IMG/VR virus record: IMGVR_UViG_3300017971_000002
Span: 124,001-188,000 of that record
Source of the DNA: a virus
Direction: 5' to 3' (one strand)
DNA length: 64,000 nucleotides
The translations under genes and the position numbers were made by a program. The notes beneath the pieces were generated by a model, which was given only the letters and a program-made list of their open reading frames with translations, was not told the origin of the DNA and searched no databases. This document shows positions 1 through 64,000 of this stretch, one piece after another. The number at the start of each line of letters is the position of its first letter. Position 1 is the first letter of the stretch.

Positions 1-1089
1 GATGAGTTTGCTTTCGTTCCCCAGAATATAGCAGACAATTTCATGCGTTCTGTGTATCCCACTATCTCATCTGGTAAAACAACAAAGATCATTATTGTAT
101 CAACGCCGAATGGACTTAATCAGTTCTATCATATATGGCGTGCTGCGGTAAGAAATGAAAATAACTTCATGCCAATAAAGATCAACTGGGACGAGATTCC
201 TGGTCGTGATGCGAAATGGAAACAGGAGCAGATAAATGACTTTGGACCGCAGGCATTCGCCCAGGAGTATGCTTGTAAGTTTCTTGGATCGACCAATACA
301 TTGATAGACTCCGATCTATTGGAACGTATGCAGATGAAAGATCCCAAGACCCTCAAGTTGGGTTCGTTTCTTACCATATATGAGGAACCTAAGGAAGGGG
401 AGATGTATATGTTGGGTGTTGATAGCGCCAAGGGCACGGGAAAGGATTATTCCGTTATTCAGGTTTTGAAGATATCATCGGAGAATGATATAGAACAGGT
501 CGCGGTATATCGAAATAATTTGATTGAGCCACATGACTTTGCGCAAATTGTTATATCGGTTTCCAAATATTATAACGACTGTTACATGATGGTCGAGAAC
601 AATGATGTTGGTGGAACCGTCGCCGAATCCATTTGGTTTGAATTTGAGTATGATAAGATCATTCTTTGTGATAAGAAGGGTATAGGTATACGGTCAACAA
701 GAAAGTCCAAATTAGCTGCTAACATTCTACTAAAGAGATATATTGAGAATGGTTGGTTGGAGATAATTGACAGGAATACAATCTATGAACTGAGTAGATA
801 CGAGGAGGTCACTCCGAATGTTTTCAAGGCACCGCGCGGTGGAAATGATGATTGCGTAATGGCTCTGATTTGGGGATTGTATTTTGTTTCAACTGTGCAC
901 TTTGATGGAAAGAATACCAACATAAAAAAGATAGATAAGAAATTCCTAATTGATGAGTCCAAACAAGAGGACGATGCACCAGTAATGTTCTTTGATGATG
1001 GAAGTACACCAGACTCCATAAATGAGGAGGATCTTGATGAGGGTTGGGGTTACGATGAGGGTCTGAAACAGGACGATGACCCTATGTAA
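1..1089 (+). CDS. terL: Terminase large subunit, 3' part (T4 gp17-like)
   Basis: This is the C-terminal part of the DNA-packaging motor protein; the reading frame is open from the first base, so the start lies outside the window. The first residues DEFAF fit the Walker B strand with the catalytic acid, and STPNG near residue 37 fits the ATPase coupling motif. The RNase H-like nuclease domain follows, with its expected acidic residues in GVDSAKGTGKDYS (about 139), VENNDVGG (about 198) and GGNDDCVMAL (about 280). The acidic tail of about 50 residues is typical of T4-like terminases. It stands directly before the sheath gene, as in T4. An internal ATG at 43 is not the real start because the ATPase motif lies upstream of it. 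Confidence 0.93.
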   Translation, partial: DEFAFVPQNIADNFMRSVYPTISSGKTTKIIIVSTPNGLNQFYHIWRAAVRNENNFMPIKINWDEIPGRDAKWKQEQINDFGPQAFAQEYACKFLGSTNTLIDSDLLERMQMKDPKTLKLGSFLTIYEEPKEGEMYMLGVDSAKGTGKDYSVIQVLKISSENDIEQVAVYRNNLIEPHDFAQIVISVSKYYNDCYMMVENNDVGGTVAESIWFEFEYDKIILCDKKGIGIRSTRKSKLAANILLKRYIENGWLEIIDRNTIYELSRYEEVTPNVFKAPRGGNDDCVMALIWGLYFVSTVHFDGKNTNIKKIDKKFLIDESKQEDDAPVMFFDDGSTPDSINEEDLDEGWGYDEGLKQDDDPM

Positions 1090-1107
1090 TTTAAAAAGCA
1101 TTGGAAT

Positions 1108-1115
1108 TATAAATA
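1108..1115 (+). promoter_or_regulatory. T4-type late promoter TATAAATA
   Basis: TATAAATA lies in the 114-base gap before the tail sheath gene. In T4 this octamer is the whole late promoter, read by the gp55 sigma factor with gp33 and the gp45 clamp. The match and position are seen; use in this phage is inferred. Confidence 0.7.
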
Positions 1116-1203
1116 ATATTAGATAAACAAATTTGATAAGTGGGTGAAATGTTTTGATTAATTTTATTGTTTTTATCAAAAATACACATTAAGGAGTTTT
1201 AAC

Positions 1204-2979
1204 ATGGCGAGAAAATTTACAGCACCGGGAATTGAGAGATTAGAAACTGATATTTCTGAAGTTGTTGCTCCGGTAGGTACCTCAACAGGCGCTATTGTAG
1301 GCGGAGCCACAAAAGGCCCGGTTAACGCAAGAACTCTGGTTGGAACGGATAAGGAATTCATAGAGAAATTTGGAAATCCAAACCCTGATTGGTTAGCTTC
1401 AAGAACGACAGACACCGTGGACGCAGGAATATATGGTGCATTAGAATTTCTCCAAGAGTCAGGTGCCTTGTATTTCACAAGGGTTGCGGATGGAACAGAG
1501 GTTTATGCTAACAGAATTCTAACAAGTGATTCAGCAAGCGCAGCTACAGATTTTACTGCGACATCGGCTACGGCTCTTGTTGCTCTTGGAAGGGACGCAA
1601 ACAAGGCTAACGAGATTTACGACATTGATAACTATGGATCAGGTGGATTCAATATTGCTTCAATAGGCCCTGGTGCTTATGGTAACAACGTTGGTATCAA
1701 GGTGACCACTTCTGCTAGTCATTCTAGCACGTGGACCTCAGCAACATCTGCCTTTGTTGAATCAACAAGCGCAAATGTCGATTGGGATTTCTTTTATGAC
1801 AATCCAGAGACCGATGGTTCAGCTTCCAGTGCGGCAGACGCCAAGTGGAAGAAAGTTTTCAAGATCGAGGTGTTTACAAGAACAACGACAGCTGACTCAT
1901 TTCCAACGACAGCAATCGAGGAGTTCTACGGTTCATTGGGCGACCTACTTGGACCCGATGGAAGCAACCTCAACATTGAACAAAGAGTCAATGGAATTTC
2001 CAAGTATATCTATGTGAAGAACTACGGTTTGACCGCGGGAACCAATCCAATGTATGTTAGTGCAACGACTGCTCTGGCAAACGGAGCGGATTCTTCGACT
2101 GTGATGAATGCATCCAACCTTGAAAATGGTTGGGAATTTTACACAGACCGAGAGAAGGTTACTGTCAACATACTTGTTGGTACTACATATGGTACGACAA
2201 CTGGTTATCAGACGGCCATGAAGAAACCCGTAGAGGTAGCTGTTTCAAGACAGGACTGCATCGCAACTATGCAAGTTGGTAGGACATCGGTGATCGATCC
2301 TACTTCAATTATTAATGAGAGTAATGGACTCACATTTACGATTCCATCATACGGTGCTAAGTATGCTGGATGGTCTCTTGTATATGATTCATTCAATGAT
2401 AAGAATGTATATATTCCGAACTCATTGTTTGGTGGTGTTATCATGGCAAGAACAGATAGAATCGCAAATACATGGAACGCACCTGCTGGTATAAGGCGCG
2501 GTGTGTTGCCAGTGCTTGGTCAGAGTGTCAAGTTTAGTAAGACTCAGATTGGTAACTTGTACGATGCAAACATCAATGCAATTAAGTTCATCAATGGACA
2601 GGGTAATGTTATCTGGGGTCAGAGAACTGCTCAGAAGACAGTAACGGCTCTCCGTGAGATCGCTGTTAGAAGGTTACTTCTGTTCTTGGAGAACACCATA
2701 GAGCCAAGTCTGTTGTCTTTCATTTTTGAGCCTAACAATGACTCAACACGTTTGAGGATCTTTAGTATAATTGATAGTTTCCTCTCTGGTGTTCAGTCTG
2801 GTGGTGGCTTACAACAGTATAAAGTTGTTGTTGATGACACAAACAACAGTGCAGATGACGTGGATAACAACATCCTGAATGTTGACATATATGTACAACC
2901 TACCAGGACGATTGAGTTCATCCAGCTTCAGATGGTAATCACCAGGTCTGGTGTGTCTCTTGCGGAAGTAACGGTTTAA
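1204..2979 (+). CDS. Tail sheath protein (T4 gp18-like)
   Basis: This is the contractile sheath subunit of 591 residues. The N-terminus (APGIERLETDISEVVAPVGT then STGAIVGGATKGP) is the usual sheath opening. The C-terminal 150 residues contain the conserved block around NVIWGQRTAQK, followed by VRRLLLFLENTIEPSLLSFIFEPN and a final beta strand that in contractile sheaths links neighbouring subunits. The middle is rich in Ser, Thr and Ala and is probably a surface insertion. The ribosome site AAGGAG precedes the ATG. The gene lies between terminase and tail tube, the T4 order. A late promoter sits upstream and a UUCG-loop terminator follows. Confidence 0.93.
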   Translation: MARKFTAPGIERLETDISEVVAPVGTSTGAIVGGATKGPVNARTLVGTDKEFIEKFGNPNPDWLASRTTDTVDAGIYGALEFLQESGALYFTRVADGTEVYANRILTSDSASAATDFTATSATALVALGRDANKANEIYDIDNYGSGGFNIASIGPGAYGNNVGIKVTTSASHSSTWTSATSAFVESTSANVDWDFFYDNPETDGSASSAADAKWKKVFKIEVFTRTTTADSFPTTAIEEFYGSLGDLLGPDGSNLNIEQRVNGISKYIYVKNYGLTAGTNPMYVSATTALANGADSSTVMNASNLENGWEFYTDREKVTVNILVGTTYGTTTGYQTAMKKPVEVAVSRQDCIATMQVGRTSVIDPTSIINESNGLTFTIPSYGAKYAGWSLVYDSFNDKNVYIPNSLFGGVIMARTDRIANTWNAPAGIRRGVLPVLGQSVKFSKTQIGNLYDANINAIKFINGQGNVIWGQRTAQKTVTALREIAVRRLLLFLENTIEPSLLSFIFEPNNDSTRLRIFSIIDSFLSGVQSGGGLQQYKVVVDDTNNSADDVDNNILNVDIYVQPTRTIEFIQLQMVITRSGVSLAEVTV

Positions 2980-2986
2980 GTTTGGA

Positions 2987-3006
2987 TGGGTACCTTCGGG
3001 TACCCA
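2987..3006 (+). terminator. Rho-independent terminator with TTCG loop
   Basis: An 8-base-pair perfect stem TGGGTACC/GGTACCCA closes a TTCG tetraloop and runs into ATTTTATAAATA. It directly follows the sheath stop codon. The T-tract is short and merges with the next late promoter, so a termination site and a promoter abut. Confidence 0.8.
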
Positions 3007-3009
3007 TTT

Positions 3010-3030
3010 TATAAATACTTGTATAAATAC
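3010..3030 (+). promoter_or_regulatory. Tandem T4-type late promoters
   Basis: Two copies of TATAAATAC begin at 3010 and 3022, twelve bases apart, ahead of the tail tube gene. A doubled late promoter fits the very high demand for tube subunits. Confidence 0.75.
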
Positions 3031-3056
3031 GAGTAAAGATTTAAAAGGAGAATAGC

Positions 3057-3581
3057 ATGGCGAATTTTACAGCAGAAGGAAGACTCGGAAACTTGGGCGA
3101 TGTCCAGAAGGTTTTTCAATGGGAACTGTTCATCCCTAGCATCGCCGAACTCGACATGGATGACATGGTCCTGAGAGTAAGGAACGTGGTCATCCCTGGT
3201 AGAACCATACAGCCAATTGAAAGTTTCTTCATGGGAACCAAACAGTTCTTCCCTGGTCGTACCGATTACCCTGGAACATTCTCAACCCAGTTTGAGGAGT
3301 TTGAGGATGGAATCGTTTTTAAGGCGATAGACTCATGGATGCAGCTGATCTTTGATCATTCAACTGCAGCATCCGGCGGTAAACAGGGAGCACCTACAAA
3401 GAGAGATATATCAAGGGATGTGACTCTCAAGATGTATAAGGGTGACGGAGACTTGGTTGGTTCAGTGAAGTTTTTTAATACATGGCCTCAGAATATCGCT
3501 GATAGTACCCTGGATTACACAGGTTCTGATAGTGTGAAGTTTGATGTGACGTGGCAGTACGATTTCTGGCGTCCTGAATAA
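3057..3581 (+). CDS. Tail tube protein (T4 gp19-like)
   Basis: This is the inner tube subunit of 174 residues, close to the 163 residues of T4 gp19. The beta-rich sequence shows the family's features: an N-terminal FQWELFIP strand, the loop VVIPGRTIQPIESFFMG, and a C-terminal SVKFDVTWQYDFW strand. It follows the sheath directly, as in T4-like phages. AAAAGGAG precedes the ATG, two late promoters lie just upstream, and a strong terminator lies downstream. The gene therefore forms its own highly expressed transcription unit. Confidence 0.92.
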   Translation: MANFTAEGRLGNLGDVQKVFQWELFIPSIAELDMDDMVLRVRNVVIPGRTIQPIESFFMGTKQFFPGRTDYPGTFSTQFEEFEDGIVFKAIDSWMQLIFDHSTAASGGKQGAPTKRDISRDVTLKMYKGDGDLVGSVKFFNTWPQNIADSTLDYTGSDSVKFDVTWQYDFWRPE

Positions 3582-3610
3582 GTCAATGATCCTAAAATAA
3601 TGGTTTTAAG

Positions 3611-3637
3611 AGAGGGTTTTCTGTAAACCCTCTTTTT
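3611..3637 (+). terminator. Rho-independent terminator after tail tube gene
   Basis: A perfect 9-base-pair stem AGAGGGTTT/AAACCCTCT with a 5-base loop is followed by a T-tract. It ends the tube transcript just before the next late promoter. Confidence 0.85.
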
Positions 3638-3641
3638 CTGT

Positions 3642-3650
3642 TATAAATAC
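3642..3650 (+). promoter_or_regulatory. T4-type late promoter TATAAATAC
   Basis: The octamer with a trailing C lies 28 bases before the ATG of the second tube-fold gene and right after the tube terminator. Confidence 0.72.
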
Positions 3651-3677
3651 TTTTGAATGAATTGAACGGAGATACAT

Positions 3678-4334
3678 ATGCCAGTAAGACCAGAACTATA
3701 TAACGATTTCTTTAAAGGTGATAAGACGATCCAAAAGACGGACAAGTTTGTTTTGACCATTGTTCCAGATAAGATCGAGGAGCCGAATAAGAATCCAAGA
3801 ATAGCAAAGATTAAAGAGAAGATGGACACCCTATCAGGCCCAATGCCTAATATAAGAGAGTTCATGGTCGTGAACATCACGGTTCCAAACTATGACTTTA
3901 AGAAAGAAGTTTTGATGGAAGGTATATTTCCATTCACCTTTCCCGTGTTTGGACATGAGGGGTTTGAGATCGCAGTGATGTTTGAAGATGATAATAAAGG
4001 AACCATGTCCCGTTTTGTTGATTGGGCTCAGAAGAGAATTATTGATGAAAATGGTATCCACTTTCCAGCCATCCTTAATAGAATAGGAAGCCTTGTGTTT
4101 GAGGCTCTGGATGAGTTTGATCAACCAACTTACCGATATGTATATAAGGATGCTTATTTTCTTAGGGCGACTCCATTAACATTTGATTATTCTCAAACGG
4201 CTGCTCAGAAATGGTCTATAACATTTGGCGCAGACTTTAGTGAATATCATGGACCATCGGAGGTTGCTGGGAAACAGGAAAAGGAGTCCCAGAATTTCAT
4301 AGCGATTGAAAACCAGGGCTTGCCTATAGTATAA
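3678..4334 (+). CDS. Second tail-tube-fold protein
   Basis: The protein has 218 residues. It resembles a tail-tube-fold protein in its strand pattern: KFVLTIVPDKI at the start, IREFMVVNITVPNYDF in the middle and the end strand WSITFGADFSEY. It sits directly after the tube gene under its own late promoter. It may be a tube initiator, terminator or tail-completion protein comparable to T4 gp3 or gp54, but this sequence does not decide which. CGGAGATAC precedes the ATG. The placement and fold guess are inferred; the structural role is supported by context. Confidence 0.6.
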   Translation: MPVRPELYNDFFKGDKTIQKTDKFVLTIVPDKIEEPNKNPRIAKIKEKMDTLSGPMPNIREFMVVNITVPNYDFKKEVLMEGIFPFTFPVFGHEGFEIAVMFEDDNKGTMSRFVDWAQKRIIDENGIHFPAILNRIGSLVFEALDEFDQPTYRYVYKDAYFLRATPLTFDYSQTAAQKWSITFGADFSEYHGPSEVAGKQEKESQNFIAIENQGLPIV

Positions 4335-4338
4335 ATAC
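4330..4338 (+). promoter_or_regulatory. T4-type late promoter TATAAATAC
   Basis: The motif overlaps the stop codon of the preceding gene and precedes the gp26-like gene by 43 bases. Confidence 0.7.
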
Positions 4339-4381
4339 ATTCAGTAGAACTTAAATTGAACCTTGAACAGGAGTATATGAC

Positions 4382-5227
4382 ATGAACAAATCAATTAAGA
4401 TGGAAGAGTTCGATCCAAAGAAAAAAGAACAACCACAGCAGACACAACCAGAGCCAGCAAAGGAAGCGCCAAAGAAGGAATCTCCTCCCGTGGACGACGG
4501 TATGTATGTAACCATAACAGACCTTCCTACTAAGGGAAATTTTTATCCAGAGGGAACAAAGATCCAGGCCAGGTCTCTAAAAGTCATGGAAGTAAAGCAT
4601 CTTTCTCAGTTGACTGCCGAAAATGCAAACGATGTGATTAATGATGTATTAAGAAAGACGATTAGGGGTATTGAAGTTGACGAATTGTTCACCGCGGATA
4701 AGATGTATCTGGTGTTTTGGCTTAGGGCCAATACATACAAAGATTCTGGCTATCAAGTGAATTTTAATTGTATGAAATGTAATAAACCTTCAACATTTAA
4801 TTTCGAACTTGACTCTCTAAAGATACAGGATTATGAGGTTGAGAGATATGGTAAGTTTACAAGTGAGGTAAGACTACCTTCTGGACATACATTGACCTTT
4901 AAGTTACTTAGGGTCAAGGACGAGGATCTCAATGAGAGATTTCTAAAGCAGAATGAGAACTCCATGATGGATTTTGATAAGGAGATAGTTTCTTTATGTC
5001 GGATGATCGAGACAGTCGATGGAAAAGAGCCTGGCATGATTGAGAAATATTCTTTTGTCACTAATTCACTTGAACCCGCTGACTTTGCATACATACAGTC
5101 CTTTGTTGAGGATTGTGGAATTGGCGTCGAGCCAACTATTGATGTAAAATGTAATAAGTGTGGAGGTAGCACTGAAACGGTGCTTCCGTTTCGACCAGAC
5201 TTCTTTCTTCCCAAAGTACAAACTTGA
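4382..5227 (+). CDS. Baseplate hub assembly protein (T4 gp26-like, zinc-binding)
   Basis: The protein has 281 residues. A Lys/Gln/Pro-rich tail of about 40 residues is followed by a segment beginning YVTITDLPTKGNFYP, typical of T4-like baseplate hub proteins of the gp26 group. Two CxxC pairs, CMKC (about 130) and CNKC (about 260), can bind one zinc ion. It lies between the tube-fold genes and the tape measure, where phages place tail-assembly chaperones. Its last 68 bases overlap a second open frame that lacks a good start, which suggests a frameshifted longer product (reported separately). The specific gp26 assignment is moderate. Confidence 0.65.
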   Translation: MNKSIKMEEFDPKKKEQPQQTQPEPAKEAPKKESPPVDDGMYVTITDLPTKGNFYPEGTKIQARSLKVMEVKHLSQLTAENANDVINDVLRKTIRGIEVDELFTADKMYLVFWLRANTYKDSGYQVNFNCMKCNKPSTFNFELDSLKIQDYEVERYGKFTSEVRLPSGHTLTFKLLRVKDEDLNERFLKQNENSMMDFDKEIVSLCRMIETVDGKEPGMIEKYSFVTNSLEPADFAYIQSFVEDCGIGVEPTIDVKCNKCGGSTETVLPFRPDFFLPKVQT

Positions 5228-5402
5228 AGATATTTTAAAGTTCCAGTTCGAGCTACTTTGGAACGCCAAACATCAGATTAATGATCAGCAGGACTTTCGA
5301 GAGTTCATCTGGTTTTATGAGATTATGGCAAAGAGAATACAGGAAGAGAATGATAAATCGGGCGCCTCGGTTGAGGATTTTAGGAAAATGATCAACAGGT
5401 GA
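5160..5402 (+). CDS. Overlapping downstream frame, likely frameshift extension
   Basis: This 80-codon frame is open from a GTG at 5160 and overlaps the gp26-like gene by 68 bases in another phase. No ATG and no convincing ribosome site lie near its beginning, yet the part after the overlap reads as good protein (LEDILKFQFELLWNAKHQ, then FREFIWFYEIMAKRIQ). Joining the frames at 5204-5210, where TTC TTT CTT CCC occurs, would give PDFFFPKYKLED by a +1 (or -2) shift. Tail-assembly chaperone pairs made by frameshifting are well known in other phages. Reinitiation from the GTG remains possible. Confidence 0.5.
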   Translation: MEVALKRCFRFDQTSFFPKYKLEDILKFQFELLWNAKHQINDQQDFREFIWFYEIMAKRIQEENDKSGASVEDFRKMINR

Positions 5403-5406
5403 GCAG

Positions 5407-5414
5407 TATAAATA
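5407..5414 (+). promoter_or_regulatory. T4-type late promoter TATAAATA
   Basis: It lies 29 bases before the tape measure ATG. The downstream bases TTAGAGAAT are repeated after the promoter near 14984. Confidence 0.7.
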
Positions 5415-5442
5415 TTAGAGAATAACATAGATAGGAAGTAGT

Positions 5443-7503
5443 ATGCCAGAAGATATCAAACCTACCATTTTTGGAAAGAAACCTACCTTTCTCCAGGAGC
5501 TGCCTACTGTTCAGCAGGTCGAGGATGAGGAGACTAATAAGTTATTAGTCACAAATAATGATCTACTTGACAGAATTGGTCAGGCTGTTGTAGAAACGTC
5601 CAAACTCCAGGCGAAATTTCTTAGTAGTGATGTACTAAAGAATCTTACCAATATTCAGATTGAACCGAATGGAAAAGAAATGGTTAAAAGTTTATCAGAC
5701 GTTATTGGTGGAATGATTCGAGGAATTAAAGATAGATTGACCGGAATTTTTAGAAACATAACCGGATCAATTGGGGGCGCTGTTCATAGGGCCCTTGAGA
5801 TTGTCCGAAATCCTTTCGAGACGGTTGGTTCATTTGTGGGTTTAATGGGCGAGGGTGTGAAGAAAACATTTGGTAGATTGATTTTTGTTTTAACTGTGTT
5901 CTTCACTAAGTTTGGAAAAACGTTTGGTGAGAAGTTTAAAAAATTATTTCCATTCAAGGCAAAGGATCTAAAGGAGCCCGCTTTGGCGACTCAGGAGATA
6001 CTTGAGCAACAACAGGTTCCAATAATGGAAGCGTCCTTAAAAACGATGATGGCGATAGAGGACGGGATACTTGAACTTCAGGACAAGTATGATGAGAGTA
6101 TGGGAATGAATGCATTTCAGTTTAATAGAACACGGGACGCAGAGAGAATTAAGAGACAGAAAATGACCAACGAGCTGTTGGGTAAGATTGCTGCAAAGAA
6201 AGATGAAGAGGAAGAAGGTCGGGCTGGGTTGTTGTTAACCCTTCTTGCTGGTGTTCTTGTTGGTATACTCAATAGATTTAGAATTGGTTTAAAGATAATA
6301 AAAGGCATCGCAATTGATCTTCCAAAATTACTTAGGCTCGGTGTGATTAGAGCATTTGCAAAATTAAAAGACCTTAAATTCATTAAAATGCTTACTTCCG
6401 GATTTGCAAACCTCGCAAAAATGTTTCGGGCTGGAGGTCGTTTAGGGTTCATAGGTAAGATACTAAAACCAGTCGGAGTTCTATTTAAGATATTTGATAA
6501 ATTCCGAAAAGGATTTGGAATAGTCGGTAAGCTCATTGGTTGGCTGGATAATCTTATTAAGCCTCTATTAAAGATATCCAGATTCGCTGGTCCCATTGGT
6601 CTGGCGATCACTGCAGTGATGTCTATATTTGATGGCATACGCGGTTTCTTTAAGGCTGGGGAATTTTTTGGTCTTGGAGCAGGCGAGCAAGCGACAATTG
6701 GACAAAAGATATCTGGAGCAATTGGTGGTATCATAGAGGGACTGACGTTTGGTCTTATGGGTGATGCCAAGACATGGGCGACCGGAATATTCAAGGCTTT
6801 CACAGATCCGCTTGAGTTTATAAGGGAAAATGTATTTGGCGGCGAGGGTCCGGTTAAGGGAATATTCAACCGAATAGTTGATCTACTTCTTATGATCCCT
6901 ACTATACTTGCAAAGGCAGTCGATGGTATACTTGGATTCTTTGGCGTTGACTCTGACTTCTTTGGATTTGTATCTGGTTTCAAGGATGGAATAAAGAATA
7001 TATTTTCAAATGTTGTTGATTATATTACCGATTTATTTTCTGCAGAGGGTACACTTCTTGAAAAAGTCAAGAATGGATTTATGAAGTTTGGTGATGGTGT
7101 GATAAACATCATAACTGGATTTTGGGATATAGTGAAGGAGAAAGCACTTGCCCTGGGAGGTCTTGCTGGAAGACTTGCCAAAAAGATTTTTGGTAGACGG
7201 GAACCCGATGCACCACCTACCCCAACGCCAGCCGCTATAGTGGAGACAAAGACACTAGCGGAGACGGCCGAAAAGACAGAGATAAAACAGAAACAGAAGA
7301 AGGTCGCTGAAGAGGTCAAGCAGAGGGAGCCAGAGGTTGCCGAATTTGCTATAGATAGAAGTATGACCGAAATAGAGAGAATGGCTAAGTTCATGGAATG
7401 GATGGAGGGTAGTTTCTCGACAGTGATGGCCAAGAAGATCGAGGCGGCGAGAAGAAAAGATCCTGTGGACTCAATCAAGGGTTCAAAGATAGTGATAAGT
7501 TAA
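5443..7503 (+). CDS. Tape measure protein (T4 gp29-like position)
   Basis: The product has 686 residues. An N-terminal helical region is followed by long Gly/Ala/Ile/Phe-rich hydrophobic stretches (about 85-170 and 255-580, including SRFAGPIGLAITAVMSIFDG) and a charged Lys/Glu coiled-coil tail. That composition is typical of tape measure proteins, which set tail length and pass through the tube on infection. Its place after the chaperone-like frames and before the tube-cap gene fits. Sequence similarity to T4 gp29 itself is not evident by eye, so the call rests on composition and position. Confidence 0.75.
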   Translation: MPEDIKPTIFGKKPTFLQELPTVQQVEDEETNKLLVTNNDLLDRIGQAVVETSKLQAKFLSSDVLKNLTNIQIEPNGKEMVKSLSDVIGGMIRGIKDRLTGIFRNITGSIGGAVHRALEIVRNPFETVGSFVGLMGEGVKKTFGRLIFVLTVFFTKFGKTFGEKFKKLFPFKAKDLKEPALATQEILEQQQVPIMEASLKTMMAIEDGILELQDKYDESMGMNAFQFNRTRDAERIKRQKMTNELLGKIAAKKDEEEEGRAGLLLTLLAGVLVGILNRFRIGLKIIKGIAIDLPKLLRLGVIRAFAKLKDLKFIKMLTSGFANLAKMFRAGGRLGFIGKILKPVGVLFKIFDKFRKGFGIVGKLIGWLDNLIKPLLKISRFAGPIGLAITAVMSIFDGIRGFFKAGEFFGLGAGEQATIGQKISGAIGGIIEGLTFGLMGDAKTWATGIFKAFTDPLEFIRENVFGGEGPVKGIFNRIVDLLLMIPTILAKAVDGILGFFGVDSDFFGFVSGFKDGIKNIFSNVVDYITDLFSAEGTLLEKVKNGFMKFGDGVINIITGFWDIVKEKALALGGLAGRLAKKIFGRREPDAPPTPTPAAIVETKTLAETAEKTEIKQKQKKVAEEVKQREPEVAEFAIDRSMTEIERMAKFMEWMEGSFSTVMAKKIEAARRKDPVDSIKGSKIVIS

Positions 7504-7516
7504 TGGAGATGTATAG

Positions 7517-8290
7517 ATGGCAAGAATAGAAAAGAGACCATTGATAACTGCACAGGGTAGGCGAAATAACAAGGCGACACATGAGATAGTGATTCGGGGA
7601 ACGCAGGGTTCTGGCGGTGAGAGATTTAGTATAGTGGGAGACATGAAAAATCAATTTCAATACTCACTAAGTCCAGAATGGGCAAACTTGTTTACAAACC
7701 TTGTACCCGGTGCTGAACTATTGCAGAAGATTGGTGACGCAAGTTTGGTGACAGGTCTTTTCTCAAGAAAGTATTTTAAAGGAGGCGGTCATCTTGCGAT
7801 CAACGCTGAGTTTAGAATTGTAGATAAGGGTAACCTTAGTTATAACCCCATAGTTAATGCTGCCAGAAATTTATCAAACATGGTCGCTCCTCCTCCGTTC
7901 GATTGGGAAAGAACGTTGGAACAAATAAAGTCAAGAAAAGAATTGGCGTCTGGAGAGTTTGCGCAGGCAGTTGAGGGAGGTCTTGGTGCAGGCGAGCTAG
8001 CACAAGGAGCCTATAATTTTCTCAAGACATTAACGACCAGTGGTAGGACTGTCGATTGTAAGATTGGTTCCTTCTTCCGTTCAACGGCCATGATAATCAC
8101 GTCCCTTAATGTAACATACTCAAGGGAGATAACCCATCAGGGTCCATTGTTTGGAGATTTTACTGTTGGGTTAGAGACAGTTGAGGCTCTGGTACAGGGC
8201 AAGAATGCAAGCGTTGGTGTCGATGGTGTCTTAAAGGCAGGTGGGTTCAACATAATGTTTGATGGTCAGGATGCTCAGACAGGAGGATAA
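7517..8290 (+). CDS. Baseplate tube cap protein (gp48/gp54-like)
   Basis: The protein of 257 residues begins with RPLITAQGRRNNKATHEIVI and contains strands such as FSIVGDMKNQFQYSLSP and SLNVTYSREITHQGPLFGDF. These resemble the tube-fold proteins that cap the hub and start tube assembly in T4-like baseplates (gp48 or gp54). It stands between the tape measure and the gp53-like wedge gene in a run of close-packed baseplate genes. Which of the two T4 proteins it matches better cannot be settled here. Confidence 0.65.
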   Translation: MARIEKRPLITAQGRRNNKATHEIVIRGTQGSGGERFSIVGDMKNQFQYSLSPEWANLFTNLVPGAELLQKIGDASLVTGLFSRKYFKGGGHLAINAEFRIVDKGNLSYNPIVNAARNLSNMVAPPPFDWERTLEQIKSRKELASGEFAQAVEGGLGAGELAQGAYNFLKTLTTSGRTVDCKIGSFFRSTAMIITSLNVTYSREITHQGPLFGDFTVGLETVEALVQGKNASVGVDGVLKAGGFNIMFDGQDAQTGG

Positions 8291-8292
8291 TA

Positions 8293-8622
8293 ATGTCAAC
8301 CAAGATGAACAGAGCGAATTTTATGAACCAAAATCTTATTGATGGTAACATAGAGAACGATCTACCTTTTAACAATTTTGATAACTTTCAATTTAAGAGA
8401 CCGAGAGTATACTTCACCGTTACAGAGAAATACATGAAGAGGCCTGACCTGATTAGTTTTGAAACATTAGGCAAGGTCGATTATTGGTGGGTAATAATGA
8501 AACTAAATGACATTGATGATATATTCAATGATTTCACACTAGGCAAGGTTCTCCAGATTCCGGCTCTGGCTGATGTTGAGGAGTTCTTCATTGAAACACG
8601 CCGAAAGGTTGATATGGAATAA
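8293..8622 (+). CDS. Baseplate wedge protein (T4 gp53-like)
   Basis: The small protein of 109 residues shows the gp53 family signature: a strand YFTVTEKYMKRPDLISFE, then GKVDYWWVIMKLNDIDDI, then LGKVLQIPALADVEEFF. T4 gp53 is longer (196 residues) and joins neighbouring wedges at the baseplate centre; this is a short version covering the conserved core. AGGAGG lies 7 bases before the ATG, and the start almost touches the previous stop. Confidence 0.75.
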   Translation: MSTKMNRANFMNQNLIDGNIENDLPFNNFDNFQFKRPRVYFTVTEKYMKRPDLISFETLGKVDYWWVIMKLNDIDDIFNDFTLGKVLQIPALADVEEFFIETRRKVDME

Positions 8623-8624
8623 TT

Positions 8625-9965
8625 ATGGCCGTTGATGAAAAAAGCCAAATCAAGAAATTAAATGAGAGTGGAGAGAATCCGGTTGTAAACTTTTTTCTAA
8701 AGATCAGCATCAAGGAAGTTGATCTTGTTTCATCGTCCATCGCTTCAATATTCATCAAAGAATGGATATTCGATACATTACCAAGAATCGAAATTGAAAT
8801 GTCAGATACCGGTTGGTTTACTGACGGATTTCCTCTTGAGGATAATGATACAATCAAAATTGAATTACACTTTCAGAAGGATGATGATCCGATAGTTAAA
8901 AATGAATTCATCTTACAGGATTACGAGATACTTAACTCGGGACCGGGTAAATCAGAACAGGCCGTTATACGACTATCCGGTTTCTTAAAGACCGATGGGT
9001 TTCCATTTGAACTAAAGACCAGGGCATTCTCTCAGATGAAGTCTGAGGAGGTGTTCAAGAAACTTTCAAATGAAATTGGGTTCAAAGACTTCACATCAAG
9101 GGTTAGTTCAAGAGATAAGATGACCTGGCTTCAGGCTAATCAGAATGATTTCATGTTTATGAAGCATGTATTGGAGAGGGCATATGTGAATGATGATGAT
9201 GCACCGTTTGCCTATGTTGATCGAGATGGTAAGATGACATATACATCATTAAAGACCGAGATGGAAAGGAAACAACAGGTCAAGCAGGCGATATTTGATC
9301 TTAGGGCCTCAATGCTTAGTAATATAACCATATCTGAGGATGAGTATGATGAGCAGTTGGAGGAGCTAAAAGAGACCCATGGTGAGGAGAATATTATATT
9401 CTATAGAAACTGGGGTTACAAGAACTTTGCTGGAACGGTCAATAAGACAAATTCATATGGCAGGGCCGTTAGTTACTATGATCTTGAGAACTCAAAAAGG
9501 ACTTCTATAACAACGGATGATCATCCCCTGTCCATACATTCATTGAAGGAAAAGTCCAAGATTGGCAAAATAGTCGCCGATGATGAAAATGGACTCTTTG
9601 ACTCCACAAATATGCACGCCAGCTACATGCTAGCTCAGAGCCAGAATAAGTACCTTAGAGAGAACTTTTTTAGTAGCCACCTTGTGATATACGCTCGCCC
9701 CGAAAGCGACCTTAGACTGTTCGACAAAGTGAATGTATGGGTCCCTAGTATGTTTCCCGTGAACTCAAAGATGGACGATGTCCATTCTGGGGAATATGTC
9801 GTGGGTGGAATAATCCATGAAGCCCAGAAAAACTCCATATATACGATGGTCGTGGTCCTTTATAGAAATGGACTTGATATTCGAGGATTTAAGAGTGACC
9901 TTACAAGTAGACATAGTTCAGAGAAACTTCTGAACGCAAAGATAGATAAGAGGACAATATTTTAG
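8625..9965 (+). CDS. Baseplate central hub protein (T4 gp27-like)
   Basis: The protein has 446 residues. The middle portion (WLQANQNDFMFMKHVLERAY, then FAYVDRDGKMTYTS) is characteristic of gp27/GpD-type hub proteins, which form a trimeric ring joining tube and spike. The C-terminal third contains YARPESDLRLFDKVNVWVPS and GEYVVGGIIHEA, the usual beta-barrel closing region. The spike gene follows immediately, as expected because hub and spike form one complex. Confidence 0.82.
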   Translation: MAVDEKSQIKKLNESGENPVVNFFLKISIKEVDLVSSSIASIFIKEWIFDTLPRIEIEMSDTGWFTDGFPLEDNDTIKIELHFQKDDDPIVKNEFILQDYEILNSGPGKSEQAVIRLSGFLKTDGFPFELKTRAFSQMKSEEVFKKLSNEIGFKDFTSRVSSRDKMTWLQANQNDFMFMKHVLERAYVNDDDAPFAYVDRDGKMTYTSLKTEMERKQQVKQAIFDLRASMLSNITISEDEYDEQLEELKETHGEENIIFYRNWGYKNFAGTVNKTNSYGRAVSYYDLENSKRTSITTDDHPLSIHSLKEKSKIGKIVADDENGLFDSTNMHASYMLAQSQNKYLRENFFSSHLVIYARPESDLRLFDKVNVWVPSMFPVNSKMDDVHSGEYVVGGIIHEAQKNSIYTMVVVLYRNGLDIRGFKSDLTSRHSSEKLLNAKIDKRTIF

Positions 9966-9974
9966 GAGATTGAA

Positions 9975-10718
9975 ATGGCTGATGATTTGAGAGATAAAGG
10001 TTTCCAAAAAGAAATTGGGGAATTGCTGAATGACTTCATTAAGAATCGGCTCAATGAAAGAAGGATGACGATGTTCACCGGTAGGGTGGAGGACAACAAT
10101 GATCCTGATAAATTGGGTCGATGCAGGATACGGATCTTTGGAGTATTTGATGAAGGAAATATCCAGACCTCCGATCTACCATGGGCAAAGCCGGATTTTC
10201 AGTTCATGGGTTCGACTGTTGGGTCATTTGTTGTTCCACCCGTTGATTCTCTGGTAAGAGTTTATTTTGATAAAGGCGAAGTATATAGCCCAATGTATAC
10301 AACCAAGGTTCTAAATGTAAATCATCTTCCATCTGACAAAGATGTGGATTATCCCAATGTGATGGTATTTTTCGAGACAGACGAAGGAGATTCTTTTTTT
10401 ATAAACAGAAGTACATTTGAATCTGTATACACCCATTCAAGTGGACTGGTTCTTAGAATAGATAAAGACGGAAATATATCACTAAGTAACACAAAGACAA
10501 GTACAGGAAATTTCTCAATAACAATGAAGGGAAGCGTGACTCTGAAGTCCGAGGAAGGTGATATTAGTATAGAGGCTCCCAAGGGTAAGATACTACTTGG
10601 TGGAACTGAAGCAACTCAACCAGTATTGAATGTTCCTTTAAGTGATTTCACAGGAGCTCCGCAAGCGGTTGGACGTCAGCTTAACGGAACCCCGGGAGCG
10701 ACTTATGTTCGGCCATAA
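9975..10718 (+). CDS. Central spike protein with OB-fold (T4 gp5/gpV-like), no lysozyme domain
   Basis: The protein has 247 residues. After about 35 helical residues, MFTGRVEDNNDPDKLGRCRI starts the OB-fold shared by gp5, gpV and VgrG spikes (to about 125). The C-terminal half alternates short beta repeats such as DGNISLSNTK, SVTLKSEEGDISIEAPKGKI, consistent with a triple-stranded beta-helix. The lysozyme domain that T4 gp5 carries between these parts is absent. The nearby peptidoglycan hydrolase gene may supply that activity instead. Confidence 0.85.
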   Translation: MADDLRDKGFQKEIGELLNDFIKNRLNERRMTMFTGRVEDNNDPDKLGRCRIRIFGVFDEGNIQTSDLPWAKPDFQFMGSTVGSFVVPPVDSLVRVYFDKGEVYSPMYTTKVLNVNHLPSDKDVDYPNVMVFFETDEGDSFFINRSTFESVYTHSSGLVLRIDKDGNISLSNTKTSTGNFSITMKGSVTLKSEEGDISIEAPKGKILLGGTEATQPVLNVPLSDFTGAPQAVGRQLNGTPGATYVRP

Positions 10719-10721
10719 ACT

Positions 10722-10730
10722 TATAAATAG
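10722..10730 (+). promoter_or_regulatory. T4-type late promoter TATAAATAG
   Basis: It overlaps the end of the spike gene and lies 32 bases before the AAA+ ATPase gene. Confidence 0.7.
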
Positions 10731-10761
10731 TTAGGTAGAATGATCATTCAAGGAGATAATT

Positions 10762-11637
10762 ATGGACTTTATTAAATATCTGACGGAAGGAAAGAGAAAA
10801 CAGATTTTCAAGAAATATATTGTCAAGGACAACACTTTTCAACCCGTCGGTGAAGTCGTGACTGAACCAACAATACCCCCTGGTATATATCAGATCGGTA
10901 GAAACATGCAAGGTATATTCTTTGAGCAGCATGATATGAACACCGATGAGATTCTTAGATTTGAGGACTCAAGATATAATAAGATACTCGAGGAGATAGA
11001 TAAGTTCTGGGGACTGAAGGACGATTACAAGGGACTAGGGTTTACACATAAGAGAGGAGTTCTGCTTTATGGTGTTCCGGGTTCCGGAAAATCCTGTCTG
11101 TTAAAATTGGCAATGGAAGATTCTATAAAGAAGGGTAACGTAGTTCTAATCGCAAAAGAGGGAAGACTCCTTACCGATTCTCTTGGATTGATCAAAGATA
11201 TAGAGAAGGATAGAAAGATTCTTTGTGTGATGGAAGATATTGATGAGATCGTTAGATATGGTGAACATTCTATACTTGAATTGTTCGACGGAGAGAATCA
11301 GATGGACAATGTATTGTTCTTGGGAACGACCAATTACATAGAAAAACTACCTGCAAGGATTCTAAGACCCTCAAGATTTGATAGAAAGATCGAGATAGAT
11401 AATCCACCCGTCAACGGACGTATCGCATATCTTGAAAGTAAATTGAAGGGTCAGAAAACCACCAAGGAGATTAAGGCGTTGGCTGAAAAGACAGATGGAT
11501 TCTCATTTGCACAGCTGAGAGAATTGCTTGTTGGTGCATTTTGTCTCAAACAGGATGTCGATGAAGTTATTGGAAGATTGAAAGGCGGTCTCGAAACGAC
11601 TGTCTCCGAAAACCTTAAGAATTATCTGGAAGGATAA
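10762..11637 (+). CDS. AAA+ ATPase with capsid-targeting-like N-terminus
   Basis: The protein of 291 residues is an AAA+ ATPase. Walker A is GVPGSGKS (about 104), Walker B with the catalytic Glu is ILCVMEDID (about 153), sensor 1 is GTTNY, and the arginine finger region is RPSRFDR (about 203). FSFAQLREL belongs to the lid. This pattern fits the FtsH/Bcs1-like classical AAA group. The N-terminus MDFIKYLTEG resembles the T4 capsid-targeting tag ending in L-x-E. It has its own late promoter and lies among baseplate genes. Substrate unknown; remodelling of a virion or host protein is an inference. Confidence 0.85.
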   Translation: MDFIKYLTEGKRKQIFKKYIVKDNTFQPVGEVVTEPTIPPGIYQIGRNMQGIFFEQHDMNTDEILRFEDSRYNKILEEIDKFWGLKDDYKGLGFTHKRGVLLYGVPGSGKSCLLKLAMEDSIKKGNVVLIAKEGRLLTDSLGLIKDIEKDRKILCVMEDIDEIVRYGEHSILELFDGENQMDNVLFLGTTNYIEKLPARILRPSRFDRKIEIDNPPVNGRIAYLESKLKGQKTTKEIKALAEKTDGFSFAQLRELLVGAFCLKQDVDEVIGRLKGGLETTVSENLKNYLEG

Positions 11638-11642
11638 TTGAA

Positions 11643-12059
11643 TTGAAGTTCAAACAATACATAATATGTGAGACAGAGGGAAGTGGTTTCGGGAGTCTTG
11701 AGACTAGAATCAATGAATGGATGAATTGTATCGAAGGACAACTTCGTGGAATACTAAGTGAGAATATTTCCAACTCATTGGTCGAGAAACTTAGTGATGC
11801 ATTGAGTTCATTAAGAACGGGTAATGTGAAAGACTCTATTGGTCGTGTTATGGACGCTTATTATCTTCTTGATAGGGTGATCGATGTAGCCCTTGGAGCA
11901 AAGAGATATTTAAAGGTTGAACGGGAATTGAAAAATGGTATTGATTATATTAGTGAACTTCATAAAGAGATTGTAGAATACATATCCTCGAATGATATGT
12001 TCAAGGATCATAATGCTACTCCAGACAAGACCGCTGAGGTGGTGTCTGTCACCAGATAA
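11643..12059 (+). CDS. Unknown helical protein, TTG start
   Basis: I do not recognise this 138-residue protein. It is helical, with segments such as LVEKLSDALSSLRTGNVKDS and IDYISELHKEIVEYI. The TTG start is chosen because GGAAGGA lies at a proper distance and the first codons give MKFKQYIICE, an N-terminus like that of other phage proteins in this window that end a short tag in [LIV]-x-E. It follows the AAA+ gene by 5 bases and is probably cotranscribed with it. Confidence 0.7.
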   Translation: MKFKQYIICETEGSGFGSLETRINEWMNCIEGQLRGILSENISNSLVEKLSDALSSLRTGNVKDSIGRVMDAYYLLDRVIDVALGAKRYLKVERELKNGIDYISELHKEIVEYISSNDMFKDHNATPDKTAEVVSVTR

Positions 12060-12096
12060 TCATTACCATACACAAACTTTTGAAAGGTAAGGTTAC

Positions 12097-13602
12097 ATGG
12101 CTGGTGAAGTATTTGGAGAAAGACTACTCCGTCAAGGAATGAGTGGGGACGATGTAAAGGAGCTCCAGATTCGTCTTGCTGGGTTTAAAAACGCTACAGT
12201 TCCTAATGGAACGTTTTCCGCAAAGACCAAGTCATCGGTGATGGCATTTCAGAGAGACTTTATGGGAATAACACCAAGCGGTGTTGCTGATCGTCAAACA
12301 TTTGATGCGACCGATACATTTGCAATACAATATCCAATATTTACTAGATTTCAAAACACAATTAAATGTCCATGTAATGATCCAGCATGCCAGACTACAA
12401 ATAATGGTTTTGGACACAATGATTTTAATGGTCAGTATAGATCGGGAAAACCCCAGATAGAAGCATATCACCAAAAGGAATATCTTGGTATACATCGAAT
12501 GTTACTATGGGCTGTTCGTGCAGTGTTCTTTTATCACCCTCAATATAACTGGACGTTAAACTCGGGTTATAGATGTCGAATAGATAATCAGGCACGAGGT
12601 CGTCAGAGTACAAATCATATGGGAAAAGCCATAGACATTGATCCGGGAGGAAACACAGAATGTGATGATTGCAGAAGAAGGGTTGTTGAAAAGATGAACG
12701 CACAAATTGGTTGGAACAATTCTAATAAGAAGGCACTTGAGCCTGCAAGAATAGCACCGACTTGGGTACATTTTGATGTAAGAACATTAGGAAGTCAGTA
12801 TCTTACTGACGAATATTTTGTGACAAATGAAACAGATTTGAATCAATCACAAGTACATACAGAGACAGAGAACTCAGAAGAGGTTGCCGATGAGCCGTTA
12901 CTCGACTCACAGGAGACAGTGATACAGAAACAAGATGCACGAGGATATGAAACATCGATCCCAACGGGAGCAACAACAAATAATCAGATCGTGACTCAGA
13001 ATACTAATTACGGTTGGGAGGATATAGCTCAGGGTGTATATGAATACATCACAACTGACGAGAATTATGAATTGAAGGCAAATTGTACTGGAACTGTTAT
13101 TGTTTCGCCAGGTGTTCCGACTCCTGCAGCAGGACCTCTTGCGGCGAGATTGAATTTTAATCCAGAGAATACATTATTACAGTTCTTAAAAAACACTACT
13201 TATGTTGGTCTTGCCCAGGGCGGTGTTGATAGATTTTTTACTGGACTCAATCAATGGTTAAATACACCTCCATTTACAATTGGATTAAGTCCGACAACTG
13301 GACCCCTGGCAGCCCTCTCTATAGTTCCGCCAGATCCGGGAACAGGTCCTGGACTTCATGGGTTTGTTTCTTTTCCAGCGGTTATCGCTCAGGGGAAAGC
13401 GTGTGCAAATCAGATAGCCAATACATCATTCTCCGATGATTCCAAAACTAGAAAGAGAGAGGTTTGGGAAATAATGAACAAATATATCAAACTGGCTTTG
13501 AATATGAATGTAATTGCTCCTATACCAACTGTCGGTTCATTACCGTCCCCAGGACCAGGACCGTACACGGGAGTCACGTTGGTGACTTATGCTTATGAAT
13601 AA
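12097..13602 (+). CDS. Tail-associated peptidoglycan hydrolase: PG-binding plus M15-type peptidase
   Basis: The protein has 501 residues. Residues 10-65 form a peptidoglycan-binding type 1 domain (GMSGDDVKELQIRL, then VMAFQRDFMG). Residues 95-230 look like a zinc peptidase of the M15/VanY fold: SGYRCRIDN (about 155), NHMGKAIDIDPG (His about 174, Asp about 181) and WVHFDVR (third ligand His about 225). Two Cys pairs in CPCNDPAC may add a metal site. The remaining 270 residues are Pro/Gly/Asn-rich and resemble structural connectors. It probably cuts the cell wall during DNA entry, which would replace the lysozyme missing from the spike. Confidence 0.8.
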   Translation: MAGEVFGERLLRQGMSGDDVKELQIRLAGFKNATVPNGTFSAKTKSSVMAFQRDFMGITPSGVADRQTFDATDTFAIQYPIFTRFQNTIKCPCNDPACQTTNNGFGHNDFNGQYRSGKPQIEAYHQKEYLGIHRMLLWAVRAVFFYHPQYNWTLNSGYRCRIDNQARGRQSTNHMGKAIDIDPGGNTECDDCRRRVVEKMNAQIGWNNSNKKALEPARIAPTWVHFDVRTLGSQYLTDEYFVTNETDLNQSQVHTETENSEEVADEPLLDSQETVIQKQDARGYETSIPTGATTNNQIVTQNTNYGWEDIAQGVYEYITTDENYELKANCTGTVIVSPGVPTPAAGPLAARLNFNPENTLLQFLKNTTYVGLAQGGVDRFFTGLNQWLNTPPFTIGLSPTTGPLAALSIVPPDPGTGPGLHGFVSFPAVIAQGKACANQIANTSFSDDSKTRKREVWEIMNKYIKLALNMNVIAPIPTVGSLPSPGPGPYTGVTLVTYAYE

Positions 13603-13612
13603 GGATTGAATA

Positions 13613-14131
13613 ATGGCCGGATATATACTTGACCCTGTTCCAGACTACAACATATTGTTGAATAGTTCCACAGGTCTGTTTGAAAAGAGTACAGAGAGTA
13701 TTTCAAACATCGCTGGGGATCTTGTGGTATATAATTCAATTGGTCTGGCAGTGATTGCGTCGGCAGATACAGAACTTAGTGCGAGTTTAAATCATCAGTT
13801 ATCTCTTTCGGCTGATAATATACTTGCAGATGAGATTGCTTTTCCAGTTTCCACAGATAATGTTTCAGCGGGCGGATGGTCTGAAGAGGAAATTGGTCTT
13901 GACGAGGAAGAGAATGATTATACAGGAGGCGAGGGGCTTAATGAAACATTGACTGATACAGAGACCTACTCAGAGTACACATCGGCCAATGATCCTGATA
14001 TAAATACAATAATAGATGAGGAGACAATTGATATGAAGGTTACTTTAACATTGACATTAAAATCACCAGTTGTGAAAGCTACATACAGGCCGGCCGAAAG
14101 TACATCCAAGACCGGTGTGGTTAAGAGGTAA
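13613..14131 (+). CDS. Unknown structural protein, acidic
   Basis: The 172-residue protein is not recognised. The first half is Ser/Asn-rich with predicted strands, the middle is strongly acidic (EEEIGLDEEENDY), and the end is a basic strand segment. It lies 10 bases after the hydrolase and 3 bases before the next gene, inside the baseplate block, so a virion role is likely. Asp/Thr-rich composition is common for phage structural adaptors. Confidence 0.6.
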   Translation: MAGYILDPVPDYNILLNSSTGLFEKSTESISNIAGDLVVYNSIGLAVIASADTELSASLNHQLSLSADNILADEIAFPVSTDNVSAGGWSEEEIGLDEEENDYTGGEGLNETLTDTETYSEYTSANDPDINTIIDEETIDMKVTLTLTLKSPVVKATYRPAESTSKTGVVKR

Positions 14132-14134
14132 CGA

Positions 14135-14983
14135 ATGGCTTCACCTGATAAACTTTTTTGTTCTGTTGCTGAGAGACAATTTAACGCCATAGTATCTCTT
14201 ATTGAAGGGATTTTGTTTGCTAATTTGTTTGCACTTAAAGCAATGAAGTCTCAGATCAAGAGATATGAACAGCTTGTACTTGTTGCTAATGAAACTATAC
14301 TCAAAGGTCTTGAGGAAACATTATTATCACTTTTGGATCTTAGAAAGGTTCCAGGGTTTAGTAACATAGAGGCAACACAGAGATCATTATGTCAAGCGGC
14401 CTATGCCTGTCGTGCTGTGAGGGAGACATTATTTCCACCAGGCGGAGACCCAGCTGATGACCCCGTATTTGTTAAGATGATACCAGTGTCCACAAGAAAT
14501 AAGATAAGAAATGGAGATTCTGACGCGGCAGAGGAGTGGGCAAAATGGGTATGTAAATTAAGTTTTAGGGATATACTCGATCAGTTTATTGAAGATTATC
14601 TCAATTGGCTTGAGGAACAGCTTGATGCTATTCTTGATGCATTGATTATTGGTTTTTTGGATCAGCTTATTGCCGAATACATCGAGGCGATAGCTCCCAT
14701 ATTGAGGGAACTTGCCGCGCTGGAGGTGTTTGTCAACTGTGTGTTTGAGATTTGTAACTTTACAGCGACTGCGTTGAATAAGAGAGATGATTATGCGGAC
14801 AAATTAAGTGTGGAAAAACAGGGACCTGGTTGGACGTTCAAGATCGATTCATATATTCAGTCTGTCTATGATTATGAATCAGACATAAGAGCCAGAACAT
14901 TGAAGTTAAAACAGGACATTCGTAACACCAAGGTGTCCTTCCAGAGGGTTGATCCAGACGAGACCGTGAAAATACCTTCTTAG
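14135..14983 (+). CDS. Unknown helical baseplate-region protein
   Basis: The 282-residue protein is not recognised. It is almost all helix, with long amphipathic and hydrophobic stretches such as LDAILDALIIGFLDQLIAEY (about 165-185) and a C-terminal coiled coil. Several Cys residues occur in CQAAYACRA and CVFEIC. It lies immediately before the gp6-like wedge gene and is probably a tail or baseplate component. A membrane-active role on entry cannot be excluded. Confidence 0.6.
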   Translation: MASPDKLFCSVAERQFNAIVSLIEGILFANLFALKAMKSQIKRYEQLVLVANETILKGLEETLLSLLDLRKVPGFSNIEATQRSLCQAAYACRAVRETLFPPGGDPADDPVFVKMIPVSTRNKIRNGDSDAAEEWAKWVCKLSFRDILDQFIEDYLNWLEEQLDAILDALIIGFLDQLIAEYIEAIAPILRELAALEVFVNCVFEICNFTATALNKRDDYADKLSVEKQGPGWTFKIDSYIQSVYDYESDIRARTLKLKQDIRNTKVSFQRVDPDETVKIPS

Positions 14984-14991
14984 TATAAATA
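14984..14991 (+). promoter_or_regulatory. T4-type late promoter TATAAATA
   Basis: It touches the preceding stop codon and lies 36 bases before the gp6-like gene. It shares the extended string TATAAATATTAGAGAAT with the promoter before the tape measure gene. Confidence 0.72.
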
Positions 14992-15026
14992 TTAGAGAAT
15001 ATTACACTATAGATTGAGGAAAGTAT

Positions 15027-17447
15027 ATGGCAGCTAACAAGAAAAGGAATCCCCTGAATTACACAGGGTTGGACTATGATTCGATCCGTAGTCAGATTGA
15101 ATATGAATTAAATCAGGATCCCAATCTTGAAAACTTTAGGGATTCCACAATAGCAAAGACGCTTCTTGACATTTTTGCAGCAACGACCGATATAACAAAT
15201 TATTACATAGAGAGAAGGGCGGAGGAGCAATTTCTGGACACCGCACGGTTAAGGAGCTCTGTGATTCAGCTCTCTAGAATGCTCGGGTATTCTCCAACGA
15301 GACCGATACCAGCAAACTCGGCTTTGAGTATTGTTCTCAAGGGTCCTTTGCCTGGTGGACTGGTCGCTGGCGATACAATAACATTTCAAAAATTGGACGC
15401 ATTTGAGGGAAATGGAATACCCTTCATTCTTAAAAATTCATATACATACACGTTTACATCTGATGATATAACTGGAGGCGCAAGTCAGGATTGGTCAAAA
15501 CAGATTGATTATGGTGTGGTGCTTTCGGCAAGCGATGCACCAATTCCTCTCGATGTAACTGGTGGAGTTGATACAAGATATCTTGTGGACATTGAGCTTC
15601 TACAAGGTGAGATGAAAGTGGAGACGATTCTTGGTGGGTCTGAGAACTCACAAGTTGGACAACTATTTCAGAAATATAAGATCGATGATACCACATTCTC
15701 CAATTTCTATGGCGAGGAGGATCTAGGATACGATGCTGAGACAGAGGAAGAGAGTCTTACAGAGAATTTGACAAAAGTTGGTATTGGTCAGACTCAAGCT
15801 GAGGCCCTTACTGCAACGGGTGATAACCTGTTTAGTATAGATAGACGGAGCCTTGTAAATCCTGATAAGATTTCTCCAGACAATTCAACTATACCTAGAA
15901 TAGTCTTGATCTCCTCTAATATGCAGGAGGGAGTAAATCTATATTTCGGTGATGATCGATTTGCGTCTAAAGGTCTATCCAATACATCACAGAACATATA
16001 TATTCAGTATCTATCGACTCTGGGAGCGACTGCAAACGAGGTTGGTATAATTGGAAACGAGATCACGACAAGTGAAACATTCATATCTCCTGAGAATAAT
16101 GTAAACCTGACCAATAACATAACATTCAAGTTTAGACGAAATATAGTGACAGGATCCGACTTTGAAAAGGTCGAGTCAATGAAATTAAATGCCCCTGCAT
16201 TGTTTTACTCTCTTGATAGATTGGTTACATCAAGGGATTATATCTCATATTTAAAGACACAGACAACTGGAGGTACTGGGGGTCTAATAAAGAACGCCCT
16301 GGCGTGGGGAGAGCAAGAGGAGATTCGTAATAGAAATCAACTTGGAAACTTTAGGTTCTTTAACATAGCATTCTTTAGTGCACTCGGAGAGCTTTATAAT
16401 TTTCCTTCAGGTGGAACATATACCATACTCCAGCCTGCTGATTTACATAATGCATACTTAGAGCAGGAAGATGATTTCTCTCAGGTTGTTGATTCATCAT
16501 CTGGCGTTGTATCTGGTGATGGATTTCCAGAACAGGCTTATTTTAATATTCTTGTGAAGGAGAATCCGCAACCAGAGGTTGAGAGAGTTCAAGATTTTAG
16601 AGAGAACAATGACGATCATCCAATAACACAGATGCTTAACAAACTAGATAAGAGATCAGCTCAGACAGTTAAACATTTATACATTTCACCAATCGTTCAA
16701 CAGATGAGACTTAAAGGTACCGTGACTATAGGAAAACTCGAGGACAGAACACTTGTTCAACAGACGGTAAACAACTCCATCTATGATTGGTTGAATGAGA
16801 ATGCGGACTTTAATGTCAATATACATCGTTCTGACATATATGATCTTATTCACGATTCCAGCGAGGTGAAACATTCAAGTATATACTTTGAAGCAACAAA
16901 GCCAGATCAACTAATAACAGATTGGGCAAGTGACCCGGACGTTACATCCGGTGCCGCGGTACCGTCGGCAGTCACAACAGTATTGAATACATATATTAAT
17001 AGCTATCTCTCAAATGCTGGATATTCATTAGTGACAAATCCTCAGGGAACAGAAGATCAGTTTTCGGTTTTCAATAGACTTGAAACCTCCGCGGGGCAAG
17101 TGTCTGGTGTTTGGCAAAGTAGTTATGACACGGTTCCTCCGTATGTATTCAGATATCGTGATTCAGCAGATTATATATCTGGTAATATAACGACCAAGAC
17201 ATTTTATCAAACATTGATGAAGAACATATATGATAACTTAGATCCTAGTCTTGGATCATTCTTGGATATCAATGGAGAACCATGGAGAGATTCACAGTAT
17301 TTTAAGAACGTGATGTTTAAGATGTATAGTGATCTTTCACCAGCAATAAGAACGGCCATCATTGATGAGAATGGTGACTTGACAAACTATTCACTTAATA
17401 ATGAGATAGTCCAATTGGAAATTAATCTCAGCTATGTATTTGGATAA
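15027..17447 (+). CDS. Baseplate wedge protein (T4 gp6/gpJ-like)
   Basis: The protein has 806 residues; T4 gp6 has 660. The N-terminus (NYTGLDYDSIRSQIEYELNQ, then AKTLLDIFAATTDITNYYIE and DTARLRSSVIQLSRMLGYSP) is the hallmark of gp6 and GpJ wedge proteins. Residues 350-420 hold the ring-forming core (LVTSRDYISYLKTQTTGG). The C-terminal part carries a longer insertion than T4. The wedge ring encircles the hub and triggers sheath contraction. A late promoter precedes it. Confidence 0.85.
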   Translation: MAANKKRNPLNYTGLDYDSIRSQIEYELNQDPNLENFRDSTIAKTLLDIFAATTDITNYYIERRAEEQFLDTARLRSSVIQLSRMLGYSPTRPIPANSALSIVLKGPLPGGLVAGDTITFQKLDAFEGNGIPFILKNSYTYTFTSDDITGGASQDWSKQIDYGVVLSASDAPIPLDVTGGVDTRYLVDIELLQGEMKVETILGGSENSQVGQLFQKYKIDDTTFSNFYGEEDLGYDAETEEESLTENLTKVGIGQTQAEALTATGDNLFSIDRRSLVNPDKISPDNSTIPRIVLISSNMQEGVNLYFGDDRFASKGLSNTSQNIYIQYLSTLGATANEVGIIGNEITTSETFISPENNVNLTNNITFKFRRNIVTGSDFEKVESMKLNAPALFYSLDRLVTSRDYISYLKTQTTGGTGGLIKNALAWGEQEEIRNRNQLGNFRFFNIAFFSALGELYNFPSGGTYTILQPADLHNAYLEQEDDFSQVVDSSSGVVSGDGFPEQAYFNILVKENPQPEVERVQDFRENNDDHPITQMLNKLDKRSAQTVKHLYISPIVQQMRLKGTVTIGKLEDRTLVQQTVNNSIYDWLNENADFNVNIHRSDIYDLIHDSSEVKHSSIYFEATKPDQLITDWASDPDVTSGAAVPSAVTTVLNTYINSYLSNAGYSLVTNPQGTEDQFSVFNRLETSAGQVSGVWQSSYDTVPPYVFRYRDSADYISGNITTKTFYQTLMKNIYDNLDPSLGSFLDINGEPWRDSQYFKNVMFKMYSDLSPAIRTAIIDENGDLTNYSLNNEIVQLEINLSYVFG

Positions 17448-17450
17448 TAT

Positions 17451-18491
17451 ATGACAACATTTGATGATCAATACTCTGCTGAAAGAAGATATGTAAACAC
17501 TGACATCGATCTGGTAAGTTACTTGCCAGATCACTTGTATAATTCTGAGGTGTATAATTTTCTAAAGTTCTTTGAAAACTTTCTCAAACAACTTTATTAT
17601 CATAATGCTACAGATAGAGGAACAAATTCTTTATTTGAGATAAGCGCCGCAAATACACCTAAACAATACTTTGAGTTGGATACATCGGGAAACGGACTTC
17701 CAGCTTATGATCAGTATGGTACACAGACAAGAACGTTTATAACATCCGCTGATGCTATCTCAATTGTTGAGAAGGTGAAAAGAATTACCAATCTCCATGA
17801 TCCCGATTTGATAGACATAGAATACATTCAGAGATTGGCTGACTATATGGGTTATAACGTGGAGCTAAGTCGTGCACAGGTTGGAGCGTTTGCCACATCA
17901 TCTACTGACGATGAAAATAAGTATCTAAGATTTATTGTGAGCAATCTTCCAAACTGGTATAAGATTAAGCAGACCAAAAACGCCGTAAAAGTCTTGATGT
18001 ATTCATTTGGATTGATCGCAGACATATATTTTAGATGGACATCAGACGAACTTGCAGCATCTATCAATCACCCAGAACAGGGTGGATATGGAAACACAGA
18101 ATCGCTTTGGTTGACAGAGGATATTAGTCTCTCTGGAACAGATGCAGTGAGTCAGATACCTAAAAACTATTTCACAACACCTCACTTTATTGTGAGAATA
18201 AATACGGACGTGTCTGCACCATCGTGGATAGATAGAATGGATGAGATAGTGAATGCTATTGAGACGGTGAGACCGATCTGCGATGTGTTTGAGGGGTTAT
18301 CCGCATTTCTAACAGCGACCCTTCCAGCAGTTCTAATACATTTGGACACATATTCAACAATCAAGATGGATTTTCCATATAACACGTCCGCGCCATTACC
18401 AAGTTCTTTTGTTGAGGCGATTGTAGAGACCGGTGGTGGTGATATTTATGTTGAGACCGGATCAGCGGGAGACATTATTGTTGAGTCATAA
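17451..18491 (+). CDS. Baseplate wedge/tail protein I-like protein
   Basis: The 346-residue protein has DTDIDLVSYLP-like opening features (YVNTDIDLVSYLPDHLYNSE) and the segment YLRFIVSNLPNWYKIKQTKN followed by VLMYSFGLIADIYF, which resembles the region of P2 GpI and T4 gp7 wedge proteins that grips gp6. It begins 3 bases after the gp6-like stop. The C-terminus repeats the pattern GGDIYVETGSAGDIIVES, short beta repeats fitting a fibre-attachment point. The precise homologue is uncertain. Confidence 0.6.
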   Translation: MTTFDDQYSAERRYVNTDIDLVSYLPDHLYNSEVYNFLKFFENFLKQLYYHNATDRGTNSLFEISAANTPKQYFELDTSGNGLPAYDQYGTQTRTFITSADAISIVEKVKRITNLHDPDLIDIEYIQRLADYMGYNVELSRAQVGAFATSSTDDENKYLRFIVSNLPNWYKIKQTKNAVKVLMYSFGLIADIYFRWTSDELAASINHPEQGGYGNTESLWLTEDISLSGTDAVSQIPKNYFTTPHFIVRINTDVSAPSWIDRMDEIVNAIETVRPICDVFEGLSAFLTATLPAVLIHLDTYSTIKMDFPYNTSAPLPSSFVEAIVETGGGDIYVETGSAGDIIVES

Positions 18492-18494
18492 AGA

Positions 18495-18502
18495 TATAAA
18501 TA
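18495..18502 (+). promoter_or_regulatory. T4-type late promoter TATAAATA
   Basis: It lies 26 bases before the long tail fibre gene. Confidence 0.72.
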
Positions 18503-18528
18503 ATTCAAGATATTGAATAGGAGAGTAT

Positions 18529-21282
18529 ATGGCAAACCAGAGAACCACGATTATTACACAGGAAGGAATTAATGAGATTTACAATGGCGTCTTAGGTCCT
18601 TATTTTGCGCTAAAGTATTTCTTACCTGTTTACGATCCAAGAATTGATGATGTGATCCATACAGAGGATCAGGACACAACAACGGCTACGGGGGTTGAGG
18701 TACAACATCTTTCAGCTACGATAGATGGAAGTGACACCTATTCAACTCTTGAGGGTGAAAAGATATTCAATCAAAACTCACAATATGTTAGGGACGCCTA
18801 TGGCGTTTCATTGGCAACTGATGTTTATTCAATTGCTTCAGATGCCTCGTTTGTCTATACCAGTGCGACCAACGTGTCAAATCTTGGATATGGGTATTCC
18901 GGAAATCCAACTTTTGATGGTTCTTCAATTTCGGGTTCTTCTCAATATATCGGTGTAAGAGCTAATCTTATCAATGGAACAAGCGCAATGTCTGGGTTAC
19001 TCTCCGCAGCGACCTTGTCTGGTGATAACAATGGTAATTTTTCTGGATCCCATGTTGAGCTTTCAAAGTTCACAGAGATTCCTTTTCAATTAGAAGGCGG
19101 ATTGAATTTATCCGCAACGTCTATGCTTCATCAGGTATCTGGGTACACGAAGATAACCAGTGCCGGTGCAGGAGTTGATGCTGGAAGATACACATTGGTC
19201 TTAGATTCAACCAAGGGAAATTTTAGATTTAATAAATTTATTCTATTTGCGTCAAGGGTTGACGGAAACGGTGACGAGGTGACAACTGTTCTTCCTGTAC
19301 CATTCGCAGAGGTTGCATTTGAGGGTACACAGACAAAGAGAATGACTGATCCAAGCGGTAATAGTCTTTTATGGGAAGGTATAGTTCAACTTGTGTTCAC
19401 GACCGAGACAAGCGCAAGTAATCTTACTAATCTTGTTGTATCGAATTGGTCAGATACCAATACAAGCGCATTTGGATTAACAACACACGAAAGGGTATAC
19501 ATTTATCAGGCAGGTTCGTCACCTTCAGTTGACACTGGGTCCAAATTAACAGTTGAGTCATCATCGGGTCCGCAGATTGCGTTAGGTACATCTGGAATAT
19601 TTTCAACCATTAGAACAAATTCCGCAGGGACCTGTATTGTGTCTGCAAACAATGGAACTGTTCATCTTCTTGGAACAACATCAACGGGGGTGGGCGCGGA
19701 CTCATCTTTCAATGATTTTGTCATAGAAAATTCAACAATCTTTGGAACCGGTTTAACTATACTCACAGCCAATAGCTCTAGCTCTCTGGCAGGAGTAGCA
19801 TTCGGAAGCTCAAAGGGTAATAAACGGGGTCGTATAACATACAATACGGGTCTGGATGAAATGAAGTTATATGCAGGTAATGTTGCGTTTCTTGAATCAA
19901 CATCTGCATTGACAAACATTCCTTATAGTCTTGGTGTTTCTGGGGCGGTTGACGTTGGAGGAAATGTATCTATAGACGGAACTGTAAGCATTAATGATAA
20001 GATCATAACAAATGTTTTGATACAGGGGTCGACTATAACTGGTGCAACTGCAAGCAATCTAGCAGATCATTTGGTGATTGAGGATGGTGGCGATGGACCG
20101 GGTATGTCTTTGTTGACCAAACTTAATGCTGCCAGAATTTACTTCGGAACGTCTGCAGATAATGATGTGGGTTGGATAAAATATACATTTGCAACAACAG
20201 ATGAAATGGCATTTAGGGTTGATGCCACAACCGTTTTTAAATTAACATCAGCGGGAAATACATCAGAGGTTGATCTAATAGCTAACACATTATTGAAGGC
20301 CGATGTCATTCAGAGTATTACTGGTGGTTCCACAATCTCTGCAACAGATAATATGTGGGTTGGACAGGTTGGAAGTACAGGAATGGTTGCTGCCGTAAAT
20401 GCAGATGAGTTAGTGGTGGAAAGTAATAATGCTTCCACGGGAGCAGGAATAACAATTCTTAATCCGTCTGGCGGAAAGGGAAATATATTTTTCGGAATTG
20501 ATTCCGATAATAATGCCGGTAGGATAATATACACATCCGTCACCAATCCTGATGAGATGCAGCTATGGGTTAATGCCACTGAATCATTAGCACTAACTTC
20601 TGCAAGTGCTATTCTTTGGCCGGGTTCTGGTGGCATCGGTACTGCTGTGAACTTGCTTGATGGAAATAGTGTTAGCACCCTTGCGATTGAGGGTTCTGTG
20701 TACGCAGCATTGCAGATTAACACTGGTTCTAATGTTGGAAAATCTTATGCTTTATTTGGGCGCCCTTCTAACACAACAGTTGGAAGAATAGTGTATCAAC
20801 ATAATGATTCCAGTATTAGTGACTATTTTGATTTTTATGTTGAAGGTACGGCACAGATGAGACTCACATCTGCAGCACTCTCAATGAGTAGTGTTTATCT
20901 TGATATGCAAAATAAGCATATTGAGGATATTGATTACATTGAGTTTTTTGGAGACTCTCCAAAGATTTCTTGTGAAACAGTTGAGATGGGAACATTAACT
21001 GAAGGTATAACTATTTGCGCAACTGGTATTTCAACAGCATATAGAATATTAGATATAAGGGTGATGGTCGATACATCGGCGGTGGCAAGTTACGATCAAT
21101 CTCATCAAAACACATTAGAGTCTGTAGTTTCGGGTGGTGGCGATGGTTACTCTCTTAGAGCGGTCGACTCTTCAGCAAGTAGTAACTGGGAAGTAAGGCT
21201 TGCGATAGAAGCAGGAAGGTTGCCACAGGATTCTGGGTTTTATGAAACAGCATATGCATTATTGTGGTACGATAAGACATAA
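18529..21282 (+). CDS. Long tail fibre protein with internal repeats
   Basis: The protein of 917 residues is Ser/Thr/Gly/Asn-rich and beta-predicted throughout, as for trimeric fibres. A distinct N-terminal domain (about 1-60) probably attaches to the baseplate. From about residue 420 it has at least four copies of a module beginning FGxxxxNxxGRI and continuing with DEMxLxVxATxxLxLTSA, at roughly residues 424, 537, 652 and 741. The C-terminus may carry the receptor-binding tip. No chaperone or auto-cleavage domain was recognised. It has its own late promoter. Confidence 0.82.
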   Translation: MANQRTTIITQEGINEIYNGVLGPYFALKYFLPVYDPRIDDVIHTEDQDTTTATGVEVQHLSATIDGSDTYSTLEGEKIFNQNSQYVRDAYGVSLATDVYSIASDASFVYTSATNVSNLGYGYSGNPTFDGSSISGSSQYIGVRANLINGTSAMSGLLSAATLSGDNNGNFSGSHVELSKFTEIPFQLEGGLNLSATSMLHQVSGYTKITSAGAGVDAGRYTLVLDSTKGNFRFNKFILFASRVDGNGDEVTTVLPVPFAEVAFEGTQTKRMTDPSGNSLLWEGIVQLVFTTETSASNLTNLVVSNWSDTNTSAFGLTTHERVYIYQAGSSPSVDTGSKLTVESSSGPQIALGTSGIFSTIRTNSAGTCIVSANNGTVHLLGTTSTGVGADSSFNDFVIENSTIFGTGLTILTANSSSSLAGVAFGSSKGNKRGRITYNTGLDEMKLYAGNVAFLESTSALTNIPYSLGVSGAVDVGGNVSIDGTVSINDKIITNVLIQGSTITGATASNLADHLVIEDGGDGPGMSLLTKLNAARIYFGTSADNDVGWIKYTFATTDEMAFRVDATTVFKLTSAGNTSEVDLIANTLLKADVIQSITGGSTISATDNMWVGQVGSTGMVAAVNADELVVESNNASTGAGITILNPSGGKGNIFFGIDSDNNAGRIIYTSVTNPDEMQLWVNATESLALTSASAILWPGSGGIGTAVNLLDGNSVSTLAIEGSVYAALQINTGSNVGKSYALFGRPSNTTVGRIVYQHNDSSISDYFDFYVEGTAQMRLTSAALSMSSVYLDMQNKHIEDIDYIEFFGDSPKISCETVEMGTLTEGITICATGISTAYRILDIRVMVDTSAVASYDQSHQNTLESVVSGGGDGYSLRAVDSSASSNWEVRLAIEAGRLPQDSGFYETAYALLWYDKT

Positions 21283-21291
21283 CATTAAATA

Positions 21292-21930
21292 ATGAATTTT
21301 GATAAAAGTTTAGAAGATTTCATATATCACCAAATTTCAAAACATAAAGATTGTATTCTTAATGAGTGTGATGTTTTTCAGGTTGATGTTAAATTACTTA
21401 CCAGTATATTGTATGTGGAGAGAATACAATACAATTTGCCGACCATAAGAAGTAAGATACATAGATTGAAATTATTAACATTGGATCTTGTCGACAGAGT
21501 GACTAATCCGAAATACATACTTCCGGAGCAGGCAGTAACATTAACTGATTGGATAAACACATCAAGGGGGTTTTCCCATATCAAGTTCAAGACTGCAAGA
21601 TATTTGTATCTTAAAAAGGTGATCACAAGTTCTGAGTTATCAAAATATAAATTTAATCCAGAGTTTGCCATAAGAATAGCATGTGCAATTTTGAGAGAAC
21701 ATAAGAAACAGTGGAATGAATTTATTAATGTATTGAATGAAATTAAAATTTTATCAACATTGTATAACATATCAAATTTCAAAAATAGAAATCCTCATCC
21801 AAATCCCCGAGTTGGGGGATCAAAGTTACCATGTATCGTAGATGGTAAATACATAGAGGATATTTGTTTTGGTGAGAGATGCGAGATGGTATACAAGTCA
21901 AAGTCCATGTATAATTTTTGGAGAAGTTAA
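21292..21930 (+). CDS. Possible lysozyme-fold (transglycosylase-like) protein
   Basis: The 212-residue protein has the order of elements seen in goose-type/SLT lysozyme folds: an acidic residue in an N-terminal helix (ILYVERIQYN, Glu about 46), then SRGFSHIKFKTARY, resembling the G-[LF]-x-Q-[IV]-x-x-x-TA motif, and then ILSTLYNISNF followed by NPHPNPRVGG. The usual Gln is His here. It could be the endolysin or a virion muramidase, since no other endolysin is visible. No signal peptide or membrane segment is seen. Assignment is by motif order only. Confidence 0.45.
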   Translation: MNFDKSLEDFIYHQISKHKDCILNECDVFQVDVKLLTSILYVERIQYNLPTIRSKIHRLKLLTLDLVDRVTNPKYILPEQAVTLTDWINTSRGFSHIKFKTARYLYLKKVITSSELSKYKFNPEFAIRIACAILREHKKQWNEFINVLNEIKILSTLYNISNFKNRNPHPNPRVGGSKLPCIVDGKYIEDICFGERCEMVYKSKSMYNFWRS

Positions 21931-21998
21931 GTCCAATAATATTTTAATTTAAATAATTATTTACTATATTTAATTTGAACATTTGAAGGAGGTTTTAA

Positions 21999-22493
21999 AT
22001 GAAAGCAAAGAGAAGCGAGTTCCTAAAGATATTTGAAATCCTTACCGGGATCAAAGGTAAACAGGACAAGACATTCGGTATGTATGTCAATCTTAACATA
22101 AAAAAGTTTGAGAGCTTCGCCAAGGAGACTCAAACCATCTTCCAGAATTCCAATCCAAGTCCAAAGTTTCAGGAGTATATCACCAAGGAGGCGGATCTCA
22201 TAAAGCAGTATTGTGAGAAGGATGATAATGATGGTCCCAAGAAGGTTGGTCCAAACGCATTTGTGATCAAGAAAGAATACATTGATGTTTATACTATGGG
22301 AATCAACCAACTCAAGGATGAATACAAGGAAGCGATAGACGAGCAAACTAGGGTCGCACAGGAAAGGGACAAGTTGCTTGATGAGGAGATAGAGATCAAG
22401 CTCTCACAGATACCATTCTCCGCATTTCCAGAGGAGTTTGATCGTGAGAAAATGATGGAGTTGCTACCCATCATAAAGGATTTTGAGGAATAA
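21999..22493 (+). CDS. Unknown charged helical protein
   Basis: The 164-residue protein is not recognised. It is Lys/Glu-rich and helical, with a coiled-coil stretch around EAIDEQTRVAQERDKLLDEE. AGGAGG lies before the ATG. It stands between the lysozyme-like gene and the second fibre without a late promoter of its own. The 68 bases in front are extremely AT-rich and may hold a promoter that I cannot define. Confidence 0.65.
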   Translation: MKAKRSEFLKIFEILTGIKGKQDKTFGMYVNLNIKKFESFAKETQTIFQNSNPSPKFQEYITKEADLIKQYCEKDDNDGPKKVGPNAFVIKKEYIDVYTMGINQLKDEYKEAIDEQTRVAQERDKLLDEEIEIKLSQIPFSAFPEEFDREKMMELLPIIKDFEE

Positions 22494-22521
22494 TCGCCCA
22501 TCCGAACTTTCACCTCGTTTT

Positions 22522-22530
22522 TATAAATAC
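22522..22530 (+). promoter_or_regulatory. T4-type late promoter TATAAATAC
   Basis: It lies 32 bases before the second fibre gene. Confidence 0.72.
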
Positions 22531-22562
22531 TTACAGAGTATTTTAGATTAAGAGGATATTTT

Positions 22563-23816
22563 ATGACATCAGCGAATACGGACGTAATCAGGCTTTGGAC
22601 AACATCTGCCACCGCGTATAGCGGAATACTTAGACCTGGACAAAAGGCATACATAAATGATACCCAGTTTATCACAGAGGTTCATCGTGATTATGGCGGA
22701 AATTATTATGAGACTACATCTGATCTTGGTCAGACGCTTCTCACCCAGGATCAGAGTGTTAGTGGACACAAGGATTTTGTAACTGGAGTAGGATTTAATA
22801 CTTATTTTAATCTATCTGCTGATACTGACGATGGAACAGATTCATTGGATCTACATCGGGTTGGTTCATCTTATGGTCGAGTAAGATTATATGATATAAA
22901 TGATGAAATGAGATTTAGATTTCATCTAGTTGATCAGGGTGGGGCCAAGGGATTTGACATAGTGGACGGTAATGTCCGTTTCTTAAACTCAGATAATATT
23001 GGATTACAATTTACAAAAGGTCTAGGGGTTTATAAAACTACTGTACTCTATACATCAGCAAATGAAGGATTAAGAGTAACAAGTAATGATGTCGAAAGTT
23101 TATTAATAACATCTGCTAGTGTATCGGCCGCTACTGATCTTATAGTTGGAAATGGTCGTATGGAGTTTATTAGACCTGGGTATCCCGATACAACGTCTTG
23201 GGTCGTATCTGCAGCATCGAATTCTGATTTGACATTTGCTGGTATACTTAGTTCTCCACAGTTAAGAATTAAAGATAATACTTTTTCCACAATGTTTAGT
23301 TTTCACACAGGAACTGGTAATTTTACGTTGGATTCAGCGGGAAAAATTATCTGGTCTGGGACGGCCATGGATCCGGCGGGCCCATGGAACATGGAGCTAT
23401 CGGCATCTTCCAACATGGTCACGGTTAAGACGACCGAGGCGGGAGATAATCGTATAGCAACTTTTGAGAGCAGTGCAACAACAATTTATACCGATACATA
23501 CTTGGACACTAAAATACTTTACTTTCAGGATGATTGGGTGGTTAGTGGTACAGGAGGCGTCCAGGGAACATTTAATATTCAGAGTTTGAACGCAAGTCAG
23601 AAACCCGATATTCGTTTCAAGAACATGGATGGTATCACCCAGTTCACATTTAACATGGACGGTACTGGTCAGAACACTAATATGCATACCATAGGTTACG
23701 TTGACGCAGAACAGGGATATCAATTCAATGGAGATCCAGGACTTACAAGTTCATTTGATCCAAATTCTGTTAGTAGTATGGTTGTATCAGGAGGAATTAT
23801 AATTAGTGTTTCATAA
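22563..23816 (+). CDS. Second tail fibre or fibre-like structural protein
   Basis: The 417-residue protein is beta-predicted and Ser/Thr/Gly/Asn-rich. It shares short modules with the long fibre gene, for example GRVRLYDINDEMRFRF near residue 105 and ESLLITSASVSAATDL near 180, so the two are probably paralogous in part. The N-terminal 40 residues differ. It is the last virion-type gene before the glycan cluster, and it is a candidate fibre tip or side fibre. Confidence 0.7.
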   Translation: MTSANTDVIRLWTTSATAYSGILRPGQKAYINDTQFITEVHRDYGGNYYETTSDLGQTLLTQDQSVSGHKDFVTGVGFNTYFNLSADTDDGTDSLDLHRVGSSYGRVRLYDINDEMRFRFHLVDQGGAKGFDIVDGNVRFLNSDNIGLQFTKGLGVYKTTVLYTSANEGLRVTSNDVESLLITSASVSAATDLIVGNGRMEFIRPGYPDTTSWVVSAASNSDLTFAGILSSPQLRIKDNTFSTMFSFHTGTGNFTLDSAGKIIWSGTAMDPAGPWNMELSASSNMVTVKTTEAGDNRIATFESSATTIYTDTYLDTKILYFQDDWVVSGTGGVQGTFNIQSLNASQKPDIRFKNMDGITQFTFNMDGTGQNTNMHTIGYVDAEQGYQFNGDPGLTSSFDPNSVSSMVVSGGIIISVS

Positions 23817-23831
23817 TTGAAGGAGAATTGA

Positions 23832-24404
23832 ATGATTGTTTATATACCAATAGGACTGGGTCAGACAGTCCTTCCTCAAACATATAAATGCCTTTGCGAT
23901 CAGCCGATGGTTGATGATATTGTTACTGTCTTTGAAAAAGAGAGTTATCCTCGTGAAGATTTAAGAAGATATCAAGCAATAGGTAAGGCAAGGAAACGAT
24001 GTATTGATCTTGCCAAGCATGATCCATATGATTATATGTTCTTTAGTAATTCTGATCTTATACACAATGGAAATACGGTCGAAGATGCTTTCAATTTTAT
24101 GGAGACCCATAAAAAGTTCGGTGCTGTGTCGTATTATCTTGGAATAGATACAAATCCTTTGAGATCGCTTGAGCCTGGTTATGTTCAAGTTGGTTGTTTT
24201 ATGGTAAGAAGTTCGGCGCTTAATGATATTAATTTTGATGTAAAGGATGGAGACACGTGCGACGGTATAGCCTTTGCCGAGGAGATTAGAAAAGCAGGTT
24301 GGCGCTGGGGATATATGTCCAGAGAGGGCGGACGTGTTATGAAACATTTGGTACTAAAAAAGTTTAATAAGAAATACGATTTCTCCGAAGCATTAAGTCT
24401 ATAA
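23832..24404 (+). CDS. Small glycosyltransferase-like protein (GT-A type)
   Basis: The 190-residue protein resembles a compact GT-A fold. YDYMFFSNSDLIHNG contains a D-like metal/nucleotide site in the place of the family DxD, and YVQVGCFMVRSSAL followed by DGIAFAEEIRKAGWRWGY resembles the acceptor half of family 2 transferases. It is about 50-100 residues shorter than usual, so one subdomain may be missing. It opens the run of sugar genes and starts 15 bases after the fibre gene, which suggests coupling to tail fibre expression. Confidence 0.55.
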   Translation: MIVYIPIGLGQTVLPQTYKCLCDQPMVDDIVTVFEKESYPREDLRRYQAIGKARKRCIDLAKHDPYDYMFFSNSDLIHNGNTVEDAFNFMETHKKFGAVSYYLGIDTNPLRSLEPGYVQVGCFMVRSSALNDINFDVKDGDTCDGIAFAEEIRKAGWRWGYMSREGGRVMKHLVLKKFNKKYDFSEALSL

Positions 24405-24408
24405 ATAT
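24400..24408 (+). promoter_or_regulatory. T4-type late promoter TATAAATAT
   Basis: It overlaps the stop codon of the small glycosyltransferase gene and lies 36 bases before the TTG start of the next. No further late promoter was seen until 38132, so it may serve the whole glycan run. Confidence 0.7.
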
Positions 24409-24444
24409 TCTCAAGTTTATTTTTAATTGAAAAGGAGTTGAATT

Positions 24445-25182
24445 TTGAAGATCAATGTATATGCTGTTTGTTGGAATGAAGAACAACGGCTCCCTTACTT
24501 TTTAAGACACAATGAGACCTTTGCTAATAGGATCATCATATATGATAATATGTCAACGGACAGGTCTCAGGAAATAATTAAATCACATCCGAAGGCCGAG
24601 CTTCGTACTTATGATACGGAGGGTAAGATTCGTGATGATGTATATCTTTTTATAAAGAACAATGTTTGGAAACATGATGAGTACGCCGACTGGGTTATTG
24701 TCGGTGATGTGGATGAACTAATTTATAATAAAAATATTATTCAACGATTACGAGAGATTCAAGAAGGGGGATACACCGTTGTCGAACCAAAAGCCTACAA
24801 ATTCTTTAGGAAAGAGTTTCCAGATACCGAGGGACAAATATATGAACAGGTATACATGGGAAAAGAGTGTGCCACAAAACTATGTATCTTTAAACCAAAC
24901 GAACTTGAGGAGATTGGATTTACCCCAGGGTGTCATTCCGCCTTCCCAAAAGGTAATGTAAATGTATATACGGCAGATGATATATTCTTTCTTCACTTTA
25001 ACTTTATTGGAAAAGAGTTCATAGCCAAAAGACGAATTGAGTATTCAAAACGATTAAGTCCACAGAACATGGAACATGGTTGGGGGCTTCATTATCTTGA
25101 TGCTGACAAGGGTAATGAACAGCGATTTATCGACATGGCAAATGATCCTCTTTACAAGGACATGAGGGGGATAATATTTTGA
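24445..25182 (+). CDS. Glycosyltransferase family 2-like, TTG start
   Basis: The 245-residue protein has a GT-A nucleotide-sugar fold: VYAVCWNEEQRLPYFLRH at the start, IIYDNMSTDRSQEI, and VIVGDVDELIYN, in which DVDE fits the metal-binding DxD. CHSAFPKG and FLHFNFIG follow in the acceptor part. The pattern matches small transferases of the GT2/GT92-like group found in capsule loci. AAGGAG precedes the TTG start. Sugar and acceptor are unknown. Confidence 0.75.
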   Translation: MKINVYAVCWNEEQRLPYFLRHNETFANRIIIYDNMSTDRSQEIIKSHPKAELRTYDTEGKIRDDVYLFIKNNVWKHDEYADWVIVGDVDELIYNKNIIQRLREIQEGGYTVVEPKAYKFFRKEFPDTEGQIYEQVYMGKECATKLCIFKPNELEEIGFTPGCHSAFPKGNVNVYTADDIFFLHFNFIGKEFIAKRRIEYSKRLSPQNMEHGWGLHYLDADKGNEQRFIDMANDPLYKDMRGIIF

Positions 25183-25967
25183 TAAAGATAATCTCTGGTT
25201 GGTCGAACCCGGGAGGATCGACTGTTGCGTTTATTAATCTCTGTAATCTTTTCAATGAGAAAGGATATACCACAACATTCTATGGGCCACATCAGTGGCA
25301 TCTTGATAAATGTAGTGCAGATGTTATAAACAACATTCAATTGAATTCGGATGATATTATCATATATCATTTTTTAAATGTATTTGATAAGAGACCTCCG
25401 GTAAAGAAGTTTGTTCTATCGTTACATGAGAAGGACTTGTATCCGTTAAAAACAAAACCTTTGGAAATATTTGACTCTATACATTTTTTAAATGAGAAAC
25501 AGTTTAAGTGGCATGGTGTACAACCAAAGAGTTATTTTTTCTGTCCCAATGCGCATGAGGATTTAAAACCATTTGAGGGACAGAAGGTAAAGTGTGCCGG
25601 TATAATCGGCAACATTGATAGAAATAAAAATGTCCATATATCCATCCAGAGGGCTCTTGACGATGGACATACCAAGATAAGATTATTTGGCAACAATCAC
25701 GACCCACAATACTGGCAGGAACTTGTTGAACCCTTAATTAAGGCAAACTCAGACACGGTTAAGTTTATTGGATTTGTCGAAAATAAGAAGGACATATACG
25801 ATCTGGTCACCGATGTATATCATAGTTCTACTTCAGAGAATGCTAGTTTTATAGTTGATGAATGTAAATTGGCTGACGTAACGCTGCATGGAAATGAACA
25901 GACGATTGCACAACCATTAATACCAAATGATAACGTTTTTGAAATTTGGAAAAAGGAGATATTATGA
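25179..25967 (+). CDS. Glycosyltransferase, GT-B type
   Basis: The 262-residue protein looks like a short GT-B transferase. The N-terminal half has GGSTVAFINLCNLFNEKGY, and the C-terminal half has AGIIGNIDRNKNVHISIQRA, LFGNNHD and FIGFVENKKDIYDLV, the usual order of the nucleotide-binding domain of family 4. The end STSENASFIVDECKLADVTL fits the donor-binding E-x7-E region only loosely. It starts at a TTG overlapping the previous stop, so translation is coupled. Confidence 0.7.
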   Translation: MIKIISGWSNPGGSTVAFINLCNLFNEKGYTTTFYGPHQWHLDKCSADVINNIQLNSDDIIIYHFLNVFDKRPPVKKFVLSLHEKDLYPLKTKPLEIFDSIHFLNEKQFKWHGVQPKSYFFCPNAHEDLKPFEGQKVKCAGIIGNIDRNKNVHISIQRALDDGHTKIRLFGNNHDPQYWQELVEPLIKANSDTVKFIGFVENKKDIYDLVTDVYHSSTSENASFIVDECKLADVTLHGNEQTIAQPLIPNDNVFEIWKKEIL

Positions 25968-26863
25968 GAAAGGTATTGGTGGTGGCAGATACTACTGGTT
26001 GGGCGTTTGATAAGATATATAGAGGTCTAAGATTCAATTGTGAGGATTGGTTGCCGGATGTACTATATCTGCATAATCAGAGACCTGTGAATTTTGATGA
26101 GTATGATCTTATTTTATATCTTTGTGATAATTTTCCTGAACCTCTTATACATTGGGTTAACAAGGGATTGAATAAGGACAAGGTACTACTGGCAGTTAGA
26201 TCAGATGTAAAACATCCGTTATACTATAGAGCCGAATTGCTTGATCAAGTATGTAAATGTATGGTATGTTCTAATTACAAGTTATTTGAGAGATTTGTTC
26301 AACTTCATCCAATGGCCAGAGTTGCAGAAGGAGGAGTTGACACAGATAAATTTTCATTCAAACAAAGAACATATGATGGTAAGTCGGGCATGAGAGTTGG
26401 TTGGGCTGGTAACGTGGGTGAATGGGGACGGGCGTTTCGTGGGCTCGACATTATTCAGGATGCAGTTGATTATTTTGGAAGATGGATGAAATTCACACCT
26501 GCTCTCCGTGATGACAAATGGCGCACAGAGGAAGAAATGGTTGAGTATTATCATAACGACATTGACATATACATTGAGATGAGCGAGTCCGCTGGAAGAC
26601 AGAATGGACTTATTGAGGCCGGTTCTTGTGGAGTGCCATGTATATCTTATGATTGCGGAATTGCTTCCGATCTCTTTGATGGAACAAATGGAGAGTTGAT
26701 CAAAAAAAGAAATAAGGATGATCTCATATTCTCCATAAAACAGGTACTTGGAAATTATAATGATTATTCAATTAACATTAGGGAAACTATAGAGAAGAGG
26801 TGGTCGTGGAAGGTTCACGCCAAGAAGTTTGAAAAGATATTTGAAGAGGTTTTATATGATTAA
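25964..26863 (+). CDS. Glycosyltransferase family 4
   Basis: The protein of 299 residues is a GT-B enzyme. AEGGVDTDKFSF, VGWAGNVGEWGRAFRG and the donor-site region MSESAGRQNGLIEAGSCGVP (E-x7-E type) are characteristic of family 4. The ATG at 25964 follows AAAAGGAG and overlaps the stop of the gene before it; a slightly earlier TTG is less likely. It ends inside the start of the next gene, showing a translationally coupled operon. Confidence 0.8.
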   Translation: MRKVLVVADTTGWAFDKIYRGLRFNCEDWLPDVLYLHNQRPVNFDEYDLILYLCDNFPEPLIHWVNKGLNKDKVLLAVRSDVKHPLYYRAELLDQVCKCMVCSNYKLFERFVQLHPMARVAEGGVDTDKFSFKQRTYDGKSGMRVGWAGNVGEWGRAFRGLDIIQDAVDYFGRWMKFTPALRDDKWRTEEEMVEYYHNDIDIYIEMSESAGRQNGLIEAGSCGVPCISYDCGIASDLFDGTNGELIKKRNKDDLIFSIKQVLGNYNDYSINIRETIEKRWSWKVHAKKFEKIFEEVLYD

Positions 26864-27836
26864 TATATTGTATCTTGTTAGTAAGGATTATTATAAAACA
26901 AAGATGAGCCGCGTTCGGTTTCATTCTATGGATGCTATTGGTAAGATTGCTAATCTTACAGTTTGTGGTATCGGATGGCGAGGTTGGGATAATGAAAAGA
27001 CTTGTCAGGAGAATGTGGATCTGCTTTATCCCGAAATGAATTTTGATCTTGTTGTGGGGTTCAAACCTCTGGAGATGAATTGTTTCGGTGATTTAAAGTT
27101 TAGGAAATGCCTTAGATACAATGAGATGTATGACATGGACTGGACGATATCAGAAATAGTTAGGTCTGGAGTAGATGTTGTTGTATGCCATCACTATAAT
27201 GATTATGTGCAGTACAAGGATCTATTTGATAAAGTCGAAGGACCAAAGAAGATACAATTTCACCATATACCACACTCCGCCGAGTCCACAATATTTAAAC
27301 CCATACCAGTGGTGAAAAAAGAATATGATGTGATACTTGTTGGTGCGACAAATGTACAGACTATGTTGGGGGATCATTATCCTTTGAGACATAGAATGCA
27401 GGTTCTTCTTTCAAGTAAAAACAAGTTGACAGATAATTACAAGACAGCGGTCGTGCCCCATGTTGGTGGGTCTTTTGATGACGCCCATACGGATGTATAT
27501 GCCAAGGATTTTGCAAAGACGATAAATTCGTCTAAGATAGTGATCACCGATTCCGGATTACCAAATTCCAGGTTTGGAAAATACATTGAGATACCCGCTT
27601 GTGGAACGGCCATCGCAGGGGATGTATATGATGATCGTCCAGATGATGTTAAGAGATTGAAGGAATTTCTCATTGAGATAAATATGAGCATGACCGATGA
27701 GCAAATAATGGATGTATTGATACATTATTTGAAAAATGAAAGAGACCGATTTGTTAAGATTGAAAAAGGTTTGAAGTATGCAGCGGACTTCACCCATGAG
27801 AAGTATGCAGAGAGATTTTTAAAAGAGGTGTTCTAA
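26856..27836 (+). CDS. Glycosyltransferase, CgeB/YkvP-like GT-B
   Basis: The 326-residue protein has the shape of CgeB-type transferases: an N-terminal half ending in FHHIPHSAESTIFKP, the linker YDVILVGATN, and a C-terminal half with INSSKIVITDSGLPNSRFGK, then EIPACGTAIAGDV, the family's conserved acceptor/donor block. The ATG at 26856 has GAAGAGG upstream. The end FTHEKYAERFL is also usual. The sugar transferred cannot be told. Confidence 0.75.
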   Translation: MINILYLVSKDYYKTKMSRVRFHSMDAIGKIANLTVCGIGWRGWDNEKTCQENVDLLYPEMNFDLVVGFKPLEMNCFGDLKFRKCLRYNEMYDMDWTISEIVRSGVDVVVCHHYNDYVQYKDLFDKVEGPKKIQFHHIPHSAESTIFKPIPVVKKEYDVILVGATNVQTMLGDHYPLRHRMQVLLSSKNKLTDNYKTAVVPHVGGSFDDAHTDVYAKDFAKTINSSKIVITDSGLPNSRFGKYIEIPACGTAIAGDVYDDRPDDVKRLKEFLIEINMSMTDEQIMDVLIHYLKNERDRFVKIEKGLKYAADFTHEKYAERFLKEVF

Positions 27837-28555
27837 TGAAAAAGTTTGGATTGAATGATTTTTTTAAAAAGATAAACTATGATTGGAAAGCCGATAAGGA
27901 TGTCATCCAAGAAATATGCCGTTTGACAAAGACCAGAGTCAAGGACCCAATACCTCCTGAGATTCTTTCTCCCGGAATGGAGCAGGCGTTCTTTCTAAAG
28001 TCAGTGACTGATTTTGTTAGACCTAAGAGAATACTTGAGATAGGTACGGGCAGAGGAACTGGTTCGTATTGTATGTCATTAACAAATAGTGTAGAGCATG
28101 TAACCACTGTCGATGTGATTCCTTTTGAGCAAAAACAACAGACGGCGATAGGATATCAGGCAGCGATTGCATCCAACTCTGATTTCTTTACTCTTGTTCA
28201 GACGAAGGAAAAGAATAAAATATCTTTTCAATTGAGATATGATTTTAGTAATCCGAACGGGTTTGATTTTGCTTTCATTGATGGAGATCATTCAAACAAA
28301 GAGGTGATTCTTGATGACTTTAAGTTATGTGAGCATGTATTGGATAATAACGGAGTCATTGTATGGGATGACTACAGCCTTGTTGAGGATCATTTTGAAG
28401 TTAGAAATGTTGTCGATGAGATAGTCCGCGATAAGGGGGTCAACGTGTTCATGGTTGAGTTTAGGGGTCATCTATTCGGCGGGGAGCCTGAGAAGGATTC
28501 AGGAGAGGTGTTGATGTTTAAGGATGGAGTATTGAATGAAAATTTATATAAATAA
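27836..28555 (+). CDS. SAM-dependent methyltransferase (class I)
   Basis: The 239-residue protein has the class I signature ILEIGTGRGTG (about 66-76), an acidic strand end TTVDVIPFE, and FDFAFIDGDHSNKEV (about 143), which is typical of Methyltransf_24 proteins acting on sugars or small molecules. DDYSLVEDH follows. Its stop overlaps the next gene by 20 bases, and its start overlaps the preceding stop (TAATG). Probably it methylates a sugar of the phage-directed glycan. Confidence 0.8.
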   Translation: MKKFGLNDFFKKINYDWKADKDVIQEICRLTKTRVKDPIPPEILSPGMEQAFFLKSVTDFVRPKRILEIGTGRGTGSYCMSLTNSVEHVTTVDVIPFEQKQQTAIGYQAAIASNSDFFTLVQTKEKNKISFQLRYDFSNPNGFDFAFIDGDHSNKEVILDDFKLCEHVLDNNGVIVWDDYSLVEDHFEVRNVVDEIVRDKGVNVFMVEFRGHLFGGEPEKDSGEVLMFKDGVLNENLYK

Positions 28556-29441
28556 CGCAAACGAGAACTGGATAGTCGATAGGCTAAAGGAGCAGTGGTA
28601 TCAATACTTTCCAGATACTATTCCAAAGGATCTAAATGATCTTGATGTGTTTTGGTTACTCGCTCCGTGGCAATGGCGGGAGCTTGAAAGTGTTCTTGAA
28701 ACTAAGGTGGTTGTGTGTACTATACATCATGTTGATGAAAATAAATTCAATGAACAGGAGTTCAAGCAACGGGATAAATACGTTGATTATTACCATGTTC
28801 CAAATAAGTTCACTCATGAATTTATAGCAGATTACACAAAGAAACCAATCGTTCAGATTGGCTATTGGTTTGTTTCTGACATATGGTATAATGATGAAAA
28901 AGATTATAGAGGTCAGTTTGATCTTAAAGAGAATGACTATGTGATTGGGTCATTTCAAAGGGATACTGAGGGACATGATCTAAAGTCTCCTAAACTATGT
29001 AAGGGTCCCGATGTGTTCTGTGATTATGTTGAGGCAATAAAAAAGATACCTAATCTTGTCGTTCTGCTTGGAGGTTGGAGACGGCAGTATGTGATTAAGA
29101 GACTCACAGACGCTGGAATAGATTTTAGATACAAGGAGCTTCCAGACCAGGAGACTATACGAAGGATGTATCAGTGTTGTAACTTGTATGTGGTCGGGTC
29201 ACGAACAGAGGGTGGTCCCCAGGCTTTGTTTGAGGCGTCCAACATGAAGATACCGATCATCTCTACCGATTGTGGAATGGCGAGTCAGGTTCTTTCTGAG
29301 AAGTGCATATTCGATATGGGAGTCAATAATAAATATTGGCCGAGTCAGGAAGACATTGAATTTAATTTCAATAATGTCAAACAGTTTGACATAAAGGATC
29401 ACGGAGAAAATTACATTCATTTCTTTGAGGAGATAACATGA
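28536..29441 (+). CDS. Glycosyltransferase family 4-like
   Basis: The 301-residue protein is a GT-B enzyme. YYHVPNKFTHEF and PIVQIGYWFVSDIW form the N-domain; VIGSFQRDTEG, VVLLGGWRR and VVGSRTEGGPQALFEASNMK (the E-x7-E motif) form the C-domain. It overlaps its neighbours on both sides. GGATGGAG precedes the ATG within the upstream gene. Confidence 0.8.
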   Translation: MKIYINNANENWIVDRLKEQWYQYFPDTIPKDLNDLDVFWLLAPWQWRELESVLETKVVVCTIHHVDENKFNEQEFKQRDKYVDYYHVPNKFTHEFIADYTKKPIVQIGYWFVSDIWYNDEKDYRGQFDLKENDYVIGSFQRDTEGHDLKSPKLCKGPDVFCDYVEAIKKIPNLVVLLGGWRRQYVIKRLTDAGIDFRYKELPDQETIRRMYQCCNLYVVGSRTEGGPQALFEASNMKIPIISTDCGMASQVLSEKCIFDMGVNNKYWPSQEDIEFNFNNVKQFDIKDHGENYIHFFEEIT

Positions 29442-30208
29442 ACTGGTATGATGATCTTTGTGAGTATTATAATGTGACTGCAGAACAGGCGGAGGAACTT
29501 GGCACACGAAGAACTGGTCGTAGACCTGACTTTCCGCCGTCCCCTACTTGCTCAAATCCACCTCGGGGTTTGACGTTTGAGGAGATATGGGATGGTAAGC
29601 CAAGAGACACTATACAACAGAAGATGGATTTCTACAAAGACCTAGGACCGTGGCAGTGTTTTAGACAGACCATATATAGGCGAGATTTTGATTATAGTGT
29701 TTATTTTAATTTCTTAAATTTCAATTCAAACAAATTGGTCATAGTGGAGTATGGTTGTGGCATATCCCATTTAATCAATCACATTGTAAATCTAATGGGC
29801 GGGAGAATACCAAGTGGAGTAAAGTTTATACTTGTGGATGTCGCCGGCGAGCATTTGGAATTTGCCAAGTGGAGATTGAAAAAGAAGGCCCCGGATGCCA
29901 GTTTTGAATTCCATGAGATAACTTCCGAGTACCAGGTACCGAAGTTTAATGACAAGATAGATTTCACTTTAATAACAGATGTCCTTGAACATCTACCAAA
30001 TCCATTTGATGTGATAACGAATATAACGGAGAGCAGTAGTCCAAAGGCCAGACTTGTTGAAACATGGATAGATCATGAACATCATGGTTATGCCGATTTG
30101 GAGGAGGCCTATCTTGAAAGGGATAAGACTTTAAAATATATGAATGAAAAGTATACAGTGATTAATAGACTAGGAGCCGGGGACGTAAGAGTAAGGGAGT
30201 TAAAATGA
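29438..30208 (+). CDS. SAM-dependent methyltransferase (class I)
   Basis: The 256-residue protein has motif I in VIVEYGCGISHLI (about 101-113), motif II in FILVDVAGEHLEFA and motif IV in FTLITDVLEHLPNPFDVI. The first 100 residues are not a recognised domain and contain a Pro/Arg-rich stretch near the start. It resembles the Methyltransf_12/23 groups in glycan loci. The ATG overlaps the previous stop as ATGA. Confidence 0.78.
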   Translation: MNWYDDLCEYYNVTAEQAEELGTRRTGRRPDFPPSPTCSNPPRGLTFEEIWDGKPRDTIQQKMDFYKDLGPWQCFRQTIYRRDFDYSVYFNFLNFNSNKLVIVEYGCGISHLINHIVNLMGGRIPSGVKFILVDVAGEHLEFAKWRLKKKAPDASFEFHEITSEYQVPKFNDKIDFTLITDVLEHLPNPFDVITNITESSSPKARLVETWIDHEHHGYADLEEAYLERDKTLKYMNEKYTVINRLGAGDVRVRELK

Positions 30209-31152
30209 AGATACTTGTAACAGGTTCAAAAGGTGTGATTGGATCAAATCTTGTCGCCATTTTAAGAGCAAATGGACATGATGTGTTTGGTCTTGATTTA
30301 TTCAATGTAAATGATTTGTATGGGCACGGTCTTGGTAAGGTCGAGGGCGACCGATATTTTAGATGTGATATAGGCGAATACCGACAGCTTCGATACATTA
30401 TTGATTATGTTAAACCTGACTTGGTGTATAACTGTGCTGCGGAGTTTGGGCGATGGAACGGAGAGTATTTTTATGAACAGCTCTGGAAGAGCAACGCAAT
30501 CGGGACAAAGAACGTGATACGGCTTCAGGAGGAGAACGGGTTTAAACTTGTGCATTGTTCGTCCTCTGAAGTATATGGGGATTACAATGATGTGATGTTT
30601 GAATGGGTTACAGACAGAGTGGTCATAGATCAGATGAATGATTACGCAATGACCAAGAAGGTCAATGAGATGCAGATTAAGAACTCCAAGGAACTATACG
30701 GGACAGAGACAGTCATAGTTAGATTCTTTAATACATATGGCGCTGGGGAGTGGTATCATCCTTTTAGAAGTGTGAACTGTGTGTTCTGTTATAATCTTTT
30801 ACATAGACGACCGGTTGTTGTGTATAAGGGGCATACACGAACAAGCACATACATTGATGACGCCATTAGAACGTTTGCTAAGATCGCAGACAACTTCAAG
30901 CCCGGCGAGGTGTATAATATAACAAGCGATTATGAACATTCTATTGAGGAGCTGGTGTCCAATGTTCTTGAATCCACGGGAGCAGATCCTTCGTTGGTTA
31001 CATATAAAGATAATAATGAGGTTCTAACTACAGTATTTAAAAGGGCATCATCGGAGAAGATAGAAAGAGATTTTGGGCATACCAATTCTGTTTCTCTTAA
31101 CGAAGGTGTTAAACGAACAGTTGATTGGATGAGAGATTATTATAGATTATAA
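30205..31152 (+). CDS. NAD-dependent epimerase/dehydratase (extended SDR)
   Basis: The 315-residue enzyme has the Rossmann glycine motif TGSKGVIGSNL (7-17), the VYNCAAEFGR strand, the catalytic Ser in VHCSSSEVYG and the YAMTK Tyr/Lys pair. The end GEVYNITSDYEHSIEEL fits sugar-nucleotide binding. It belongs with GalE/RfbB/WcaG-type enzymes, which alter nucleotide sugars. It probably makes a donor for the neighbouring transferases; which one cannot be read. Confidence 0.85.
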   Translation: MKILVTGSKGVIGSNLVAILRANGHDVFGLDLFNVNDLYGHGLGKVEGDRYFRCDIGEYRQLRYIIDYVKPDLVYNCAAEFGRWNGEYFYEQLWKSNAIGTKNVIRLQEENGFKLVHCSSSEVYGDYNDVMFEWVTDRVVIDQMNDYAMTKKVNEMQIKNSKELYGTETVIVRFFNTYGAGEWYHPFRSVNCVFCYNLLHRRPVVVYKGHTRTSTYIDDAIRTFAKIADNFKPGEVYNITSDYEHSIEELVSNVLESTGADPSLVTYKDNNEVLTTVFKRASSEKIERDFGHTNSVSLNEGVKRTVDWMRDYYRL

Positions 31153-31165
31153 TGTCGGAGTTCAA

Positions 31166-32086
31166 ATGAAGATATTTTTAAATAGAAAACCAGTTGGCGG
31201 TCCGTGGGGAGGAGGAAACAAGACCATCATACTTCTTACTGAGAAGTTAAGACAAAGAGGTTATGAGGTTTGTTTTACATTGAATCCCGATGTGAATATT
31301 ATTGTATGTATCGATCCAAGGCCGACGGATCATACATTTGAAGATTTTATCAATCATAGGGAGAGGTTTGGAAGTAAGATATTTCAGAGAGTTGGCGATC
31401 TAGGATTACATAGTAAACCGCAATTAACAGACCTTGTTTTAAAAACTGTACCAAAGTCCGATTATGTAACATTCATTAGTACATATGCTTTCTATCATAT
31501 TGAGGCGTATGGTGTGTCCCCGAATATTTGTTCTGTTGATTATCTTGCACCGTTGAAGGAATTTTATAGTAAAAGAAATATTTCAATGAATTTTAATAAA
31601 CCAATTAGATTGGTGACGCACCATTGGAGTCCTAATTATAAAAAGGGATGGGATTTCTATAAGTTTCTTGACGAACATTTGAATTTTGATCACTTTGAAT
31701 TTATGTTCATTGGAAACTTACCTCCAGAGATAAAGTTTAAGAATATTAAGTATCACACACCAATGACCCAGGAGCAGTTGATTGATGAACTTCCACGACA
31801 TGATATATACATATCTGGTTCAATCGAGGAGACGGGTGGGAATCATGTATTAGAGGCAATGGCTTGTGGATTGCCTGTGTTGTATCATGCAAACGGAGGT
31901 GGAATAAAAGATTACTGTGAGGATTATGGATATGAGTTTCAAAGTACGAATGGTCTAATGGATGGCATTAATTTGATCATAAATAACTACAAGATGTTCA
32001 AGGAGAGAGTTCTTACATACACAGCAACCCTTGATAATGTCATAGAGAGATATGTCGAAATTATTGAACGATTGAAGGAGAATTGA
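31166..32086 (+). CDS. Glycosyltransferase family 4
   Basis: The 306-residue protein begins KIFLNRKPVGGPWGGGNKTI, the glycine-rich loop of GT-B enzymes, and has LVTHHWSPNYKKGWDFYKFL and ISGSIEETGGNHVLEAMACG, the donor-binding E-x7-E motif. It follows the epimerase by 13 bases with CGGAG before the ATG. The family match is good; specificity is unknown. Confidence 0.82.
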   Translation: MKIFLNRKPVGGPWGGGNKTIILLTEKLRQRGYEVCFTLNPDVNIIVCIDPRPTDHTFEDFINHRERFGSKIFQRVGDLGLHSKPQLTDLVLKTVPKSDYVTFISTYAFYHIEAYGVSPNICSVDYLAPLKEFYSKRNISMNFNKPIRLVTHHWSPNYKKGWDFYKFLDEHLNFDHFEFMFIGNLPPEIKFKNIKYHTPMTQEQLIDELPRHDIYISGSIEETGGNHVLEAMACGLPVLYHANGGGIKDYCEDYGYEFQSTNGLMDGINLIINNYKMFKERVLTYTATLDNVIERYVEIIERLKEN

Positions 32087-32087
32087 A

Positions 32088-32669
32088 TTGCCAAGAGAAG
32101 ATTGGAAAAAGAATCCAGTACATATGATTCTTAGGAAGAATGGGCTATGGCCGTTTGCGGACGATGATAGAAAGACGGTGCTTGATGTTGCGTGTGGTCT
32201 ATCTTTAAAGAGCCAGTATCTTCCAAATGCCCAGATACTTGGAGTTGATATACATGAACCTTATCTCAGGGCGATTGATTTTAAGGGTAAGTTCATGATC
32301 GCAAAATGTAATGTGAGGTTTCTTGATTGTATGTTTCTACCAGAGTCCTTTGACCTGGTGTATGCCTTGGACATTATTGAACACCTGACAAAGCAGGAGA
32401 GTAAGGAGCTTATACGGATGTGTAAGAGCATCTGTAGGCAGGCTGTTGTGATAGAGACCCCAAATGGATACATACCACAAGATATGGACATTCAAGGATT
32501 TGGGGCTGATCATCTACAGACACATAGATGTGGTTGGTCTGTGAAGGAGCTCAAGGAGCTCGGGTTTAAATGCGTTGTTAGAGATTACATGATGTCTGAT
32601 GTAAAGAGGCATACCAAACAGGATGTTGATCCTAATATTGAACTTATAGATGGAATTTATTTAAAATGA
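32088..32669 (+). CDS. SAM-dependent methyltransferase, TTG start
   Basis: The 193-residue protein is a compact class I methyltransferase: VLDVACGLSLKSQYL (about 31), ILGVDIHEPYL, FDLVYALDIIEHL (about 88) and VVIETPNGY. It belongs near Methyltransf_11. The TTG start follows AAGGAG at a good distance and touches the previous stop codon. Confidence 0.8.
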   Translation: MPREDWKKNPVHMILRKNGLWPFADDDRKTVLDVACGLSLKSQYLPNAQILGVDIHEPYLRAIDFKGKFMIAKCNVRFLDCMFLPESFDLVYALDIIEHLTKQESKELIRMCKSICRQAVVIETPNGYIPQDMDIQGFGADHLQTHRCGWSVKELKELGFKCVVRDYMMSDVKRHTKQDVDPNIELIDGIYLK

Positions 32670-34006
32670 AAAATCTTACAATACTAACACAGTCGTTTCA
32701 CCAGAAGGTGTTTACCGTCAACTGCATAAAGAGTCTTTATCAATTCAAACCCGCGGATCTAAAACTGACAACGATCATCATTGAGAATTCCGATGATGTA
32801 TCGTATAAGGACGAGGTGACCGCGATTAGCCCTAATATAGTTTGGATAAATGATCCTACCAGATACTCAAAATCCATGGGTAACGCAATGTGTATAATGA
32901 ACGGATTAAAAGAGGTCAAGGATGAATGGGTTGTTCTACTTCATAATGACACTTGCATAACACATGAGAATTTCTTCAATAGTTTGATCAAGAAGGCGGA
33001 GGAAGGTTTTGAACTGATTGGCACAGTGAGGGACGCACATCCACAAAGACACAATTCAATAATAGTTCTAGGATGTCTCGTTAGGACAGAGCTTGCAAAG
33101 AAGGTAGACTATAGACCAAAGGGTCAGAATGAAAAAGGATTTGATTGGGATACTGGGGAGAAGTTAGACTTATACTGTAGAGAGCATAACATACCGACCT
33201 TTTGTTTTGAAAATTCATTCAATGACAAAATAGAGGAACGGCTTCCAGAACATTATAGGGATCTGAAGTACACCATACGGACGATTGATGAGTTTGGTAA
33301 TGTGATATTTTTGCACTTCGCCCGGGGCACGGAAAAGACCCAGGGTAGTTATGGTAAACCTGGAAGGAGAACTATACCCCAGGTGATTGAGTTTTGTAAC
33401 AAACATATATTCAACGAGAATAGATGTGAACGGATTGAAGATGAAAAGTTTTTTAAAGACGGTCAGCAAGAACAATATAAATCGGCTCAGATCAAAAATC
33501 ATGCTGTTAAGAAAAACAAACATAGAAATCCAAATGAGTATAAAAGATGCTATGATGAGATTGAGAGATATATATCAGAACAGTCAGAGATGATATGTTT
33601 GGGTACAAGAAATAATCATGAGAGGGACTGTTTTAAAAAGTTTGGGAGCAAATTGAAAAAGGTATACTCGTTGGATATCGCTCCACTTTCCAATGCAGAC
33701 TTTATTTATGATTTTAATGAACTACCTAAAGATTGGAATGATCGCTGGGACGTTGTATATACCAACTGTCCCGATCATACATTTGATACTACCAGAACTT
33801 TTTTTGAATGGTTAAGAGTTACAAAACCCAGAGGTATTTTACTTGTAGGTTTTTCCAATGTGAATATTAAAGAGAATTTAAACTCCTATGGCTGTTGTAC
33901 ATTCAATAAAGAACAGTTGGACGATTTCTTTAAATCAAGTAAAGATTTTGTTCTTCTAAAAACATTTTCAGCACAGTATAATTATTATCTTATTCAGAAG
34001 ATATGA
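32666..34006 (+). CDS. Two-domain protein: GT-A glycosyltransferase plus methyltransferase-like domain
   Basis: The protein has 446 residues. Residues 1-230 are GT-A-like: LTILTQSFHQKVFTVNCIKS, TIIIENSDDV, and VVLLHNDTCITHENF in the position of the DxD loop. After a Lys/Asn-rich linker, residues 310-446 resemble a degenerate Rossmann methyltransferase: MICLGTRNNHERDCF, VYSLDIAP, WDVVYTNCPDHTFD and RGILLVGFSN. The glycine motif is altered, so the second domain may not bind SAM. The fusion is directly seen as one continuous frame. Confidence 0.65.
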   Translation: MKNLTILTQSFHQKVFTVNCIKSLYQFKPADLKLTTIIIENSDDVSYKDEVTAISPNIVWINDPTRYSKSMGNAMCIMNGLKEVKDEWVVLLHNDTCITHENFFNSLIKKAEEGFELIGTVRDAHPQRHNSIIVLGCLVRTELAKKVDYRPKGQNEKGFDWDTGEKLDLYCREHNIPTFCFENSFNDKIEERLPEHYRDLKYTIRTIDEFGNVIFLHFARGTEKTQGSYGKPGRRTIPQVIEFCNKHIFNENRCERIEDEKFFKDGQQEQYKSAQIKNHAVKKNKHRNPNEYKRCYDEIERYISEQSEMICLGTRNNHERDCFKKFGSKLKKVYSLDIAPLSNADFIYDFNELPKDWNDRWDVVYTNCPDHTFDTTRTFFEWLRVTKPRGILLVGFSNVNIKENLNSYGCCTFNKEQLDDFFKSSKDFVLLKTFSAQYNYYLIQKI

Positions 34007-34974
34007 ATTTCATAGTTTGTAATTTTCAATATTTATTTCATTTTCTACCCTTAATCATTGAAGGCAATAGAAGAGGATTATCGTCAACGGTATTTTTAAA
34101 GAAGCATGCAAAGTATTGTTGCCCATACAAATTTATTAATAGAATCAATGAACTTAAAAATGAATTTAAATTCAACGTCAAGGACATTTCCAAGGTCAAT
34201 GAATATCCATCATCCGTAACATTCTTTGTTGAGGGGTGTGAATTCAAACAAGTTACATACAAGACAAAGAAAGTATCATTCTCTAACTGTACAGATTTTA
34301 CTGTACATTATAGTCGGTACATAGATGCGATGAATCATGTGTTCTTCCTTAGTGAAAAGGTGTTTAGAGAGAATAACGTGGCGAAGGTGAAGGACTCAGA
34401 CAAGAATCATTTCATAGGGCTACCCAAGTATGATGTATCTATTGACCCAAAGCATGTTCTTGAGAAGTTCAACATACCAGATGAGAATAATGCGCTTATC
34501 CTTTATCCAAGAACCAGGGATGAAAACAAGATTAATTTAAAAATGCTATATGAACATTTAAAAGGATGCGGATTAAGGGTGCTGGTCAAATCAAGGAAGA
34601 AAGACGTATGTAATCATCCAGGAGATAGATTGTTTTATGATTCGACGGTGTTTCCACATACGACTATGGAGTTACTTTCGGTGTCAAGACTTGCCGTTAA
34701 TTTTAATTCTACTTCAATTGAAGAAATAGTTATGTGCGAAAGACCTGTTATTAATTTTAACATAAAACCATTTGGATTAATATTTCCTTTTCTTTATGAA
34801 TATGATTTTTGTAGAAAGATGCCGACCAATTTCACAAAGGAACAGATACGTGGAGTAATTATGTATCTAATTGAAAATAAGTTTAATTTTAAGACGGCCA
34901 TATCTGAGAGCCTTTCTATTTGTCGAGGTATCTCAAAGGAGGTATTGAATATAGTTTATGAAGATATTTGTTAG
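34003..34974 (+). CDS. GT-B-fold protein, possibly glycerophosphotransferase-like
   Basis: The 323-residue protein has an N-domain starting FIVCNFQYLFHFLPLIIEGN and a C-domain with ALILYPRTRDEN, RVLVKSRKKD, SVSRLAVNFNSTSIEEIVM and RPVINFNIKP. The last block resembles the region of CDP-glycerol transferases and UDP-GlcNAc 2-epimerases that binds the phosphate. It might supply the epimerase step for nonulosonate synthesis, but key residues were not found, so the function is left open. Confidence 0.5.
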   Translation: MNFIVCNFQYLFHFLPLIIEGNRRGLSSTVFLKKHAKYCCPYKFINRINELKNEFKFNVKDISKVNEYPSSVTFFVEGCEFKQVTYKTKKVSFSNCTDFTVHYSRYIDAMNHVFFLSEKVFRENNVAKVKDSDKNHFIGLPKYDVSIDPKHVLEKFNIPDENNALILYPRTRDENKINLKMLYEHLKGCGLRVLVKSRKKDVCNHPGDRLFYDSTVFPHTTMELLSVSRLAVNFNSTSIEEIVMCERPVINFNIKPFGLIFPFLYEYDFCRKMPTNFTKEQIRGVIMYLIENKFNFKTAISESLSICRGISKEVLNIVYEDIC

Positions 34975-35515
34975 AAACGACTTTGATGTGCTATTAAAAA
35001 ACCTTGGTCTTGACAATGGTACATATCTTGAGATAGGTGTATGGCGTGGAAGATTCTCCCGTATTATACATTCATGGAATATACATAAGAAGTTATATCT
35101 TCTCGATCCATGGAGACAGCTTGAGGGTTACAGGGATGCCATGAATGAGAAATCAAATGATGAGTTTGAGGAGATACATCAAGGGGTCAGAGCATACTTT
35201 GAGAATGATGATTCTGTCGAGATAATAAGAGCACGTTCCGAGGATACCATTGATAAGTTTCAGGACGGATCGTTTGATTTCATATACCTTGATGGTGATC
35301 ATAGTTACGAACATGCTAAAATGGATATAGAGGCATGGGTTCCTAAGGTCAAGAAAGGAGGGGTGTTCGCCGGACATGATTATTTCAACATGGAGAACGA
35401 ACTTGGTTCGTTTGGAGTAAAGAGGGCAATTGACGAATACATTATAGGTAAACCAATAACGTTAAACATTCTCATACCCGAGGACGCCTCTTGGTATTTT
35501 GTAAAGGAGTTTTGA
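34958..35515 (+). CDS. SAM-dependent methyltransferase (Methyltransf_24-like)
   Basis: The 185-residue protein has GTYLEIGVWRGRFSRI (about 20-35), LYLLDPWRQ, and FDFIYLDGDHSYEHAKMD (about 106), followed by GGVFAGHDYF. These are standard for Methyltransf_24/FkbM-like enzymes in sugar loci. It overlaps the previous gene by 17 bases. Confidence 0.8.
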   Translation: MKIFVRNDFDVLLKNLGLDNGTYLEIGVWRGRFSRIIHSWNIHKKLYLLDPWRQLEGYRDAMNEKSNDEFEEIHQGVRAYFENDDSVEIIRARSEDTIDKFQDGSFDFIYLDGDHSYEHAKMDIEAWVPKVKKGGVFAGHDYFNMENELGSFGVKRAIDEYIIGKPITLNILIPEDASWYFVKEF

Positions 35516-35516
35516 T

Positions 35517-36071
35517 TTGGATATTGTTGCCATCATACCCGCAAAGGGACAATCCAGAAGATTGCCGAAAAAGAACATTCATCCTATCTGGGGTAAGCCG
35601 ATGTTATACTGGGCGTGGAAGGCCTGCCAGGATTCCAGGTTCCAGATACATACATTTGTGAGCACCAATAGTGTTGAGGTTATTGATTGTTGTATTGGTC
35701 TAGGAATACAGACTATAGATAGAGGATCTGGATTGTCAAACGATGACACACCGAAGCAGGCCGTCATCCGGGACGCAGCGAAATTCATATCACTAAGATA
35801 TAATCCAAGTATCTGGATATCACTTCAGCCGAACTCCCCAGAGATTAAAGGGGGATACCTTGATCAGGCGATTGATACGTTAAATAAATATGACAGAGAT
35901 GAGGTGTTTAGTGTCAACAGTAATCTCATGCAGAACGCAGCGTTCCGTGTGTTTAGGGGTGACTATGTTTTTCAGAAAGACCTAAGTACCAACTGCGGGG
36001 TTGTTGTTTGCGACTTAATGGACGTGCATGACATTGACGATGTAAGGAGATTAGAAGAAAATGGAAGATAG
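35517..36071 (+). CDS. neuA: CMP-sugar cytidylyltransferase (NeuA-like)
   Basis: The 184-residue protein carries the cytidylyltransferase signature AIIPAKGQSRRLPKKNIHPI with GKPMLYWAW, as in CMP-N-acylneuraminate synthetases (about 220-230 residues). FVSTNS, DTPKQAVIRDA and SLQPNSPEIKGGYLDQAID are also conserved. It activates a nonulosonic acid with CTP. The neighbouring gene encodes the matching synthase, which supports the assignment. The C-terminus is somewhat short. The start is a TTG preceded by AAGGAG. Confidence 0.8.
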   Translation: MDIVAIIPAKGQSRRLPKKNIHPIWGKPMLYWAWKACQDSRFQIHTFVSTNSVEVIDCCIGLGIQTIDRGSGLSNDDTPKQAVIRDAAKFISLRYNPSIWISLQPNSPEIKGGYLDQAIDTLNKYDRDEVFSVNSNLMQNAAFRVFRGDYVFQKDLSTNCGVVVCDLMDVHDIDDVRRLEENGR

Positions 36072-36780
36072 TGTATACATAGTGTCAGAGCTTTGCGGTC
36101 AATGGGGTGGTTCTATTAGTCGTGCTGAGCAGATGATACTTCAGTCCAAGATAGCGGGAGCAGATGCGGTGAAGGTTCAGTTTTATGACACCTACCAGCT
36201 TCCAGGAGAGAACAGAGAGAGGTGGGAGTATCTATCAATGACCCATGAACAGTTATTGAGATTAAAGAAGTTCTCGGAGAATCTTAATATTGATTTTTTT
36301 GCCTCAGCGTTTGATAGAAATAGAATTTCATATCTTCATTCCATCGGAACGAATACATTTAAGATCGCCAGTATGATGTTGGAATTTAAATTTGATTTAT
36401 GTAAACAGAGTCTGGATATGTTTGAAAATATATTCATATCTTTGGGAGTATGGGATCTTAATAAAAAGGGTTTACCATTTACCAACGATAATGTTACCTA
36501 CTTTCATTGTGTTGCAGAATATCCGCATAGTTTTGAGAGGGCCATCGAGTTAATGCCAGAAAAGTTCGATGAGATAGAAGGATTTAGTGATCATTCAGTC
36601 GGGATAGATGCGAGTATAGAGGCTGTGAAACGAGGCGCCAGATACATAGAAAAACATTTTACTACTGATCATGCACTACAGTCTGACACAGAGGGAGCTC
36701 ATACCTGCTCTATGAATTTTGATGAACTTAGAATGTTGAGAAAAGAGGTTGATAGAATATGCGTCCAGAAGTTTCATTAA
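36061..36780 (+). CDS. neuB: N-acylneuraminate (nonulosonate) synthase, NeuB-like, without SAF domain
   Basis: The 239-residue protein matches the TIM-barrel half of NeuB: KIAGADAVKVQFYDTYQL, LNIDFFASAFD, FKIASMMLEFKFDLC, FHCVAEYPHSF, EGFSDHSVGIDASIEAVKRG, and YIEKHFTTDH. NeuB condenses a hexosamine with phosphoenolpyruvate. Bacterial enzymes have about 340-350 residues with a C-terminal antifreeze-like SAF domain, which is absent here. The usual N-terminal N-H-N stretch reads CGQWGGS. Activity without the SAF domain is uncertain. Confidence 0.8.
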   Translation: MEDSVYIVSELCGQWGGSISRAEQMILQSKIAGADAVKVQFYDTYQLPGENRERWEYLSMTHEQLLRLKKFSENLNIDFFASAFDRNRISYLHSIGTNTFKIASMMLEFKFDLCKQSLDMFENIFISLGVWDLNKKGLPFTNDNVTYFHCVAEYPHSFERAIELMPEKFDEIEGFSDHSVGIDASIEAVKRGARYIEKHFTTDHALQSDTEGAHTCSMNFDELRMLRKEVDRICVQKFH

Positions 36781-37556
36781 TAGTTGGTGTTAAGAATCGG
36801 GCACAACATCTTGATCGGACTCTTCCATTCATGTTGTCCCAGGTTGGCATTCCATATGAACTAATCTTGGTTAACTTCTTTTCAGTAGATAACTTTGAAG
36901 AAGTTTTCAAGTCACATCTAAACATGATGGTTGGTATCGCTCCACGTGATCTTCAAGAAGTGCGAGTGATAAACATCAAGGAAAATTTACAATATAATCC
37001 AAGAAAGGTTAAGAATCTTGGAGCCAGAGTGTCGAGAAGTAGTGGTAGTTATATGTTGGCTTTTTCTGATGCCGATACATTTCTATCAATGGATTATCTA
37101 AGTCACTGGTGTAAACGAGTGAAATATGAGGAGACGTTTTTTGTTACCCGAGTCCAAGAGTCCATGGCACATCAATCAAAAAGAATTTCACCAGAGGTTA
37201 ATTACGGAAATATTATTGTCTATAATAGTGACTTTGCATCCATCGGCGGATGGGATGAGAAGGTGAGTCATTATGGTGGCGATGACGATGATCTATTTCA
37301 TCGTTTAAAGTTAATGGGTCTTAGGGAAATAAATCCCGCAGATAGGGTTGATGCCAGACAGTTCTCAATACTGCATGGTGATGAATTAAGACTACAGGAA
37401 TTCGAGGATAAGAGTCGTGTGGATGCAGACGAGGCATTCAAGACGATATACTCAAATAAAGATCCTGTGAATACAAATAATGAGTTTTTTGATTATGAGA
37501 ATTATGAGGTAGATACATATGATTCCAGATATATCCATAATAGTAACAAATTATAA
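36759..37556 (+). CDS. Glycosyltransferase family 2-like
   Basis: The 265-residue protein begins PEVSLIVGVKNRAQHLDRTL, the usual GT2 start, and has YMLAFSDADTFLSMDYLSHW, where DAD is the metal-binding motif, and IGGWDEKVSHYGGDDDDLFH, which matches the acceptor-base region of chondroitin-polymerase-like GT2 enzymes. It overlaps the neuB-like gene by 22 bases and the next gene by 38, so expression is coupled. Confidence 0.83.
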   Translation: MRPEVSLIVGVKNRAQHLDRTLPFMLSQVGIPYELILVNFFSVDNFEEVFKSHLNMMVGIAPRDLQEVRVINIKENLQYNPRKVKNLGARVSRSSGSYMLAFSDADTFLSMDYLSHWCKRVKYEETFFVTRVQESMAHQSKRISPEVNYGNIIVYNSDFASIGGWDEKVSHYGGDDDDLFHRLKLMGLREINPADRVDARQFSILHGDELRLQEFEDKSRVDADEAFKTIYSNKDPVNTNNEFFDYENYEVDTYDSRYIHNSNKL

Positions 37557-38136
37557 TTACGGTCGTTATCTTGATCGTTGTTTAAGGTCATGTCTAAAAC
37601 AAAGACGGATTACTTATGAGGTAATACTTGTGGACGATTGTAGCACCGACAACACCCAAGAGATAATTCGACCGTTCTTGAATGAGATTTCATTCTTTCA
37701 GACCTCTGAGAATGTTGGAGTTGCAGGAGCGTCTAATGTTGGTATAATGAATGCCAAGGGTAGGTTTGTCGTGAGGGTTGACGCAGATGATTACATAAAT
37801 GAGGACTTGTGTTTCTTTCTTCATTTCTATCTTCAGAACAATCGTGATGCGTTCGGTGTGTCCTGTGATTACATTCTGGTGGACGAGTTTGAGAATAAGA
37901 TTGAGAGAAAATACGCAGAGAGGGATAACATATCCTGCGGCATAATGTATAGAAAGGATCTTCTACTCAAGGTGAATGGCTACAATGAGAGTTTTAGACA
38001 TAGAGAGGAAGAGGAGCTTAGAAAGAGATTGGGCGGATTTTATAATATTCATCATCTTAGATTGCCACTTTATCGTTACAGAATGCACAATTCCAACAAG
38101 ACAAAGACACCCGGATACATGGAGACAGAAGTATAA
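37519..38136 (+). CDS. Glycosyltransferase family 2
   Basis: The 205-residue protein is a short classic GT2: ISIIVTNYNYGRYLDRCLRS, VILVDDCSTDNTQEII, NVGVAGASNVGIMNAKGRFV, VRVDADDYINEDL. A reduced acceptor half follows (GIMYRKDLLLKVNGYNESFR, then REEEELRKRLG). It is the last gene of the glycan cluster and ends at a late promoter that drives the next virion gene. Confidence 0.88.
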   Translation: MIPDISIIVTNYNYGRYLDRCLRSCLKQRRITYEVILVDDCSTDNTQEIIRPFLNEISFFQTSENVGVAGASNVGIMNAKGRFVVRVDADDYINEDLCFFLHFYLQNNRDAFGVSCDYILVDEFENKIERKYAERDNISCGIMYRKDLLLKVNGYNESFRHREEEELRKRLGGFYNIHHLRLPLYRYRMHNSNKTKTPGYMETEV

Positions 38137-38140
38137 ATAC
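38132..38140 (+). promoter_or_regulatory. T4-type late promoter TATAAATAC
   Basis: It overlaps the end of the last glycosyltransferase gene and lies 18 bases before the displaced tube-fold gene. Confidence 0.7.
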
Positions 38141-38158
38141 TTCAAATAGGAGAAGTAT

Positions 38159-38695
38159 ATGTCAACAGTAAACCAGGCAAATTCAGATCGATTTAAGGCG
38201 GTGTTCTCCAATATCCCAATGCCCGACACCAGGACGACCAGGATAGATATGGAGATATTTAATAACTTTGTTAGATCGATAACACTACCAGATTCCAGTA
38301 TAGAATTAACACAGTCTGAGTTTATGAACATAGTGAGGCGTTATCCAATCTCCAAATATAACAACGATCTCTCCCAGCTCACAATAGAGTTTTTCGCCGA
38401 CGAGGATTTGTCGAACTATAAGGCATTCTTTGATTGGATGAAGTTACTTAGATATGGATGCGGTAATAACGCTGACGGAAGGGCGTCATCAGACACAGTG
38501 ATTGATGTGATAAGTGTTATAATGTTGGACAATCAAAGTAGAAAAACAAACACCCTAACATTTGATAGATGTTTTCTTGTTTCATTAAGTTCGTTATCAC
38601 TTGTATTCGGAAGTTCAGAGGAGCTTCAGTTTAGTTGTACATTTGCTTTCGATGATTTTAACATAGTGTCCACGACCAAGGTCCTTAACAATTAA
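38159..38695 (+). CDS. Tail-tube-fold virion protein, displaced
   Basis: The 178-residue protein has the strand and loop pattern of gp19-like tube proteins: RFKAVFSNIPMPD, FVRSITLPDSSIELTQSEFM, NDLSQLTIEFFADEDLSNYK, and a final strand ELQFSCTFAFDDF. It stands far from the main tail block but has its own late promoter. It could be a neck or tube-end protein. The fold assignment is by eye. Confidence 0.55.
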   Translation: MSTVNQANSDRFKAVFSNIPMPDTRTTRIDMEIFNNFVRSITLPDSSIELTQSEFMNIVRRYPISKYNNDLSQLTIEFFADEDLSNYKAFFDWMKLLRYGCGNNADGRASSDTVIDVISVIMLDNQSRKTNTLTFDRCFLVSLSSLSLVFGSSEELQFSCTFAFDDFNIVSTTKVLNN

Positions 38696-38703
38696 GGTAT
38701 TGT

Positions 38704-39177
38704 ATGAAATTTAGAGATATCTTGGATGAAAAGTTTATGAAGACAGTCCGGGTTGCAACGTGGGGCTCCCCTCAAACGGTTGAAATTTTTGTCAATCCTT
38801 CAGCAAGTGAAGTGAGAGAATTAGAGAAAGATAATCTGTACGATTCGGTTCGCGGCGGGATTGTTGATAAAACACGTCCAATCTTTTATGCTTGGGACGC
38901 CAGTATTGAACATCGTTTTATGGAACGAAAGTTAGATTTTGATATCGGTTTTGGTTATGATGGAGATAACAGGATCATCTGGACGCATAAAATAAATATG
39001 AAGTCAAAAAATATTCAACAGATTTTCAAGAAATTTTATGAGTTATTTCCGAAAGCAACACATCTTTGGGTAACATATCCACGAACAGTTAGCAATCCTC
39101 TAAAACGATATGACATTAAAAAATACGCAGAAGGAAAACTTCCAAAGAAAAAAACCAAGCCAAAAACTAGGCGTTAA
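38704..39177 (+). CDS. Unknown protein with capsid-targeting-like N-terminus
   Basis: The 157-residue protein is not recognised. It begins MKFRDILDEKF, which resembles the short tag of T4 internal head proteins ending in [LI]-x-E. The body has strand pairs such as FDIGFGYDGDNRIIWTHKIN, and the C-terminus is very basic (LPKKKTKPKTRR), suggesting DNA contact. It is 8 bases after the tube-fold gene and probably shares its late transcript. Confidence 0.65.
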   Translation: MKFRDILDEKFMKTVRVATWGSPQTVEIFVNPSASEVRELEKDNLYDSVRGGIVDKTRPIFYAWDASIEHRFMERKLDFDIGFGYDGDNRIIWTHKINMKSKNIQQIFKKFYELFPKATHLWVTYPRTVSNPLKRYDIKKYAEGKLPKKKTKPKTRR

Positions 39178-39186
39178 TATAAATAC
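39178..39186 (+). promoter_or_regulatory. T4-type late promoter TATAAATAC
   Basis: It overlaps the end of the upstream gene and lies 52 bases before regA. Confidence 0.68.
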
Positions 39187-39237
39187 ATTTGTATTGAGAT
39201 TTTATCGAAAGTTTGTTCATTTAAACCGTGAGTGATT

Positions 39238-39633
39238 ATGAAAGAGATTAAGCATATGGTACAGGTTGTACCAAAGACCGACATTAAGATCATCAAAGAA
39301 ACCCTCACACGAATAGGTATCGCCAACAAACGGCAGAAGATACTTTATCCATCATGTTACCTCTATCAGAATTTTGAGGAGTATTACATTGTCCATTTTA
39401 AAGAGATGTTTATACTGACCCGAGATAATGGTTACAATAACATAAGTGATGAAGATATCGAGCGCAAGAACTCGATTATTTTTTGTTTGAAAAACTGGGG
39501 TCTAATTGACGTGGTTAATGAGGATGACATTGAGAAGCACGACAAGTTTGTGTATGTTCTTCCCTTTAAGGAGAAGTATAAATGGGTGATCTCCCATAAA
39601 TTCAATGTAAATGATGTTGAGGTCGTAGATTAG
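39238..39633 (+). CDS. regA: RegA translational repressor
   Basis: The 131-residue protein closely follows T4 RegA (122 residues): KIIKETLTRIGIANKRQKIL, YYIVHFKEMF, an acidic stretch and NSIIFCLKNWGLIDVV, with FKEKYKWVISHKF near the end. RegA binds the start regions of early phage mRNAs and stops their translation late in infection. In T4 it sits with the replication genes; here it lies alone behind a late promoter and before small acidic and basic genes. A GTG six bases earlier is also possible. Confidence 0.92.
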   Translation: MKEIKHMVQVVPKTDIKIIKETLTRIGIANKRQKILYPSCYLYQNFEEYYIVHFKEMFILTRDNGYNNISDEDIERKNSIIFCLKNWGLIDVVNEDDIEKHDKFVYVLPFKEKYKWVISHKFNVNDVEVVD

Positions 39634-39642
39634 GAGGAATGT

Positions 39643-39792
39643 ATGGGAGGTTATCACGATAGAGAACTTCTGGACTTTCCGGATGATGGCGAGTTTGAGA
39701 CTATGGAGGATGAGTATCAGGTGATTGGAGATGAGACTGATGACGATGAGCCCAGAGAATTAGACTTTACACATCCAGAGTTCTTTTTATAA
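39643..39792 (+). CDS. Very acidic 49-residue protein
   Basis: A short gene runs from an ATG preceded by TAGGAGGAATGT to a TAA that overlaps a late promoter. The product begins MGGYHDRELLDFPDDGEFET; 19 of its 49 residues are Asp or Glu and only two are Arg, with none Lys. No family is recognised. Its charge resembles DNA-mimic proteins, but that is only a guess. It is translated 9 bases after regA, and the strong ribosome site makes it a credible gene. Confidence 0.7.
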   Translation: MGGYHDRELLDFPDDGEFETMEDEYQVIGDETDDDEPRELDFTHPEFFL

Positions 39793-39795
39793 ATA
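39788..39795 (+). promoter_or_regulatory. T4-type late promoter TATAAATA
   Basis: It overlaps the TAA of the acidic small gene and lies 28 bases before the next ATG. Confidence 0.68.
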
Positions 39796-39822
39796 TATAA
39801 AAAGGCTAGCAAGGAGAATAGG

Positions 39823-40326
39823 ATGAGAAATTTCAAAGAATTTTACCTCCAGGAAACGAAGGCTGAGGAAGAGATCATTAATGATGTTATGGCTAACATT
39901 ATAAAGGATGTCGAGAATGAACTTTCTGAAGAGGAACTAATTGAGAAGTATGAGAACCTTTCTGAGAAGACCCTTGGTAAGATATCCAATATCCTCGATG
40001 ATCAAATCGAGGAAGAGGAAGGAACTGCGGTGTTCTCTGAGCAGGATTGTGAGGACGCCGACCTTAATGAACGGCTATTCAAAAAGATCGTTGTTCGGGG
40101 CGGGAAGAAAATCAAGAAGTTCAAATCGGATAGACCTGGCTATAGGGTGGTGCTCGACCCTTCAACAGGTAGACCCAAAGAGGTAAGAATGAAGGCCGCT
40201 GAAGTTCGTAAACGTAAGAAGTCTCAGAAGCTCGGCGCCATAAAGAGAAAAGCAAAGCAGGCAACCGCCAGAATCAAACGGGCAATCTCAAAGAGAAAGA
40301 GAGCCACGTTTGGACTAAAGAAATAA
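39823..40326 (+). CDS. Acidic-then-basic protein with capsid-targeting-like N-terminus
   Basis: The 167-residue protein begins MRNFKEFYLQE, like the T4 capsid-targeting sequence. Residues 12-85 are acidic and helical; residues 90-167 are strongly basic (VRKRKKSQKLGAIKRK, RIKRAISKRKRA) and look histone-like. A protease cut after the tag and possibly between the two halves would free a DNA-binding piece inside the head, but this is inferred. The segment GYRVVLDPSTGRPKEV is a distinctive linker. Confidence 0.7.
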   Translation: MRNFKEFYLQETKAEEEIINDVMANIIKDVENELSEEELIEKYENLSEKTLGKISNILDDQIEEEEGTAVFSEQDCEDADLNERLFKKIVVRGGKKIKKFKSDRPGYRVVLDPSTGRPKEVRMKAAEVRKRKKSQKLGAIKRKAKQATARIKRAISKRKRATFGLKK

Positions 40327-40335
40327 GGGGGCCTC

Positions 40336-40665
40336 ATGGGAAGATTTATAGATACATACTATGAGGGTAGAAATCCTTGGATGGTGTTCACTATAAAGAA
40401 GAACGAGTCCCGCTGGTCATTTAGAAATACAGAGACTGGTAAGCTCAATTACATTAAGGTTAGTGAAAAGGATGCCATAACAACAATGCAGAGATTTCTT
40501 GAGGACCTCGGAGCTACGCCGGGTTCAAGACCAAAGACAATGGGACAGATAGACTATAAGAAGTTCGCAGAGGATGTTGTCGGGGGAAAGAAGGCAAATG
40601 TATATGTGAGGTCTGGAAAGTTTGAAACCATTCAGAAGACCTGGTTGCTCGGGGAAAAGAATTAA
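40336..40665 (+). CDS. Unknown small protein
   Basis: The 109-residue protein is not recognised. It has beta strands with WMVFTIKKNESRWSFRNTET and a Lys-rich middle. It begins MGRFIDTYYEG, only vaguely like the tagged proteins nearby. Spacing of about 10-15 bases on each side shows that it belongs to the same operon as the basic protein and the nucleotidyltransferase. Confidence 0.65.
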   Translation: MGRFIDTYYEGRNPWMVFTIKKNESRWSFRNTETGKLNYIKVSEKDAITTMQRFLEDLGATPGSRPKTMGQIDYKKFAEDVVGGKKANVYVRSGKFETIQKTWLLGEKN

Positions 40666-40680
40666 GGAGCCCATACATAG

Positions 40681-41337
40681 ATGCCACTCATAGACATACA
40701 GGTTCAAGATAGAAAGGACCCTACCAAACAGGTCACGTTAAAAAGATACGTTATAGACGAAAAGGCCGAACCAACCGCCGTCATATTCGGTAAGTTCTCT
40801 CCATGGACAGGACCCAATGGCCACGGAAGGCTAATTACTGAAGCAAAGAAGAAATTCAAGAATGTGATGGTCGTCTCCCCGTTACGCACCAAGACGGAGA
40901 AAAAGGGTAAGTATGGAGCCAACATATTCTCACCAGAGCAGAGGGGAGAGATAGTCAAAAGGGCGACAAAGGAGAAGTTCCTGAATGTGAAGGCAACCAT
41001 CCCAGTGCGCATGTTTACGGAGCTTCTGAATGAAGGGATCACCAGACCGGTGTTTTTGATTGGGGGCGACAGGAAGAAGGAGTTCGGGAAGGTCTTTATC
41101 AACTATAATAAGAAGAACAAGGGGGTCCGAGATCCAAATAATAAGAAGTTCGGTATGGGGGAGATGATGGTCGTCAAGAGAAACGAGACCTCTGGCACCA
41201 AGATAAGAAAGGCCCTGGTCGATAATGATATGGATACATTTATCAAGATGACTGGTTACGATGTATCCATGTGGAGATATATGAGAGACATGCTAAAGAA
41301 GAACAAGGTTGTTAAGGAGGCAGAGACCTGGCTATGA
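40681..41337 (+). CDS. HxGH-superfamily nucleotidyltransferase-like protein
   Basis: The 218-residue protein has the nucleotidyltransferase fold of NMN/pantetheine-phosphate adenylyltransferases. VIFGKFSPWTGPNGHGRLI (about 35-53) matches the first signature, with the T/HxGH site lengthened to TGPNGHG. FLIGGDR and SGTKIRKAL (about 172) match the ISSTxIR end signature. The substrate is unknown; NAD or cofactor metabolism is one possibility. It overlaps the next gene by 4 bases. Confidence 0.72.
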   Translation: MPLIDIQVQDRKDPTKQVTLKRYVIDEKAEPTAVIFGKFSPWTGPNGHGRLITEAKKKFKNVMVVSPLRTKTEKKGKYGANIFSPEQRGEIVKRATKEKFLNVKATIPVRMFTELLNEGITRPVFLIGGDRKKEFGKVFINYNKKNKGVRDPNNKKFGMGEMMVVKRNETSGTKIRKALVDNDMDTFIKMTGYDVSMWRYMRDMLKKNKVVKEAETWL

Positions 41338-42479
41338 GAAGTTTTAAAGATTTCTACATGACACTAAATGAGGGCGGCAACGTCATAGTTGATGGTGAGC
41401 AGGCTCAGAAGATACCCATGGATAGGTTAGATGAACCTAAGTTCAAGAAACTTAAGGAGGAGCTAATGCGCTCCTTTAAGGGTTTTAATGATGCCTTCAA
41501 TCGTAAAGCAAAGAAACCCCTCTGGGCCGACTTCAAGAAACTGGTCTCCTCGGGTATGATATTCTCTGGCTCGACACGGCTGTTCTTTAACAAACCATTG
41601 AAATCTTTTTCAAAGGTTAAGAAGAAAGTTGGAGATATGGATCTCCAGGTTCCGGTCTCCTATATGGGAGACCTTCGTAGTGTTCTTGAAGGTTTAAAAG
41701 GTAAGAAGGTTGGTAACTTCAAATGGCGCGGCTTCACCTCCGCGGGACTTCAGTTTAATGGTATACTTGAGACTACACCAGAATGGCACGACATAATAAA
41801 GTATATACAGGTCGACTTTGAGGGTACGGAGTTCTCAAACAATGAGCCAACAGAGTTCGCAACGTTCGGTCACTCCAGCTCATGGACAGACATACAGAAA
41901 GGCATTAAAGGTCTATTCATCAAGTATCTTGTGAGGGCCATAACATCCTCTATACAACGGGGAGAGGTCGCCATAGTAGGTAAGAAGGGTAAACGCCTCC
42001 AACGTCCAGACACCGTTTCCTTCTTTGGGTTCAGTGTGGACAGGGGCTTCAGAAAGAAACTGGAACCTGTACTTGATGATAAGGGAAAAATCATTCAGAC
42101 CGACGGGCTGCCTACCTATAGAGAGATACCATCAAAGGGTGCAAAGTTCGTGACGGACATACCAAAGATATTCGAGTTCATGTTTGGCAGGTTGCCAAAG
42201 GGAGCAGAGAGGCGAGACCTGAAGTCATTTGCTAAGACTTTAAAGATAATGAAGAAAGAATTTAAAGTCCAAAAAGTCGAGCAGATTTTCTGGCTTTTTA
42301 TTAGATTACTATGGAGTAAGGGGTCTCAGGGAATAGAGAGAAACAACCCGGCCGAGGATAAGAACATAAAGATGGCCGCCTATAAGGAGTTCCTCAAGGT
42401 GTTCCCTTTCCTAAAGAAACATGAGCCAGAGATCAAGAAAATGATCGAGGAATACTACAGCAAGTATAGGATGACTTAA
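41334..42479 (+). CDS. Polymerase beta-type nucleotidyltransferase-like protein, capsid-tagged
   Basis: The 381-residue protein shows the minimal DNA polymerase beta-like pattern: SGSTRLFF (about 78-85) followed by GDMDLQVPV (about 101-109), that is GS-x(n)-DxD. FKWRGFTSAGLQF and YIQVDFEG (a likely third Asp) follow. The helical C-terminus has no recognised domain. The N-terminus MRSFKDFYMTLNEGG resembles a T4 capsid-targeting tag with an L-N-E/G cut site. It could act on DNA or on host tRNA or protein after injection; this is inferred. Confidence 0.6.
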   Translation: MRSFKDFYMTLNEGGNVIVDGEQAQKIPMDRLDEPKFKKLKEELMRSFKGFNDAFNRKAKKPLWADFKKLVSSGMIFSGSTRLFFNKPLKSFSKVKKKVGDMDLQVPVSYMGDLRSVLEGLKGKKVGNFKWRGFTSAGLQFNGILETTPEWHDIIKYIQVDFEGTEFSNNEPTEFATFGHSSSWTDIQKGIKGLFIKYLVRAITSSIQRGEVAIVGKKGKRLQRPDTVSFFGFSVDRGFRKKLEPVLDDKGKIIQTDGLPTYREIPSKGAKFVTDIPKIFEFMFGRLPKGAERRDLKSFAKTLKIMKKEFKVQKVEQIFWLFIRLLWSKGSQGIERNNPAEDKNIKMAAYKEFLKVFPFLKKHEPEIKKMIEEYYSKYRMT

Positions 42480-43471
42480 TGCCAATTCAAAAGACAAAAC
42501 GGGCAGGGGTCCCGCATTTGGACAAGGAGGTCATGGGGATCAAGACCACAGACTTTCTTGACATAATAAATTTCATAGAGAAGAACGACTCCAGTATAAC
42601 ACCGGAAATTGCATCGGTGACCGAGAAGGCCGACGGTTTTGGATTACGTTTTGGTCTAGATGAGAAAGGAAAGTTTTTCATAGAGTCCTCGCACTCAGGC
42701 CCCGTCTTTGATGTAGGGGCCTTTGCTGCTTATACCAAAAAGAAATTCGGCACGGCCAATGAGATAAGTAAAGGTTATGATGATATACTGGAGAGGTTAA
42801 GTAAGTTTAAGAAATTACTTGATATACTTAGAAAGTATAATACACCGACGGGTATAAAGATAATTTGCGAGGCATTCTATCTTCCGAACGGTAAGTCTAA
42901 AACACCAGTGTCCCAGGACGTGAAGTTTGTGGCAATACAATATAAACGTGATCTACTTGGTAACTGGGCATCGTTCATACTGATTGATGTACAGGATGGG
43001 GAGGGCCATCAGCATCCTAAATCCAAAAAGATAATATCCGAAATAAAAGCTATTAGTGATAAGAATATTATTTTTGATGACACCATAGTAAAGGTGTTTA
43101 AGAAGGTTACATTAAAGAATGAGATCAAGCAGATAAAGAAAGCGGTTGACGTTATAGAGAAGAAACACAAACAGAAGATCAAGGATGTACTCCTTGATAA
43201 GTCTAGGAAGCGCCCTGCCGTTCAGAAGAGGAAAGAGATAAAGGCGGAGATATTAAAGTTCCAGAAAAAGGTTGCCAACAAGATCCGTGGTTCATTCGTT
43301 ACGGGTAAATGGGGCTCCGAGATGGAAGGTATAGTAATCAACCTATCAAACGGTAGGATGTTCAAGGTCATCACAGACCTATTCACCAAGTCAAAAGAAT
43401 TAGCAAGGAAGGACAGGCTAAAGGAGAGTAGCTCCCTGGCCGAGTACCTATATATGCTGGAAGAATTCTAA
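42479..43471 (+). CDS. Covalent nucleotidyltransferase / polynucleotide ligase-like protein
   Basis: The 330-residue protein has the ligase superfamily motifs in order. Motif I is TEKADGFGLRF (nucleotidyl Lys about 50), motif III is KIICEAFYL (about 130), motif IV is EMEGIVINL (about 281), and motif V is RMFKVITD. A Lys-rich helical insertion (about 195-265) separates III and IV. The pattern fits a polynucleotide ligase of the RNA/DNA ligase type, distinct from the larger DNA ligase gene further on. It shares the junction base with the preceding gene. Confidence 0.7.
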   Translation: MPIQKTKRAGVPHLDKEVMGIKTTDFLDIINFIEKNDSSITPEIASVTEKADGFGLRFGLDEKGKFFIESSHSGPVFDVGAFAAYTKKKFGTANEISKGYDDILERLSKFKKLLDILRKYNTPTGIKIICEAFYLPNGKSKTPVSQDVKFVAIQYKRDLLGNWASFILIDVQDGEGHQHPKSKKIISEIKAISDKNIIFDDTIVKVFKKVTLKNEIKQIKKAVDVIEKKHKQKIKDVLLDKSRKRPAVQKRKEIKAEILKFQKKVANKIRGSFVTGKWGSEMEGIVINLSNGRMFKVITDLFTKSKELARKDRLKESSSLAEYLYMLEEF

Positions 43472-43490
43472 TTCAATTGAAAGATAGTTT

Positions 43491-44006
43491 ATGGTAGAGA
43501 TCGATGAAAAAGGTTTCTATGTTACAAGTGATCTTCATCTTTTTCATAGAAACATTATTGAATATTGTGATAGACCGTTCAAGTCCGTGGAGGAGATGAA
43601 CGCCGTACTATTTGCAAACTGGAACAGAACTGTGTCTAATGAGGACGTGATATTCTTTCTAGGTGATTTTATTTTCGGAAGAAAAACAAATGCCAAAAAG
43701 ATTTGGGAAGCCCTAAACGGCGAGAAGTATTTTCTTCACGGAAATCACGATAAGAGATTGGGCAAATTTAGTGAGGATGTATTGACGACAAATTGCCGTC
43801 AGAATATCACAGTCCGATACAGAGAAAAGGACATAGTTCTGTCCCATTTCCCCCTTCCAGATTACCACGGTGACATTCTGCTCTATGGTCATGTCCATAA
43901 TAATGGGGACCCCGATGTGAGGTGTGGGTTTAATGTTTCTATAGAGAATACCCGTTACAAACCTATTCATATTGACGAGATATTCAGGATCTTGGGGATC
44001 ACCTGA
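43491..44006 (+). CDS. Metallophosphoesterase
   Basis: The 171-residue protein has the complete calcineurin-like motif set: TSDLHLFH, FFLGDFIFG, FLHGNHDKR, VLSHFP and LLYGHVHNN. These residues bind two metal ions. Small enzymes of this type are common in large phages and cut phosphoesters of unknown substrates. It follows the ligase-like gene and may act on an RNA or DNA end in the same pathway, which is an inference from position. Confidence 0.9.
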   Translation: MVEIDEKGFYVTSDLHLFHRNIIEYCDRPFKSVEEMNAVLFANWNRTVSNEDVIFFLGDFIFGRKTNAKKIWEALNGEKYFLHGNHDKRLGKFSEDVLTTNCRQNITVRYREKDIVLSHFPLPDYHGDILLYGHVHNNGDPDVRCGFNVSIENTRYKPIHIDEIFRILGIT

Positions 44007-44009
44007 AAA

Positions 44010-44018
44010 TATAAATAT
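44010..44018 (+). promoter_or_regulatory. T4-type late promoter TATAAATAT
   Basis: It lies 26 bases before the first of three capsid-tag-like small genes. Confidence 0.7.
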
Positions 44019-44043
44019 ATGAAAAGGCCTAAAGGAGAATATT

Positions 44044-44280
44044 ATGGCAGACACATTTAAAGATTTCGTCAAAGAGGACAAAGAGGATATTAAGAAACTC
44101 GATAAGGCATGGACTGCTTTTGCAGAGCAAGCTGATACAATAGTTGGCGAACTTGAACTGGATAAGGATGAGGATCCTAATCTAAGATCAATTTATAAAA
44201 TAGTTGACAATAGCTGGGAGAAACTTCAAAAACAATTTGCTCAATTCAAGAAGGTTGTTGGTAGAATAAAATGGGAGTAG
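44044..44280 (+). CDS. Small helical protein, capsid-tag-like, paralog pair member 1
   Basis: The 78-residue protein begins MADTFKDFVKED and is helical, with WEKLQKQFAQFKKVVGRIKW at the end. It is a paralog of the following gene (shared MADTFK-[DE]-F and a C-terminal [QN]FKK). The tag ends in V-K-E, and cleavage there would fit a T4-like prohead protease. It has a late promoter and AAAGGAG before the ATG. Confidence 0.72.
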   Translation: MADTFKDFVKEDKEDIKKLDKAWTAFAEQADTIVGELELDKDEDPNLRSIYKIVDNSWEKLQKQFAQFKKVVGRIKWE

Positions 44281-44286
44281 AATATC

Positions 44287-44514
44287 ATGGCAGATACATT
44301 TAAAGAGTTTTTAGGTGAGAACAAACAAGAGGCTCAGGATTTTCAAAAGAAAGCAGATCCTCTAATTGATTTTATGGAGGACATACTTCCAGGATTCGAA
44401 ATGGCGTCAGAGGAAGATTCAAAAATGGTACGCCATTTTAAAGCAGCTAGTAAGGCTTATGATGATATTCAAAAAGGAATTATCAATTTCAAAAAGGCAC
44501 TACTGAAATACTAA
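44287..44514 (+). CDS. Small helical protein, capsid-tag-like, paralog pair member 2
   Basis: The 75-residue protein begins MADTFKEFLGENKQ and is helical throughout, ending GIINFKKALLKY. It is 6 bases after its paralog, so it probably arose by tandem duplication. The L-G-E stretch fits a prohead protease site better than in the first copy. No function is recognised; internal head protein is the favoured inference. Confidence 0.72.
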   Translation: MADTFKEFLGENKQEAQDFQKKADPLIDFMEDILPGFEMASEEDSKMVRHFKAASKAYDDIQKGIINFKKALLKY

Positions 44515-44527
44515 AAGGAGTAGATAC

Positions 44528-45064
44528 ATGAAGTTTAAGCACCTACTTAATGAGGAGATGAACACTCCTACACATCAACAGATAGTCGATGCGATACATA
44601 ACAACGTGGAAGCAGAGCTCCTTGATTGGGGCGTTCAATACACCACTGACGAGTTTGTTCAAATACTTGGTATCACCAAGGGAACACTTGCTGAGTTTAT
44701 CACAAACCATAGATGGAATGTCGACCACATTACCATTTCCTTCTCTGGCAATCAGGACGAGTATCTTGATTTAGGACCCGATCCTGCAGGACAGATGTTT
44801 GGACATGAGGCTCAGAGTTTCCGTATATTCACGACCGATGTATTTGGTGGAGATGAAGGGGAAATGACTATGGACATGGAACCCCTTGAGGAGTCAACTA
44901 CAGTTGGTAAACTAAATCCGAAGCAGAAAGACAAGCTCTGGAAGAAATACATAGAGGCGTTAAAGAAGGCCAAGAAGAAATTTGATGAAAAGAAACTAAA
45001 AAAGGAATTCGATAAGAAGTCCTTGATCGACATTGGGAAGGAGATACAGAAGCTGACCAAATAG
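44528..45064 (+). CDS. Unknown protein with capsid-targeting-like N-terminus
   Basis: The 178-residue protein begins MKFKHLLNEEMN, again ending the tag in L-N-E. The middle (VDHITISFSGNQDEYLDLGP) is probably a small mixed domain, and the C-terminal 50 residues are a Lys-rich helix (KYIEALKKAKKKFDEKKLKK). AAAGGAG precedes the ATG. It belongs with the two tagged genes before it. Confidence 0.7.
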   Translation: MKFKHLLNEEMNTPTHQQIVDAIHNNVEAELLDWGVQYTTDEFVQILGITKGTLAEFITNHRWNVDHITISFSGNQDEYLDLGPDPAGQMFGHEAQSFRIFTTDVFGGDEGEMTMDMEPLEESTTVGKLNPKQKDKLWKKYIEALKKAKKKFDEKKLKKEFDKKSLIDIGKEIQKLTK

Positions 45065-45076
45065 ACCGGGAGTTAC

Positions 45077-45646
45077 ATGAGGATTGAACTCGTTAATACA
45101 CCAGGGGTCTATAAGAGAGCTTACAGACTGATAGAAAGGTTCCAGAAGAGGAACCTTCTTTCATTTAAGGTTGAAATTAAATTCAACTTTAATTCAAAGT
45201 TTCTCGGATTCGTCCGTGTCGATAAACATCCAGAAGATACCAACATATACATCAATCCACTTAACTTCGATGAGAACGATCCTGTTAGAATTGGGCATCC
45301 TGAGGATTATAGTCTTTTCTCTGTTCTTATACATGAGTACGCCCACCTAATAAATCATAAGACAGACCTAATAAAACAATACAGGAAGGCAGGATTTTCT
45401 AATCAACATTGTTACCTAACACCACAGTCCAGTGATAACTATGATGAGGAGCTGGCCGATATACTTTGCATTTATATTATAAACCCGTACTGTTTAGGCC
45501 TAATTGATAATGAGAGGTTTGAATGGGTGAAGGAGAGATTCCATTCTCCAAATCAATGTTCAGAGAAGAGGTTTTATACCTACTTTCATTCCTGGGATAA
45601 AAAGACCAGGGACCGATTCGTCAAAAAAAACAACTTGACAAAGTAA
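45077..45646 (+). CDS. HExxH zinc metallopeptidase-like protein
   Basis: The 189-residue protein contains SVLIHEYAHLINH (HEYAH at about 86-90), the zinc-binding HExxH helix, and a later DEELADILCIYIIN whose Glu may be the third ligand. This arrangement fits SprT-like or other gluzincin-type small peptidases, but zinc-ribbon Cys residues typical of SprT are absent. It stands last in the late-promoter group. The target is unknown. Confidence 0.7.
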   Translation: MRIELVNTPGVYKRAYRLIERFQKRNLLSFKVEIKFNFNSKFLGFVRVDKHPEDTNIYINPLNFDENDPVRIGHPEDYSLFSVLIHEYAHLINHKTDLIKQYRKAGFSNQHCYLTPQSSDNYDEELADILCIYIINPYCLGLIDNERFEWVKERFHSPNQCSEKRFYTYFHSWDKKTRDRFVKKNNLTK

Positions 45647-45662
45647 AAATATTTACTACATT
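45635..45662 (+). promoter_or_regulatory. Sigma70-like promoter before ypsA-ligase group
   Basis: A perfect TTGACA at 45635 and TACATT at 45657 are separated by 16 bases, with an AT-rich spacer. It overlaps the end of the peptidase gene and lies 37 bases before the next ATG. In contrast to the virion genes, no TATAAATA is present here; early transcription of the ligase group is an inference. Confidence 0.5.
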
Positions 45663-45698
45663 TTAATCGAAAAGTACCACAGAATGAAAGGATAGATC

Positions 45699-46241
45699 AT
45701 GAACCTTTGTTTAAAGAAGATTGTGAATAGTGGACAGGAAGGTGCAGAGCAGGGAGCTCTGGCGGCGGCTTTTTTGAAGGATTGTCCGACGGGCGGTTTT
45801 ATACCAAAGGATTATAGAACTGCGCATGGTGATCAGCCCAAGCTGAAGGTCTTTGGATTGACAGAGATGAAGACCGAGAAGTTTCCGCACGCCGTTGCGC
45901 AGAACATTGAGAACTCCCAGGGAACTGTACTGTTCATAGGGTCTGAGAATGACATAACAAAACCGGAACAGTTTGTGAGAGATATGTGCGATAGGGCGAG
46001 AAAGCCCATATTTAATATCTCCATCCAGTCACCAAGCTCCCCAAGGATGATGGTCGACTTCATTCAGAAGAACAAGATCGAGACCTTGCACATCTCAGGT
46101 AAGATAGATAAGGCCGGGGATGATAGTGTGTTTCGGTTCACCAAGGATTTTGTCGATAAGTTCCTGACCGATGTTATAAAAGACTCCAAGGTCGGAACAG
46201 ATGAAACTTTTTCCACAGCACTCAGCGGGAGAAAAGCATGA
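45699..46241 (+). CDS. YpsA-like Rossmann protein (putative molybdenum carrier family)
   Basis: The 180-residue protein begins LKKIVNSGQEGAEQGALAAA and continues CPTGGFIPKDYRTAHGDQP, matching the signature of the cpYpsA / putative molybdenum carrier family (usually IVSGGQTGVDRGAL, then PTGGWCPKGRRAEDG). VLFIGSEND fits the SDGTLI strand. The family is related to SLOG nucleotide-sensing proteins and may bind a nucleotide or ADP-ribose-like ligand. The first Gly and the Asp are replaced. It overlaps the ligase gene by 4 bases. Confidence 0.75.
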   Translation: MNLCLKKIVNSGQEGAEQGALAAAFLKDCPTGGFIPKDYRTAHGDQPKLKVFGLTEMKTEKFPHAVAQNIENSQGTVLFIGSENDITKPEQFVRDMCDRARKPIFNISIQSPSSPRMMVDFIQKNKIETLHISGKIDKAGDDSVFRFTKDFVDKFLTDVIKDSKVGTDETFSTALSGRKA

Positions 46242-47533
46242 GAATAGTTGATATACTTGACGAACTGGAGAATACGGCCAGTAAGTTAGACAAGGAGGAG
46301 ATCCTTAGTGATAACGCCTCCAATAAGGTTCTTGTAAAGATTCTGAAGTGGACTTATAACAAACAACTGAACTTTTATGCCAAGCAGATTCCAGAACCCA
46401 CAGAGGTCGGAAAGAGGTCTATAGACAATCCTAAAGATTTTAAGGTTGTTGAGGATCTTTTATCCAGGCTATCTGCTAGGTCTGTTAGAGGTCATGATGC
46501 CTTAAATGAGATCGAGGTTTTACTAAACGGTTTTGATGAGGAGTCTCAGGAGATTATTGAGAACATACTTGGAAGGAATCTTAATGTTGGCATTTCTTCA
46601 TCTACAATAAACAAGGCCTTACCAAATACCATTCCGACATTTGATGTGGCGCTGGCTTATCCATATGATAAAAAGACAGCCAAGCATGTCACGTTTGATG
46701 GTTCTTGGTTGGTTAGCCGAAAGCTCGACGGTTGCAGATGTATAGTTATGAAGAAGGGTAACGGCTTCCTGTTCTTTTCAAGGAAGGGCAAACCTTTTTA
46801 TACACTTGATAACCTGATTCCAGAACTTCAGAAGTTACGCATTGGCGGAGACTTTGTCCTTGACGGAGAGATTTGTATAATGGATGAAAACGGCGATGAG
46901 GATTTTCAGTCGATCATGAAGCTGATAAGGAAGAAGGATTACACCATCGAGAACCCAATGTTCAAGGTATTTGATGTTCTCACTGAAGATGAATTTGATA
47001 ACAAGGCAGGCAATACAAATCTTAGTGCCAGACTTGCGACATTGAAGTCTGCCTTTAAGGGTAAGAGTTTCAAGACCATATCATTTCTTGAACAGGAAAA
47101 ACTCACAGAGAAGTCCTTTGCCAGATTACAGGATGAGTCTGCCAAGAAAGGATGGGAGGGTCTTATGCTCAGAAAGGATAGTGGATACAAGGGCAAGAGG
47201 TCTAATGATCTTCTTAAGGTCAAGAAGTTTTATGATGCCGAGTACAAGGTGCTTGACATTGAGACAGGACCTTTTCAGCATACAATCAAGGGTCAGGGTC
47301 AGGAGATCACCGAATGTATGACCAATGTCATAATAGAGCATAAAGGTGAGAGGGTTAGTGTTGGCTCAGGATTCACAATTGAACAGCGTGTGAATTGTTA
47401 TCACGATCCAAAACTGATAGTTGGTAAGATGATCACTGTTCAATATTTTGAGGAGTCAAGAAACAAAGAGGGTAAGGTCTCTCTAAGATTTCCGACTTGC
47501 AAATGGATACATGGCACAAAGAGAGAGGTCTAA
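46238..47533 (+). CDS. ATP-dependent DNA ligase (T4 gp30-like)
   Basis: The 431-residue enzyme has the adenylation motif I VSRKLDGCRCIV (nucleotidyl Lys about 161), motif III LDGEICIMD, motif IV WEGLMLRKD and motif V LLKVKKFYDAEY, followed by an OB-fold with VSVGSGFT and VSLRFPTCKWI. The helical N-terminus MRIVDILDELENTASK resembles T4 ligase (MILKILNEIAS). It joins nicks during replication and repair. Length is close to T4's 487 residues. Confidence 0.93.
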   Translation: MRIVDILDELENTASKLDKEEILSDNASNKVLVKILKWTYNKQLNFYAKQIPEPTEVGKRSIDNPKDFKVVEDLLSRLSARSVRGHDALNEIEVLLNGFDEESQEIIENILGRNLNVGISSSTINKALPNTIPTFDVALAYPYDKKTAKHVTFDGSWLVSRKLDGCRCIVMKKGNGFLFFSRKGKPFYTLDNLIPELQKLRIGGDFVLDGEICIMDENGDEDFQSIMKLIRKKDYTIENPMFKVFDVLTEDEFDNKAGNTNLSARLATLKSAFKGKSFKTISFLEQEKLTEKSFARLQDESAKKGWEGLMLRKDSGYKGKRSNDLLKVKKFYDAEYKVLDIETGPFQHTIKGQGQEITECMTNVIIEHKGERVSVGSGFTIEQRVNCYHDPKLIVGKMITVQYFEESRNKEGKVSLRFPTCKWIHGTKREV

Positions 47534-47925
47534 TGCCCAAATATACAATCATCTGTAAACGGATGTACATTGATCTGGTAGGTACCGATCTAAAGTTGGA
47601 GTCAAGCTCAATGACGGAGATTGCTGTCTGTTATAAGATAGATAAGGTGCCAAACATCATGTATAAAAAGAAGTTTCTTACATCCAGATTGGGTGATGTG
47701 CTTGAGGTCATCACTAAGAAGGAGAAGGCCTTGTTATTCAAGGACGATAAGGATCTTGGTGAGTTGGCAAAATTAAAGGTTAACCATTTTCCAGATTCCA
47801 TTCCAATCAACTGTATAAAGGAGCTCATCCATCTTACTAAGGCGGGCAAGGAGCTTAATGATAAATGGCAAGATGAGATCAAGATATTTAATAAAAAGTT
47901 TGATATGTTCAAGAAAAAGGTATGA
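47533..47925 (+). CDS. Unknown protein, tandem paralog 1 of 3
   Basis: The 130-residue protein is not recognised. The N-half is beta-predicted and the C-half has a short hydrophobic motif (LGELAKLKVNHFPDSIP, about 78-94) followed by helices ending FNKKFDMFKKKV. The same motif with the same spacing occurs in the next gene. The ATG overlaps the ligase stop codon (TAATG). Confidence 0.68.
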   Translation: MPKYTIICKRMYIDLVGTDLKLESSSMTEIAVCYKIDKVPNIMYKKKFLTSRLGDVLEVITKKEKALLFKDDKDLGELAKLKVNHFPDSIPINCIKELIHLTKAGKELNDKWQDEIKIFNKKFDMFKKKV

Positions 47926-48314
47926 ACAACAGAGAACAGGTATTCTGTAATAATCTATGGGTGGATATCACCTGTATAGATATGGTAAGACCGCCAAAGG
48001 ATAGTGATGTTGTCGGGTTTTATCTTCTTGCTGATTTTGGTGGTAAACATATTCAGTTGTTTGGTAGAAAGATTCATGTGAATGAATTGGAGATCGCCTT
48101 TAAGATAATATCTGACAAGGGTACCGCCCTGATAAATAAAGACAATACAACACTAGGCTTTCTCGCAAAATTAAAGATAGATATGTTTCCTGACATGACA
48201 CCAAAGAATCCAGGAAATATAATCATTAAATATATTAATGAGTCACGGGTGTTTAATGAGGTTCGTGATAACTTTAAAAAAGAGTTTGTCAGGTTCAAAA
48301 AGAAAATAAAATAA
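47922..48314 (+). CDS. Unknown protein, tandem paralog 2 of 3
   Basis: The 130-residue protein has the motif LGFLAKLKIDMFPDMTP (about 83-99) and ends FKKEFVRFKKKIK, matching its upstream neighbour in both parts. Overlap by ATGA couples the two. The N-terminal half differs more. No function is known. Confidence 0.68.
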   Translation: MNNREQVFCNNLWVDITCIDMVRPPKDSDVVGFYLLADFGGKHIQLFGRKIHVNELEIAFKIISDKGTALINKDNTTLGFLAKLKIDMFPDMTPKNPGNIIIKYINESRVFNEVRDNFKKEFVRFKKKIK

Positions 48315-48331
48315 TAATTGGAGATATGTAT

Positions 48332-48910
48332 ATGGCAAAAAACATCACACCCAAACCAAAGGCAAAAAAGAAACAGATTGAGAAGGTAAAGATATCGGCA
48401 CAGAGTATAAAGTTACATTTCTTTCCAACCGTAAAGAATGGAACAACAAAAGGGTCTTGTGATATAGAGTTTATAATTGAGTTTGACAAGAAAGGGGCGT
48501 TCAGCTGGAAGTGGAATAGAAAAGGTTGTAGTTCCGAGGTTGCCAGACAAATATTTGAAACCTCCAGAAACAAGTCAGTCTGTGCAGTCAATCTTGGTCG
48601 AGAGGTTCATCCTGATGTTAGAAGTTTTGCTGAGACCAAGGCGAGTATGTTTCTGGATGAAGTTCCACAGACCAACTTTGCTCAATATTCAACCTGGCTG
48701 GATCTTCTTAACAAGGTTGAGGAGTTTAATGAAAAGGCACATGAGGCCGAAAAAGCCATCTGGCAAACCGGCGGAAAGAAGAAGGAGAAACAAACGTCTA
48801 TTGATGACGTTCAGAAGTTCTTTGATGCGATCCAGGAGAAGGAGTTTGCAAATAAACCAAAGTTCTACTCCAATAGTAATTCAACTGGCATAGTTTTAAA
48901 CAAAGAATGA
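48332..48910 (+). CDS. Unknown protein, tandem paralog 3 of 3, Lys-rich ends
   Basis: The 192-residue protein has a Lys/Pro-rich start (NITPKPKAKKKQIEK), a beta-rich middle (CDIEFIIEFDKKGAFSWKWN) and VRSFAETKASMFLDEVPQTN (about 94-113), which lines up with the motif of the two preceding genes. A Lys/Glu-rich tail is added. The second ATG is chosen because GGAGATATGTAT fits it; the ATG 6 bases earlier is possible. Confidence 0.65.
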   Translation: MAKNITPKPKAKKKQIEKVKISAQSIKLHFFPTVKNGTTKGSCDIEFIIEFDKKGAFSWKWNRKGCSSEVARQIFETSRNKSVCAVNLGREVHPDVRSFAETKASMFLDEVPQTNFAQYSTWLDLLNKVEEFNEKAHEAEKAIWQTGGKKKEKQTSIDDVQKFFDAIQEKEFANKPKFYSNSNSTGIVLNKE

Positions 48911-49359
48911 TAAATAAAAAGATCATAATACTTATTAATCTGCTGATGCTGGCCTATGTGTTTAGTATTGTGTTTAGTGTTCCACTATCACCTTTTGCTA
49001 CAGGCCTCTGTCTAACATTACTCATAATTCATTCGGTATCATGTATGGTGTTTTTCTTTATTCATGTATTTGTCTGGAGAAGTCTAACGGAAATAATAAG
49101 AGTCAAAAACTCCTCTGCAGATATAACTGAGGAGTTAATAGAGAAAACCAAACAGTTATTTGAAAAGTATTTAAACGCAGAGGGCGCCTCCGGATTTTTT
49201 GATACCATATCAAGATGGTTATTTACCTTGTTAGGGTTTTCAATGTTGGCAACAACTCTATGGCCTTTTGGTTTGGTGATTTCCTCAACTGTACTCCTTA
49301 GGACAAGAACCTTCAATATGATGGTCGACTTTTTGGAAAAAGAGAACAAAAAAGTTTGA
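48907..49359 (+). CDS. Membrane protein, three or four segments
   Basis: The 150-residue protein has hydrophobic segments near residues 5-25, 30-55 and 98-130, with a charged helical loop between (IRVKNSSADITEELIEKTKQ). It starts inside the previous stop (ATGA). It might be an inner-membrane protein such as a holin or immunity factor, but no family signature is visible. A basic tail, KENKKV, ends it. Confidence 0.6.
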   Translation: MINKKIIILINLLMLAYVFSIVFSVPLSPFATGLCLTLLIIHSVSCMVFFFIHVFVWRSLTEIIRVKNSSADITEELIEKTKQLFEKYLNAEGASGFFDTISRWLFTLLGFSMLATTLWPFGLVISSTVLLRTRTFNMMVDFLEKENKKV

Positions 49360-49383
49360 CAAATCTTTGGGTTTTTATAAATT
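49356..49383 (+). promoter_or_regulatory. Possible sigma70-like promoter
   Basis: TTGACA overlaps the preceding stop. Possible -10 boxes are TATAAA after 14 bases or TAAATT after 16; neither is ideal. The same stretch reads TATAAATT, one base off the late consensus, so the class is unclear. Confidence 0.35.
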
Positions 49384-49417
49384 TTAAATGAAGGCAATCC
49401 AGAGAAAGGAGATTCTA

Positions 49418-50146
49418 ATGTCCAAAACAAAAGAACCAGAGTTGGTGATAAAACTATTACATACCTATAAGCATACCTACATCGAGTTTACTGATGACGA
49501 TGGTTACGGCGGTCGTAAGCAAAAAGTCAAGGCCTTCTTTAAGGGTAAGTATGGTCCCAAGTATGATGAGAGTAGAGGGAAACTAACGGTTAAGAACGCC
49601 ACAGTGTTTTTGAGGTTTGATAGGGTTAGTGAACCAAATTCTTATTACCGTTCTTGCTCGAGGATTAAGGTCATGGTCGCACGAAGCGAATATGATTTTG
49701 GTACGGCCGACAAGGATAAATATCTCAGGATCTCAGAGAAGAAAAAGACCAAGGGTAGGTTGAATGTCAGTAAGTTGATCGAGTCTATTGAGAAGTTTGC
49801 AGAGACCAAGGCCGAGATGGAGAAACAGGCAGCCATCCAAAAGAAGAAAGATGAGTTTGCCCTTATGGCTCTCGCAGGAAAGGTCTCGGCCGACATAGGT
49901 TTCAATGTAGAGATCGATGAGGGTGAACTTAGAATAAAAGGTTCTAAGGACGCCATCAAGAAGGACTCTCGAAAACAGTTATCTATAAAGATCACACCAA
50001 GGGATCTTAAAGAGGGTACACGATACGAGACCTATATCCGGCTTCCGGCTAGATACTCCGGTCTGGAACTCTCCCTTGATAAATTTCAATTAAAGGAGAT
50101 TATCACGGGATTCATCAATGCAGGTGTATTCAAGTATGAAGAATAG
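49418..50146 (+). CDS. Unknown protein with central coiled coil
   Basis: The 242-residue protein is not recognised. Residues 1-110 are beta-rich and basic, residues 130-160 form a coiled coil (ETKAEMEKQAAIQKKKDEFA), and the C-terminal 80 residues make a second small domain with VEIDEGELRIKG. The ATG with AAAGGAG is preferred over one 30 bases earlier. The next gene has a similar beta / coil / beta plan and may be a distant paralog. Confidence 0.65.
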   Translation: MSKTKEPELVIKLLHTYKHTYIEFTDDDGYGGRKQKVKAFFKGKYGPKYDESRGKLTVKNATVFLRFDRVSEPNSYYRSCSRIKVMVARSEYDFGTADKDKYLRISEKKKTKGRLNVSKLIESIEKFAETKAEMEKQAAIQKKKDEFALMALAGKVSADIGFNVEIDEGELRIKGSKDAIKKDSRKQLSIKITPRDLKEGTRYETYIRLPARYSGLELSLDKFQLKEIITGFINAGVFKYEE

Positions 50147-50666
50147 GGAGAAGAAATTAATTAACGTTATAAAGAGTAGATTCCATGGCGTTAAGATGAA
50201 GCACGATAAAAGGGGAGAAATCATTCTCCCCTATATTGGTGGTACCAAGACTGCTGTCGAGTTTGTTATCTATGAAGATATGGTCAAAGTTTGGCGTCCT
50301 GGTAACAACACTATAGTCTGTTCTAATAACTACAACTCAGATGAACAGTACATACAGGCTGTCAAGAAGGCCATATATGAAAGTATAAAGATACTTCAGT
50401 TAAAGAAACAGAAGGCTGAGAGAGAGGAAAAGGTAAACAATATATTGTTAATAGAACTACAAGGTCTATTAGATGAGATGAAAATTGATCATGTAAAGAT
50501 ATCATCTACTGAATCATATGTTAGACTAAACTCCGGGACCCGAGCCTATAGTCAAAAGGGTTCAGATGGAAAGACTTTCTATGTGGCCGAAATGAAGTTG
50601 GCCTTTAACAAGGAAAGATTCAAGGAATTCCTTAAGTTTATAAAAGGAGGCAACAATGAAGTGTGA
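50136..50666 (+). CDS. Unknown protein with central coiled coil, similar plan to upstream gene
   Basis: The 176-residue protein has a basic N-domain (KSRFHGVKMKHDKRGEIILP), a coil (ILQLKKQKAEREEKVNNIL) and a C-domain with YVRLNSGTRAYSQ and FYVAEMKLAFNKERFKEFLK. The start overlaps the end of the previous gene; an ATG at 50118 is an alternative. No function is recognised. Confidence 0.6.
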   Translation: MKNREKKLINVIKSRFHGVKMKHDKRGEIILPYIGGTKTAVEFVIYEDMVKVWRPGNNTIVCSNNYNSDEQYIQAVKKAIYESIKILQLKKQKAEREEKVNNILLIELQGLLDEMKIDHVKISSTESYVRLNSGTRAYSQKGSDGKTFYVAEMKLAFNKERFKEFLKFIKGGNNEV

Positions 50667-51111
50667 GGTGGAATTCTTCGGTCTGGGTTATCATACAATC
50701 ATTGGCCAGAAAATCATTGGATGCAAACGTCAAAAAACACCATTTGGTTGGAGGGATGTTGCATCCCAAATCAAAGAGATTAAGAAAAGAAGGTATTATC
50801 TATATCTTCAGTTATCCAAGCAGATAACGAAACCTATTATTTTCTGGACGGGTGACTATAAGGCAAAATGGGCGATGGATAGGATAGAACAGATTCGGAC
50901 CAATCCTGCAAAGGCCCTTGTTCTTATGAGAGACCCGAAACAGATAAAGGCCATACGTGAGTTGGCCAATTACAAAGTTAAGTTTTTTGGTAATGCCGAT
51001 ATACCTATCAAAGCACTTACTGAGGAAGAGATTGATAGGTTTAGTGCTCAACACTGGAATGATAGACCAGCACTGTGTTATATGTTTGAGGACTCGTGGC
51101 GTAACAAGTAA
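50656..51111 (+). CDS. Unknown protein, last rightward gene
   Basis: The 151-residue protein is not recognised. It begins KCEVEFFGLGYHTIIGQKII and includes KPIIFWTGDYKAKWAMDRIE and LRELANYKVKFFGNADIP-like strands, possibly a Rossmann-like or receiver-like small domain. AAAAGGAGG lies before the ATG. Its TAA touches the stop codon of the convergent leftward gene, leaving no space for a terminator between them. Confidence 0.62.
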   Translation: MKCEVEFFGLGYHTIIGQKIIGCKRQKTPFGWRDVASQIKEIKKRRYYLYLQLSKQITKPIIFWTGDYKAKWAMDRIEQIRTNPAKALVLMRDPKQIKAIRELANYKVKFFGNADIPIKALTEEEIDRFSAQHWNDRPALCYMFEDSWRNK

Positions 51112-51450
51112 TCAGACGTCCTCGACACCACAAATAACACCATCAATTTTCCCCTTAAAAGTAGATTGAATCCTATAGAGGAACAAGGCGAGGGCCCTAG
51201 GGAACTCGTCCTTTGACTTCATGGCCAATAGGAGTTGTCCACCATCCATCAAAAGATTATTAAGATGGCCTTCCAGGTGCTTTACAAATTTGTTCATGTA
51301 GAACTTTTTATGAAGTATCTTTGGAATAGGATAATTCTTTTTGACCTGTATTCCTCTCTCCTGAATTTGGACAATTGATACATTGGTCAGTATACTCTCT
51401 TCGGGATTTCCTGAGCATTTCAGGAATGTAAATATGATCTTGTTATTCAT
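51112..51450 (-). CDS. LFLKG-family member 26, divergent, last gene of the array
   Basis: The 112-residue protein keeps the family layout in a worn form: HLNNLLMDGG in place of the core, then LLLAMKSKDEFPRALALFLY as strand and second helix, then STFKGK. The N-terminal 60 residues are beta-rich. It is the only array gene with a late promoter and a hairpin leader in front. The ATG with AGAGGTGG is chosen over a GTG 6 bases upstream. Confidence 0.6.
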   Translation of the reverse strand: MNNKIIFTFLKCSGNPEESILTNVSIVQIQERGIQVKKNYPIPKILHKKFYMNKFVKHLEGHLNNLLMDGGQLLLAMKSKDEFPRALALFLYRIQSTFKGKIDGVICGVEDV

Positions 51451-51470
51451 AACCACCTCTTCATCAGTAT

Positions 51471-51494
51471 GGGGCGCCGTAGCGCCCCTTTTTT
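51471..51494 (+). terminator. Strong rho-independent terminator (rightward) beyond a convergent gene
   Basis: A perfect 7-base-pair GC stem GGGGCGC/GCGCCCC with loop CGTA is followed by six T. It fits rightward termination, although it lies 360 bases past the last rightward gene and beyond the whole convergent leftward gene. In leftward transcripts the same hairpin would sit near the 5' end. Confidence 0.8.
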
Positions 51495-51495
51495 C

Positions 51496-51503
51496 TATTT
51501 ATA
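51496..51503 (-). promoter_or_regulatory. Leftward T4-type late promoter TATAAATA
   Basis: On the minus strand CTATAAATAG precedes AAAAAA and the GC hairpin, 46 bases upstream of the last array gene. It is the only exact leftward TATAAATA seen in the array. Confidence 0.6.
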
Positions 51504-51563
51504 GTTTCGTAAAACGCCCAGAATTTGACGGCCTTAAACCACCTTTAAAACCGCCGACACGGG

Positions 51564-51965
51564 TTAGAAAGAATCGCATTTATGAACTTCATTTACAGGT
51601 TCTTCGTTGTTATATCCAAAATGATTGAACCAGACCGACTGTTTTATGCAGAGATTTGAGTCAGGTTCGATGGTAAATCGTATCTCATCTGTTGAGACGG
51701 ATACCTCTTCATGCTCCACGACAATTTGAAAATCTGACCTCATCACATTATGTGCTGGCAATAATCTGGAGTTCTCTGTCTTTTCTGAGACCAATCCGTT
51801 CATGGTGATTCCAAAAAACCAGAATGTACCAACCAATATACCTATCGCAACAGGTTCCCCTGCATCAGTTAAAATAGAGATAAGTAATGCTAGAGCAATA
51901 AACGCAAGTATACCGAGTCCCCAACCGATGAAGTACCCTAGTATGAAATACTCACCTACAAACAT
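51564..51965 (-). CDS. Membrane protein, tandem trio member 3
   Basis: The 133-residue protein starts MFVGEYFILGYFIGWGLGIL with two hydrophobic segments (about 1-30 and 36-60), then a beta-rich soluble domain ending DSNLCIKQSVWFNHFGYNNE and CDSF. Both ends match the next gene upstream. CGAAAGGAGAACAGG before the ATG fixes the start; an upstream in-frame start is unlikely. It probably sits in the inner membrane with a cytosolic C-domain. Function unknown. Confidence 0.72.
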   Translation of the reverse strand: MFVGEYFILGYFIGWGLGILAFIALALLISILTDAGEPVAIGILVGTFWFFGITMNGLVSEKTENSRLLPAHNVMRSDFQIVVEHEEVSVSTDEIRFTIEPDSNLCIKQSVWFNHFGYNNEEPVNEVHKCDSF

Positions 51966-52377
51966 CCTGTTCTCCTTTCGTCCATTCCTCCGGACATTTA
52001 ATGACATTGTACTTTGGTTTTTTATTTGTATATCCCCAATATGTATAATCAAGACTACTTTCAATACAGAATGAACTATCATGCAAATCGACAAACGCCA
52101 TGTCAACCGTTCCGACGACTATACCTTTCTTCTCTACGTAAATATTATGTTTGGTTCTCCATACGTTCTCACCCTCCAGTAACCGAGTTGCCCTTCTATT
52201 ATCTTCAGTCGACCAAACTATAAAGATTACAAGCGTAACAAGAAATGAGAGCACCACAAATAAGGAAAGATTGTCAGAGTCGAATAGAAGTCCGAAAATA
52301 AATAGAATACCCTCAAAACAAAATATGGCTCCAAAGGTAAAAAAGAATCCAATTGCAAAAAACTCACCGACGAACAT
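51952..52377 (-). CDS. Membrane protein, tandem trio member 2
   Basis: The 141-residue protein begins MFVGEFFAIGFFFTFGAIFC, very like its downstream neighbour, with two hydrophobic segments and a soluble domain containing DSSFCIESSLDYTYWGYTNK. GGAGGCGAATA precedes the ATG, which overlaps the previous stop (TAATG). The similarity in both parts shows a duplication. Confidence 0.72.
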   Translation of the reverse strand: MFVGEFFAIGFFFTFGAIFCFEGILFIFGLLFDSDNLSLFVVLSFLVTLVIFIVWSTEDNRRATRLLEGENVWRTKHNIYVEKKGIVVGTVDMAFVDLHDSSFCIESSLDYTYWGYTNKKPKYNVIKCPEEWTKGEQDVCR

Positions 52378-52772
52378 TATTCGCCTCCAAATACATCGCA
52401 AAAGACAACTGTTTTCTCATCTATCGTATTTACGCCAAGGGGACTATAGGCCTTACGATGTTTGATACATAACAATGAATCTGGTTCGTCTTTAAATTTC
52501 ATCTCGATTGTTCTAACAAATTTGTCATCCGTATCCCTAAGCATTATGGCTGTCTGAGACCTTACGATCTCTACTGGATAATAAACCCTATGTATCTTGT
52601 GATGATTAGATACTATCCCAATGATAGTGCAAAAGGCTATTGTTACAAGACTTAATGCAAAAAAGACATCAGATAATGACTTATTGTTTCGTGTCAAGAA
52701 TGACACTAAAAATAAAAAGGCAGCAATAATAGTAACCCATGCTATGAACCCCGGAACTATAAATGAAAACAT
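52377..52772 (-). CDS. Membrane protein, tandem trio member 1
   Basis: The 131-residue protein has two hydrophobic segments (about 3-25 and 38-55) and a C-domain with DSLLCIKHRKAYSPLGVNTI and VFCDVFGG. The C-domain matches the next two genes, while the N-terminus has diverged. AAAGGAAATTGAA precedes the ATG. A 134-base gap containing inverted repeats lies upstream. Confidence 0.7.
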   Translation of the reverse strand: MFSFIVPGFIAWVTIIAAFLFLVSFLTRNNKSLSDVFFALSLVTIAFCTIIGIVSNHHKIHRVYYPVEIVRSQTAIMLRDTDDKFVRTIEMKFKDEPDSLLCIKHRKAYSPLGVNTIDEKTVVFCDVFGGE

Positions 52773-52804
52773 TTCAATTTCCTTTCATCTAAATGGTTGT
52801 TTTA

Positions 52805-52850
52805 GGGAAGGGATTATTAGTGAGGATGTATTGACGTATAATCTCTTCCC
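52805..52850. repeat. Inverted repeat in a non-coding gap of the array
   Basis: GGGAAGGGATTAT and ATAATCTCTTCCC form a 13-base-pair stem with one mismatch and a 20-base loop. Further right, GGGTCC and GGACCC form a smaller hairpin (about 52877-52897). Neither is followed by a T-run on the minus strand. A leader structure or protein-binding site in front of the membrane trio is possible. Confidence 0.5.
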
Positions 52851-52906
52851 TTGGTTGCCTGGCGGCGTAACCGATGGGTCCGTGGGCATGGGACCCTCAT
52901 ATGTAG

Positions 52907-53128
52907 TTATAATTCTAATAGTTTCTTCAAACCCTCCACAAGGTCTTTATCTTCAATACTAAATATGTGAGTTCCTGACATGAATCCGTTAAATGAGACG
53001 GCATTACATAAAAGTTGTCCAAGTCTAGAGTCTGGATGTTTTTTCCAAACTTGATATAACAGACTAATTATTTCTGGAATTCTATTTGGGTCTCTCATCT
53101 TTTTTAATCCTGGTTTAACTTTCCACAT
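52907..53128 (-). CDS. Small conserved phage/bacterial protein (RDPxRI...RLGQL type)
   Basis: The 73-residue protein has the pattern KMRDPNRIPEIISLLYQVWK, PDSRLGQLLCNAV, IEDKDLVEGLKKLL. I recall small uncharacterised bacterial and phage proteins with this R-x-P-x-R-I ... RLGQL ... [ED]D-x-L layout; no function is known to me. The start could instead be the Met of MRDPNRI. It is not related to the surrounding array family. Confidence 0.65.
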   Translation of the reverse strand: MWKVKPGLKKMRDPNRIPEIISLLYQVWKKHPDSRLGQLLCNAVSFNGFMSGTHIFSIEDKDLVEGLKKLLEL

Positions 53129-53134
53129 CTCTTG

Positions 53135-53329
53135 TTACCATAAGTAAATTCTATTTCGTATATCCCTGTACCAGTCAAGAATAAAATTCATACCACCTGT
53201 CTTCCAGAATATGTAAGTACAGAATAATGTACTTATAGCATTAAGCGTTGATAATGTTGTTAAAAAGATCAGGCAATTTAATAGACCAAGAGACCCCATG
53301 AACAATCCGTAAATTAGTAAAATGGTCAT
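53135..53329 (-). CDS. Small membrane protein
   Basis: The 64-residue protein has two hydrophobic segments (MTILLIYGLFMGSLGLLNCL and about 25-45) and a basic end (DWYRDIRNRIYLW). AAAGGAACTTGA precedes the ATG, which overlaps the upstream stop (ATGA). It is one of several tiny membrane proteins scattered through the array. Confidence 0.6.
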   Translation of the reverse strand: MTILLIYGLFMGSLGLLNCLIFLTTLSTLNAISTLFCTYIFWKTGGMNFILDWYRDIRNRIYLW

Positions 53330-53601
53330 TCAAGTTCCTTTGTCAAATTCTCTGCACCCGCCACATTATTTCTTATTAAAAAAGACCTGAATGTCTTATA
53401 CCTTTTCTCGTTATCAAGAACAAAATTACAAAACACACCATCCGTTGATCTACTTCCAATAAAGTATGGCATCTGATGAAGAAAGAATAATTTGTTAAAC
53501 TTATCAATGTGATCATTTGGTATGAATGTATGTAACTTGCACACAGTCTTGCCTGAATCAACCTGATACGTCCTTATTTCAAGTATCTGGCTCACAAACA
53601 T
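53326..53601 (-). CDS. LFLKG-family member 25
   Basis: The 91-residue protein has the core DKFNKLFFLHQM (about 33-44), then VFCNFVLDNEKRYKTFRSFL as strand and second helix. K-G of the core is replaced by H-Q. The ATG after AGAGGAAAG is preferred over an earlier in-frame start inside the upstream gene. Confidence 0.7.
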   Translation of the reverse strand: MFVSQILEIRTYQVDSGKTVCKLHTFIPNDHIDKFNKLFFLHQMPYFIGSRSTDGVFCNFVLDNEKRYKTFRSFLIRNNVAGAENLTKELE

Positions 53602-54100
53602 TGTCCACTTTCCTCTTACCGTACTTCCATTTCTCAAGTCTTATATTTCCATCTGTTAAATGCCTTAAAACTTTCAAGTGCTTTTTTGACTTTATGGTCA
53701 CAGAGAATCTCTCAAATCCTCCCGCGGTATCAGTTAGTGGTCTATCAAATTCGATACCTGCTATAAAGCACATCTTCTTAAAGTTATCCAAATTTCTTTG
53801 TGTATCATCCCCGTCTATAGTTAGTGCTTTGATTAGTTCATGATCCACCCACTGACTACCAATTTTAACTTTGAATGTACATTCAATCTCATAGAGACCA
53901 TTCACCACCTTGTCAAGTCTCTTTATGTTTCTAAACTCTTTTAACTTTTCCTTACTTGTTATCGCTTGGATGAACATACTAAGGAAGGTCTTTTTCTCTT
54001 TAGGTTTAGTCAATTCATCGAAACGGCTATTCAGCATACTATGTATAGTTTTAAACAGTTTAGCTTGTGCGACGTCTGTTGGATTTATTTGCTTTTTCAT
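53579..54100 (-). CDS. LFLKG-family member 24, N-terminally extended
   Basis: At 173 residues it is the longest member. The first 60 residues are a helical addition (AKLFKTIHSMLNSRFDELTK), followed by a beta region and the core DNFKKMCFIAGIEFDRP (about 109-125), then FSVTIKSKKHLKVLRHLTDG. CGGAGAATAC precedes the ATG. The helical extension is unique among the members here. Confidence 0.75.
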   Translation of the reverse strand: MKKQINPTDVAQAKLFKTIHSMLNSRFDELTKPKEKKTFLSMFIQAITSKEKLKEFRNIKRLDKVVNGLYEIECTFKVKIGSQWVDHELIKALTIDGDDTQRNLDNFKKMCFIAGIEFDRPLTDTAGGFERFSVTIKSKKHLKVLRHLTDGNIRLEKWKYGKRKVDNVCEPDT

Positions 54101-54377
54101 GTATTCTCCGTAGATATCGTTTGAATATTGGTGAACTCATTATCATACCTTCCGTTGTCCCGAGCCAATCCGCAAGACATCTAATTATCCTTTCGTACTT
54201 CTCCTCCGTGTTCACAGTGCATTTTATCTCTACAGAATACGAACCCTTCGGCTTGGTGTGTTTTATACCGGCAACAAATAACAACCGAAGAACCTTATCG
54301 ACTTCTTCCTCGTCAGCGATCTCTATTACCATCTTGAACTTTTCAGGATCAAGTGCCTTCAGTTTCACACTGCCCAT
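54060..54377 (-). CDS. LFLKG-family member 23
   Basis: The 105-residue protein reads VIEIADEEEVDKVLRLLFVA then GIKH (core about 24-37) and SYSVEIKCTVNTEEKYERII. The core runs as L-L-F-V-A-G-I-K. The C-terminus is basic with no PxW motif. The ATG with CGGAGTATT is chosen over a TTG 18 bases upstream. Confidence 0.75.
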   Translation of the reverse strand: MGSVKLKALDPEKFKMVIEIADEEEVDKVLRLLFVAGIKHTKPKGSYSVEIKCTVNTEEKYERIIRCLADWLGTTEGMIMSSPIFKRYLRRIHEKANKSNRRRTS

Positions 54378-54684
54378 AATACTCCGTTGCTTCAAGTTGA
54401 TGTTTTATATGCTTTAGTTCTTTCTTTATATGATTGTTTCTAAGAGTTCCCCATGTCTTTGTGCTAACATACTTCCTTATTAGATATATCAACCTCTGAT
54501 AGTCTTTGAGGGTCTTCAGATACACACGAATTACCTCATTCGTTGATCCCATCTCTATAATCTCAAAATCAATTGCGGAGATTAATAATAGACCAGATAT
54601 CTTTCCTTGAGGCGCCAGAAGTACGACCTCATTAGTGTTCGGCCACACCGAAGAAATACTAACTATGTCTTTTTTCTCTGTCAT
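54349..54684 (-). CDS. LFLKG-family member 22
   Basis: The 111-residue protein has GKISGLLLISAIDF (about 27-40) in place of the core and RVYLKTLKDYQRLIYLIRKY as strand and second helix. K-G of the core is S-A, as in the next upstream member, so these two are probably closest relatives. The C-terminus is a charged helix. Confidence 0.72.
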   Translation of the reverse strand: MTEKKDIVSISSVWPNTNEVVLLAPQGKISGLLLISAIDFEIIEMGSTNEVIRVYLKTLKDYQRLIYLIRKYVSTKTWGTLRNNHIKKELKHIKHQLEATEYYGQCETEGT

Positions 54685-54937
54685 GATTGACCGGAAACAT
54701 AAAATGCTCGTTAAGTACATCAGTAGGGCGAACTACAAATGGAAGTATCCCTTTATTTAGATCAATATTTAGTATGTCCACAAACCTATTCAATTGTTTC
54801 TTTGTGTTTAGTATTACAGTTATCCTATCCTGACTCATGTTATGCTCAATGGCCGACAGTAGAAACAATTTTGAGGCCTTCTCAAAATGTATTCCGTACC
54901 ACAGCGAGACCTGTATAGGATATTTGTTTTCTTCCAT
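54659..54937 (-). CDS. LFLKG-family member 21
   Basis: The 92-residue protein has EKASKLFLLSAIEH (about 19-32) and RITVILNTKKQLNRFVDILN. It has a short N-terminal part of only 18 residues before the core. TTTAGGAAT precedes the ATG. A consensus-like sigma70 promoter ends just before the ribosome site. Confidence 0.75.
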   Translation of the reverse strand: MEENKYPIQVSLWYGIHFEKASKLFLLSAIEHNMSQDRITVILNTKKQLNRFVDILNIDLNKGILPFVVRPTDVLNEHFMFPVNHDREKRHS

Positions 54938-54944
54938 ATTCCTA

Positions 54945-54973
54945 AATATAGAAAAGAACTGATTGTTTGTCAA
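54945..54973 (-). promoter_or_regulatory. Leftward sigma70 promoter TTGACA-N17-TATATT
   Basis: A perfect -35 box (54973 to 54968) and TATATT (54950 to 54945) with the ideal 17-base spacer fill the small gap between two array genes. The start site would fall almost on the ATG, so the message would be leaderless or nearly so for the first gene. Confidence 0.65.
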
Positions 54974-54976
54974 CAA

Positions 54977-55279
54977 TTAAATTTCACCTATTCTTTGAAT
55001 CATTCTATCAATGTCTGATTTCTGAATCTCCCTTGTTACCCTAACTGATGTATATCTTTTACCGTATGCTTTTAGAATGAATTTAACGAAGGCTGCTCGA
55101 TGACTTTTTGGAAATCTCACAAAGAAATATCCTCCGTCATTATTTATTATTTTATATCCTCTTAGAAATAAAAGGTTCTGCACCTTCTCATCCTTAATCA
55201 ACCAGGCACCTTTTCCATCGCCTGAGAATATGAACTTGCCCACACCCGAACCCTTATTCTTTAATAACAATGTAAGCAT
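54977..55279 (-). CDS. LFLKG-family member 20
   Basis: The 100-residue protein is a clear member: DEKVQNLLFLRGYKI (about 30-44), GGYFFVRFPKSHRAAFVKFI then LKAYGKRY, and a terminal helix SDIDRMIQRIGEI. It shares a tight junction with the unrelated 341-residue gene upstream. No good ribosome site is visible, which suggests translational coupling. Confidence 0.8.
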   Translation of the reverse strand: MLTLLLKNKGSGVGKFIFSGDGKGAWLIKDEKVQNLLFLRGYKIINNDGGYFFVRFPKSHRAAFVKFILKAYGKRYTSVRVTREIQKSDIDRMIQRIGEI

Positions 55280-55281
55280 GT

Positions 55282-56307
55282 CTAGATCACATATTTACTA
55301 TAATGTTTATCAATTTCCTGGGCGTTGTGAGGGAAACGTCTTTTCATCTCATCGAACACTGTTCTAGGAATCGCCACATCCTCGTCCTTTGAGAAAGGTA
55401 TGATACGAAAATACATATTCCATAATCTAATCTCTGATGACTTTCTTGTTACACCTTTATAGTCTTTATATGACTCCCTATCTTTAAGAATAGCATTCTC
55501 CAGAAACCTTTTAAAGACTCCCTCACGAATGTCCTTTGGATTTGGTTTTATTTTACCTTTTTTACATTCTATAAATGAACTACTTGATTTTAGAACCATT
55601 TCCTCTATGTTATCGGACGTAGGACTCTTCAGATTTCTTAATCTTGTAACATCAGAGTTGGATCTCCATTTGTCAAGAAACACCTTGGCAGATTTACTAT
55701 TGACAACTCCCTTTAGATTGAAGCCGCCATCTCTTCCTGAGCTTGGTGTATACATCATATTTCTATCCCAAATTCTCTCGACTTTTGCACGGAGGATCTT
55801 CCAGTTTCCTAGATACAATTCCTCCTTTCCAGATCGCATGACATATGTATTTCCTGGTGACATCTGAGTGAATGGGATAAACTTGGCAACTGAACGTTTG
55901 GAGTCTAACAATGCCTTTTCATACATCGTTCCATGATCGGGTATTAGTCCTATACTATGATCCATGCAGAAAACAAGATCGCCCATAACAATTCCACCTT
56001 TATGTATACCATTGGTTTGCATAATCTCAAGTAGATGTCTATCACGAAGATCCATGATGTACTTATCATTTACCAATACCTTAAACACAGTATTAGATTT
56101 TCTATGATTATAGTCAATAACTTTCACATTATTGGTGACGCCATGTATATCCACAATGGGTCCTGGTTTATTTGATCGATATTGAGTAGCCCACCATTTG
56201 GCACTCTTTAATGCCTTTGTGTTGCCCTTCTCAATAGGATACGCATGCATGGTACCATCCTTCTCTGGTTTTCTGCACACCATTGTAATATTCTGAATAA
56301 GTTTCAT
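55282..56307 (-). CDS. Unknown 341-residue protein embedded in the array
   Basis: This protein does not have the array motif and is not recognised. The N-half is beta-rich with VNDKYIMDLRDRHLLEIMQT and IHKGGIVMGDLVFCMDHSIG, perhaps an OB or SH3-like domain. The C-half is helical and Arg/Lys-rich (KWRSNSDVTRLRNLKSPTSD). AAAGGAAAGAAATC precedes the ATG. It overlaps an LFLKG member upstream by 4 bases and is 2 bases from the next, so it belongs to the same operon. Confidence 0.7.
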   Translation of the reverse strand: MKLIQNITMVCRKPEKDGTMHAYPIEKGNTKALKSAKWWATQYRSNKPGPIVDIHGVTNNVKVIDYNHRKSNTVFKVLVNDKYIMDLRDRHLLEIMQTNGIHKGGIVMGDLVFCMDHSIGLIPDHGTMYEKALLDSKRSVAKFIPFTQMSPGNTYVMRSGKEELYLGNWKILRAKVERIWDRNMMYTPSSGRDGGFNLKGVVNSKSAKVFLDKWRSNSDVTRLRNLKSPTSDNIEEMVLKSSSSFIECKKGKIKPNPKDIREGVFKRFLENAILKDRESYKDYKGVTRKSSEIRLWNMYFRIIPFSKDEDVAIPRTVFDEMKRRFPHNAQEIDKHYSKYVI

Positions 56308-56633
56308 GATTTCTTTCCTTTCTTTTTGTTTAATTCTTTAAATGCTTCGGCGAACATCTGATGATCATAGGTTATTTCAACCACGGGATCTCCTACTAAT
56401 TTGACCATACTCGCAATTAGATCAAAATCTTTCTTGGTCTTACATCTCACAAGACCTCTATCGGTACTAAACAAACCGGGTGCGTTTTCTACATTCACTC
56501 CCTTTAGAAATAAGAGTTTTTTTAATTTATCTCCAGATACATATATTGGTAGATGATCCTTTTTAAATTCAAATGACTTTTCCTCAGAAATACCATCATG
56601 CGAATGTATTGTTACGAATACTCTATCTACCAT
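56304..56633 (-). CDS. LFLKG-family member 19
   Basis: The 109-residue protein has the textbook core GDKLKKLLFLKGVNV (about 34-48), then GLVRCKTKKDFDLIASMVKL and VVEITYDHQMFAEAF. The N-terminal 30 residues form strands. The end is Lys-rich (KELNKKKGKKS). Confidence 0.8.
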   Translation of the reverse strand: MVDRVFVTIHSHDGISEEKSFEFKKDHLPIYVSGDKLKKLLFLKGVNVENAPGLFSTDRGLVRCKTKKDFDLIASMVKLVGDPVVEITYDHQMFAEAFKELNKKKGKKS

Positions 56634-56986
56634 GTTATCTCTCTTATAAGTGCCTGTCTAATTTTTGATAAATCCTTTGGAGTATTCTTGTATACCAAAT
56701 TCCATATGTATAGAAACTGATTGATCTCCATGGGGGTTTTGGCCACTATGAAATAACCTCCCTCTTTGTTTTGATATAGTTCTTGTTTCTTTCTTAGAAA
56801 TAGTAGATCAACTAATTTCGGATGGGTGATTTTTATTCTTGCTCCAATCCGTCTTTTTTCTATTTCTATCGCTTCATTGTCATTTAAAAAATAATAAGGC
56901 TTAGTCATTATTTCACCATATAGATTTATTTTTATCGAGAGAGTGCCTCGTTTTGGTCTATGTTTTTTTAGGAAAGATTTTATCAA
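56627..56986 (-). CDS. LFLKG-family member 18
   Basis: The product has up to 119 residues. Its core is HPKLVDLLFLRKKQELYQ, then GGYFIVAKTPMEINQFLYIW and VYKNTPKDLSKIRQALI. The start is either a TTG after CGGAGAAC (used here) or an ATG 78 bases downstream with a poor ribosome site. With the TTG, the N-terminus is basic and overlaps the neighbour by 29 bases. Confidence 0.72.
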   Translation of the reverse strand: MIKSFLKKHRPKRGTLSIKINLYGEIMTKPYYFLNDNEAIEIEKRRIGARIKITHPKLVDLLFLRKKQELYQNKEGGYFIVAKTPMEINQFLYIWNLVYKNTPKDLSKIRQALIREITW

Positions 56987-57263
56987 CTGCGTTCTCCGGT
57001 CTAAATCTTATCTGTCTAAGGTTGGGTGTCGATGCGGCCAATACATCACACGCCTTCTTTAACTGACTTCTGGATTGTATGTATATTCTATCGATCTTAA
57101 CATCAAACCCAGCAAGTAATAGATGGTCCTGTGTTCGTCTACCTAAGTATGGCGGCAGTTTGAAGATCAGACCAAGTTCTGGAGTCCATGCTGTCTCTAT
57201 CTGATGATTGGAATATCCTAATATTCCACGTTCATATACAAATATAAATTCAATTCTTTTCAT
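56958..57263 (-). CDS. LFLKG-family member 17
   Basis: The protein has about 101 residues. The core is divergent, RRTQDHLLLAGFDVK (about 42-56), with a very short connector to RIYIQSRSQLKKACDVLAAS. The N-terminus alternates strands (FIFVYERGILGYSNH). Starts at 57269 or a TTG at 57290 are also possible, because no clear ribosome site was found. Confidence 0.7.
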   Translation of the reverse strand: MKRIEFIFVYERGILGYSNHQIETAWTPELGLIFKLPPYLGRRTQDHLLLAGFDVKIDRIYIQSRSQLKKACDVLAASTPNLRQIRFRPENAVDKIFPKKT

Positions 57264-57570
57264 AGACATCAAAATCAAATTTCTGACCAAGATACATAGA
57301 CCCTGTGTATATGATCGGTCTACCCTTGAACGCCAACATCAAGGCCTCACGAAAGTCCTTGATCTGATCCTCTGTTATGTATACATTTGTCAAAAACTTT
57401 CCCCTATCTTCAAACGTTTTTATTCCTTTAAGAAATACCAATCTCTTTAGTGTATCATCACTAAATTCTAGATTTATCCAAGGTCCATAATCCGTGACCC
57501 TTACATCTGTTAAATATACACCCTCAAGTGTCCAATCATCATCCTTGAGATTCATTCCAATCTCAAACAT
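57250..57570 (-). CDS. LFLKG-family member 16
   Basis: The 106-residue product has DDTLKRLVFLKGIKTFED (about 38-55), FLTNVYITEDQIKDFREALM and a LAFKGRPIIYTGS end. The ATG with CGAAAGGAAGAGGA is preferred; an ATGATG at 57597/57594 that overlaps the previous stop would add nine residues. Confidence 0.78.
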   Translation of the reverse strand: MFEIGMNLKDDDWTLEGVYLTDVRVTDYGPWINLEFSDDTLKRLVFLKGIKTFEDRGKFLTNVYITEDQIKDFREALMLAFKGRPIIYTGSMYLGQKFDFDVYEKN

Positions 57571-57593
57571 TCCTCTTCCTTTCGCTGGTAACA

Positions 57594-58007
57594 TCATTTA
57601 GTCGGACAAGAATATGTTATCTGAAATCTTTGTGTTCCTCTATAGATCATACATATGACCTCAACAAATTTATCAAAATCTTCCGATGTATGTATATGGA
57701 CTAGATAATGGCCGGGATATTTGCTTGGTAGAGCAATGCCACGAAGGAAAGCGATTCTATAAAACGCCGAGTCTTTATTGAATCCAAAGTATATTAATCC
57801 GCCCGCTCCTGCTTTATCTAAGGGATATACATCGGTTCTAGGAAAATATTCATCTCCATATCTATAATGATCTTTTCCATTAAAACTAGAACTGGTATGT
57901 ACATACTCGACCTTAAGTCTGCCGCTAATAAGAGGTATATCAGAACCTTTTAACACTCGAAAAATAGCCACTTCATCGTCTCCTGTACAATATTTGTCTG
58001 TTAGCAT
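57594..58007 (-). CDS. LFLKG-family member 15, long N-terminus
   Basis: The 137-residue protein has a long N-terminal region containing an aromatic and glycine-rich stretch (YRYGDEYFPRTD, DKAGAGGLIYFGF), then the core DSAFYRIAFLRGIALP (about 79-94) and HYLVHIHTSEDFDKFVEVIC, then MIYRGTQRF. An internal sigma70-type promoter lies 57 bases upstream, within the preceding gene. Confidence 0.78.
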   Translation of the reverse strand: MLTDKYCTGDDEVAIFRVLKGSDIPLISGRLKVEYVHTSSSFNGKDHYRYGDEYFPRTDVYPLDKAGAGGLIYFGFNKDSAFYRIAFLRGIALPSKYPGHYLVHIHTSEDFDKFVEVICMIYRGTQRFQITYSCPTK

Positions 58008-58317
58008 AATCTATCAATCTTATAGATTTACTTTCCTTGTAAATTAAGAAGATACACTTTAAAAATATATTCAATTGTTCCCATGTTGTCAAGTAGAATT
58101 TGTAATGACCATGTCCATACTTATCATGTTTCTCGTATTTGATCTTACCTGGCGATAAAAACAATAACCTTGCAAGGGAGTCTCCCCACTTTCCACCAAT
58201 TATGATCTCCTTAGAACCCTGGGCAGAATCTTTACATTCAAGATACGATGATGCATCATGTTCGTATCCTATACCCATCTGCGTCAACCCTAGCCAGGGC
58301 ATCTTACCTATTTTCAT
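57973..58317 (-). CDS. LFLKG-family member 14
   Basis: The 114-residue protein has GDSLARLLFLSPGKIKYEK (core about 45-57; K-G is S-P-G), then HYKFYLTTWEQLNIFLKCIF and LIYKESKSIRLI. The codons of its second helix also spell a promoter for the following gene. It overlaps both neighbours. Confidence 0.78.
   Translation of the reverse strand: MKIGKMPWLGLTQMGIGYEHDASSYLECKDSAQGSKEIIIGGKWGDSLARLLFLSPGKIKYEKHDKYGHGHYKFYLTTWEQLNIFLKCIFLIYKESKSIRLIDYANRQILYRRR
58064..58092 (-). promoter_or_regulatory. Leftward sigma70 promoter TTGACA-N17-TATATT inside a gene
   Basis: TTGACA (58092 to 58087) and TATATT (58069 to 58064) have a 17-base spacer. It lies within the coding region of member 14 and would give a leader of about 50 bases for member 15. 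It has the same boxes and spacing as the promoter at 54945. Confidence 0.6.
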
Positions 58318-58741
58318 TCGTTAGTTTCTCGAACTTGTTTATTAACCATGATTCAGAATCTTCATCAATATAAATTATCATGTCCTTGTATTTATGAAAT
58401 ATCACTTTTATAAGTTCATAAATCTTTTCCTTTGTATGTATCTGCTTAGTCTTGAATAGATTATTGTCTGTCCAGGTAGTCGCCGTTTGCGCGACCGATG
58501 TTGAAACGAAAAAAGGTCGGGGTCCACGTTCCAGCACATCATAGTTCACGTTCTTTAGAAACACCAACTTACCAAGTTCCGCACACTCAAAATACATCAG
58601 ATATTTATTATGAATATTTCGAGAGAATATGATCTTCTCATAATGTACCGCCTCAATTAGACCCTCAATTCGATTATGTATAACGAATCCGCCGATGTAT
58701 GTTCCCTCAATCGTACCAATTAATTCGTCCTTCATAAACAT
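58304..58741 (-). CDS. LFLKG-family member 13, with insertion and W-motif end
   Basis: The 145-residue protein has the core CAELGKLVFLKNVNYDV (about 53-69), an insertion of about 25 residues (VAQTATTWTDNNLFKTK), then the second helix TKEKIYELIKVIFHKYK. It ends with ESWLINKF, a form of the C-terminal tryptophan motif seen in several members further right. Confidence 0.78.
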   Translation of the reverse strand: MFMKDELIGTIEGTYIGGFVIHNRIEGLIEAVHYEKIIFSRNIHNKYLMYFECAELGKLVFLKNVNYDVLERGPRPFFVSTSVAQTATTWTDNNLFKTKQIHTKEKIYELIKVIFHKYKDMIIYIDEDSESWLINKFEKLTNENR

Positions 58742-59103
58742 TGCTGTACCTTTTTTATTTCTCTATAAAATGTGTTCACAAACTTAGTTCCCCAATCGGG
58801 AATGTTAGTTGATCTACTTATGTTTGCTTTAATATTTCTCCACAGAAAGACAACCTCTTTAATAAGTTGATGTACTTTAGGATTACTTAGACCCTCCACT
58901 ACCCAAGCATTAGTATCTTGATCAAATTGAATGTTATAACCTTTTAGTAACAATACACGACTAAGACCTTCTATATTAAACCAGACACTATATCTATCGT
59001 TGCAGATTCTAAATATATCAATAAATTCAGTACGATTTAGATGAAAATGTATTATATTTCCATCGTTAAGCATTTCTTGCAATAGTTGATAATTTCCTAT
59101 CAT
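58732..59103 (-). CDS. LFLKG-family member 12
   Basis: The 123-residue product has NIEGLSRVLLLKGYNIQF (about 43-60), AWVVEGLSNPKVHQLIKEVV and the end motif NIPDWGTKFVNTF. AAAGGACATTATTAC precedes the ATG, which overlaps the previous stop as ATGA; a GTG 21 bases upstream is less likely. Confidence 0.8.
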   Translation of the reverse strand: MIGNYQLLQEMLNDGNIIHFHLNRTEFIDIFRICNDRYSVWFNIEGLSRVLLLKGYNIQFDQDTNAWVVEGLSNPKVHQLIKEVVFLWRNIKANISRSTNIPDWGTKFVNTFYREIKKVQQCL

Positions 59104-59465
59104 GTAATAATGTCCTTTATCCACTCAGGTGTGTCGGAACAGACGGCTATCTTTTTTGTCCTGAGAACGAACCCCAACATTCCTAATATCTTCTTCAGCT
59201 CATGCTTTCTCAATCGTCCCATGTACCACCACAAGTCGTCCCCAACATATTTTGTGGTCTCGCACAACCTCATCCTGGGTCGAAGACCCTTAAGGAGCAG
59301 AATTCCCGATAGACCAGCCATCTCGGGCGTGAACCATAGATCATAGTAACCACCCAGTCGCCTAAACACTGTCGCAACGTGTCCTCCAATTATTCCCTTG
59401 TCATGGAGGGACACTTCCCAGATATCCTTAGATTCCAACGACCCCATCGTGTCCGTCATCCGCAT
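59100..59465 (-). CDS. LFLKG-family member 11
   Basis: The 121-residue protein has PEMAGLSGILLLKGLRPR (about 47-64), an aromatic connector (DDLWWYMGRL), the helix KHELKKILGMLGFVLRTK and the end motif SDTPEWIKDIIT. Its region has visibly higher GC content than neighbouring members. Confidence 0.8.
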   Translation of the reverse strand: MRMTDTMGSLESKDIWEVSLHDKGIIGGHVATVFRRLGGYYDLWFTPEMAGLSGILLLKGLRPRMRLCETTKYVGDDLWWYMGRLRKHELKKILGMLGFVLRTKKIAVCSDTPEWIKDIIT

Positions 59466-59818
59466 TTTACCAGCTCCACAAACCAGGGCGGAACGCCCTC
59501 AACAAAATGTATATCATCGCAGTGCTTTCTTACAAACTCAGCAACTGTGCAAAGACCAATGAATGAAATCACGAACTGAGGGAGTTTGTTAGTTCGTTTT
59601 CTCTCTTTAAAACCGCCAAGTAAAACCAGCTTACCTATCTTCTCGGAGTTTACTGTCATTATAAAGTCTCCTGCATTAATGTCTCTAAATGCTACATAAC
59701 TGATCTTTTCATTCTCTTGAAAGAACACTGCCCAACATGCGTCCCTGAGAGGATCCATTCTTAGAAACATATAGTCAGCGATTATTCGATCACTGTTTAT
59801 TTCATTAGGGTTAATCAT
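59456..59818 (-). CDS. LFLKG-family member 10
   Basis: The 120-residue protein has NSEKIGKLVLLGGFKERK (about 57-74), FVISFIGLCTVAEFVRKHCD and the end motif GVPPWFVELVKCG. The core K-G is G-G. It overlaps its neighbours by 4 and 10 bases. Confidence 0.8.
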   Translation of the reverse strand: MINPNEINSDRIIADYMFLRMDPLRDACWAVFFQENEKISYVAFRDINAGDFIMTVNSEKIGKLVLLGGFKERKRTNKLPQFVISFIGLCTVAEFVRKHCDDIHFVEGVPPWFVELVKCG

Positions 59819-60156
59819 AACATCGCCCTTCTATAGTCAAAATCAAACCCCACAAAACCAAGATCCCTATTAAGTTTCCTCGGGAAGTCCTGATGCTGTG
59901 CTACATATGTACCCCTAAATGCCATTCTAATACATGGTATCACCATCCTCTTGAACTCCTTGTATGTGCGAAACCTTCGGGTGCAATGCTTTCCAGGGGT
60001 ATAGTAATCGTTTGTGTTGTTTATCTTCTGTATACCTCTAAGAAATATCAACCTGTCGATCCTTTCAGATGTGTATGACAACCGCCATCCAAGAAAGGTG
60101 TCCCTATCGAAGCAGACAAATCCATCATTTGTATGTAATATATATGTCTTTCTCAT
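59815..60156 (-). CDS. LFLKG-family member 9, lacks W-motif
   Basis: The 113-residue protein has an early core, TSERIDRLIFLRGIQKIN (about 29-46), then a Tyr/His-rich connector, RRFRTYKEFKRMVIPCIRMA and FRGTYVAQHQDF. The C-terminus is different from its neighbours, with no PxW. One base is shared with the upstream stop. Confidence 0.78.
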   Translation of the reverse strand: MRKTYILHTNDGFVCFDRDTFLGWRLSYTSERIDRLIFLRGIQKINNTNDYYTPGKHCTRRFRTYKEFKRMVIPCIRMAFRGTYVAQHQDFPRKLNRDLGFVGFDFDYRRAML

Positions 60157-60524
60157 TATATGTTATCCACGAGATGTGGGTTTAATGCAAGTAGATCCCT
60201 CTTTATCCATTGTGCAGTGTGATTGTTCATAGCCAAACCTTTATCTATCATTATCATGTCCTTGATTAGAAGTTCCACCATCCACCAGTCCACATAGTAA
60301 AGCGGGTCATTATAGGAACCCCTACCAAATATCTTGTATCCTTTTAGAAATATCAATCTGTTCGCCCTCTCATGTTCTTCAGGAACACTTATTAAAAACT
60401 TCTTTCTAAATCTTCGAACCAATAGACAGAAGTCACGAAACAAGTTCATGTGTTTTCTAGAATGTAATCCGAGAATAAATCCAATCTCATTAACAGACTT
60501 ATCTCCATTGAAAAAATCACTCAA
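60156..60524 (-). CDS. LFLKG-family member 8
   Basis: The 122-residue protein has HERANRLIFLKGYKIFGRG (about 51-69), DPLYYVDWWMVELLIKDMIM and the end HTAQWIKRDLL. The N-terminus holds a helix rich in Arg (LVRRFRKKFLISV). It overlaps the next gene upstream by 4 bases. Confidence 0.82.
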   Translation of the reverse strand: MSDFFNGDKSVNEIGFILGLHSRKHMNLFRDFCLLVRRFRKKFLISVPEEHERANRLIFLKGYKIFGRGSYNDPLYYVDWWMVELLIKDMIMIDKGLAMNNHTAQWIKRDLLALNPHLVDNI

Positions 60525-60871
60525 TATTCAATCTCCAATAATTTGTATATCCATTTTGGTGTGTCTGAACAAGGATGCATATTCATCGTATCATAAGAAG
60601 CCTTATACATTTTGAGAACATTAATAAGATCCTTCTTAGTTATGTATCTAAGACAGTAAATATGACCATTTTCCTTATCCTCTAAATTTGCCCAATTATC
60701 ATCTAATCTCTTTAGAAATAGTAGTTTATGAAGTTTCTCAGAATCGTGCCATACATTATAGTAAGATCCAATTCGTACAATGTAGACCCCACACTCTGTA
60801 GAATGTATAGCCCAGATTCGTTTTGAACCAAATGTTTGATCATAGTATTGTAATGAATGTTTAAATTTCAT
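60521..60871 (-). CDS. LFLKG-family member 7
   Basis: The 116-residue protein has DSEKLHKLLFLKRLDDN (about 43-59), a connector, IYCLRYITKKDLINVLKMYK and the end motif SDTPKWIYKLLEIEY. SDTP-x-W-I is shared almost exactly with member 11 four genes away, which points to duplication and shuffling. Confidence 0.82.
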   Translation of the reverse strand: MKFKHSLQYYDQTFGSKRIWAIHSTECGVYIVRIGSYYNVWHDSEKLHKLLFLKRLDDNWANLEDKENGHIYCLRYITKKDLINVLKMYKASYDTMNMHPCSDTPKWIYKLLEIEY

Positions 60872-61266
60872 TCTATCCCCGTCACCAGTAACGCTCCAGG
60901 AAATCTGGTTGTACTTCTACAATATACATCAAGTTTCTTTGACCATGTATGTTCAAGATAAAGTTCAAGAATTTCCCATAATGCTTTTGTATCTATCCGA
61001 TACAATATTCCATTCTGTAGAAATTCTTTGTTCTCAAACCTTATGTTCTTTAGAAAGATTAATTTTTCAAATGTCTCCTCATAGATACATATGTAAATAT
61101 GTTCGTATATTTTTACCTTCACATCAACCGTTAAAAAGAAAGTCGGATTACGGGAGTTTCCAAATGTCCATATATCCTTAACTGGCTTTTTTGTGCCCCT
61201 AACAAGTTTACACGTTCTATCTTCCCGATGTTGTTCCATGTCCACGGGCCTTATTTTAAAACTCAT
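60868..61266 (-). CDS. LFLKG-family member 6
   Basis: The 132-residue protein has a basic N-terminus, a strand pair (FFLTVDVKVKIYEHIYICIY), the core EETFEKLIFLKNIRFEN (about 63-79), LYRIDTKALWEILELYLEHT and a C-terminus without PxW (RFPGALLVTG). Confidence 0.8.
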   Translation of the reverse strand: MSFKIRPVDMEQHREDRTCKLVRGTKKPVKDIWTFGNSRNPTFFLTVDVKVKIYEHIYICIYEETFEKLIFLKNIRFENKEFLQNGILYRIDTKALWEILELYLEHTWSKKLDVYCRSTTRFPGALLVTGIE

Positions 61267-61618
61267 ATATTGACCCCAGTATCTTTAAAAACCACCATTT
61301 GCCTTCCTCATGAAAATTAGGTACACGATTATGATTTATTCTAAATAACTCTTTGAGAATCATGAAAATCTGTTCAAATGTGACAATGTAGTTTGGATCC
61401 TGATCCTCATCATAATCAAACACCCTAAACCCCTTTAGAAACATGATCTTATTCATTGATTCACAATTCCTATTAATACACATTAGCCATTGTTCTTTCC
61501 ATTTCTTGACAAGTATTTCATGCCCGTAATCATATTCTATGAGTTCCCTTCTTTCATAATAGATACCAAATAGAATATCTGTACAATCACGATCAGACCA
61601 ATATTCGTATTCACCCAT
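61256..61618 (-). CDS. LFLKG-family member 5
   Basis: The 120-residue protein has an acidic N-terminus, then CESMNKIMFLKGFRVFDYD (about 52-70), YIVTFEQIFMILKELFRINH and the end EEGKWWFLKILGSI. TAAGGATGTATT precedes the ATG, which lies within the end of the SemiSWEET-like gene. Confidence 0.8.
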   Translation of the reverse strand: MGEYEYWSDRDCTDILFGIYYERRELIEYDYGHEILVKKWKEQWLMCINRNCESMNKIMFLKGFRVFDYDEDQDPNYIVTFEQIFMILKELFRINHNRVPNFHEEGKWWFLKILGSIYEF

Positions 61619-61862
61619 AATACATCCTTAGTGAAACCAGTATGATATATTCAATAAACTGTAATGCGTTCATGGCCATTGTGAAGTATAAACCGAGTAT
61701 GAATAACACAACCACCGATACAAATAACGCCACCGTCGTGGGTATTAGAAACATGAAGGATAGTTGATCAACCTTCTTCATTCGATACACTCTTATTATC
61801 TGAGGAAGGATCGACATAGCAAACGTTAGGCTACATAGGGCCAGTATCAGATCAAGTATCAT
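61611..61862 (-). CDS. SemiSWEET/PQ-loop-like membrane protein
   Basis: The 83-residue protein has three membrane segments with the PQ-loop signature in the first: MSILPQIIRVYRMKKVDQLS (about 16-35), then FMFLIPTTVALFVSVVVLFI and a third segment FIEYIILVSLRMYYG. Length and topology match bacterial SemiSWEET sugar transporters (about 85-100 residues), which act as dimers. It is embedded in the array with ATGA overlap upstream. Transport itself is not proven; loss of the sugar-site Asn cannot be judged here. Confidence 0.72.
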   Translation of the reverse strand: MILDLILALCSLTFAMSILPQIIRVYRMKKVDQLSFMFLIPTTVALFVSVVVLFILGLYFTMAMNALQFIEYIILVSLRMYYG

Positions 61863-62260
61863 GGCTTAGGGCTATCCCATTTAGTCTCAAAACCTAACGC
61901 TCTAATTTCTCTAAGAAACCATTGATATTTACACTCATAAATGTCTATATTTTTATCCATCAATTTTATAAGTTTAAGAAACATCCTAAGTTTATTCCAA
62001 TCGAGAAGATAACAAAAGTCACCATCATAATCAATACACCATTTCTTGATGCCTTTAAGAAATAATAATCTAGAAATTCTCTCAGAACGAATGTTGACAC
62101 AAACAATAAACTTCTTTCTCCAATATCTAATCCATGCAATAGAATGATAGCCACCTGTTGGCGAATTTAACATTACGCTCGCAATGAAATATTTAGTCTC
62201 TCTATTTATTATAGTCATTCCGTCTTTCATATCGGGCAACCCATAAATCCTCGTAACCAT
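61859..62260 (-). CDS. LFLKG-family member 4
   Basis: The 133-residue protein has one of the clearest cores: RSERISRLLFLKGIKKW (about 58-74), then FCYLLDWNKLRMFLKLIKLM and the end KYQWFLREIRALGFE. A Met 10 residues in is an alternative start because no clear ribosome site is seen. Confidence 0.82.
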   Translation of the reverse strand: MVTRIYGLPDMKDGMTIINRETKYFIASVMLNSPTGGYHSIAWIRYWRKKFIVCVNIRSERISRLLFLKGIKKWCIDYDGDFCYLLDWNKLRMFLKLIKLMDKNIDIYECKYQWFLREIRALGFETKWDSPKP

Positions 62261-62290
62261 CCATTTACAAGTTCATCGTTCCAGCGTTTC

Positions 62291-62491
62291 TTACCAGCCG
62301 AGCTTCTTTAGATTTTTAATTATAGTACGTACAATAAGGACAACCCATACGAGAGGTATACACCAGAATAGTATATGTCGAATACTTCTGAATATATCTT
62401 CATTCAAAAGAGTTTGAATGATGACTGCCATGAATACAAGAAATAGTTGTACAATATATAATGCCATGATAAATCCAAATACTTCACTCAT
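62291..62491 (-). CDS. 66-residue membrane protein, paralog of 63722-63922
   Basis: Two hydrophobic segments (FGFIMALYIVQLFLVFMAVI and FWCIPLVWVVLIVRTII) flank a charged stretch. The second contains IPLVWVV, identical in the other 66-residue gene of the array, and both end in basic residues. GAAAGGAGATAAG precedes the ATG. A small inner-membrane protein of unknown role. Confidence 0.68.
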   Translation of the reverse strand: MSEVFGFIMALYIVQLFLVFMAVIIQTLLNEDIFRSIRHILFWCIPLVWVVLIVRTIIKNLKKLGW

Positions 62492-62511
62492 CTTATCTCC
62501 TTTCAATTGAC

Positions 62512-62868
62512 TTATTTTTCATAACAATCAACGGCATCCTCGTCATATTCATCACGATTGTTGAACCTTATTCCTTGAAGAGCTTCGTTGACCTCCCATG
62601 GTAGATACGAACCGTTCCAGGAAAGTTTAGAAAACTCAATCTTTGATATCTCTATCATACGGGAAACCTGTTTTGTATTTAATCTATATCTCCGTATACC
62701 ACGTTCATTTTCGTTCGGAAGTTCTCCATATATTCCTTTTAGAAAAGAGTATTTGACGATTCTCTCAGAGCAACAGATGACATTCCATTTACCTTTAACA
62801 AAGGCGGCACACAAGAAACAACCGATTTGTTTATCCTCGCATAATTCAAAATATGATTCACTCGACAT
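62512..62868 (-). CDS. LFLKG-family member 3
   Basis: The 118-residue protein has a Cys-rich N-terminus (FELCEDKQIGCFLCAAF, then ICC), the core SERIVKYSFLKGIYGEL (about 34-50), RYRLNTKQVSRMIEISKIEF and SYLPWEVNEAL near the end, with an acidic tail. GGAGAGGTGG before the ATG fixes the start. The five N-terminal Cys residues are unusual in the family. Confidence 0.8.
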   Translation of the reverse strand: MSSESYFELCEDKQIGCFLCAAFVKGKWNVICCSERIVKYSFLKGIYGELPNENERGIRRYRLNTKQVSRMIEISKIEFSKLSWNGSYLPWEVNEALQGIRFNNRDEYDEDAVDCYEK

Positions 62869-63262
62869 TATCCACCTCTCCACAAGACACGATTCTTGGA
62901 TCGGCCTGAAAGAGACCGACTTCAACATTTTTCTTTCTCATTATTAACTGAAGCATCTTCACCACCGTCCGTATGTCCTTTTCCTCAATCATGTATCCAA
63001 CTACTTTTTCACTTTCGTTTTTTGATCTAAATGGTTTGAGATTTTTAAGAAATAGTAATCGTGAAAGTTCTCCTTCCAGTACAAATATCTTATATCTATT
63101 GTTGACCGATTTTTCAATTCGAACCCAAACATCAGTTAGGGTTCGAAATGGAAATCTTGAAAGAAATATCTCATCAGTTCCTTTTTTCTCCAACATTCCT
63201 GGAATTTCATCTACATTACATTTGTAATAACCTAGTTCGGATCTCTCTATGAAAGCTCTCAT
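62858..63262 (-). CDS. LFLKG-family member 2
   Basis: The 134-residue protein has EGELSRLLFLKNLKPFRS (about 63-80) and VVGYMIEEKDIRTVVKMLQL then IMRKK, with a C-terminus lacking PxW. TTTAAAGGAGATTTT precedes the ATG, which overlaps the upstream stop. Confidence 0.82.
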   Translation of the reverse strand: MRAFIERSELGYYKCNVDEIPGMLEKKGTDEIFLSRFPFRTLTDVWVRIEKSVNNRYKIFVLEGELSRLLFLKNLKPFRSKNESEKVVGYMIEEKDIRTVVKMLQLIMRKKNVEVGLFQADPRIVSCGEVDNVE

Positions 63263-63678
63263 AAAATCTCCTTTAAACAGCGATCTTCCCACCACACTGG
63301 TATCTGTTTAAAATTATGACTTTCTTCATCATTAAAACATATCGTCAACTGTACAAAACCTCTGGCCTTCACCATCTTTAGATAGCAATAGAGAAACTTT
63401 TGAAGATCCTTACAATTGATACTATAACAGATATGCATCTTGGTAGTCAATACTTTATTCTTTCCAAACCCAAGTAGAAATAACATTCTACTTAATGCCT
63501 CATCATATCGGTTTGTCCATAGCCGACCAACATTTGAAGTGAGCCCAAAGATATCTATATCTGTTATGACTGGACTTTCTGCTCGAATTATCCATTTCAT
63601 GTTATCCGTAAATCCATTACCGAGTAGAAACTTCGTGAATGAATTTCCATAGGCCTTAACTTTCTTTCTCTTTTTCAT
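63259..63678 (-). CDS. LFLKG-family member 1
   Basis: The 139-residue protein has a very basic start (MKKRKKVKAYG), the core YDEALSRMLFLLGFGKNK (about 58-75), ICYSINCKDLQKFLYCYLKM, VKARGFVQLTI and the end motif IPVWWEDRCLKEIL. It is the rightmost member seen; the array may continue beyond the window. Confidence 0.82.
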   Translation of the reverse strand: MKKRKKVKAYGNSFTKFLLGNGFTDNMKWIIRAESPVITDIDIFGLTSNVGRLWTNRYDEALSRMLFLLGFGKNKVLTTKMHICYSINCKDLQKFLYCYLKMVKARGFVQLTICFNDEESHNFKQIPVWWEDRCLKEIL

Positions 63679-63721
63679 CAAAACTTCTCTCTTTCGACTG
63701 TTATCTCTATGCCTCGTGACA

Positions 63722-63922
63722 TCAGCCTAGGCTCCTATAATATCTAATCACCTTTATGGCATACCAGACGACCCAGACAAGCGGAATGTATAGTCTCAAT
63801 AATTCCTTCCGTGTTTTTATCGCTGAATCGAACTCATCTAACGCATCGAATAAGGTAAAGAGGGTCACCATCAACCACTGAGCTCCTATGAGAATTCCCA
63901 TAACTAATAGAAAATCAATCAT
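63722..63922 (-). CDS. 66-residue membrane protein, paralog of 62291-62491
   Basis: An N-terminal hydrophobic segment (IDFLLVMGILIGAQWLMVTL) is followed by an acidic/basic linker and a second segment YIPLVWVVWYAIKVIRYYRS. The linker differs from its paralog. AAAGGAGATGAAAA precedes the ATG. No function is known. Confidence 0.68.
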   Translation of the reverse strand: MIDFLLVMGILIGAQWLMVTLFTLFDALDEFDSAIKTRKELLRLYIPLVWVVWYAIKVIRYYRSLG

Positions 63923-64000
63923 TTTTCATCTCCTTTCCATCAATTCTTTTTTCTCCTTTATAAGTCCATCTTACATCACTAAGAAATTTTTTGATACCAT
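63915..64000 (-). CDS. Possible C-terminal end of a further leftward gene
   Basis: An open frame enters from the right edge and ends TGA inside the start of the next gene, in the same ATGATTGA overlap style as elsewhere in the array. The visible residues GIKKFLSDVRWTYKGEKRID are charged and plausible as protein. Only 27 codons are visible, so this is tentative. Confidence 0.4.
   Translation of the reverse strand, partial: GIKKFLSDVRWTYKGEKRIDGKEMKND

Follow-up and report, generated by a model that had tools for sequence, protein, structure and literature searches.

The array and its neighbours

The window analysed here is a stretch of 64,000 nucleotides within the 202.5-kb record of an uncultivated large T4-like phage (T4 superfamily). 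Towards its right end 35 leftward ORFs are present, as an earlier note on this DNA had described, and that note regarded about 26 of them as tandem copies of one domain, here called the LFLKG family. An iterative profile HMM was started from 17 seed members and the ORFs of the whole record were searched with a cut-off of E<0.01; the search converged on 32 ORFs. Comparison of the core with shuffled sequences had been set beforehand as a refuting test, and the decoys were nearly empty, with two matches among 20x shuffled ORFs and one among reversed ORFs. With leave-one-out (LOO) profiles every one of the 32 members was recovered at E<0.01, and 27 of them also passed E<1e-4. These results support a single homologous domain that is present many times in tandem.

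Three quarters of the confirmed members (24 of 32, by profile HMM and leave-one-out) belong to the leftward block, and 21 lie inside the window at 54060-63681, all on the minus strand: 54060..54395 (LOO E 3.4e-3), 54659..54976 (6.5e-6), 54977..55279 (6e-6), 56304..56633 (3.6e-8), 56627..56986 (2.4e-8), 57250..57597 (1.6e-9), 57594..58007 (9.7e-7), 57973..58317 (1.2e-7), 58304..58741 (2.8e-8), 58732..59124 (2.3e-8), 59100..59465 (2.1e-12), 59456..59818 (1.3e-12), 59815..60156 (2e-8), 60156..60524 (3.9e-11), 60521..60871 (1.8e-10), 60868..61266 (4.9e-7), 61256..61618 (1e-10), 61859..62260 (2.7e-12), 62512..62928 (3e-5), 62858..63295 (1.3e-9) and 63259..63681 (7.7e-7). Four further minus-strand ORFs are probable members, placed by motif and position only and scored against a model built without them. 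Three of them reach E 0.02-0.13 in this way, namely 53326..53637 (E 0.047), 53579..54100, which has a longer N-terminal part (E 0.13), and 54349..54720 (E 0.019); the fourth, 56958..57290, is matched only by models containing it and does not reach E<10 otherwise. The count in the stretch is therefore 21, or 25 with the probable members, against the 26 or so first proposed.

The array had been said to fill 51112-63681. This is right for 54060-63681, with probable members from 53326, and wrong for the leftmost 2-3 kb, which hold other genes: the ORFs at 51112-53329 have no match to the family model, and a membrane trio among them (51564, 51952 and 52377) is without profile similarity to the family. 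Non-members also occur within the array, including a 341-aa protein of no known family (55282..56307, minus strand) and a PQ-loop membrane protein resembling SemiSWEET (61611..61862, minus strand; Pfam PQ-loop E 2.7e-7), and two more are interspersed at 62291-62506 and 63722-63922. Member genes are tightly packed, and the ATGA-type overlaps noted earlier are found at many junctions, where overlaps of 4-14 bases are common. The listed frame was the best coding frame in all 28 array-region ORFs tested, and all are intact. Among the ORFs listed, nothing was noticed that looked like the remnant of a pseudogene.

The family continues outside the window. The leftward array runs on past the window end by ~1.3 kb, to record position 188,973, a rightward half-array of members lies at 194.5-201 kb of the record, and a further probable pair is found at 4.6-5.4 kb, giving 32 confirmed copies and up to ~45 possible ones record-wide. 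The observation is thus confirmed, and it is larger than first described.

Divergence, predicted fold and relatives

The members are small single-domain proteins of 75-150 aa. Core identity among the 32 confirmed ones has a mean of 18% and a maximum of 37%, and conservation is limited to the hydrophobic core, [KR]33, K38-G39 at the end of helix 1, and Y/F52; no catalytic-looking residue is conserved. The N-terminal strands, the loop between helix 1 and the hairpin, the C-terminus and the net charge all vary widely. Members carry 0-7 Cys and share no conserved Cys/His set. Their pI ranges from 4.7 to 10.9, several being strongly acidic (4.7-5.2) and 22 of the 32 lying at pI 8 or above, a share that also fits nucleic-acid binding and to that extent counts against binders of host proteins. 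The basic ones include those at 197841 and 180630 of the record.

Similarity does not follow adjacency among the copies, so that no signal of tandem duplication is seen; because of this and the 18% core identity the copies look old and saturated. In the closest duplicates dS is saturated while dN is 0.4-0.6, and the closest copies are therefore under purifying selection. The fast divergence envisaged in the earlier note is not borne out by these data.

AlphaFold models of two different members, 61256..61618 (first model; pLDDT 79, pTM 0.72) and 57250..57597 (second; pLDDT 70, pTM 0.61), predict a single order of elements: a beta meander, helix 1 bearing E-x-L-x-[KR]-L-L-F-L-K-G, a beta hairpin with the Y/F, helix 2 and a short C-terminal helix. 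Unrelated folds among the members, the other result that was to speak against the family, were not seen in these two predictions.

The predicted fold raises the main rival to the reading that we favour below, namely that small regulators that bind DNA or RNA, with a fold of the MotA "double wing" type, have been multiplied, and that each copy would tune phage or host promoters or coat DNA. The C-terminal domain of T4 MotA (Pfam MotCF) recurs among the best small-domain Foldseek matches for both models (best probability 0.77, E 0.18-1.4), and the matches in the viral library include MotA from phages 133 and Cronus. MotA-CTD, of ~105 aa, consists of six strands and three helices (PMC2988021), as does the model of 57250, the model of 61256 being less complete; the phage also has T4-type late promoters, and the many basic members would suit binding to nucleic acid. 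However, Foldseek gave nothing at E 0.001 or better with either model, the TM-score to MotA is at most 0.43 (below 0.5), and LAGLIDADG proteins and kinases score similarly. The Pfam scan of members gave no MotCF match, and profile-profile comparison (hhalign) of the family with eight MotA-CTDs gave a probability of ~1% or less, with column-shuffled controls equally high. Since this comparison, run with shuffled and reversed controls, was not significant, homology to MotA was rejected; the strongly acidic members also fit such regulators poorly. A MotA-like expansion, which draws on a weak resemblance between predicted folds that failed the profile tests, is in our view rather unlikely.

No relative of the family was found in Pfam, PHROG, PADLOC, PDB or phage records, and no member has a relative of known function in the databases searched. 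When 33 members were scanned against Pfam, PHROG and PADLOC, no family among the matches listed was matched by more than one member, in agreement with the earlier remark that no named family has this pattern. Rfam gave no match. Scans of IMG/VR with single members or an alignment found no relative; a scan with one coding pattern of RLxFLKGxK, so narrow that it fits only two of the window's own members, gave 22 matches and no family member. Three candidates were discarded: a 121Q match at E 0.005 is a lysozyme whose matched part resembles a LysM repeat, and was taken as chance; a tblastn match in Vibrio phage phiKT1024 (E 3) is antisense to an annotated gene; and phage G gp278, a weak fold match, is not in an evident array. 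Relatives were reached by way of the ligase, tail sheath, capsid and baseplate, and they have no detectable copy, although it is not shown that any of them spans the array region. The nearest is a 66-kb contig colinear with ~104 to 164.7 kb of the record, ending ~10 kb before the array.

The array had also been called exceptional. This has to be moderated: Hua et al. 2017 (PMC5646251) described tandem arrays of more than 30 paralogous, very similar genes in the jumbo phages G and 121Q, and Iyer et al. 2021 (PMC7824862) described ~35 zinc ribbons that have expanded specifically in the lineage of phage G and for which DNA coating was proposed. The array shares with those of G and 121Q the presence of tens of tandem paralogs in one large phage genome, and with the zinc ribbons the multiplication of a single small domain within one phage, again into tens of copies. 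Unlike the very similar genes of G and 121Q, LFLKG members average only 18% core identity, and they form a different family: the family HMM has no match in the whole of phage G, and no credible LFLKG profile match exists in either genome. They also lack the conserved Cys/His set that would ally them with the zinc ribbons. The family is new, while tandem arrays of this size are not.

Predicted promoters and layout of the blocks

Family members are mainly arranged in two divergent blocks, leftward at ~175-192 kb and rightward at ~192-202 kb of the record, which read outward from a pair of predicted sigma-70-type promoters at record 191,945 (minus strand) and 192,184 (plus strand). Both have the form TTGA[CG]G-17-TATAAT with an extended TG, and both carry one identical 16-mer that is absent elsewhere in the record.

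T4-type late promoters dot the structural genes, and the leftward block lies on the opposite strand to these genes. The late motif TATAAATA occurs 18 times in the window against 5.7 expected; 17 copies are on the plus strand of window 1-44 kb, most of them preceding a gene start by 30-50 nt, and none occurs on either strand in window 51.6-64 kb or in the 15.5-kb piece L006. A minus-strand copy at 51496..51503 stands upstream of the gene at 51112-51456, so that this gene is probably a late unit in its own right. Next to it, where the two gene directions meet, a terminator-like hairpin (51471..51488, plus strand; 7 bp, G+C-rich, followed by TTTTTT) faces the rightward genes. From this arrangement of motifs, the array genes are probably expressed early, and such an early-type placement favours different host targets over one assembly.

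Possible roles of the copies

We favour, at slightly less than an even chance, the reading that the members are expressed early and bind, without catalytic activity, to different targets in the host or its defences. One orphan scaffold would have been expanded into two divergent blocks driven from one promoter pair; the phage would produce the copies as soon as infection begins, in order to take over the cell, and each copy, as a non-catalytic binder, would be matched to its own host or defence protein. The host-takeover module of SPO1 offers a parallel, with 26 genes whose small proteins act against different host processes (PMC6873191). It resembles the LFLKG genes, whose early placement is predicted, as a dense cluster of small genes. 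The SPO1 genes are not known to form one paralogous family, unlike the single diverged family found here, and the likeness would concern function only. A more far-reaching version, to which we give tentative credence, is that the phage uses a small alpha/beta fold, not described before, as an all-round scaffold for binding, diversified into ~40 early proteins. Each of these would neutralise a different host or defence component, and the set, arranged as a mirror-image double operon, would parallel in a phage the multigene families known from large eukaryotic viruses.

The copies might instead have been selectively weak, piling up in spare headfull capacity with most having little function, and it has been proposed that jumbo-phage genomes can grow by tandem duplication (PMC5646251). 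This is distinctly unlikely given that 28 of 28 tested frames are intact, that the closest copies combine saturated dS with dN of 0.4-0.6, and that the core is kept even at 18% identity, with no pseudogene remnant noticed among the ORFs listed. A single hetero-oligomeric shell, filament or scaffold with the copies as its subunits would suit their shared fold and the packing of the genes in one direction per block; we consider it improbable, as charge and length differ widely and no conserved polar surface is available as a common interface beyond the helix-1 [KR] positions. Phages can inject paralogous small proteins, T4 internal proteins being an example, and by this precedent the members could be virion or injected internal-head proteins, a reading made highly improbable by blocks that lack the late promoter motif and by a leftward block on the strand opposite the structural genes. 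Chance motif-level resemblance among unrelated small ORFs, which the short core and the small number of members linked by pairwise BLASTP might suggest, is refuted by the leave-one-out recovery, the decoys and the identical element order predicted in two models, and its probability is negligible.

The LFLKG family is, on the reading as early binding proteins, a candidate toolkit for host takeover. If its copies bind different targets, they would provide a set of natural binders that share one scaffold and are ready for use, show how a phage spreads one fold over many host targets, and perhaps reveal new anti-defence proteins; if they bind DNA instead, they would add a second case of regulators greatly expanded in a phage. 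In both cases, ~32-45 genes no longer count among those with no known family and instead make up a single family that has its own profile and structural model.

Membership and extent of the LFLKG family

An HMM seeded with an alignment of 17 obvious LFLKG proteins, small one-domain orphan proteins named after their core, was run iteratively against all 1,743 stop-to-stop ORFs (minimum 45 aa) in the pieces that together span the record, and settled at 32 ORFs with E<0.01; at this threshold, 2 decoys were found among 20-fold shuffled ORFs and 1 among reversed ORFs. Leave-one-out models regained all 32 members at E<0.01 and 27 of the 32 at E<1e-4. The shared core thus holds against shuffled sequences, and the LFLKG observation is real and substantial. 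The earlier note had described about 26 copies over 51112-63681; within the window, 21 members are confirmed, all at 54060-63681, and ORFs 53326, 53579, 54349 and 56958 are probable members, but the ORFs at 51112-53329 belong elsewhere.

The family continues past the window end with three leftward members (record 187,918-188,973), and eight confirmed members lie on the opposite strand at record 194,474-200,198. Six small neighbour ORFs at 194.7-196.5 kb join it by hhalign (E 2.8e-5; score 28.0 vs a shuffled maximum of 12.5), a link owing part of its strength to 194,474, itself a confirmed member and among the seven rows. The ORF pair at record 4,585 and 4,994 likely belongs as well (E 0.0016), and ORF 200,591 is borderline. 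The total is 32 confirmed members, 38 counting the right-hand group, and up to about 45.

Three tandem paralogous membrane proteins (window 51564-52772, - strand) adjoin the array and form a small family of their own; profile comparison of this trio with the LFLKG family revealed no similarity. Inside the array lies a PQ-loop (SemiSWEET-like) membrane protein (61611-61862, - strand). A second paralog family, 'VEFFG', which matches no known family and has three members of 28-36% identity (window 50656-51111; 14213-14659 and 14676-15107 of record piece L006), sits at the edges of both the leftward and the rightward block.

Predicted fold and search for relatives

Structure prediction, proposed in the earlier note as a check for unrelated folds, gave monomer AlphaFold models of ORFs 61256 (16 paralogs in the alignment, pLDDT 79, pTM 0.72) and 57250 (22 paralogs, pLDDT 70, pTM 0.61) that agree in element order (three strands, helix 1, hairpin, helix 2, short strand, helix 3) with the core on helix 1, the two being only partly independent owing to overlapping alignments. 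The columns of lowest entropy (F36, L37, L34, G39, [KR]33 and Y/F52) are core positions and the helix-1 end, and among the conserved columns no polar residue set hinting at catalysis was found. Predicted pI values range from 4.7 to 10.9.

That the pattern matches no named family is borne out by the searches. When 33 members were scanned against Pfam, PHROG and PADLOC, none of the listed families matched two or more of them; a PDB sequence search returned one chance match (E 1.3), and tblastn of five members against phage records gave nothing, or chance matches only. The LFLKG HMM, run against eight Straboviridae (T4 among them), phages G and 121Q, one Vibrio phage and some 28 records of IMG/VR, hit only one lysozyme; the T4-like genomes searched hold no detectable copy, and the closer relatives were covered only outside the array region. 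Foldseek found nothing at E<0.001 in PDB and BFVD. Weak matches to the C-terminal DNA-binding domain of T4 MotA recurred in each of the PDB searches, and the viral search likewise gave weak matches to MotA proteins; profile-profile comparison with eight such domains gave probabilities of about 1% or less, with shuffled controls equally high, and MotA was therefore set aside as a relative and kept as a lead.

Age of the copies and timing of expression

In the leftward array, members lying near each other are no more similar than distant ones (Mantel r -0.02, p 0.37). Among the most similar copies (195,534/195,770/195,993 and 4,585/4,994), identity is 35-56% and dN 0.38-0.61, with synonymous sites saturated or nearly so. 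The fast divergence proposed earlier finds no support in these data; the family looks old and constrained, not freshly amplified.

The T4 late promoter core, TATAAATA, occurs 18 times in the window vs 5.7 expected. Seventeen copies lie on the + strand within 1-44 kb (1108-44017), most of them 30-50 nt upstream of gene starts, and the eighteenth is on the - strand at 51503, upstream of gene 51112-51456; none was found in window 51.6-64 kb, the 15.5-kb piece L006 or record 180-202.5 kb. Between the half-arrays, a G+C-richer stretch (0.47-0.52) of near-zero GC skew surrounds two predicted divergent promoters of sigma-70 type (L006 4937-5192; record ~191,937-192,192), with TTGAGG and TTGACG, spacers of 17 nt and an extended TG, which point into the leftward and rightward blocks. 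Both contain the 16-mer TGTTATAATTATAGTA, at 191,945(-) and 192,184(+), and no further copy with up to two mismatches occurs in the rest of the record. Because the late core is absent and the divergent pair is unique, the LFLKG blocks would be expressed early; since several genes and some terminator-like sites separate each promoter from its array, read-through into the arrays is an assumption.

The phage, precedent and likely role

The 202,503-bp record, of which the window covers bases 124,001-188,000, encodes a contractile tail sheath, baseplate wedge and DNA ligase (PHROG hits) and, judged by eye, T4-like replication and head genes. A 5.4-kb tail region had no nucleotide match among 50,697 phage records, and its closest relatives, fragments from IMG/VR, share 54-67% protein identity with it. 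Further genes of the phage code for a sigma factor resembling RpoS/RpoD (L009:7339-8157), a related pair of DNA cytosine-5 methyltransferases (L011:3361-4752 and 5503-6822, - strand; 47% identical) and an adenylosuccinate synthase-like protein (L008:8236-9348), nearer the PurA than the PurZ models, far under their cut-offs, and possibly linked to modified purines. The structural region contains three large ORFs that are related to one another (L007 5684-13932; record 109,684-117,932; 31-52% identity) and possibly encode decoration or fibre proteins. A glycan-synthesis cluster of overlapping genes (window 24445-37556, + strand), with several glycosyltransferases, a methyltransferase and an NAD-dependent epimerase, resembles cyanophage sugar clusters (PMC7824862).

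Large tandem paralog arrays are a known phenomenon in phages, as the literature already describes arrays of >30 paralogous genes in jumbo phages G and 121Q (PMC5646251), a finding restated in a 2026 review (PMC13282480); the ~35 zinc ribbons of phage G (PMC7824862) are possibly the same array. The array had been called exceptional: the phenomenon itself is published, but the orphan family, its very high divergence and its mirror-image layout are new here. The main rival reading, that the LFLKG copies are DNA-binding regulators, seems rather unlikely. Most likely, though we hold this tentatively, the copies are a candidate early set of host-directed binders.

Follow-up and report, generated by a model that had tools for sequence, protein, structure and literature searches.

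Three tandem orphan genes for small membrane proteins with a conserved tail in a divergent T4-type phage: possible accessory proteins of a leftward, probably early operon

Three adjacent small genes of a large phage each encode a protein with two hydrophobic segments near the N-terminus and a similar tail, and they raise the question of what such a set could do for the virus that carries it. The genes lie in a stretch of 64,000 nucleotides, referred to here as the window, which corresponds to bases 124001-188000 of a 202,503-base virus record. Positions are those of the window unless stated otherwise. The genes are transcribed in the order C, B, A:

52377-52772, minus strand: copy C, open reading frame of 131 aa, first transcribed
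51952-52377, minus strand: copy B, 141 aa, ATG at 52377 and stop at 51952, protein starting MFVGEFF
51564-51965, minus strand: copy A, 133 aa, ATG at 51965 and stop at 51564, last transcribed, protein starting MFVGEYF

The three are real genes. All of the frames are intact, and a Shine-Dalgarno-like sequence precedes each copy (AAAGGAA for C, GGAGG for B, and AAAGGAG for A). The stop of C and the start of B have one base in common, and B and A overlap by 14 nt. An initial annotation had described three adjacent genes at 51564-52772 with two N-terminal hydrophobic segments each, two of them beginning MFVGE[YF]F, and the reading frames, the hydropathy maxima and the starts of A and B bear this out.

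By sequence comparison the three copies are paralogs, with similarity far above chance. A tblastn search of the whole 202.5-kb record with copy A finds B at E 1.0e-14, C at E 4.8e-8 and no others, and a profile of all three copies finds only these three in the whole record at E<=10, with no fourth copy. When residues are shuffled over the full length, the A-B and A-C scores exceed all 2000 shuffles, and the weaker B-C score is reached by 3 of 2000. When only the tails are compared, the A-B, A-C and B-C scores are reached by 0, 0 and 2 of 5000 shuffles, and for the membrane parts the corresponding numbers are 0, 50 and 4784. With 4784 of 5000 shuffles scoring as high, the membrane parts of C and B have no detectable similarity, in agreement with the initial annotation that the membrane part of the first copy, here the first one transcribed, has diverged. 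Overall the copies have diverged to about 30% identity while the tail motif has been kept.

The conserved feature of the trio is its tail of about 75 residues. The possibility that the C-domains are unrelated had been raised beforehand; judged by sequence, the tails can be aligned and 13 positions are invariant, among them those of D-S-x-x-C-I and of a second shared Cys. The motif reads DEPDSLLCIK in C, DLHDSSFCIE in B, and IEPDSNLCIK in A. The consensus first proposed, [DE]xx[DS]Sx[LF]CI[KE], fits B and C, whereas A departs from it with Ile at the first position, and in six frames of the whole window the consensus occurs twice, both times in the trio (B and C). The Gly of G[YV][NT], which had been placed ten to twelve residues further on, is found exactly 11 residues past the motif Cys in all three copies. 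The common cysteines are at 102 and 125 in C, 104 and 128 in B, and 106 and 130 in A. The second of each pair is the final Cys of the earlier description, which is shared as described but is followed in B by one more at 140. Elsewhere in the window and the next 14.5 kb of the record the trio domain is absent, as the best ORF outside the trio has E 1 with the full profile and E 0.25 with the tail.

In the collections searched, some of which may omit records very near the window's own, the trio is an orphan family. The statement that no known family is recognised holds up, since nothing convincing is found in Pfam, PHROGs, NCBIfam or PADLOC and no relative is found in the collections scanned. 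The Pfam search was run for A, B and C at E<=5, a limit at which the HMMER filters remove most matches above about 0.1. Matches below the cut-off to ABC2_membrane_3, Peptidase_U4, CcmD and FliW in Pfam and NCBIfam were rejected as hydrophobic-segment or chance matches. The viral contigs contain no relative in single-protein scans with A and B or in alignment scans with the whole trio and with the tail alone, and two scans of genome contigs give none. Searching 50,697 phage records by tblastn with each copy also yields no relative. The weak matches were set aside as chance: one to a Serratia phage at E 0.6, which falls within a 1238-residue protein, one to Acinetobacter at E 1, over 37 residues of an unnamed ORF, and one to a 735-kb phage at E 4, over 28 residues. 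The trio profile finds nothing in 35 records of terminase relatives, made up of 31 of 80 viral loci and four phage records, the other 49 loci, mostly short contigs, being omitted. A PDB sequence search with the trio gives no relative (best E 0.26), and Rfam has no match in the whole window at gathering thresholds. A word search of the literature finds nothing on such a trio, although words cannot retrieve a sequence. Descent of the tail as a relic of the neighbouring 'FLKG' family, which is described below, was also rejected, with a profile comparison probability of only 0.1%.

Judged by its terminase, the source phage belongs to the T4-type myoviruses but is divergent, and the collections searched contain no close relative of it. 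Among the best matches listed, the terminase is 36-39% identical to those of T4-type myoviruses, and its best relative among viral contigs, encoded on a contig of 12.8 kb, reaches 49% identity across a portion of the protein. The structural genes of the window are on the plus strand, and from about 51 kb genes are on the minus strand. G-C skew changes from positive to negative at about 51 kb, where the gene strand switches. Between the tail genes and the rest, at 24445-38136 on the plus strand, translations judged by eye include glycosyltransferase-, methyltransferase- and sugar-epimerase-like ORFs. Around the trio the following features are found:

52907-63922, minus strand: upstream body of the same-strand run, in which small genes are closely packed and mostly overlap; the majority are 'FLKG' paralogs
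52773-52906, minus strand: spacer of 134 nt from the operon body to the trio; it contains a GGGTCC stem and a strong hairpin of 7 + 6 pairs
51496-51503, minus strand: late promoter TATAAATA, the sole minus-strand one in the window, downstream of the trio and 45 nt before gene Z
51471-51488, plus strand: hairpin rich in G+C with T6 after it, resembling a terminator for the rightward transcripts that converge on the trio
51112-51450, minus strand: gene Z, 112 aa, downstream neighbour of the trio with its own late promoter and no family

The distribution of late promoters suggests when the trio is transcribed. In the window, 18 copies of the T4-type late-promoter motif TATAAATA compare with an expectation of 5.7, and 0 of 100 shuffles reach 18; 17 of the copies are on the plus strand and 1 on the minus strand. 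Twelve of the 17 plus-strand motifs sit 20-60 nt ahead of an ATG in an ORF that is at least 60 aa long, compared with 1079 of 5000 random positions, and the 14.5 kb to the right of the window has no such motif. Since the late promoters are on the plus strand, except for the one past the trio that serves gene Z, we infer that the trio is most likely early or middle, as the distal part of a long leftward operon of small genes. In the available part of PMC1524935, which deals with five T4-like phages, late promoters are reported only before orthologs of T4 late genes, and novel ORFs appear to be co-expressed with early genes.

From 63922 down to 52907, the minus-strand genes are separated by only two gaps of at least 25 nt (30 and 40 nt). 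The 134-nt spacer that follows folds with -34.1 kcal/mol (z -3.2), and 1 of 200 shuffles is as good. Because this stable hairpin parts the trio from the upstream genes, the trio could form a unit of its own; the hairpin is without a U-run and is therefore not a typical terminator. The hairpin at 51471-51488 is located where late rightward transcripts would otherwise enter the trio antisense.

Hydropathy and charge suggest that the tail faces the cytosol in at least two of the copies. The hydrophobic segments (19-residue hydropathy maxima) are at 13-31 and 41-59 in A, 13-31 and 37-55 in B, and 5-23 and 36-54 in C, and topology was assigned by applying the positive-inside rule to the sequence. 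The loop of A and of B is free of K/R and the 20 residues past segment 2 contain 3-4, so that their N- and C-termini are probably in the cytosol and the tail is predicted to be cytosolic. Copy C deviates from this pattern and gives an ambiguous signal, with 2 K/R in the loop and 3 after segment 2. In a cytosolic tail the two common cysteines would sit in a reducing environment.

An AlphaFold2 model of A built from the three sequences has two long helices followed by four strands, with a mean pLDDT of 55.8 and a pTM of 0.26, the helices being of moderate confidence and the tail below that. The best match of this model in a viral structure library has E 0.15, and the best Z against PDB structures is 5.5 for the helices and 4.8, to PUR repeats, for the strands. 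With this pLDDT and pTM the fold searches are not interpretable, and absence from their match lists rules out no fold. CBASS Cap15-type effectors, which are encoded beside a CD-NTase, have N-terminal membrane segments and then a beta-rich (beta-barrel) domain, an order that the trio may share according to the low-confidence model of A. The trio tail differs in being smaller than that of Cap15, and none of the PADLOC matches of the trio is named Cap15.

The preferred reading, which has about an even chance of being right, is that the trio is a lineage-specific accessory membrane family, tandem-duplicated, at the end of a leftward operon that is probably early, in a divergent phage of the T4 type. 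The broad version, in which these are orphan early or middle accessory inner-membrane proteins from tandem duplication, is fairly well supported. Expression of the three proteins would be joint, early or middle, and probably at similar levels, and each protein would insert into the inner membrane of the host as a hairpin of helices, both termini lying in the cytosol. The small beta-rich tail would bind a target at the membrane, and the three copies may pair with one another or specialise for variants of one target. Their most likely role would be a dispensable one directed at the host or a competitor. Candidates are altering an inner-membrane function of the host, countering defence, and excluding a second phage, and not virion assembly or lysis. 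A large share of the uncharacterised functions in host takeover and exclusion comes from orphan membrane proteins that phages encode in accessory, probably early regions. The trio offers a small set of such genes that lends itself to experiment, and its conserved tail is well delimited. Should it turn out to block related phages or a host defence, it would represent a protein family new to that task. Taken alone, it joins the many small gene families of phages that have no explanation.

Counter-defence or host takeover is a tentative possibility. The tail would bind a host membrane-linked defence or transport complex, and the duplicates would be variants against variable targets. An accessory, paralog-rich region that is probably transcribed early is consistent with this, as are copies that have diverged so far and kept the tail motif. 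However, there is no convincing match to an anti-phage-defence family in the trio. PADLOC gives only Csx27, an accessory membrane protein of type VI-B systems, which resembles the membrane part of copy C (E 0.0025, residues 1-76 against positions 9-82 of the 206 in the profile). Neither A nor B matches Csx27 and the tail of C lies outside the matched part, and membership of copy C in this family was rejected because the match covers the membrane part only, in one copy of three, and is not full-length.

Superinfection exclusion is rather unlikely, with a likelihood comparable to that of counter-defence or host takeover, and we regard these two as equally probable. Inner-membrane proteins made soon after infection would act like T4 Imm, blocking or destabilising the site through which the DNA of a second, related phage enters. 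Imm has two membrane segments and acts against DNA injection by a second phage, and its small size and the suspected early timing are common to the trio. Small two-segment membrane proteins in an early-looking region are circumstantial evidence for exclusion, and tandem divergent copies would suit an arms race between related phages. The available parts of PMC11436027 and PMC7677548 present T4 Imm and Spackle as exclusion factors, which counts in the same direction. In contrast to Imm, the trio has a conserved tail of about 75 residues and three copies, and it has no match to the Imm profile. This family (PF14373, Imm_superinfect) is not among the Pfam matches of A, B and C at E<=5, and a search of the whole record at E<=10 does not find it; in that search 9 of 14 control genomes have a match, none above the cut-off. 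Spackle (Sp) is an early gene product, and superinfection exclusion is the hypothesised role that it would share with the trio. In the available part of PMC7677548 it is a periplasmic inhibitor of gp5 lysozyme, whereas the trio is membrane-anchored and its tail is probably cytosolic. The trio has no relatives in the collections searched that would point to exclusion, a reading that is favoured by none of the tests.

Another reading, in which the products of the three overlapping genes are the subunits of a single membrane complex, is quite improbable. The complex would have a cytosolic beta domain of a kind not seen before (the CI motif and the Cys pair) and would be a multi-subunit exclusion or counter-defence device unlike T4 Imm. 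Holin-like or lysis-control proteins that make inner-membrane lesions are the least probable, as small size, two membrane segments and a match of copy B to Phage_holin_3_6 (12.0 bits) would fit, but that match is far under the cut-off of 28.4 and covers hydrophobic segments only, A and C have no holin match, and the trio has three copies, the conserved tail and no late promoter.

The neighbouring 'FLKG' array is more striking than the trio itself. It is a paralog array with the core LLFLKG, consisting of about 31 orphans, most of 95-145 aa, in roughly 21 kb:

54060-63681, minus strand: 'FLKG' array in the window
343-10990 of the next 14.5 kb (own numbering), both strands: 'FLKG' array beyond the window

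An iterated profile collects 31 ORFs with E<1e-3, of which 22 are in the window and 9 in the next 14.5 kb; it started from 14 hand-picked seeds, and its E-values refer to a small ORF set and can be inflated by iteration. Independent blastp pairs go down to E 1.8e-10. The family has no consistent Pfam or PHROG match, no PDB sequence match of note, and no relative in viral contigs or phage records. AlphaFold2 gives a good model of one member (pLDDT 79.0, pTM 0.73) from 23 window sequences, which are 22 of the 31 and one picked by eye, and the order of elements is b-b-b-a-b-b-a-b-a. Compared with PDB structures, it ranks highest with two entries of the C-terminal domain of T4 MotA, namely 5jlt_C (77 aligned of 110, rmsd 3.4, Z 4.5) and 1kaf_A (Z 4.3), with Z-scores only just above those of unrelated kinases (4.2). 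Plain Foldseek against the PDB has MotA at row 47 (E 0.85), and the viral structure library has MotA of an Acinetobacter phage at row 5 (E 0.085). According to the available part of PMC2988021, the DNA-binding domain of MotA consists of six strands with three helices among them, and the model has the same count of helices and strands. Sequence searches lend the resemblance to MotA no support, and MotCF has no match in the record. As a lead from the model, the array is possibly a mass expansion of small DNA-binding proteins with a MotA-like 'double wing' fold.

Other small genes are found within and around the array. At 61611-61862 on the minus strand, inside it, is an 83-aa PQ-loop protein (PF04193, 30.7 bits, cut-off 22), which we take to be a SemiSWEET-like half transporter, in a phage. 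Small hydrophobic ORFs of the array at 53135-53329, 62291-62506 and 63722-63922, all on the minus strand, show no relationship to the trio, with E-values of 4 or worse against its profile.

Because further tandem pairs and a trio are present, tandem duplication can be regarded as widespread in the source phage. Their blastp E-values are 1e-8, 3e-7, and 2e-18 to 1e-10. Tandem paralog pairs are found on the plus strand of the window at 47497-47925 and 47922-48314 and at 44044-44280 and 44287-44514, and further tandem paralogs include 7543-8256 (plus strand, own numbering) in the next 14.5 kb. A second orphan paralog family, with starts like M-x-x-x-VEFFG, has three copies (blastp E 6e-9 to 7e-29), and two rightward genes beyond the window have a common leader, TATGATAACTTAGGATTCTGGAA, which is a candidate early-promoter element of the phage:

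50656-51111, plus strand: M-x-x-x-VEFFG family, copy in the window
13213-13659 and 13676-14107 of the next 14.5 kb (own numbering), plus strand: M-x-x-x-VEFFG family, other two copies
about 6435-6457 and 6734-6756 of the next 14.5 kb (own numbering), plus strand: TATGATAACTTAGGATTCTGGAA before two rightward genes
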